The notes under the pieces: model-generated
What the model was told of the DNA's origin: nothing
The model's input: only the letters and a program-made list of their open reading frames with translations
The model's database searches: none
Assembly: GCA_043817485.1 (NCBI GenBank)
Contig: JBDRGX010000135.1
Coordinates: 1-18,200, forward strand
Direction of reading: 5' to 3'
Length of the DNA stretch: 18,200 bases
From: JBDRGX01 sp043817485 [NCBI: bacterium]
Lineage (GTDB): Bacteria > JBDRGX01
Made by a program: the position numbers and the translations under genes
Part shown: positions 1-18,200 of the stretch, in pieces
Numbering within the stretch: the first letter of the stretch is position 1
How the letters are laid out: every line of letters starts with the position of its first letter

Positions 1-42
1 TTGCATCTCCTTTTTTTTTTATTTTTTTTTATTTATAGTATA
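1..42 (-). promoter_or_regulatory. Start region of a leftward gene lying outside the window
   Basis: Read on the minus strand, this stretch has TATACT/TATAAA boxes (plus-strand 32-42), then a long A-run, then AAGGAG (complement of 7-12) close to the window edge. The spacing puts a start codon at about position 1 or just beyond. The AUG inside the window (complement of 4-6) directly follows GGAG and is too close to serve. This is inferred from signal layout only, because no coding sequence of that gene is visible. Confidence 0.4.
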
Positions 43-99
43 AAAAAGGGGGGAGAAGCAAATAAAATCTTAATAATTGCTAATAATAAGCATTTTAAA

Positions 100-130
100 G
101 CGTATTGTCAAAATACTTTTGACAATACGC
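100..130. repeat. Perfect inverted repeat, 14-bp arms and 3-nt loop
   Basis: The arms GCGTATTGTCAAAA (100-113) and TTTTGACAATACGC (117-130) are exact complements around TAC. No T-run follows on the plus strand, so a plus-strand terminator is unlikely. On the minus strand the hairpin is followed only by a short CTTTAAAA. It sits where the 5' end of the next gene remnant should be. It could be a protein-binding palindrome, a mobile-element end or a poor terminator. Confidence 0.7.
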
Positions 131-266
131 AAGAGAGATCAGAGATAAGTTATATGAAGAAAATAAAGGGAAGGGCTTAAAAGAGTTTGCCGATATTCTG
201 GTAAAAGAAGCTCATGAAAGTTTATTGTGGAAAAATATTAAAATTCCATACACAAAAAATCGTTAA
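123..266 (+). pseudogene. 3' remnant of a small gene, no start codon
   Basis: One frame is open from the stop at 120-122 to TAA at 264-266 and encodes 47 residues. They include KGLKEFADILVKEAHESLLW and end in KIPYTKNR. The composition looks like real protein, with charged helical residues and Glu/Lys spacing. There is no AUG, GUG or usable UUG early in the frame, and the upstream side is replaced by the inverted repeat at 100-130. I do not recognise the family. It ends five bases before the attC-like site at 272, which is where a cassette gene normally ends. It is most likely a 5'-truncated cassette gene. Confidence 0.4.
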
Positions 267-271
267 AGTTA

Positions 272-335
272 GCTTAACCAGTTGTTCAAGCGGATGTAGC
301 AAAAAGATGCTACACCGTTCAACTCTGCGTTAGAC
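272..335 (+). mobile_element. attC: Integron attC-like recombination site
   Basis: The site begins with GCTTAAC (272-278), which fits the R'' consensus RYYYAAC, and ends with GTTAGAC (329-335), which fits the R' consensus GTTRRRY. Between them is an imperfect hairpin. GTT (284-286) and AA (288-289) face TT (318-319) and AAC (321-323), with C287 opposite C320 and an unpaired G290. CGG (291-293) pairs with CCG (315-317), and TGTAGC (295-300) pairs with GCTACA (309-314) around an 8-nt loop. An unpaired G in the L'' arm is the extrahelical base typical of folded attC sites. The 64-bp length is within the normal range. The preceding open frame stops five bases upstream, as in gene cassettes. No integrase gene is in the window. 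Confidence 0.7.
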
Positions 336-605
336 TTAAAAGAAAGGGTGTTAAAATATTACTCGGGCGTTAAGAGAACAGGCAGGCGGAAAATAGTATC
401 CAGTAAGCTATCGCTCTGGCGTAAGATATCAATCAAGCCTAACGAGGTGCTGCACTTAACAGCGGGAGATGGATCTCGTGATTAAGGTTTTTAAGTTTAT
501 CAACATTTTATCTTGCACATAAAGGTTAGTGGTTATTCTCCCCACTGTACGTGAGCTTATTGTTGAGTGTAACAGGAAAATTCCTTTATTGAGGGAAAAT
601 ATTAA
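336..605 (+). other. Non-coding cassette debris with one R''-like box
   Basis: There is no convincing reading frame here. GCCTAAC at 437-443 fits the attC R'' consensus RYYYAAC. It is followed by CTTAA...TTAAG arms enclosing GAGAT-GG-ATCTC (466-477). No matching GTTRRRY box lies at the right distance, so any attC here has lost its right half. Just before it, GTAAGAT (421-427, 'ggcgtaagat') differs by one base from an R' box. GAGGG at 591-595 is the likely ribosome-binding site of the next pseudogene. Confidence 0.35.
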
Positions 606-1106
606 ATGGCGTTTATTACCATGGAAAATCTGGAAATTACTAGTTCGCAGGAAAATAAATCTTTCCATCAGAAAACAATCATGATATTTACTGAGGGAAC
701 GATTATGGGTCCCCGTCATTGGTGGGATTGGCCTTTTGATAAAAAATATATACAGATTAATAATTGTGTAACAAAGATTATGAAATGGAAACAACAAAGC
801 GTAAAAATTGTTTATCTCACTTCACGCACAAGGATGAAAGATATAGAGAAGATAAAAGAGAATCTACTAATAAACGGTTTTCCAGGTACACGCCTCTATT
901 TTCGAGGACATAAGGAAAGATATAGCCGAGACGGTTATTCCTGCCGTTTTGGTGGAAGATGATTGTAGAAGCATTGGTGGCAAGTGGCAAATGGTAATTA
1001 CGTATATACGACCGGAAATACGAAAGCGTATTAAGTGATTGTGGTAAAAGAATTTAATGGTATAGACCATTTACCTGACACACTGTCAAGTTTACTTGAA
1101 TATTGA
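606..1106 (+). pseudogene. Frameshifted small conserved protein, HAD-like
   Basis: Three consecutive frames join into one recognisable protein of about 165 residues. The first (606 to about 914) contains IFTEGTIMG, KIVYLTSRT and FPGTRLYFRG. The second (from about 916) reads KDIAETVIPAVLVEDDCRS, then IGGKWQM and RPEIRKRIK, and meets TGA at 1036. The third (from 1038) reads IVVKEFNGIDHLPD and stops at TGA 1104-1106. From memory, this order (TxEGT, LTSR, FPGT, IEDDC-SIGG, IVVKEF-GIDHLP) matches a widespread family of small uncharacterised proteins resembling HAD phosphatases. The two shifts at about 914-916 and 1036-1038 make it a decayed gene or a sequencing error. GAGGG lies about 10 bases before the AUG, though M25 could be the original start. 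The attC-like site at 1137 follows the end closely, as expected of a cassette gene. Confidence 0.65.
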
Positions 1107-1112
1107 CAAATA

Positions 1113-1132
1113 AATAGGGACAGATACCTATT
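1113..1132. repeat. Short palindrome AATAGG...CCTATT
   Basis: AATAGG (1113-1118) and CCTATT (1127-1132) are exact complements around GACAGATA. The word 'ATAGGGACAGATACCTATT' resembles short dispersed palindromes often seen in candidate-phylum and deltaproteobacterial intergenic DNA, some tied to IS200/REP-type transposases. That link is from memory and unchecked. It lies between the pseudogene stop and the attC-like site. Confidence 0.45.
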
Positions 1133-1136
1133 AAAA

Positions 1137-1191
1137 GTCTCAGTCGTTGGAGCTTACTCGCTTCGCTCGCAGCTTAGCTCAGTTGTTAGGT
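1137..1191 (+). mobile_element. attC: Degenerate attC-like site
   Basis: The right end GTTAGGT (1185-1191) fits the R' consensus GTTRRRY, and AGCTCAG just before it resembles a normal L'-spacer. GAGCT (1150-1154) pairs with AGCTC (1176-1180) around a CGCTTCGC-containing loop, a loop motif common in known attC sites. The left end GTCTCAG (1137-1143) fits the R'' consensus only if an AA was lost (GTCT-AAC). The 55-bp length is slightly short. It lies 30 bases after the end of a cassette-like pseudogene. It is weaker than the site at 272 and relies partly on that context. Confidence 0.45.
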
Positions 1192-1460
1192 TGTATGGGT
1201 AGAGAGTATAATCTCAGGGGGAATTAATTTTGAAATACTTGGAGAAACCATCAACATTGAACCAAAACAATACAAAATACATAAAAGAAAAAAATACAAA
1301 TATCATATTTTTAATTTAAAATTATAAACATTATATTAGTAAAACTGATTGAAATTTAATATCATGCCTACGGCATTTGTATTATGTGGAAATGATTTTT
1401 TTTTACTGATTGTCCCGATGGAACATTTGTAGATATTCGTTCCGTAGAAACGAAATAATG
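1192..1460 (+). other. Gene-free stretch with small hairpins
   Basis: No supported gene is present. A frame from 1190 to about 1324 (plus) encodes 44 residues including NFEILGETINIEPKQYKIH, but it has no start codon and could be another cassette remnant. Small inverted repeats occur at ATGCC-TAC-GGCAT (about 1363-1375) and TTCGTT...AACGAA (about 1437-1455). The sequence turns A/T-rich from about 1260 onward, like the chromosome to the right. Confidence 0.3.
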
Positions 1461-1500
1461 ATAGCCAAAAGAATTGATTAATCCAATCTCTTTTGGCTAT
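1461..1500 (-). terminator. Hairpin terminator, probably bidirectional
   Basis: The 12-bp arms ATAGCCAAAAGA (1461-1472) and TCTTTTGGCTAT (1489-1500) are perfect complements. The loop contains a second small hairpin (ATTG...CAAT). The structure lies 64 bases past the stop of the large minus-strand gene. It is flanked by T-rich sequence on the plus side and a shorter ATTATTT tail on the minus side. It probably ends the minus-strand transcript. Confidence 0.6.
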
Positions 1501-1564
1501 TTATTTATACTCTATTTGGCTTTTCATACATTACTGTTTTTATTGCAACACATTTGTTTTGTTA

Positions 1565-4450
1565 TTACTTCATTTGTCTCCAATTGACAACTCGAGTAGT
1601 AACTGAACTTGGCACTGAAATACCACCTTCTCCTAATAAAGTTCTCCCAATAGTAGCATCATAAGTAATTGTTCCAAAATTCTTTATTTCTGCTTTTCTT
1701 CCACCAATAATACAACCTGTAAAAGATGCTCCTTGTTGTGAAGCTCCAGGAGCTTGAAGAATTGCATCTTTTCCAGCTCTTATTCCAGCCGTTACTGTGA
1801 AATAAGGATTTGCTCCTTCTAAAGTAATACTAACTGTTTCATCTTTAGAAATAAAATATCCGCTAATAGTAATAACTCTATCAGTATTTGTAAGTGTAAT
1901 ATTTTTTTTTGCATAAAAATTTCCTTTAATTTTATCACGGAATTTTTGAGCATCTCTATAAAAACCAAAAAGAATGTTTTCATTACTGCGAGCATAAGTT
2001 AAATCTATTGCAAAATTTCCTGACCATTCAACTGGTTGATTATAAGAAATAAAAGAAATACTACCATTTGTTTCTAATTTTCCACTTATTCCAGCAGTAC
2101 CCGCTGATTGACCAGAAGCAATAATAATACCTGGTTCTACTATATACGGTCTACTAATATCATCACCAATATCTATTATCGGACTTCCGCTTGTTTGATA
2201 ACCACCATTCCAATGAAGAAATCTTACTGTATTGTCTCCTTTGGCTTTCATTTCAGAAATTCCATTAAACACTTGAGCAGATTGATTAGCACTATTTTCA
2301 GAGCTTATAATAATAATATTTCCACCACTATGAAAAATACAATTACCATCTGGATGAGCAGAAATATCCATATCACAAGGAACACTACCACAACCTCTCA
2401 TAAGAATATCTCCATTAGATTTAGCAATAGAATTTTGCATTATTCTCATACGTTGTTTATTAGTAGAAAGAAAAGAAATGCTTTTTTCTGTATAAAATTC
2501 ACATGCCATTATTTCATTTTTTTTTATTGAAGTATGAGCTTCAGAACTCCATTGTCCATTAAGAATAATAATTCCGTTTTTTACCCAACAATCAACATTA
2601 TTTCTTCGTACATTTGTAAAACCATTTGTTCCTTTTGCTTTTATTATTACATTATTTAATGATTGTCCTTGCCAAAGATCATAAATTTCAACATTTTCTC
2701 CTACTTGAATATCTACACTTGCAAAACCTATACCACGAGCAACATGATGATTAAAAGCAATAAAAGATTTAGGAGTTCTAATTTTAAGTTTATTAGTTGA
2801 AGAACTTCCTGTTATGTATTGAGAACCTTTTCCATTAGCAACAATATAGATATTCCCTTGACTATGTAATGAACTATTAATATGATGATAAGCAGGTGCA
2901 GTTACATCCATTCCTTTACAAATAACAATACCAGCATTTTCTAAAACTCTTTCTCTTGGACTACCTGCATCAATGGTATAATTCATCATTCCAGAACTTC
3001 TTAATTCTATATAAAGACCACTTGAAATACGATCTCCACAATCAAAAATTATTGCTCCACCACTATGAATAGAATTTTCATTTCCTTCTGAATAAATACC
3101 TTGATCCCATGGAGATTGAGCAAGAAACATAAAATTACCATTAGTTTTTATATTAACTTTTTCATAAAAATAAGTATAAGTTGTAGAAGGAGGTTTCATA
3201 GTAAAATTACCTTTTGCTTGAAATCTACCATATAAATAATAAGCAGAATAATTAGTAAAATTTCCATAAGTATAAACTTGAAGATTTCTAAGCAAATTAA
3301 TTGATTTCCCTTGTTCACTATTAAAAAAAATATTCCCACCTGCTAAAAGACTTATTTCAGTTTCTGTTGAAGAACCTTCAATACGCACAGTACTTTTATT
3401 ATCGCAAATATCTTTTTCTGATATTAATCTTCCATTGCTTGTTAAATTTAATGTTATTGAATCACTACTACTACCAGTTCCAATATAAATATTTTCAGTA
3501 GTATAGTATGTTTTGTTAATAGTTTGCCAAGATTGGGTAAAATTAATATCTGTTGTGTAATATGTACCATCAGCAATGGCTTTTGCTTTATAATAAGCTA
3601 AATTAGATGCTTTGTCTCTACCATTAAAATAAGAAGGATCTGATAAATCTGGTGTTAATGGAGATTCAATACTTAAAGAAACAGTATCTGGTAAAGTAAT
3701 TGATGGTGCTGTTAAAACTGGTATTGCATTTATTAATAAAGGAGTTTCTCCAACAGTTTTTACTCTTTTTTCTCTAGTTATTTGCGTTGCTAAAATTCCT
3801 TCTGGTTCTCCATCATGAGTAGTAAGATTACCAGTTATTTTTACTTTATTAGTATATGAACCAGTAAAAACAACTTTTCTATCTGAAAAAATATTTCCCG
3901 TAATAGGAATTTCACTTCCTGGACTATAATTGCAAGTTACTTTGATTTCATTATTCGCATTTCCACCTGTACAACCAAGAACTGGCCAATTTTCAGAACT
4001 ATATACAGAAGATGTTTTTACTACAACATTAAGTCTTTTAGTAACACCACCTCTAAATATAAATCTTCCTGTGTTTTCATTATAACTTTGGAAATTTCCT
4101 CCTACATTTGCTTCAGAAATAATAGTACAATAACCTTTTGCTGGTTTATTTTGTAAAATAATAATATTTAATTTTTTATTTTGTACTTTATTTCTTAATG
4201 TATTATATCCTGTTCCCATTGAAATATTAGATATAGGTCCTGCAATATTAGGATTAGATTTTAATGTTTTTCGAGCATTAGCAATACCTGCTTCAGCTAA
4301 ATGTAAAGCTTGTAAACTTTGTACTTTATCTACTATTTTTTTCCCTCCTTCTTGTATATTATTTGAAAAGTAAATTCCCGCAACAGCAGCAGCAGCCACA
4401 ATAACAAGTACTATTATAAAAACCATTCCTTTTTCATTTTTGTATTTCAT
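1565..4450 (-). CDS. Large surface protein with PilX/prepilin-like N-terminus and repetitive strand-rich body
   Basis: The 961-residue protein begins MKYKNEKG followed by MVFIIVLVIVAAAAVAGIYF, a hydrophobic helix after a Lys/Glu leader ending in Gly. It continues SLQALHLAEAGIANARKTL, which is the minor pilin PilX/GspK-type N-domain pattern, where prepilin peptidase would cut after G8. Residue 5 of the mature form is Ile, not the usual Glu. The rest lacks a known enzyme motif. It repeats short strands around Gly-Asn turns, such as LLAGGNIFFNS, FQAKGNFTMK, IKTNGNFMFLAQ, LHSQGNIYIVANG, FHSGGNIIIISS and LETNGSISFIS, which suggests a beta-helix-like adhesin or tip protein. This is far longer than ordinary PilX (about 200 residues). 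AGGAGG sits eight bases before the AUG. It is a single-gene unit with its own promoter at 4520-4550 and a terminator at 1461-1500. The pilin head is well supported; the adhesin role is inferred. Confidence 0.8.
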   Translation of the reverse strand: MKYKNEKGMVFIIVLVIVAAAAVAGIYFSNNIQEGGKKIVDKVQSLQALHLAEAGIANARKTLKSNPNIAGPISNISMGTGYNTLRNKVQNKKLNIIILQNKPAKGYCTIISEANVGGNFQSYNENTGRFIFRGGVTKRLNVVVKTSSVYSSENWPVLGCTGGNANNEIKVTCNYSPGSEIPITGNIFSDRKVVFTGSYTNKVKITGNLTTHDGEPEGILATQITREKRVKTVGETPLLINAIPVLTAPSITLPDTVSLSIESPLTPDLSDPSYFNGRDKASNLAYYKAKAIADGTYYTTDINFTQSWQTINKTYYTTENIYIGTGSSSDSITLNLTSNGRLISEKDICDNKSTVRIEGSSTETEISLLAGGNIFFNSEQGKSINLLRNLQVYTYGNFTNYSAYYLYGRFQAKGNFTMKPPSTTYTYFYEKVNIKTNGNFMFLAQSPWDQGIYSEGNENSIHSGGAIIFDCGDRISSGLYIELRSSGMMNYTIDAGSPRERVLENAGIVICKGMDVTAPAYHHINSSLHSQGNIYIVANGKGSQYITGSSSTNKLKIRTPKSFIAFNHHVARGIGFASVDIQVGENVEIYDLWQGQSLNNVIIKAKGTNGFTNVRRNNVDCWVKNGIIILNGQWSSEAHTSIKKNEIMACEFYTEKSISFLSTNKQRMRIMQNSIAKSNGDILMRGCGSVPCDMDISAHPDGNCIFHSGGNIIIISSENSANQSAQVFNGISEMKAKGDNTVRFLHWNGGYQTSGSPIIDIGDDISRPYIVEPGIIIASGQSAGTAGISGKLETNGSISFISYNQPVEWSGNFAIDLTYARSNENILFGFYRDAQKFRDKIKGNFYAKKNITLTNTDRVITISGYFISKDETVSITLEGANPYFTVTAGIRAGKDAILQAPGASQQGASFTGCIIGGRKAEIKNFGTITYDATIGRTLLGEGGISVPSSVTTRVVNWRQMK

Positions 4451-4519
4451 TTTATTTTCCTCCTTTTTCTATGAAAAAGATATTTTCATATTTAATTTAT
4501 TTTTATTTCTTTCTATTTA

Positions 4520-4550
4520 ATTATAGTGAAAAATAAGGTAGAAAAGTCAA
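4520..4550 (-). promoter_or_regulatory. Sigma70-type promoter of the pilin-like gene
   Basis: On the minus strand TTGACT (complement of 4545-4550) is followed, after 19 bases, by a perfect TATAAT (complement of 4520-4525). It lies about 70 bases upstream of the AUG at 4450. The spacer is longer than the ideal 17 bases. A 20-bp perfect A/T palindrome (4549-4568) overlaps the upstream edge of the -35 box and could be an operator or an UP-like element. Confidence 0.55.
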
Positions 4551-4630
4551 ATTATTTTAAAATAATTTTTAAAATAATTTTTTTTTGGTGAGAATATTGA
4601 TAAAAAAATGTAAAGTTTTTTTGAAATGGC

Positions 4631-4830
4631 TTAATACCAATTTGCATTCAAAATGATAATAAGGCGAAAAAAAATAAAAATTATGAATTTAAAATTAGTC
4701 AAATAACACAGTTGATAACAAAGCCAACACAGTTAGCGTTAAAATTCTTCACCTTGAACCGACGATTTAAATCGTCGGTTCACCATATAAGTAGAAAATC
4801 CTTTGATTTGTTTAATACCAATTTGCAATT
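4631..4830 (+). repeat. Dispersed non-coding repeat, copy 1
   Basis: The unit opens with TTAATACCAATTTGCATTCA (from 4631) and contains GCCAACACAGTTAGCGTTAA (4723-4742). The first 16 bases recur exactly at 4812-4827. Both conserved words return in inverted orientation at 9740-9762 and 9588-9611, each with about two mismatches, while the DNA between them differs. This copy contains the long palindrome at 4755-4782. It fills the gap between panD and the pilin-like gene. Conserved ends with a variable core suggest a small non-autonomous element, and no transposase is seen. Confidence 0.65.
4755..4782. repeat. 28-bp perfect palindrome
   Basis: The half-site TGAACCGACGATTT is followed directly by its exact complement, with no loop. 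It sits inside the dispersed repeat, in A/T-rich DNA, and no T-run follows on either strand, so it does not look like an ordinary terminator. It may be the structural core of the repeat or a dimeric protein-binding site. Confidence 0.75.
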
Positions 4831-4847
4831 AAAAATAAAACAATATA

Positions 4848-5207
4848 TTATTTACTTTTTATTATTTTATTATTTTCATCTAAAAGAACTATACTTGGTT
4901 TTATTTTATCTAAATCATCTTCTGAAACTAAAGCATAAGCAAGAATACAAAGTTTATCTCCAATTTGTCCTCGTCTTGCTGCTGGACCATAAAGAATAAT
5001 AAGTCCAGAATTTTCTTTTTCTTCTATTACATATGTTTCAATTCGTTCTCCATTATTTAAATTAAGTACATGTACTTTTTCATAGAGAGCAATATTGCTT
5101 TTTTTTATAATTGCTTTATCTATACCAATACTACCTTTATAATATAATTCTGTTTTACTAATAGTTGCTTGATGAATTTTAGATTTTAAAAATTCTCTTA
5201 AAATCAT
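4848..5207 (-). CDS. panD: Aspartate 1-decarboxylase
   Basis: PanD makes beta-alanine from L-aspartate for pantothenate and CoA synthesis in the cytoplasm. It is made as a proenzyme that self-cleaves to form a pyruvoyl group. The 119-residue length fits the family. The family motifs are in place: LKSKIHQATI with catalytic Lys10, ELYYKGSIGID with the Gly25-Ser26 cleavage site, NNGERIETYV with Thr58-Tyr59, and GPAARRGQIGDK. AAGGAG lies seven bases before the AUG. It is the last gene of the leftward run, 53 bases after the outer-membrane protein gene. That gap is T-rich with no clear promoter. No other pantothenate gene is in view. Confidence 0.95.
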   Translation of the reverse strand: MILREFLKSKIHQATISKTELYYKGSIGIDKAIIKKSNIALYEKVHVLNLNNGERIETYVIEEKENSGLIILYGPAARRGQIGDKLCILAYALVSEDDLDKIKPSIVLLDENNKIIKSK

Positions 5208-5260
5208 TTATGATCTCCTTTTTATATTTAATTTTTTTTTGTTTATTTTTTCTACAGAAG

Positions 5261-6532
5261 TTAAAAACTATATTGTATTTTTGTTGTAAATAAAAAATTT
5301 ATTTCTTCAATTTTTTCAGTAGAATACCATCTATAAGCATAAGATGACCATAAAAAAAATTTCCACAAAGAATTTAATCGCCAAGTGAAATCAAAAGAAG
5401 TTGTATTCCCCCAATATTTTTTATTAGAATAATTTTCATCAAAAGGACATTTATTTTTTTCTAAATCAGTAATTACTTCCCAATAAAAAATTTTATTTTC
5501 ATATTGAATAGAAAAAGGTAATTTTCTTTTTAAATATGAATATGTCGGATCAGTTTCATCTTTTTTTTTCTCTCTTACATAAGATATTTTAAAAATAAAA
5601 TTTTCTAAATTATATTCTATTTCTGGTTCAAATTTTAATAAAAAAGAATTAGTATTATATTCATCTGGTTTTGCATAATCTTCTATTTCCATTTCATTTT
5701 TTAAGTTTGTTTTTAAATTCGAAAACAAAGGAAATTTAAAGTTTAGTAAAGCATTTTGTTCCCAAAGTTTATTTTTATCCGAAGAATTATAATAGTTTTT
5801 TATTCTCATTTCATATTCTAAATCCAAATTAATTTCTGTATTAAAAGTTTGTTCAAAATCTAAAGCCATTCCGTATTCTTCATAATTTTTTGAATTTTTT
5901 TGAGGAATTTCTTCTTCTGCATAAAGATCAGATAATAAATCAAAATCTTCTTGGCTTAATTCTTCAGCAAAAGAAAGCATTTTAAAAATCAAATAATCAA
6001 CTCCAATATTAATATTTGTATTAAAAAAAATAGCATAATCTAAATTTGTTTTAATTTGATAAGAATTATAATCATAATTAAATGAATTTGGATTTTTAAA
6101 TTTATTATACTTAAATTCATTCCCTAATTCTAATGAAAAATCATCTAAAAAAATAAAATTAAATGCAAAATTAGCTTTTTCATTTATTTCATTATTTCCT
6201 TGTTGAGATTTTTCATAATAATGTGAAAACAAAAATTCATTAGAAAATTTAAAAAAAATATCATCAGAAAAATTATAATTAAAATTACTTAATAATTCCC
6301 CTTCTGCATATTTTTTTGTATGTTGTAAATTAGTTTCAGTTTCTAATAAAGTTTTTGAAAAAAGATTAAAAGATTTTTCCAAATTAAAAAAAATTTTTTC
6401 TGCCCATTTTTTTTCTTCATAAATACTATAATAAGAATAATTTTCATTCATTTTTATATAGCCCTTATAAGATTTAGCATAAATAGGGCTTATGAAAATA
6501 TTTATAAATAATAAAATAAATAAAAAATTCAT
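5261..6532 (-). CDS. Predicted outer-membrane beta-barrel protein
   Basis: The 423-residue protein starts MNFLFILLFINIFISPIYA, a signal peptide likely cut after Ala19. The mature part is a series of alternating aromatic/hydrophobic and polar strands (for example NFNYNFSDDIFFKFSNEFLF and EINLDLEYEMRIKNYY) separated by Asn/Asp/Glu-rich turns. It ends in TTKIQYSF, and a C-terminal Phe is the usual barrel-assembly signal. I do not recognise a specific family; transport or surface-structure roles are open. Its AUG overlaps the stop of the upstream regulator gene as ATGA, so the two are translationally coupled and probably linked in function. Confidence 0.75.
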   Translation of the reverse strand: MNFLFILLFINIFISPIYAKSYKGYIKMNENYSYYSIYEEKKWAEKIFFNLEKSFNLFSKTLLETETNLQHTKKYAEGELLSNFNYNFSDDIFFKFSNEFLFSHYYEKSQQGNNEINEKANFAFNFIFLDDFSLELGNEFKYNKFKNPNSFNYDYNSYQIKTNLDYAIFFNTNINIGVDYLIFKMLSFAEELSQEDFDLLSDLYAEEEIPQKNSKNYEEYGMALDFEQTFNTEINLDLEYEMRIKNYYNSSDKNKLWEQNALLNFKFPLFSNLKTNLKNEMEIEDYAKPDEYNTNSFLLKFEPEIEYNLENFIFKISYVREKKKDETDPTYSYLKRKLPFSIQYENKIFYWEVITDLEKNKCPFDENYSNKKYWGNTTSFDFTWRLNSLWKFFLWSSYAYRWYSTEKIEEINFLFTTKIQYSF

Positions 6533-7842
6533 TTTAATTCCTTTTTTAATTTTTCCAATTTTGAATATAAAGATCTTCGTGTAATTCCTAATAAATTAGC
6601 TGCTTTACTTTTATTTCCTTTTGCATTTTCAATTGTTTTAAAAATAAAATTTTTTTCTAATTCTTCAAGAGAAATTTCTTGTGAATGTGCAGTATCTGAA
6701 TTTTCTATAAATTTATTTTGAATATATAAAGGAAAATGATCAAGTGTAATCAATGATTCTCCAGCAAGAATAGTAGCTCTTTCTATAATATTTTCTAATT
6801 CTCTAATATTCCCAGGCCAATGATAATTTATTAAACAATTTAATGCTTCACAAGTTATTTTTGAAGATGGTTGATTTAATTTCGAAAGAAAATGAAAAAC
6901 AAGTTCTGGAATATCTTCTTTTCTTTCTTTTAAGGAAGGAAGAAAAATAGGAAATACATTAAGACGATAATATAAATCTTCTCTAAATAAATTTTGTTTT
7001 ATAGCATTTTCTAAATTTTTATTAGTAGCAGTAATAATTCTAACATCTGTTTTAATAGTAGTAATTCCACCTAATCTTACAAATTCTCGTTGTTGTAAAA
7101 TTCTAAGAAGTTTTACTTGAATTCCTAAAGAAATTTCTCCAATTTCATCTAAAAATATAGTTCCTTCTTGAGCTAATTCAAATCTTCCTTTTTTTGTTTC
7201 ATTAGCTCCAGTAAAAGCACCTTTTTCATAACCAAATAATTCACTTTCTAATAATGTTTCTGGTAAAGCAGCACAACTTACATCAATAAAAGGTTTATCT
7301 TTTCTTTTACTATTGTAATGAATATTTCTTGCAATAATTTCTTTTCCAGTTCCACTTTCCCCTCTTAAAAGCACTGTAGTATCAGTATCAATTACTTTTG
7401 AAACCATTTCAAAAACTTTTTTTATACTACTACTTGTACCAATTACAGTATCAGATTTATTTTTTTCATTTTTAAAAAGATTTTTTTTTCTTTCTTCTAT
7501 TTTTTTTATTTTAAATTCTAATTCATCTAAAGGGAAGGGCTTAATAATATAATCATAAGCACCTTTTTTCATTGCATCTACAGCATTAGTAACACTTGCA
7601 TAAGCTGTCATTATAATTATATCTATGGAATAATCATATTGTTTTATTTTTTCAAGTAAAACCAAACCATTCATATCTGGCATTTTAAAATCAGTAATAA
7701 CCAAATCAAATTTTAATTTGGTTATTTTTTCAAGAGATTGTGTTCCATTATAAGCAGTTTCTACTTTATGTCCATTTTTTTCTAACATCATTTTTAAAAT
7801 TTTACACATTTTTTCTTCATCATCAACAACTAATATATTCAT
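6529..7842 (-). CDS. NtrC-family sigma54-dependent response regulator
   Basis: The 437-residue protein has all three parts of an NtrC-type activator. The receiver domain (1-120) has the acidic pair Asp7-Asp8, phospho-acceptor Asp51 in VITDFKMPD, Thr79 and Lys101. The AAA+ domain (about 133-360) has Walker A GESGTGKE at 161-168, the sigma54-contacting loop GAFTGA at 208-213, and Walker B GTIFLDEIGE at 227-236. The Fis-type helix-turn-helix (about 390-437) has NKSKAANLLGITRRSLYSKL. Phosphorylation by a sensor kinase would let it open sigma54 promoters. No kinase gene is adjacent. It lies 28 bases after recJ and overlaps the outer-membrane protein gene. Its targets cannot be told from the window, as I found no clear TGGCAC-N5-TTGCA site. 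Confidence 0.95.
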   Translation of the reverse strand: MNILVVDDEEKMCKILKMMLEKNGHKVETAYNGTQSLEKITKLKFDLVITDFKMPDMNGLVLLEKIKQYDYSIDIIIMTAYASVTNAVDAMKKGAYDYIIKPFPLDELEFKIKKIEERKKNLFKNEKNKSDTVIGTSSSIKKVFEMVSKVIDTDTTVLLRGESGTGKEIIARNIHYNSKRKDKPFIDVSCAALPETLLESELFGYEKGAFTGANETKKGRFELAQEGTIFLDEIGEISLGIQVKLLRILQQREFVRLGGITTIKTDVRIITATNKNLENAIKQNLFREDLYYRLNVFPIFLPSLKERKEDIPELVFHFLSKLNQPSSKITCEALNCLINYHWPGNIRELENIIERATILAGESLITLDHFPLYIQNKFIENSDTAHSQEISLEELEKNFIFKTIENAKGNKSKAANLLGITRRSLYSKLEKLKKELK

Positions 7843-7870
7843 AATCTATTTCATTACCTTTGTTATTATT

Positions 7871-9565
7871 TTAGACTATTCCTTCAATATCTTCTATTTT
7901 TAATTGAATAGAAGATACATTTTGAAAAGTATTAATGCTTGGAGAATAAACTAAATTTATTTTAGAAAAATTTTCTTTTTTAAAATAATCTGCTAAACCA
8001 AACCCAATTGCTTCTCTTATTAAAGTTCCTTCTTTAACTAATAATTTCACATGAATTCCTTTTAATATTTGAGGATAGCCCATAATTTGTAATCCAGTAC
8101 TTAAAAAAATAGGTCGTGGATTAGAAATACCAAAGGGAGCAAGCATATTTATTTCTTTAATTAAATCAAAATTTACTTCTTGTAAAGAAATAGAAGCATC
8201 TATTTTAATTTTTGGTTTAGATAATTCTTGAGATAAATTTTTTTCTGCATATTCTTGCATATTTTCATTAAATTCTTCTATTTTTTCTGCTTGAATTTCT
8301 AATCCAGCAGCTAATTTATGTCCTCCAAAACTTTTCAAAAAAGAACTACAAGATAATAAAGATTTGTATATATGAAATTCCGATATACTTCGAGCAGATC
8401 CTTTTCCTTCTCCATTTACAATACTAATAATAATTGTTGGTTTTTTATATTTTTCAACAATTCTTGAAGCAACAATTCCAATAACCCCAATATGCCAATC
8501 CTTATTAGAAATAATTAATATTTTTTGATCTTTTAATTTTTGTGATGATTCGATTTTTTCTACTGCTTCTTCAAAAATTTCTTTTTCAATACTTTGACGA
8601 ATTTTGTTTTTACAATCTAAGTCATTAGAAATTTGCAATGTTTTTTTTTCATCATTTGTAATAAACAACTCTACAGCTTCTTTTGCATCGCTTAATCGCC
8701 CTAAAACATTTATTCGAGGACCTAAAATAAAACTTAAATGATAACTTTCAATATTTTTATTTAATCCAGCTATTTTTTTTGAAGATGTAATTCCTAAATT
8801 AGAATTTTTGTTAATTACTTCAAGTCCTTTTTTAACTAAAGTTCTATTTTCGTTTATAAGAGGAGATACATCAACAACAGTTCCTATGCTTACTAAATCA
8901 AGAAAATTAAAAATTTCTTTTGAAGAGGGATCAAGTTTAGAAAAAAGACATTGGCTAAGTTTAAAAGCAACTCCTACTCCTGCTAAATCTTTAAAAGGAT
9001 AATTATCATCTTTTCTTTTTGGAGAAATAATTGCAAGTGCTTCTGGTAAATTTTCTTTTGCTTCATGATGATCAGTAATAATAACATCTAATCCTATTTT
9101 TTTAGCATATAATATTTCAGAAAAAGAAGTAATTCCACAATCAACTGTAATTACTAATGAGTATCCTTGTTTTTTAATTTTTTCAAGAGATTCTTGATTT
9201 AACCCATAACCTTGATTAAATCGTAATGGAATATAATCATCAACATTTATTCCAAAATGTCTAAAAGTTAATATTAATAAAGAAACACTTGTAATTCCAT
9301 CAGCATCATAATCTCCATAAATAATAATTTTCTCTTTTTTGTTAATTGCTTGTAAAATTCTATCACAAGCAATATCCATATCTTTTAAAAGAAAAGGAGA
9401 ATGAAGTGTATCTAAAGAAGGGGTTAAAAAATTTTTAATATCTTCTAAAGAAGTTAATTCACGATTAATTAAAATTTGAGATAAAATAGAAGAAATATTT
9501 AATGAATTAGAAATTTCTTCTTGAAGTAATGTTTGCTTTGGATAAATATACCAATTATCTTTCAT
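7871..9565 (-). CDS. recJ: Single-stranded-DNA-specific exonuclease RecJ
   Basis: RecJ degrades single-stranded DNA 5' to 3' in recombination and mismatch or base-excision repair. The 564-residue length suits the bacterial enzyme. DHH-superfamily motifs appear in order: IIYGDYDADGITS (around 82-94, metal-binding Asp residues), VITVDCGI (138-145), VIITDHHEAK (161-170), a later SARS motif, and FGGHKLAAGLEI in the DHHA1 part. A longer frame begins at 9586, but I chose the AUG at 9563-9565. AAGGA lies about six bases before it, and the extra seven residues fall in a dispersed repeat. The gene is separated from tonB by that repeat and from the regulator by 28 bases. Confidence 0.95.
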   Translation of the reverse strand: MKDNWYIYPKQTLLQEEISNSLNISSILSQILINRELTSLEDIKNFLTPSLDTLHSPFLLKDMDIACDRILQAINKKEKIIIYGDYDADGITSVSLLILTFRHFGINVDDYIPLRFNQGYGLNQESLEKIKKQGYSLVITVDCGITSFSEILYAKKIGLDVIITDHHEAKENLPEALAIISPKRKDDNYPFKDLAGVGVAFKLSQCLFSKLDPSSKEIFNFLDLVSIGTVVDVSPLINENRTLVKKGLEVINKNSNLGITSSKKIAGLNKNIESYHLSFILGPRINVLGRLSDAKEAVELFITNDEKKTLQISNDLDCKNKIRQSIEKEIFEEAVEKIESSQKLKDQKILIISNKDWHIGVIGIVASRIVEKYKKPTIIISIVNGEGKGSARSISEFHIYKSLLSCSSFLKSFGGHKLAAGLEIQAEKIEEFNENMQEYAEKNLSQELSKPKIKIDASISLQEVNFDLIKEINMLAPFGISNPRPIFLSTGLQIMGYPQILKGIHVKLLVKEGTLIREAIGFGLADYFKKENFSKINLVYSPSINTFQNVSSIQLKIEDIEGIV

Positions 9566-9574
9566 TTTTTCCTT

Positions 9575-9762
9575 ATACCAAATCACATTTAAACGCTAAA
9601 TGTGTTGGCTTCTTGTGTCCCCCGCTGGCGGGGATGTCCGTTAGGACGGGGGTGGAATTCTTTAATACATATTCGTCGCCTTCTTCTTGTGCCTTGTTAT
9701 TATATGAAATTTTAGATTTTGGATTAAAAAATCTCATATTTTTGAATACAAATTAGTATTAA
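9575..9762 (-). repeat. Dispersed non-coding repeat, copy 2 (inverted)
   Basis: Read on the minus strand, it opens with TTAATACTAATTTGTATTCA (from 9762), two mismatches from copy 1 at 4631. It closes with AAGCCAACACATTTAGCG (complement ending near 9588), again nearly the same as 4721-4740. The far end (plus strand 9574-9590, TATACCAAATCACATTT) loosely resembles an inverted copy of the opening word, so the unit may have imperfect terminal inverted repeats. It also holds CACATTTA-AACGC-TAAATGTG (9584-9604). Its core differs from copy 1 and contains the GC-rich hairpins at 9619-9652. It lies between tonB and recJ and reaches the recJ ribosome-binding site. Confidence 0.65.
9619..9652. repeat. 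GC-rich nested hairpins in the dispersed repeat
   Basis: CCCCGC (9620-9625) pairs with GCGGGG (9628-9633), and GTCC-GTTA-GGAC forms a second hairpin (9636-9647). Alternatively CCCCCG (9619-9624) pairs with CGGGGG (9647-9652) to enclose both. This is the most G+C-rich stretch in the right-hand 13 kb. With no T-run it is not a typical terminator, though it could weaken read-through from tonB to recJ or shield RNA ends. Confidence 0.6.
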
Positions 9763-9785
9763 AAATTCTATTAATTATTTTTTGT

Positions 9786-10514
9786 TTATTTTAATATATA
9801 TTTTAATGGAATTATTCCCCATTGTCTTTCTTGTTTTGCATTTCGAGGCAAAGATTCAAATCGCCATTTTTTAAGTATTTCAATTGCTTTTTTTTCTAAA
9901 TTTGTATCTCCTTTTTGTAAAGGAATTACAGTACTTACTCTGCCATCAGGTTCCACCCAAAATTTTAATGAAATAGCAATTGCAATTTGTTTTGAATGTT
10001 CAAATTTTTCACGATGAATTATATTTCTTTTTGCTTCTGTTATTGGGCCAGATATATTTAATTTACCAGCAAATTCTCCAAATTGAGCCGCATTTTCAAC
10101 ACCAGCTGGTTCAGTATAAACTAATTTTTCAATTTCTTGTATTTGTGGAGCCACAGCTTTTTCTATTTCTTTTAAATTATTAAAAATAGGTTTAGATTCT
10201 TTTTTTTCTAATGGTTTTTCAATATCTTTTTTGAAAATACTAAATTTTTCTTTAGTAATTATATTTTTTTCTTGCTCAATTTTAACATCTGTAAAATTTT
10301 CTTTTTCAGTTAAAGATTTTATTTGATAAGGTACTTGAGATTTGTATTGTAAAGAACCTTGTGGAAATAAACTTGTACCAATAAGTTCTACTTCTGTTAA
10401 AGTATAAACCATTTTTTTTTGATAAACACTAAACAAAGAAATAGAAACTAAAATAAGTATATGAATTCCTAAAGAAATTAAAAAAGCAATATTTTGTCTT
10501 GTATCTTTTAACAC
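9786..10514 (-). CDS. tonB: TonB-like energy transducer
   Basis: The 242-residue protein would span the periplasm and pass proton-motive energy from ExbB/ExbD to outer-membrane transporters. It has a short cytoplasmic start, one membrane helix (about 10-30, AFLISLGIHILILVSISLFS) and a Lys/Glu/Pro-containing linker. The C-terminal TonB-type domain includes ISLKFWVEPDGRVSTVIPLQ, KKAIEILKKWRF and WGIIPLKYIL. The start is GUG with GGAG eight bases upstream. It lies 14 bases after exbD, completing the exbB-exbD-tonB order. The linker is not strongly Pro-rich. No TonB-dependent receptor of the plug-barrel type is in the window. Confidence 0.85.
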   Translation of the reverse strand: MLKDTRQNIAFLISLGIHILILVSISLFSVYQKKMVYTLTEVELIGTSLFPQGSLQYKSQVPYQIKSLTEKENFTDVKIEQEKNIITKEKFSIFKKDIEKPLEKKESKPIFNNLKEIEKAVAPQIQEIEKLVYTEPAGVENAAQFGEFAGKLNISGPITEAKRNIIHREKFEHSKQIAIAISLKFWVEPDGRVSTVIPLQKGDTNLEKKAIEILKKWRFESLPRNAKQERQWGIIPLKYILK

Positions 10515-10528
10515 GATAATATCTCCAA

Positions 10529-10942
10529 TTATCTTAATTCTTTAGGTTGTGTAGCAATAGCTAATTTTTCAACACCTACTATTTTACCAATATCCATTAC
10601 TTTTACTACTAAACCATGACGAGTATTTTCATCGGCTTTAATAATTAAAATTTTATCTTTAGAAAAAGAAATAAGCCCTTTAAGTTTTTTAGGTAAATCA
10701 ATAATACTGATTGGACTATCCATTAAATATATAACGCCTTCTTCTGTAAGAGAAATAACAATTTCTTTTTCCAATTGTGCTTCAGAACTTACAGTAGAAG
10801 GTAAATTTACTTTTATTCCTGGTTGCATTACAAAACTTGAAGATAAAATAATGAAAATAAGAAGTTGAAAAACTACATCTACTAAAGGAGTTAAATTAAA
10901 TTGAAAAGATGAAATATCTAAATCAGTTTTTTTAAACTTCAT
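10529..10942 (-). CDS. exbD: ExbD/TolR biopolymer transport protein
   Basis: The 137-residue protein is the pore-lining partner of ExbB. A short N-terminal tail leads into [20 protein letters not shown], the ExbD/TolR membrane helix with the proton-carrying Asp (Asp22). A periplasmic domain follows, with [34 protein letters not shown] and KLAIATQ. A longer frame starts at 10978, but the AUG at 10942 matches the usual N-terminus and has AAGGAAAAG just upstream. It overlaps the 3' end of exbB by 11 bases, consistent with coupled translation. Confidence 0.92.
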
Positions 10943-11564
10943 TTTCTTTTCCTTTTGATAAAAATTCCACAAGTTCACTAGAACTTTTTTCCATATCTAA
11001 TACAAATTTATTTACATTAGATATTAAATAATTATATCCTACTAAAGTAGGAATAGCCACAATTAAACCAGCAACAGTAGTTAATAAAGCTTCCCAAATT
11101 CCACCAGCCAAAACACTTGCATTTACTTGTCCACCCATGCTTTCTATTTTCATAAATACCTTTACCATTCCTAAAACAGTACCTAAAAAACCTAATAAAG
11201 GAGCAATTGTTCCTATTGTGGCAAGAGCTCTCATATATCTTTCTAATACTGGAACTACTTGATTTCCAGTATCTAAAATAGATTCTTTTATCTCTTCTCT
11301 ATTTTTATCGCTTTTAGATATTCCAGATTTAAATATTTGAGCAACTGGACTTTTTGAACTTTCACAAATAGCAAGTGCTTCTATTTTTTTATTTGCTTTT
11401 AAATAAATTCTAATTTGCAAAATAAAATCAACTGTTTCTTTTTTTATTTTACGAAGATAATAAAATCTTTCTATAAAAATAGTAAGAGCAAAAAGAGAAG
11501 AAATCATTATAAATGGCATACAAATACCACCTTTTTCAAAAATCCAAAATATATTACTACTCAT
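10932..11564 (-). CDS. exbB: MotA/TolQ/ExbB proton channel protein
   Basis: The 210-residue inner-membrane protein has three expected membrane segments. One is near the N-terminus ([20 protein letters not shown]). Two are in the core, [20 protein letters not shown] and [20 protein letters not shown], the conserved MotA/ExbB signature region. A cytoplasmic helical stretch lies between the first and second. I chose the AUG at 11564, with AGGAGG eight bases upstream, over the longer frame from 11591. It is the first gene of the leftward run. ExbB versus TolQ cannot be fully separated by sequence, but the tonB-like third gene favours ExbB. Its promoter lies somewhere in 11565-11797, where I see no clear leftward -35/-10 pair. 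Confidence 0.92.
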
Positions 11565-11715
11565 TATTTTAAGCCTCCTGTTATTTTTCATATGTTTACA
11601 AATAAAAAAAATATTTTTTGTATTTTTTTTACTATTATTTTTAATAAGTCAAGAAAAAACACAAACTTTATTAAAAATTAAAAAAACTATTTTTCAAGCA
11701 ATATTTTCTTAAAAC

Positions 11716-11744
11716 TTGACAAAATAAAAATTTATTATTATTTT
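11716..11744 (+). promoter_or_regulatory. Possible promoter of the ABC-F run
   Basis: TTGACA (11716-11721) is followed after 17 bases by TATTTT (11739-11744), four of six matches to the -10 consensus. The downstream UUG start is at 11798. The boxes overlap the inverted repeat at 11718-11747, so a protein bound to the repeat would block them. The whole stretch is A/T-rich, so a chance match is possible. Confidence 0.4.
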
Positions 11745-11754
11745 GTCTTTTTTT
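11718..11754 (+). terminator. Hairpin plus T-run in the divergent region
   Basis: GACAAAATAA (11718-11727) and TTATTTTGTC (11738-11747) are perfect 10-bp complements around a 10-nt A/T loop, followed by seven T (11748-11754). The form is that of an intrinsic terminator, but no plus-strand gene ends just upstream. It may instead be an attenuator in the leader of the ABC-F transcript or an operator over the promoter at 11716. The stem is weak, with only four G-C pairs. Confidence 0.4.
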
Positions 11755-11797
11755 ACAAGTAATTTATTTTTAATAAATAATAAAAAAGGAAGTAATT

Positions 11798-13759
11798 TTG
11801 ATTCAAATACAAAATATATCTAAATCTTTTGGAGGAAAAGTTTTATTCAATAATTGTAGTTTATTATTGCAAGATAGAGAAAAAATAGCGATTGTTGGTG
11901 CTAATGGTACTGGGAAAAGTACTTTTTTTAAAATTATTATGGGGGAAATTAAACAAGATAAAGGAGAAATAATTATTCCTAAAAACACTAAGATAGGTTA
12001 TCTTCCTCAAGAAATAGTTATTTCTACAAATGAAACTGTTTTAAATGAAGTTTTATCTTTTTCTCCAGAACTTGTAAAATTAGAAAAAGAAAAGGAAATT
12101 TTGGAACATAAAATTGCCAAAACTTCAGAAAATGATAAAAATTTAAAAAATCTTTTAGAAGAATATGGGACTTTACAAGAATCTTTAGAACATTTATCTG
12201 GTTATGATACAGAATCAAAAGCAAAAAAAATATTACAAGGTTTAGGATTTAATCAAAACGATTTTTCTCGTTATACATCTAATTTTAGTGGTGGTTGGTT
12301 AATGCGAATTGCATTATCTAAATTGCTTTTATTGTCTCCAAATATTTTACTTTTAGATGAACCAACAAATCATTTAGATTTATATTCTGTAATTTGGTTA
12401 CAAGAATATTTGCTTTCTTATCCTGGAACTATTATTTTTACTTCTCATGATAGGGATTTTGTAAATAAAGTAACAACAAAAATATTAGAATTAGAAAATA
12501 GTCAAATTACAAGTTTTAGTGGTAATTTTGATTTTTATCAACAACAAAAAAAACAAAGATTAGATTCATTAATTTCTGCGAAAAAAAATCAAGATAGAAA
12601 AATAGAGCAATTAGAAAAATTTATTGAAAAATTTAAAGCTAAAAATACAAAAGCCACTCAAGCAAGAAGTAAAATGAAAATGTTAGAAAAAATGGAAAAA
12701 ATAGAATTACCACAATCAACACAACAAATTCATTTCTCTTTACAACAACCAGAACATAAAGGTGGAAAAGAATCTATAATATTAGAAAATATTACTAAAA
12801 AATATGAAGAAAATACGGTTTATAAAAATTTGAACTTAACTTTATATAGAGGAGAAAAAGTTGTTTTAGTTGGCTTTAATGGAAGCGGAAAATCTACTTT
12901 ATTAAAAATACTTGCTGGTGTTTTGAATTTTGATTCTGGACAAAAAAAAACAGGCCATAAAATAAAGATAGCTTATTATGCTCAACATCAATTAGAAATG
13001 CTTAAAGCCGAAAATACTATTTGGGATGAAATTTTAAGTGTTTCTTGTGAATATGATCAAAATTATTTACGAAAAATTTTAGGTTCTTTTTTATTTAAAC
13101 AAGATGATATTTATAAAAAAGTTAAAGTATTAAGTGGAGGAGAAAAAAGTCGTTTAACGCTTGCAAAAATTTTACTTAATCCCCCAAATTTATTATTAAT
13201 GGATGAACCAGTTAATCATTTGGATATTCAATCAAGAGATGTTTTAAAAAATGCATTAAAATTATATACTGGAACATTATGTTTTATTAGTCATGATATA
13301 GATTTTATTCGTGGAGTTGCTAATAAAGTAATAGAAGTTAAAAATGGTCAATTATTCCATTATCCAGGAGATGTGGATTATTATTTTTATAAAAAAAAAT
13401 TAAATGAAACAAAAGTTGTTGAATCTTTAAATATTACAGAAAAAACTCCAAAAATTCAAAAAAAAAAAGAGATTGATTTTAATAAAAAAAAAGAAGCTGA
13501 ACAAAGAAATAAAAAACATCAATTTGAAAAAGAAATAAAAGAAAAATTTGAAAAAGTAGAAAAAGAATTAAAAAAATCAGAAAAAGAATTAGAAGAAATT
13601 AACAATTTATTAATGGATCCAAACACTTATAAAACTCATCCAGACTTTGCTAGTTTGAATAAAAAACAAAAAGAAATAACTATACTTATAAAAAAATTAA
13701 ATGACGATTTTTTAAAATGTTTGGAAAAAATGGAAGAAATTGATAAAGAAATTTTATGA
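11798..13759 (+). CDS. ABC-F family ATPase (Uup/YdiF-like)
   Basis: This soluble 653-residue protein has two ABC ATPase domains and no membrane domain, the ABC-F layout of ribosome-associated factors. Domain 1 has GANGTGKST (34-42), signature FSGGWLMRIALSK and Walker B LLLDEPTNHLDL. A charged linker with ATQARSKMKMLEKM follows. Domain 2 has GFNGSGKST, signature LSGGEKSRLTLAK and LLMDEPVNHLDI. About 100 C-terminal residues are a Lys/Glu-rich coiled coil, as in Uup and YdiF. Val replaces Thr in the second EPTNHLD motif. It starts at UUG with AAGGA seven bases upstream. Family members act in translation or ribosome assembly, and some protect against antibiotics. The subfamily cannot be fixed here. 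Confidence 0.92.
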   Translation: MIQIQNISKSFGGKVLFNNCSLLLQDREKIAIVGANGTGKSTFFKIIMGEIKQDKGEIIIPKNTKIGYLPQEIVISTNETVLNEVLSFSPELVKLEKEKEILEHKIAKTSENDKNLKNLLEEYGTLQESLEHLSGYDTESKAKKILQGLGFNQNDFSRYTSNFSGGWLMRIALSKLLLLSPNILLLDEPTNHLDLYSVIWLQEYLLSYPGTIIFTSHDRDFVNKVTTKILELENSQITSFSGNFDFYQQQKKQRLDSLISAKKNQDRKIEQLEKFIEKFKAKNTKATQARSKMKMLEKMEKIELPQSTQQIHFSLQQPEHKGGKESIILENITKKYEENTVYKNLNLTLYRGEKVVLVGFNGSGKSTLLKILAGVLNFDSGQKKTGHKIKIAYYAQHQLEMLKAENTIWDEILSVSCEYDQNYLRKILGSFLFKQDDIYKKVKVLSGGEKSRLTLAKILLNPPNLLLMDEPVNHLDIQSRDVLKNALKLYTGTLCFISHDIDFIRGVANKVIEVKNGQLFHYPGDVDYYFYKKKLNETKVVESLNITEKTPKIQKKKEIDFNKKKEAEQRNKKHQFEKEIKEKFEKVEKELKKSEKELEEINNLLMDPNTYKTHPDFASLNKKQKEITILIKKLNDDFLKCLEKMEEIDKEIL

Positions 13760-13797
13760 ATTATTTTTATATTGTAATTTTAAAATAAGGGATAAAT

Positions 13798-14913
13798 TTG
13801 TTTAAAGTATCTATTGTAAAATGTGATTCTTATGAATATGAAAAAGTATATGAATCTATAAAAAAATCTATTGATTTAATTGGAGGATTAGAACAATTTA
13901 ATCTTTCTAATAAAAAAGTTCTTTTAAAACCAAATTTACTCAATTCAAAACCAATAGAAAAAGCGGTTACAACACATCCATTAATAATTAAAGCAGTTTC
14001 TTCTTTAGTTAAAAAAGTTTCAGGAAACCCAATTATTGGAGATAAACCTGGTTATGAATCATTGAATAAAGTTTTAGAAAAAACGGGTATTAAACAAATT
14101 TGTGAAATTCCTTATGTGGATTTCAAAGAATTTGTTTCTGTCTCTTGCAAAAACGGATTTTTCAAAGAACATTTAATTGCTCAAGAAGTATTAAATAGTC
14201 CTTTTATTATTAACCTTCCTAAAATTAAAACTCATACACATATGAAACTTACATTATCTATAAAAAATCTTTTTGGTTGTGTTACTCCTCCAAAAAGAAT
14301 TGATTGGCATTTAAAAACAGGAATTCATAAAGAACATTTTGCTACAATGTTAGTAGAATTATATGAACTTATTAAACCACAACTTACTATTGTTGATGGA
14401 GTTATAGGAATGGAAGGAGATGGTCCAAGTTCTGGAGATCCTAAAAAAATTGGATTAATTATTGCTGGAACAAATGGACATTCTGTAGATAGAGTAATTT
14501 CTGAAATTTTAGGCATAGGAAAGAATTTATATACTTTACAAGCAGCGTTAAAAAAAGGTATTAAAGGAATAAATTTAGATGAAATTGAAATTGTCGGAGA
14601 AAATATAGAATCTGTTAAAATTCATAATTTTAAATTTCCAGATACTGAACAAAGTGATATAGGAGTAATAATTCCTGCTTTTTTAAAAATTCCTTTGAAA
14701 AAGTTTTTTACTTCAAAGCCTGTTATTATAGAAAAATTATGCAAAAAATGTAAAGTTTGTTTAGAAAATTGTCCTCCTCATGCAATTACAGAATACAAAA
14801 AAAAATTACAAATAAATTATTCTGTTTGTATTAAATGTTTTTGTTGTCAAGAATTTTGTCCTTATGATGCTATTAAAATAAAAAAAGGGCTTTTGGATCG
14901 ATTGAAATTTTAA
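13798..14913 (+). CDS. DUF362 protein with C-terminal 2x[4Fe-4S] ferredoxin domain
   Basis: The 371-residue protein begins with a DUF362 domain (about 1-300). Its marks are KKVLLKPNLLNSKP, AVTTHPLIIKAVSSLV, IINLPKIKTHTHMKLTLSIK, LFGCVTPPKRIDWH and IVDGVIGMEGDGPSSGDPK. The last 60 residues hold two ferredoxin motifs of type C-x2-C-x2-C-x3-C-P: CKKCKVCLENCP and CIKCFCCQEFCP. It is therefore an iron-sulfur, probably redox, cytoplasmic protein whose substrate is unknown for the family. The start is UUG with AAGGG six bases upstream, 38 bases after the ABC-F gene. The Nudix gene starts two bases after its stop. Confidence 0.9.
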   Translation: MFKVSIVKCDSYEYEKVYESIKKSIDLIGGLEQFNLSNKKVLLKPNLLNSKPIEKAVTTHPLIIKAVSSLVKKVSGNPIIGDKPGYESLNKVLEKTGIKQICEIPYVDFKEFVSVSCKNGFFKEHLIAQEVLNSPFIINLPKIKTHTHMKLTLSIKNLFGCVTPPKRIDWHLKTGIHKEHFATMLVELYELIKPQLTIVDGVIGMEGDGPSSGDPKKIGLIIAGTNGHSVDRVISEILGIGKNLYTLQAALKKGIKGINLDEIEIVGENIESVKIHNFKFPDTEQSDIGVIIPAFLKIPLKKFFTSKPVIIEKLCKKCKVCLENCPPHAITEYKKKLQINYSVCIKCFCCQEFCPYDAIKIKKGLLDRLKF

Positions 14914-14915
14914 TT

Positions 14916-15326
14916 ATGAAAATATTCAAAAAAGTACAAATTTATATTTATAAAAAAAATGAAAATATTCAATACTTGCTTTTAAAAAGATCTTTTTGTT
15001 TAGGAAATTATTGGCAGGGAATTACTGGAAAAGTAGAAAAAAATGAAACTTTTGAACAAGCAGGTATTAGAGAAGCTTATGAAGAAACTGGACTTACAAT
15101 TTTCAATAAAATCATAGGGCCTGTTTCTTTGCAAAATTTTAATAAAAATAATAAAAGTTATCAAGAAGCTGTTTTTGGAATTGAAGTTCAAGAATTAGAT
15201 GTAAAATTGAGTTTAGAGCATACAGAATATTGTTGGTTAAAATATGAAGAAGCATATGAAATGCTATATTGGGATGAAAATAAAAAAGGTTTATTAAAAC
15301 TTAAAGAAAAACTATTGAGTTTGTAG
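14916..15326 (+). CDS. Nudix hydrolase (NudB-like)
   Basis: The 136-residue protein carries a complete Nudix box G-x5-E-x7-REUxEExGU at residues 38-60 (Gly38, Glu44, Arg52, Glu53, Glu56, Glu57, Gly59, Leu60), so metal-dependent pyrophosphate cleavage of a nucleoside-diphosphate-linked compound is expected. YLLLKR followed by YWQGITGKVE resembles NudB (dihydroneopterin triphosphate/dATP pyrophosphatase), which points to folate synthesis or nucleotide cleaning. The substrate is not certain. It starts two bases after the DUF362 stop with no strong ribosome-binding site, so it probably depends on coupled translation. Confidence 0.88.
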   Translation: MKIFKKVQIYIYKKNENIQYLLLKRSFCLGNYWQGITGKVEKNETFEQAGIREAYEETGLTIFNKIIGPVSLQNFNKNNKSYQEAVFGIEVQELDVKLSLEHTEYCWLKYEEAYEMLYWDENKKGLLKLKEKLLSL

Positions 15327-15398
15327 AATTTTTGAAATTATTTTAATGAATTACTTTGTAATAATCTGTAATAAATCCAATTTTGAAATGGTAATAAA

Positions 15399-18200
15399 AT
15401 GTGCAAAACAAATCTCCACGCAACAAACTGCAAAATATTTTTCCAACAATGTATTTATTATTTTAGCAATAATTCATTTCTGCAACAAATTGTAAAATTT
15501 TTTTGGCACAATTCACACAATTCAATAAAAAGAAAAAAAATCCTTTTTGTTTTATTTTTCTTTTTATTTATAAGTATAAGTAAATCAGAAATTTCCTTAT
15601 ATCATCAAATAGAAGAATTTCAAGCTATTAAAGAAATTAAAATTAAACATTTTTGGATTATTGAAAAAAGTGAAAAAATTTATCTTGATAAAATTTTATT
15701 AGAAAAAAATTATGATTACACCATAAATTATGAAACTGGAATTATTACTATTTTATGTCCAACCCCTCCTAAAAAAATAATTCATCTTGAATATGATATT
15801 TTACCAATAAATCTTAAAAAATCATATGGAGCACAATTTCAAGAAAATTTTTTTCTTCCTCCAGAATCAAAAAAATCGGATATAAAAATTAAGGGATATA
15901 AAAAAATGGGAATAAACCTTATTTCAGACCAAGATATTTCTTTTCAACAATCTTTAAAATTAAATATAAATGGAAATTTAGATTTCAATACTACAATAAA
16001 TGCCTATCTTTGCGATGAAAATACACCTATTCAAACAGAAGGAATTACAAAAGAAATAAAAGAATTAGATACCATTTTTATAGATATTAAATCTCCTTTA
16101 TGGAGTCTTAATTTTGGAAATTATATAATAGAATGTCCAAAATTTGAGTTTATTTCTTTAAATAAAAGATTAGAAGGATTGAAAATAAATGGAAAAATGC
16201 AAAAAAGAAATTTAACTGCATTAGCTTCTATATCTAAAGGAAAATTTGTTAAAATAAATATTATTGCAAAAAGTGGTATTTCAAAATACGAGTTAAAAGT
16301 AAATGAAAAATTTATAATTATTTTAGCTGGAACAGAAAAAGTTTGGTTAAAAGGAATTTTAATGAAAAAAAGATTAGATTATGTAATTGATTATAATAAA
16401 GGTGAAATTGAATTTATTGGTCAAAAACCAATATTAGGAGAAGAAGAAATTATTGTAAGTTTTGAATATTTAAAAGAAAATTATATTGAAAAAATATTTG
16501 GTTTTACTTCTTATAATCTTTTATATTCTCCAAATTTTTCTTTAAATTTCAATATTTTTAATTATGAAAATGAAAACATTGAATTAACTAATCAAACTAA
16601 AAAAGATTATTTTTTTAATCAAGAAAATGGAAAATTATTGCAATCTCCTCAAAATTATTTAGTATCAGCAATAAATACAGAATGGAAAATTTTTTCTTTT
16701 TTAAATATAGGTAGTGAATATGCTTTTAGTTATAAAAATAAAAAAACTATTTCAGATTATACAGAAAAAATAGAAAAAGGAAATGCTTTAAATTTAAAAC
16801 TTTTTACAAAACAAAATAAATTTTTTTTAAAAAGTAATTATTATTATTTATCAGAAAATTTTATTTCTGTTGAAAATACTTTAAACTCAGATTTTTTAAA
16901 TAGATGGAAAATATTTAATTTTAATAAAAATTTGAGCTTAAAATGTTTAGAAGCTAAAACAAGTTATGAAATATCAGAATTTTCTTTATTTGACATAGCT
17001 TGTGGAGAAATGATTGAAAATTATAAAACAAAAAATATTTCTACTCATCGTTTAAATTTTAATTATAATTTTTGCGATAATGTAAAATATGAATTTAGAA
17101 ACATTTTTTCTTTTTTTAAAAGAGATAAATATCAAATGCTAAAACTTAAAAAAAACTTTTCTCCATTTACTTATTCTCTGAAATTTGAAACAGAACAAAT
17201 AAAAGATAATCTTTTAAATAAAAAAAACTATATTGGAGAAACTTTTTTACAAGGTAATTGGGAAAAAATAAATTGTAATTATTTTTATCAAATAAAATTT
17301 GATAAAAATAAAGAGAAAATAGATTCTTTTTTAAATAAATTTGATATATCTTTTAATAAAATAAAAAACTTTTATTTCATTGGAAGTACTTCTATGATTG
17401 ATTTTTATGAAAATGAAAAAAAACAAAAAGATTTTTTAATTTATATTGATACAAGATACAGTTTTTTTGAAAATTTATTAACTACTTCTAATAATTATAA
17501 AACTATTCAAAAATTAACTACAAAATCTATTGTTCCTTATTTTACTTCTCAAGAAATGGAACAATTAAAATTAACAGATAAATATGAAATAAAATCTGCT
17601 AAAATAAAAGAAAAAATATTAAATTTTAACATAGAAATTAATGAAAACAAAAAAGAAGAAAAATTTCAAATTTTTACAAAATTTCCTTTTAAAATAATTC
17701 TAAATTTTAATGATGAAAATATGCAAAATAAATTAGTGAAAAAAAAATATAAAAAGAGATTTATTCAAAATTTATTTCCTCAAAATAAATTCATTTCTGT
17801 TGTAGGAGAAGTTTTAAATGAAGATATGTTTGATAGTTTTTATTATCCAAATATTTTTCAAAAAACATTGAATTACAAAATAGATTTTAATATGGCTCCT
17901 TTTAGAAAAATATCTTATTTATTGGAAATAGAAAAAAGTATAATAAAAAAAGATTTTAAAGGAGATTTTTTTTATTGGAAAGATTTTGAAAAAGAACAAA
18001 ATAATTTAGTAAAAGCAGTTTCTTATTTTGATATTAAAACTGATATAAAATTAAGTTTTTCTTATAGTTTAGAAAAAAAAGATTTATTATATAATTATCA
18101 AAAAAATAAAATAATTACAAATGAATTTTCTTTTTCTCTTACAAAATATATGGGACATTATGGAGTTTTAAATACACAAATAGGTTCAAAAAAAAAATCT
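15399..18200 (+). CDS. Very large predicted outer-membrane protein, SprA-like modules, cut at window end
   Basis: One frame is open from 15399 through 18200 (934 codons) with no stop, so the 3' end is missing. A signal-peptide-like segment KRKKILFVLFFFLFISISKS is encoded from about 15530. The AUG at 15399 would put about 45 residues before it. No nearer AUG, GUG or UUG exists in frame and no good ribosome-binding site precedes 15399, so the true start is uncertain. Two modules have the pattern YLDxxLLExxxDYTINYExG (about residue 93) and VWLKGxLMKKxxDYVIDYNKG (about residue 314). This pattern is known from SprA and similar giant outer-membrane proteins. The rest is strand-like, aromatic and Asn/Lys-rich, as in large barrels. 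Function is inferred only as surface or secretion. Confidence 0.75.
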   Translation, partial: MCKTNLHATNCKIFFQQCIYYFSNNSFLQQIVKFFWHNSHNSIKRKKILFVLFFFLFISISKSEISLYHQIEEFQAIKEIKIKHFWIIEKSEKIYLDKILLEKNYDYTINYETGIITILCPTPPKKIIHLEYDILPINLKKSYGAQFQENFFLPPESKKSDIKIKGYKKMGINLISDQDISFQQSLKLNINGNLDFNTTINAYLCDENTPIQTEGITKEIKELDTIFIDIKSPLWSLNFGNYIIECPKFEFISLNKRLEGLKINGKMQKRNLTALASISKGKFVKINIIAKSGISKYELKVNEKFIIILAGTEKVWLKGILMKKRLDYVIDYNKGEIEFIGQKPILGEEEIIVSFEYLKENYIEKIFGFTSYNLLYSPNFSLNFNIFNYENENIELTNQTKKDYFFNQENGKLLQSPQNYLVSAINTEWKIFSFLNIGSEYAFSYKNKKTISDYTEKIEKGNALNLKLFTKQNKFFLKSNYYYLSENFISVENTLNSDFLNRWKIFNFNKNLSLKCLEAKTSYEISEFSLFDIACGEMIENYKTKNISTHRLNFNYNFCDNVKYEFRNIFSFFKRDKYQMLKLKKNFSPFTYSLKFETEQIKDNLLNKKNYIGETFLQGNWEKINCNYFYQIKFDKNKEKIDSFLNKFDISFNKIKNFYFIGSTSMIDFYENEKKQKDFLIYIDTRYSFFENLLTTSNNYKTIQKLTTKSIVPYFTSQEMEQLKLTDKYEIKSAKIKEKILNFNIEINENKKEEKFQIFTKFPFKIILNFNDENMQNKLVKKKYKKRFIQNLFPQNKFISVVGEVLNEDMFDSFYYPNIFQKTLNYKIDFNMAPFRKISYLLEIEKSIIKKDFKGDFFYWKDFEKEQNNLVKAVSYFDIKTDIKLSFSYSLEKKDLLYNYQKNKIITNEFSFSLTKYMGHYGVLNTQIGSKKKS
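15419..15504 (+). repeat. Imperfect direct repeat before the large outer-membrane gene
   Basis: GCAACAAACTGCAAAATATT (from 15420) and GCAACAAATTGTAAAATTTT (from 15482) share 17 of 20 bases, 62 bases apart. A weaker GCAAAACAAAT lies at about 15403. They fall in the doubtful 5' part of the last reading frame. This could be leader or regulatory DNA rather than coding sequence. Confidence 0.4.

Follow-up and report, generated by a model that had tools for sequence, protein, structure and literature searches.

A probable end of an integron cassette array beside chromosomal genes of an AT-rich bacterium

The integron integrase IntI captures gene cassettes between attC and attI sites, the latter lying beside the integrase gene intI, as described in PMC9668308. 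Clusters of attC sites that lack an integron integrase (CALINs), which the same source defines by two or more attC sites spaced at under 4 kb, are well described (PMC9668308, PMC9024848), and according to PMC9024848 draft assemblies split integrons and thereby overstate the number of CALINs. The integrons of archaeal MAGs presented in PMC9668308 come from drafts of uncultured lineages and are mostly CALINs. CALINs as well as integrons of diverse phyla and of archaeal MAGs are already in print.

Here we analysed a window, the whole stretch of 18,200 nucleotides under study, of AT-rich bacterial DNA, the first 1,191 positions of which very probably represent the distal end of an array of integron gene cassettes. 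As in a complete (sedentary chromosomal) integron, candidate attC cassettes of one orientation stand beside chromosomal genes; unlike in a complete integron, intI and attI are not in the window, whose left side, where they would be expected, ends at position 1. Some large chromosomal arrays have uniform attC sites, whereas the candidates found here are 64, 132 and about 58 bp long. With the CALINs of PMC9024848 and PMC9668308 the locus shares attC candidates less than 4 kb apart, a single orientation, short cassettes and no intI in view; it differs from them in that only one of its sites passes a covariance model and in that its left flank lies outside the window, so that "lacking" applies to the window alone. 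It resembles the archaeal-MAG integrons of PMC9668308 in belonging to a draft of an uncultured lineage, yet the hosts of those integrons are archaeal, whereas the TonB, ExbB, ExbD and sigma-54 regulator genes of the window point to a host that is apparently a Gram-negative-type bacterium.

Candidate attC sites, cassettes and their surroundings

The features of the left part of the window, in order of position, are the following.

123 to 266, plus strand: first cassette gene, a C-terminal remnant with no N-terminus in view (P0001, 129 to 266, ending in YTKNR before the stop)
272 to 335, plus strand: attC site 1, 64 bp, both boxes intact, detected by covariance models and by a letter-preference model
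330 to 562, plus strand: putative 233-bp cassette, delimited by the crossovers expected at sites 1 and 2
437 to 568, plus strand: candidate attC site 2, 132 bp, two intact boxes, arms GCT(G)CACTTA / TACGTG AGC
563 to 1185, plus strand: putative cassette of 623 bp, holding a HAD-like gene
681 to 1106, plus strand: HAD-superfamily-like gene in three frames (681-917, 919-1035 and 1038-1106)
1134 to 1191, plus strand: candidate attC site 3, L'' GTT(G)GAGCTT, L' CAGCTT AGC, R' GTTAGGT at 1185-1191
1192 to 1564, no strand: transition from array to chromosome, GC 0.263

The original prediction held that 272-335 fits both simple-site boxes, that it folds with the unpaired G of attC sites and that a gene remnant ends five bases before it, and all three points were borne out. 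The left box RYYYAAC (GCTTAAC, 272-278) and the right box GTTRRRY (GTTAGAC, 329-335) are both exact, and with canonical spacing the site reads R''+5+GTT(C)AAGCGG ... CCGTTC AAC+5+R', matching the general attC layout R''+5+NNN(x)NNNNNN ... NNNNNN NNN+5+R'. In the L'' arm an extra C of the top strand, i.e., a G of the bottom strand, occupies the usual place of the unpaired base of attC, and the L'' and L' arms pair at 7.5 of 9 positions (G-U counted half). The bottom strand folds with -12.2 kcal/mol (z -3.01; 4 of 200 shuffles equally good) and the top strand with -11.4 kcal/mol (z -2.85; 2 of 200 shuffles equally good). As there is no T run 3' of the hairpin, a terminator is not suggested. Judged by its letters, site 1 is as good as certain to be an attC, and its recombination by IntI, with the crossover expected between G329 and T330, is a prediction.

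The gene that precedes site 1 is without its N-terminus because its frame is closed upstream by an in-frame TGA at 120-122, and it ends with the TAA stop at 264-266, five bases 5' of the site. For its product P0001, neither NCBIfam and PHROGs (E<=10) nor Pfam (E<=1) offered a family, and plasmids (E<=10) and the loci compared gave no match. At 100-130, where the frame of this truncated gene opens, lies a perfect inverted repeat (arms of 14 bp, GCGTATTGTCAAAA/TTTTGACAATACGC, around a loop of 3 bases), and the left edge of the window (1-61) carries an imperfect inverted repeat with arms 1-22/40-61, 77% complementary, and long runs of T and G.

Site 2, with both boxes exact and arms that pair at 8 of 9 positions (G-U counted half), is a probable attC. 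Site 3 has a degenerate R'' box, leaving R' only, and an arm pairing of 7.0 of 9 by the same count; its arms make it very likely an attC whose left box was damaged. All three candidates are on the same strand, within 920 bp. Further sites had been predicted to the left of site 1, and further candidates do exist on the plus strand, but to its right; the left side as covered by the window consists of positions 1-271.

With the crossover placed at G|TT, a first cassette would end at 329. The putative cassette at 330-562 contains no ORF of at least 60 aa, and a minus-strand ORF at 456-797 crosses its right end. The HAD-like gene of the following cassette has two frame changes, the third frame being the first frame again, which may reflect either decay or an assembly error. 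Long ORFs from 1565 on are open, including one of 961 aa and one of 934 aa that runs off the end, which speaks against many assembly errors in the rest of the window. Matches to PF03767 (Acid_phosphat_B) were obtained for the ORF 606-959 (E=5.8e-5) and for the joined reading of the gene (E=1.5e-4), both under Pfam's cut-off. No homologues of the HAD-like gene were detected in plasmids, phages or viral contigs or among the loci compared, nor in searches of 297 and 296 genomes that were run without a positive control. When the DNA of 1-1300 was compared with plasmids, 27 records were returned, and among the 20 listed the query coverage was at most 5% and the best E was 0.03.

The GC content is 0.367 in 130-1191, 0.263 in 1192-1564, 0.296 in 1565-4450 and 0.226 in 4451-18200. 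To the right of the array, Pfam identifies aspartate decarboxylase, a sigma-54 response regulator, RecJ, TonB, ExbD and ExbB, and a DUF362 ferredoxin-type protein and a NUDIX protein are also encoded there; by these assignments the genes to the right are ordinary chromosomal genes. A large protein on this side has a pilin-like start, as read from its letters, and no Pfam match. The genes at 1565-4450 (minus strand) and 15399-18200 (plus strand) encode very large surface-type proteins with no Pfam family above cut-off, and a perfect 12-bp inverted repeat (1461-1472/1489-1500) is terminator-like for the former. The absence of an integrase from view, which had been claimed at the outset, was confirmed: none was found among the 12 window proteins scanned with Pfam, a scan outside which the ABC-F-like ORF 11798-13759 and short overlapping ORFs fell, and a search of all six frames of the window with a crude tyrosine-recombinase motif was empty.

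Models of attC and the expectation by chance

The training sites for our attC models were taken from 40 regions around intI genes of the Desulfobacterota group, with the window excluded; in the phylum of G006, a MAG labelled Desulfatirhabdium, an integron integrase passed the TIGR02249 cut-off in 66 of 198 genomes. Covariance model R1 was built from alignment A4, in which nine of fifteen short attC sites were kept, the MAFFT alignments A1, A2 and A3 having been dropped for misplaced right arms. Standard pairs make up 91% of the pair cells of A4, and 9 of its 16 pairs changed on both sides; its covariation score was reached by 0 of 500 shuffles and its count of pairs changed on both sides by 19 of 500. 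R1 gave 58 matches at E<=1 in the 40 training regions, nine of which are its own training sites, and the 46 R1 matches at E<=0.005, located in 18 of the 40 integrase regions, served to build R2.

With both models, whose E-values are rough by a factor of about 5 or more, the best match in the window is 272-335, at 24.9 bits and E=1.8e-4 for R1 and at 23.6 bits and E=3.1e-4 for R2. A significant attC model match at this place had been anticipated, and one is indeed obtained with models built in this analysis. The next R1 match, 2563-2603 (E=0.12), is without L arms, and neither 437-568 nor 1134-1191 is among the 13 window matches of R1 at E<=10. R2 ranks 437-568 second, at 11.2 bits, with E=0.46 for the 18.2 kb and E=0.041 for 1-1600, and its third match, 4713-4744 (E=0.57), is chance-like. 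Near site 3, R2 gives only a 6.8-bit match on the opposite strand and none in the orientation of the site. By covariance model, site 1 only is significant, and sites 2 and 3 are not. Outside the window, 30 other loci (193 kb) yielded no R1 match at E<=10, and 34 viral loci (306 kb) yielded no R2 match at the same threshold. Patterns made from the right arms of sites 3 and 1 were present in 0 viral contigs; the left-arm pattern of site 1 was present in 34 viral stretches, but R2 finds no attC there (E<=10) and this lead was dropped.

The letter-preference model was derived from 25 sites of the Desulfobacterota group picked by eye, with mirror-orientation, weak-arm and viral-locus rows left out. 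Site 1 scores 49.4 bits, compared to a highest value of 30.5 in 2000 shuffles of 1-1300, which contain the sites' own letters. The score of 437-568 is 24.8 bits, which about ten of 2000 local shuffles (1-1300) reached, and 1073-1191, ending at the R' box of site 3 and having a wrong left box, scores 26.7 bits. On both strands of the window these three places, all on the plus strand, are the only ones at which the full model gives at least 10 bits, and the maximum in 200 whole-window shuffles was 19.9 bits. With R'' dropped, which was done post hoc after site 3 had been seen, 1134-1191 scores 38.5 bits against a maximum of 37.4 in 2000 local shuffles; elsewhere in the window this shortened model also scores a place at 9612-9657 (17.8 bits) and one on the minus strand (14.3 bits). 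As the background of the model is the AT-rich letters of the window, GC-richer DNA scores high, and values of up to 33.0 (full) and 31.0 (without R'') were seen in L001-L025 (356 kb, both strands). As to the two or more attC sites of a CALIN, one is significant by covariance model, and a second, site 3, by the letter model without R'' only.

A detector requiring both boxes to be exact and the arms to pair in the fold (at least 16 arm pairs) reported no site in L001-L025 (178 kb), and the same detector returned 14 rows, two places being counted twice, in the loci around Desulfobacterota-group integrases. Among 300 dinucleotide-shuffled versions of the window (5.46 Mb), exact boxes with at least 22 arm pairs occurred twice, or about 0.007 per window. 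A score of boxes and layout without letter preferences was abandoned as not significant, site 1 reaching 27.0 but 35 hits of at least 27 arising in 150 one-strand shuffles; layout alone proves nothing in DNA so AT-rich. Rfam gave nothing at gathering scores in the window, with five sub-threshold matches in 1-1500, and a tRNA/tmRNA search of the window found none.

attC sites and integrases in other genomes

The best-scoring matches to RecJ of the window, 39-45% identical, are those of the MAG "bacterium isolate CSMAG_1171" (L001) and of others of its six-genome group. The RecJ tree assigns the window to no supported set, the shortest path leading to two Clostridia-labelled loci, and searching 96 genomes from the G008 group with RecJ brought no closer relative. 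In seven RecJ regions, several of them only 4-7 kb long, no other window gene stands beside RecJ, and relatives of one part of the 934-aa surface protein occur in four of the six genomes of the best-RecJ group. The original prediction had placed the locus in a lineage where such arrays are little described, a statement that these data do not establish: the tree leaves the window without a supported position, and integrase-less clusters of attC are well known from PMC9668308 and PMC9024848.

In the group with the best-scoring RecJ, R2 matches at E<=0.1 were detected in four of six genomes (16, 9, 1 and 1 matches), and intI over the family cut-off was found in none of the six. Some of these attC matches stand in rows, six at E<=0.1 in L155 (G015:C262) and three in L156 (G012:C311), and L155, read by its letters only, seems to carry IS110-like transposases and, ahead of an attC, a gene pair of toxin-antitoxin type. 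Three genomes (G001, G012 and G014) gave matches to the intI profile in two pieces, with a gap between about profile positions 167-188 and 233-244. The place of the gap is, we presume, that of the integron-specific insert, and such matches are what we would expect of Xer-like recombinases without this insert.

R2 matched at E<=0.1 in 30 of 39 genomes of the Desulfobacterota group, from which its training sites were taken. By a hand count, 18 of these 30 are not among the 71 intI-positive genomes (E<=1e-60), and two of the 39, G027 and G040, are intI-positive with no attC match. Of 61 genomes of a Bacillota-labelled group, taken as control, two had R2 matches at E<=0.1 under filters stricter than those of the six-genome search. 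One of the two carries four attC matches on a single contig (G734:C22:238-4673); according to PMC9024848, integrons are extremely rare in this group. G006 has 40 attC matches and no intI match at E<=1e-60, and its contig C310 holds a 36-position fragment of an integrase start (E=2.1e-4) together with an attC match.

The array end and its alternatives

The proposal that positions 1-1191 are the distal end of a cassette array is supported by the fact that site 1 is the top match to two models built from the arrays of other genomes, and sites 2 and 3 appear to bracket the HAD-like gene as they would a cassette gene. The step in GC content at the right end of the array also speaks for it. Weighing against it, the E-value of site 2 is near that of the chance match at 4713-4744, and site 3 is missed by the models in its own orientation. 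The view that an attC stands behind a truncated cassette gene within an array is sustained by the layout, the letter model and both covariance models. In such an array IntI would act on each attC in its folded bottom-strand form and cleave the right-hand R box between the G and the TT, by which cassettes would be excised or captured. As the three sites share an orientation, attI and intI would be placed leftward, outside the window, the array would read 5' to 3' away from them, and the right-hand chromosome would mark its distal end. New cassettes would enter at attI, and for this reason those on the side of the chromosome would be the oldest. The apparent decay agrees with such an age: the first gene lacks its start, the next cassette holds no gene, the HAD-like gene changes frame twice and the last attC has no proper left box. 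The mechanism is that known of integrons in general, and we infer the polarity and age.

Within the array reading, two forms have to be considered. Tentatively, the array may be a true CALIN, an old attC cluster in a genome without an integrase of its own that would be moved only by an integrase acting in trans. The decayed appearance of the genes and of one attC agrees with this, as do the Desulfobacterota-group genomes that have attC sites and no intI match, which are common (18 of 30), and the combination of attC in four and intI over cut-off in none of the six genomes of the best-RecJ group. However, the window shows one edge of the array only, and with drafts splitting integrons, as stated in PMC9024848, the absence of intI says little. 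It is also conceivable, and we hold this with comparable reserve, that a complete integron was cut by the edge of the window or contig, with intI a number of cassettes farther left. Judging by the way the three sites point, attI belongs on that side, and the window starts inside a cassette, although this end looks decayed and no intI is seen in the window. As drafts split integrons, one site is significant by covariance model and the left flank is outside the window, we give a CALIN and a cut integron equal weight.

It is rather unlikely that a single captured attC cassette, or a fragment of an integron, arrived with another element and that sites 2 and 3 are wholly or partly due to chance. 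The covariance models find one significant site only and lone attC matches per contig also occur in related drafts, but the arms of site 3 exceed 2000 local shuffles, and the three places follow in order on one strand around a gene. That site 1 is a chance hairpin or a terminator which happens to contain both boxes is scarcely credible. AT-rich DNA does produce such boxes and layout fairly often by themselves, but the two model E-values and a letter score of 49.4 bits against 30.5 speak against this reading, and no T run follows the hairpin.

The locus is thus most likely an integron cassette array in an AT-rich bacterium and, in itself, one more array end, for which attC models from Desulfobacterota carry over to DNA of such AT-rich composition. 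A wider thought, to which we give little credence, is that uncultured lineages, this one and the six-genome group among them, maintain numerous attC cassettes, whether singly or as arrays, without an intI of their own, and that another recombinase or integrases from outside would move them. If the finding of attC in four and intI over the cut-off in none of the six genomes holds, this group would be a place to test whether cassettes persist without a resident integrase.
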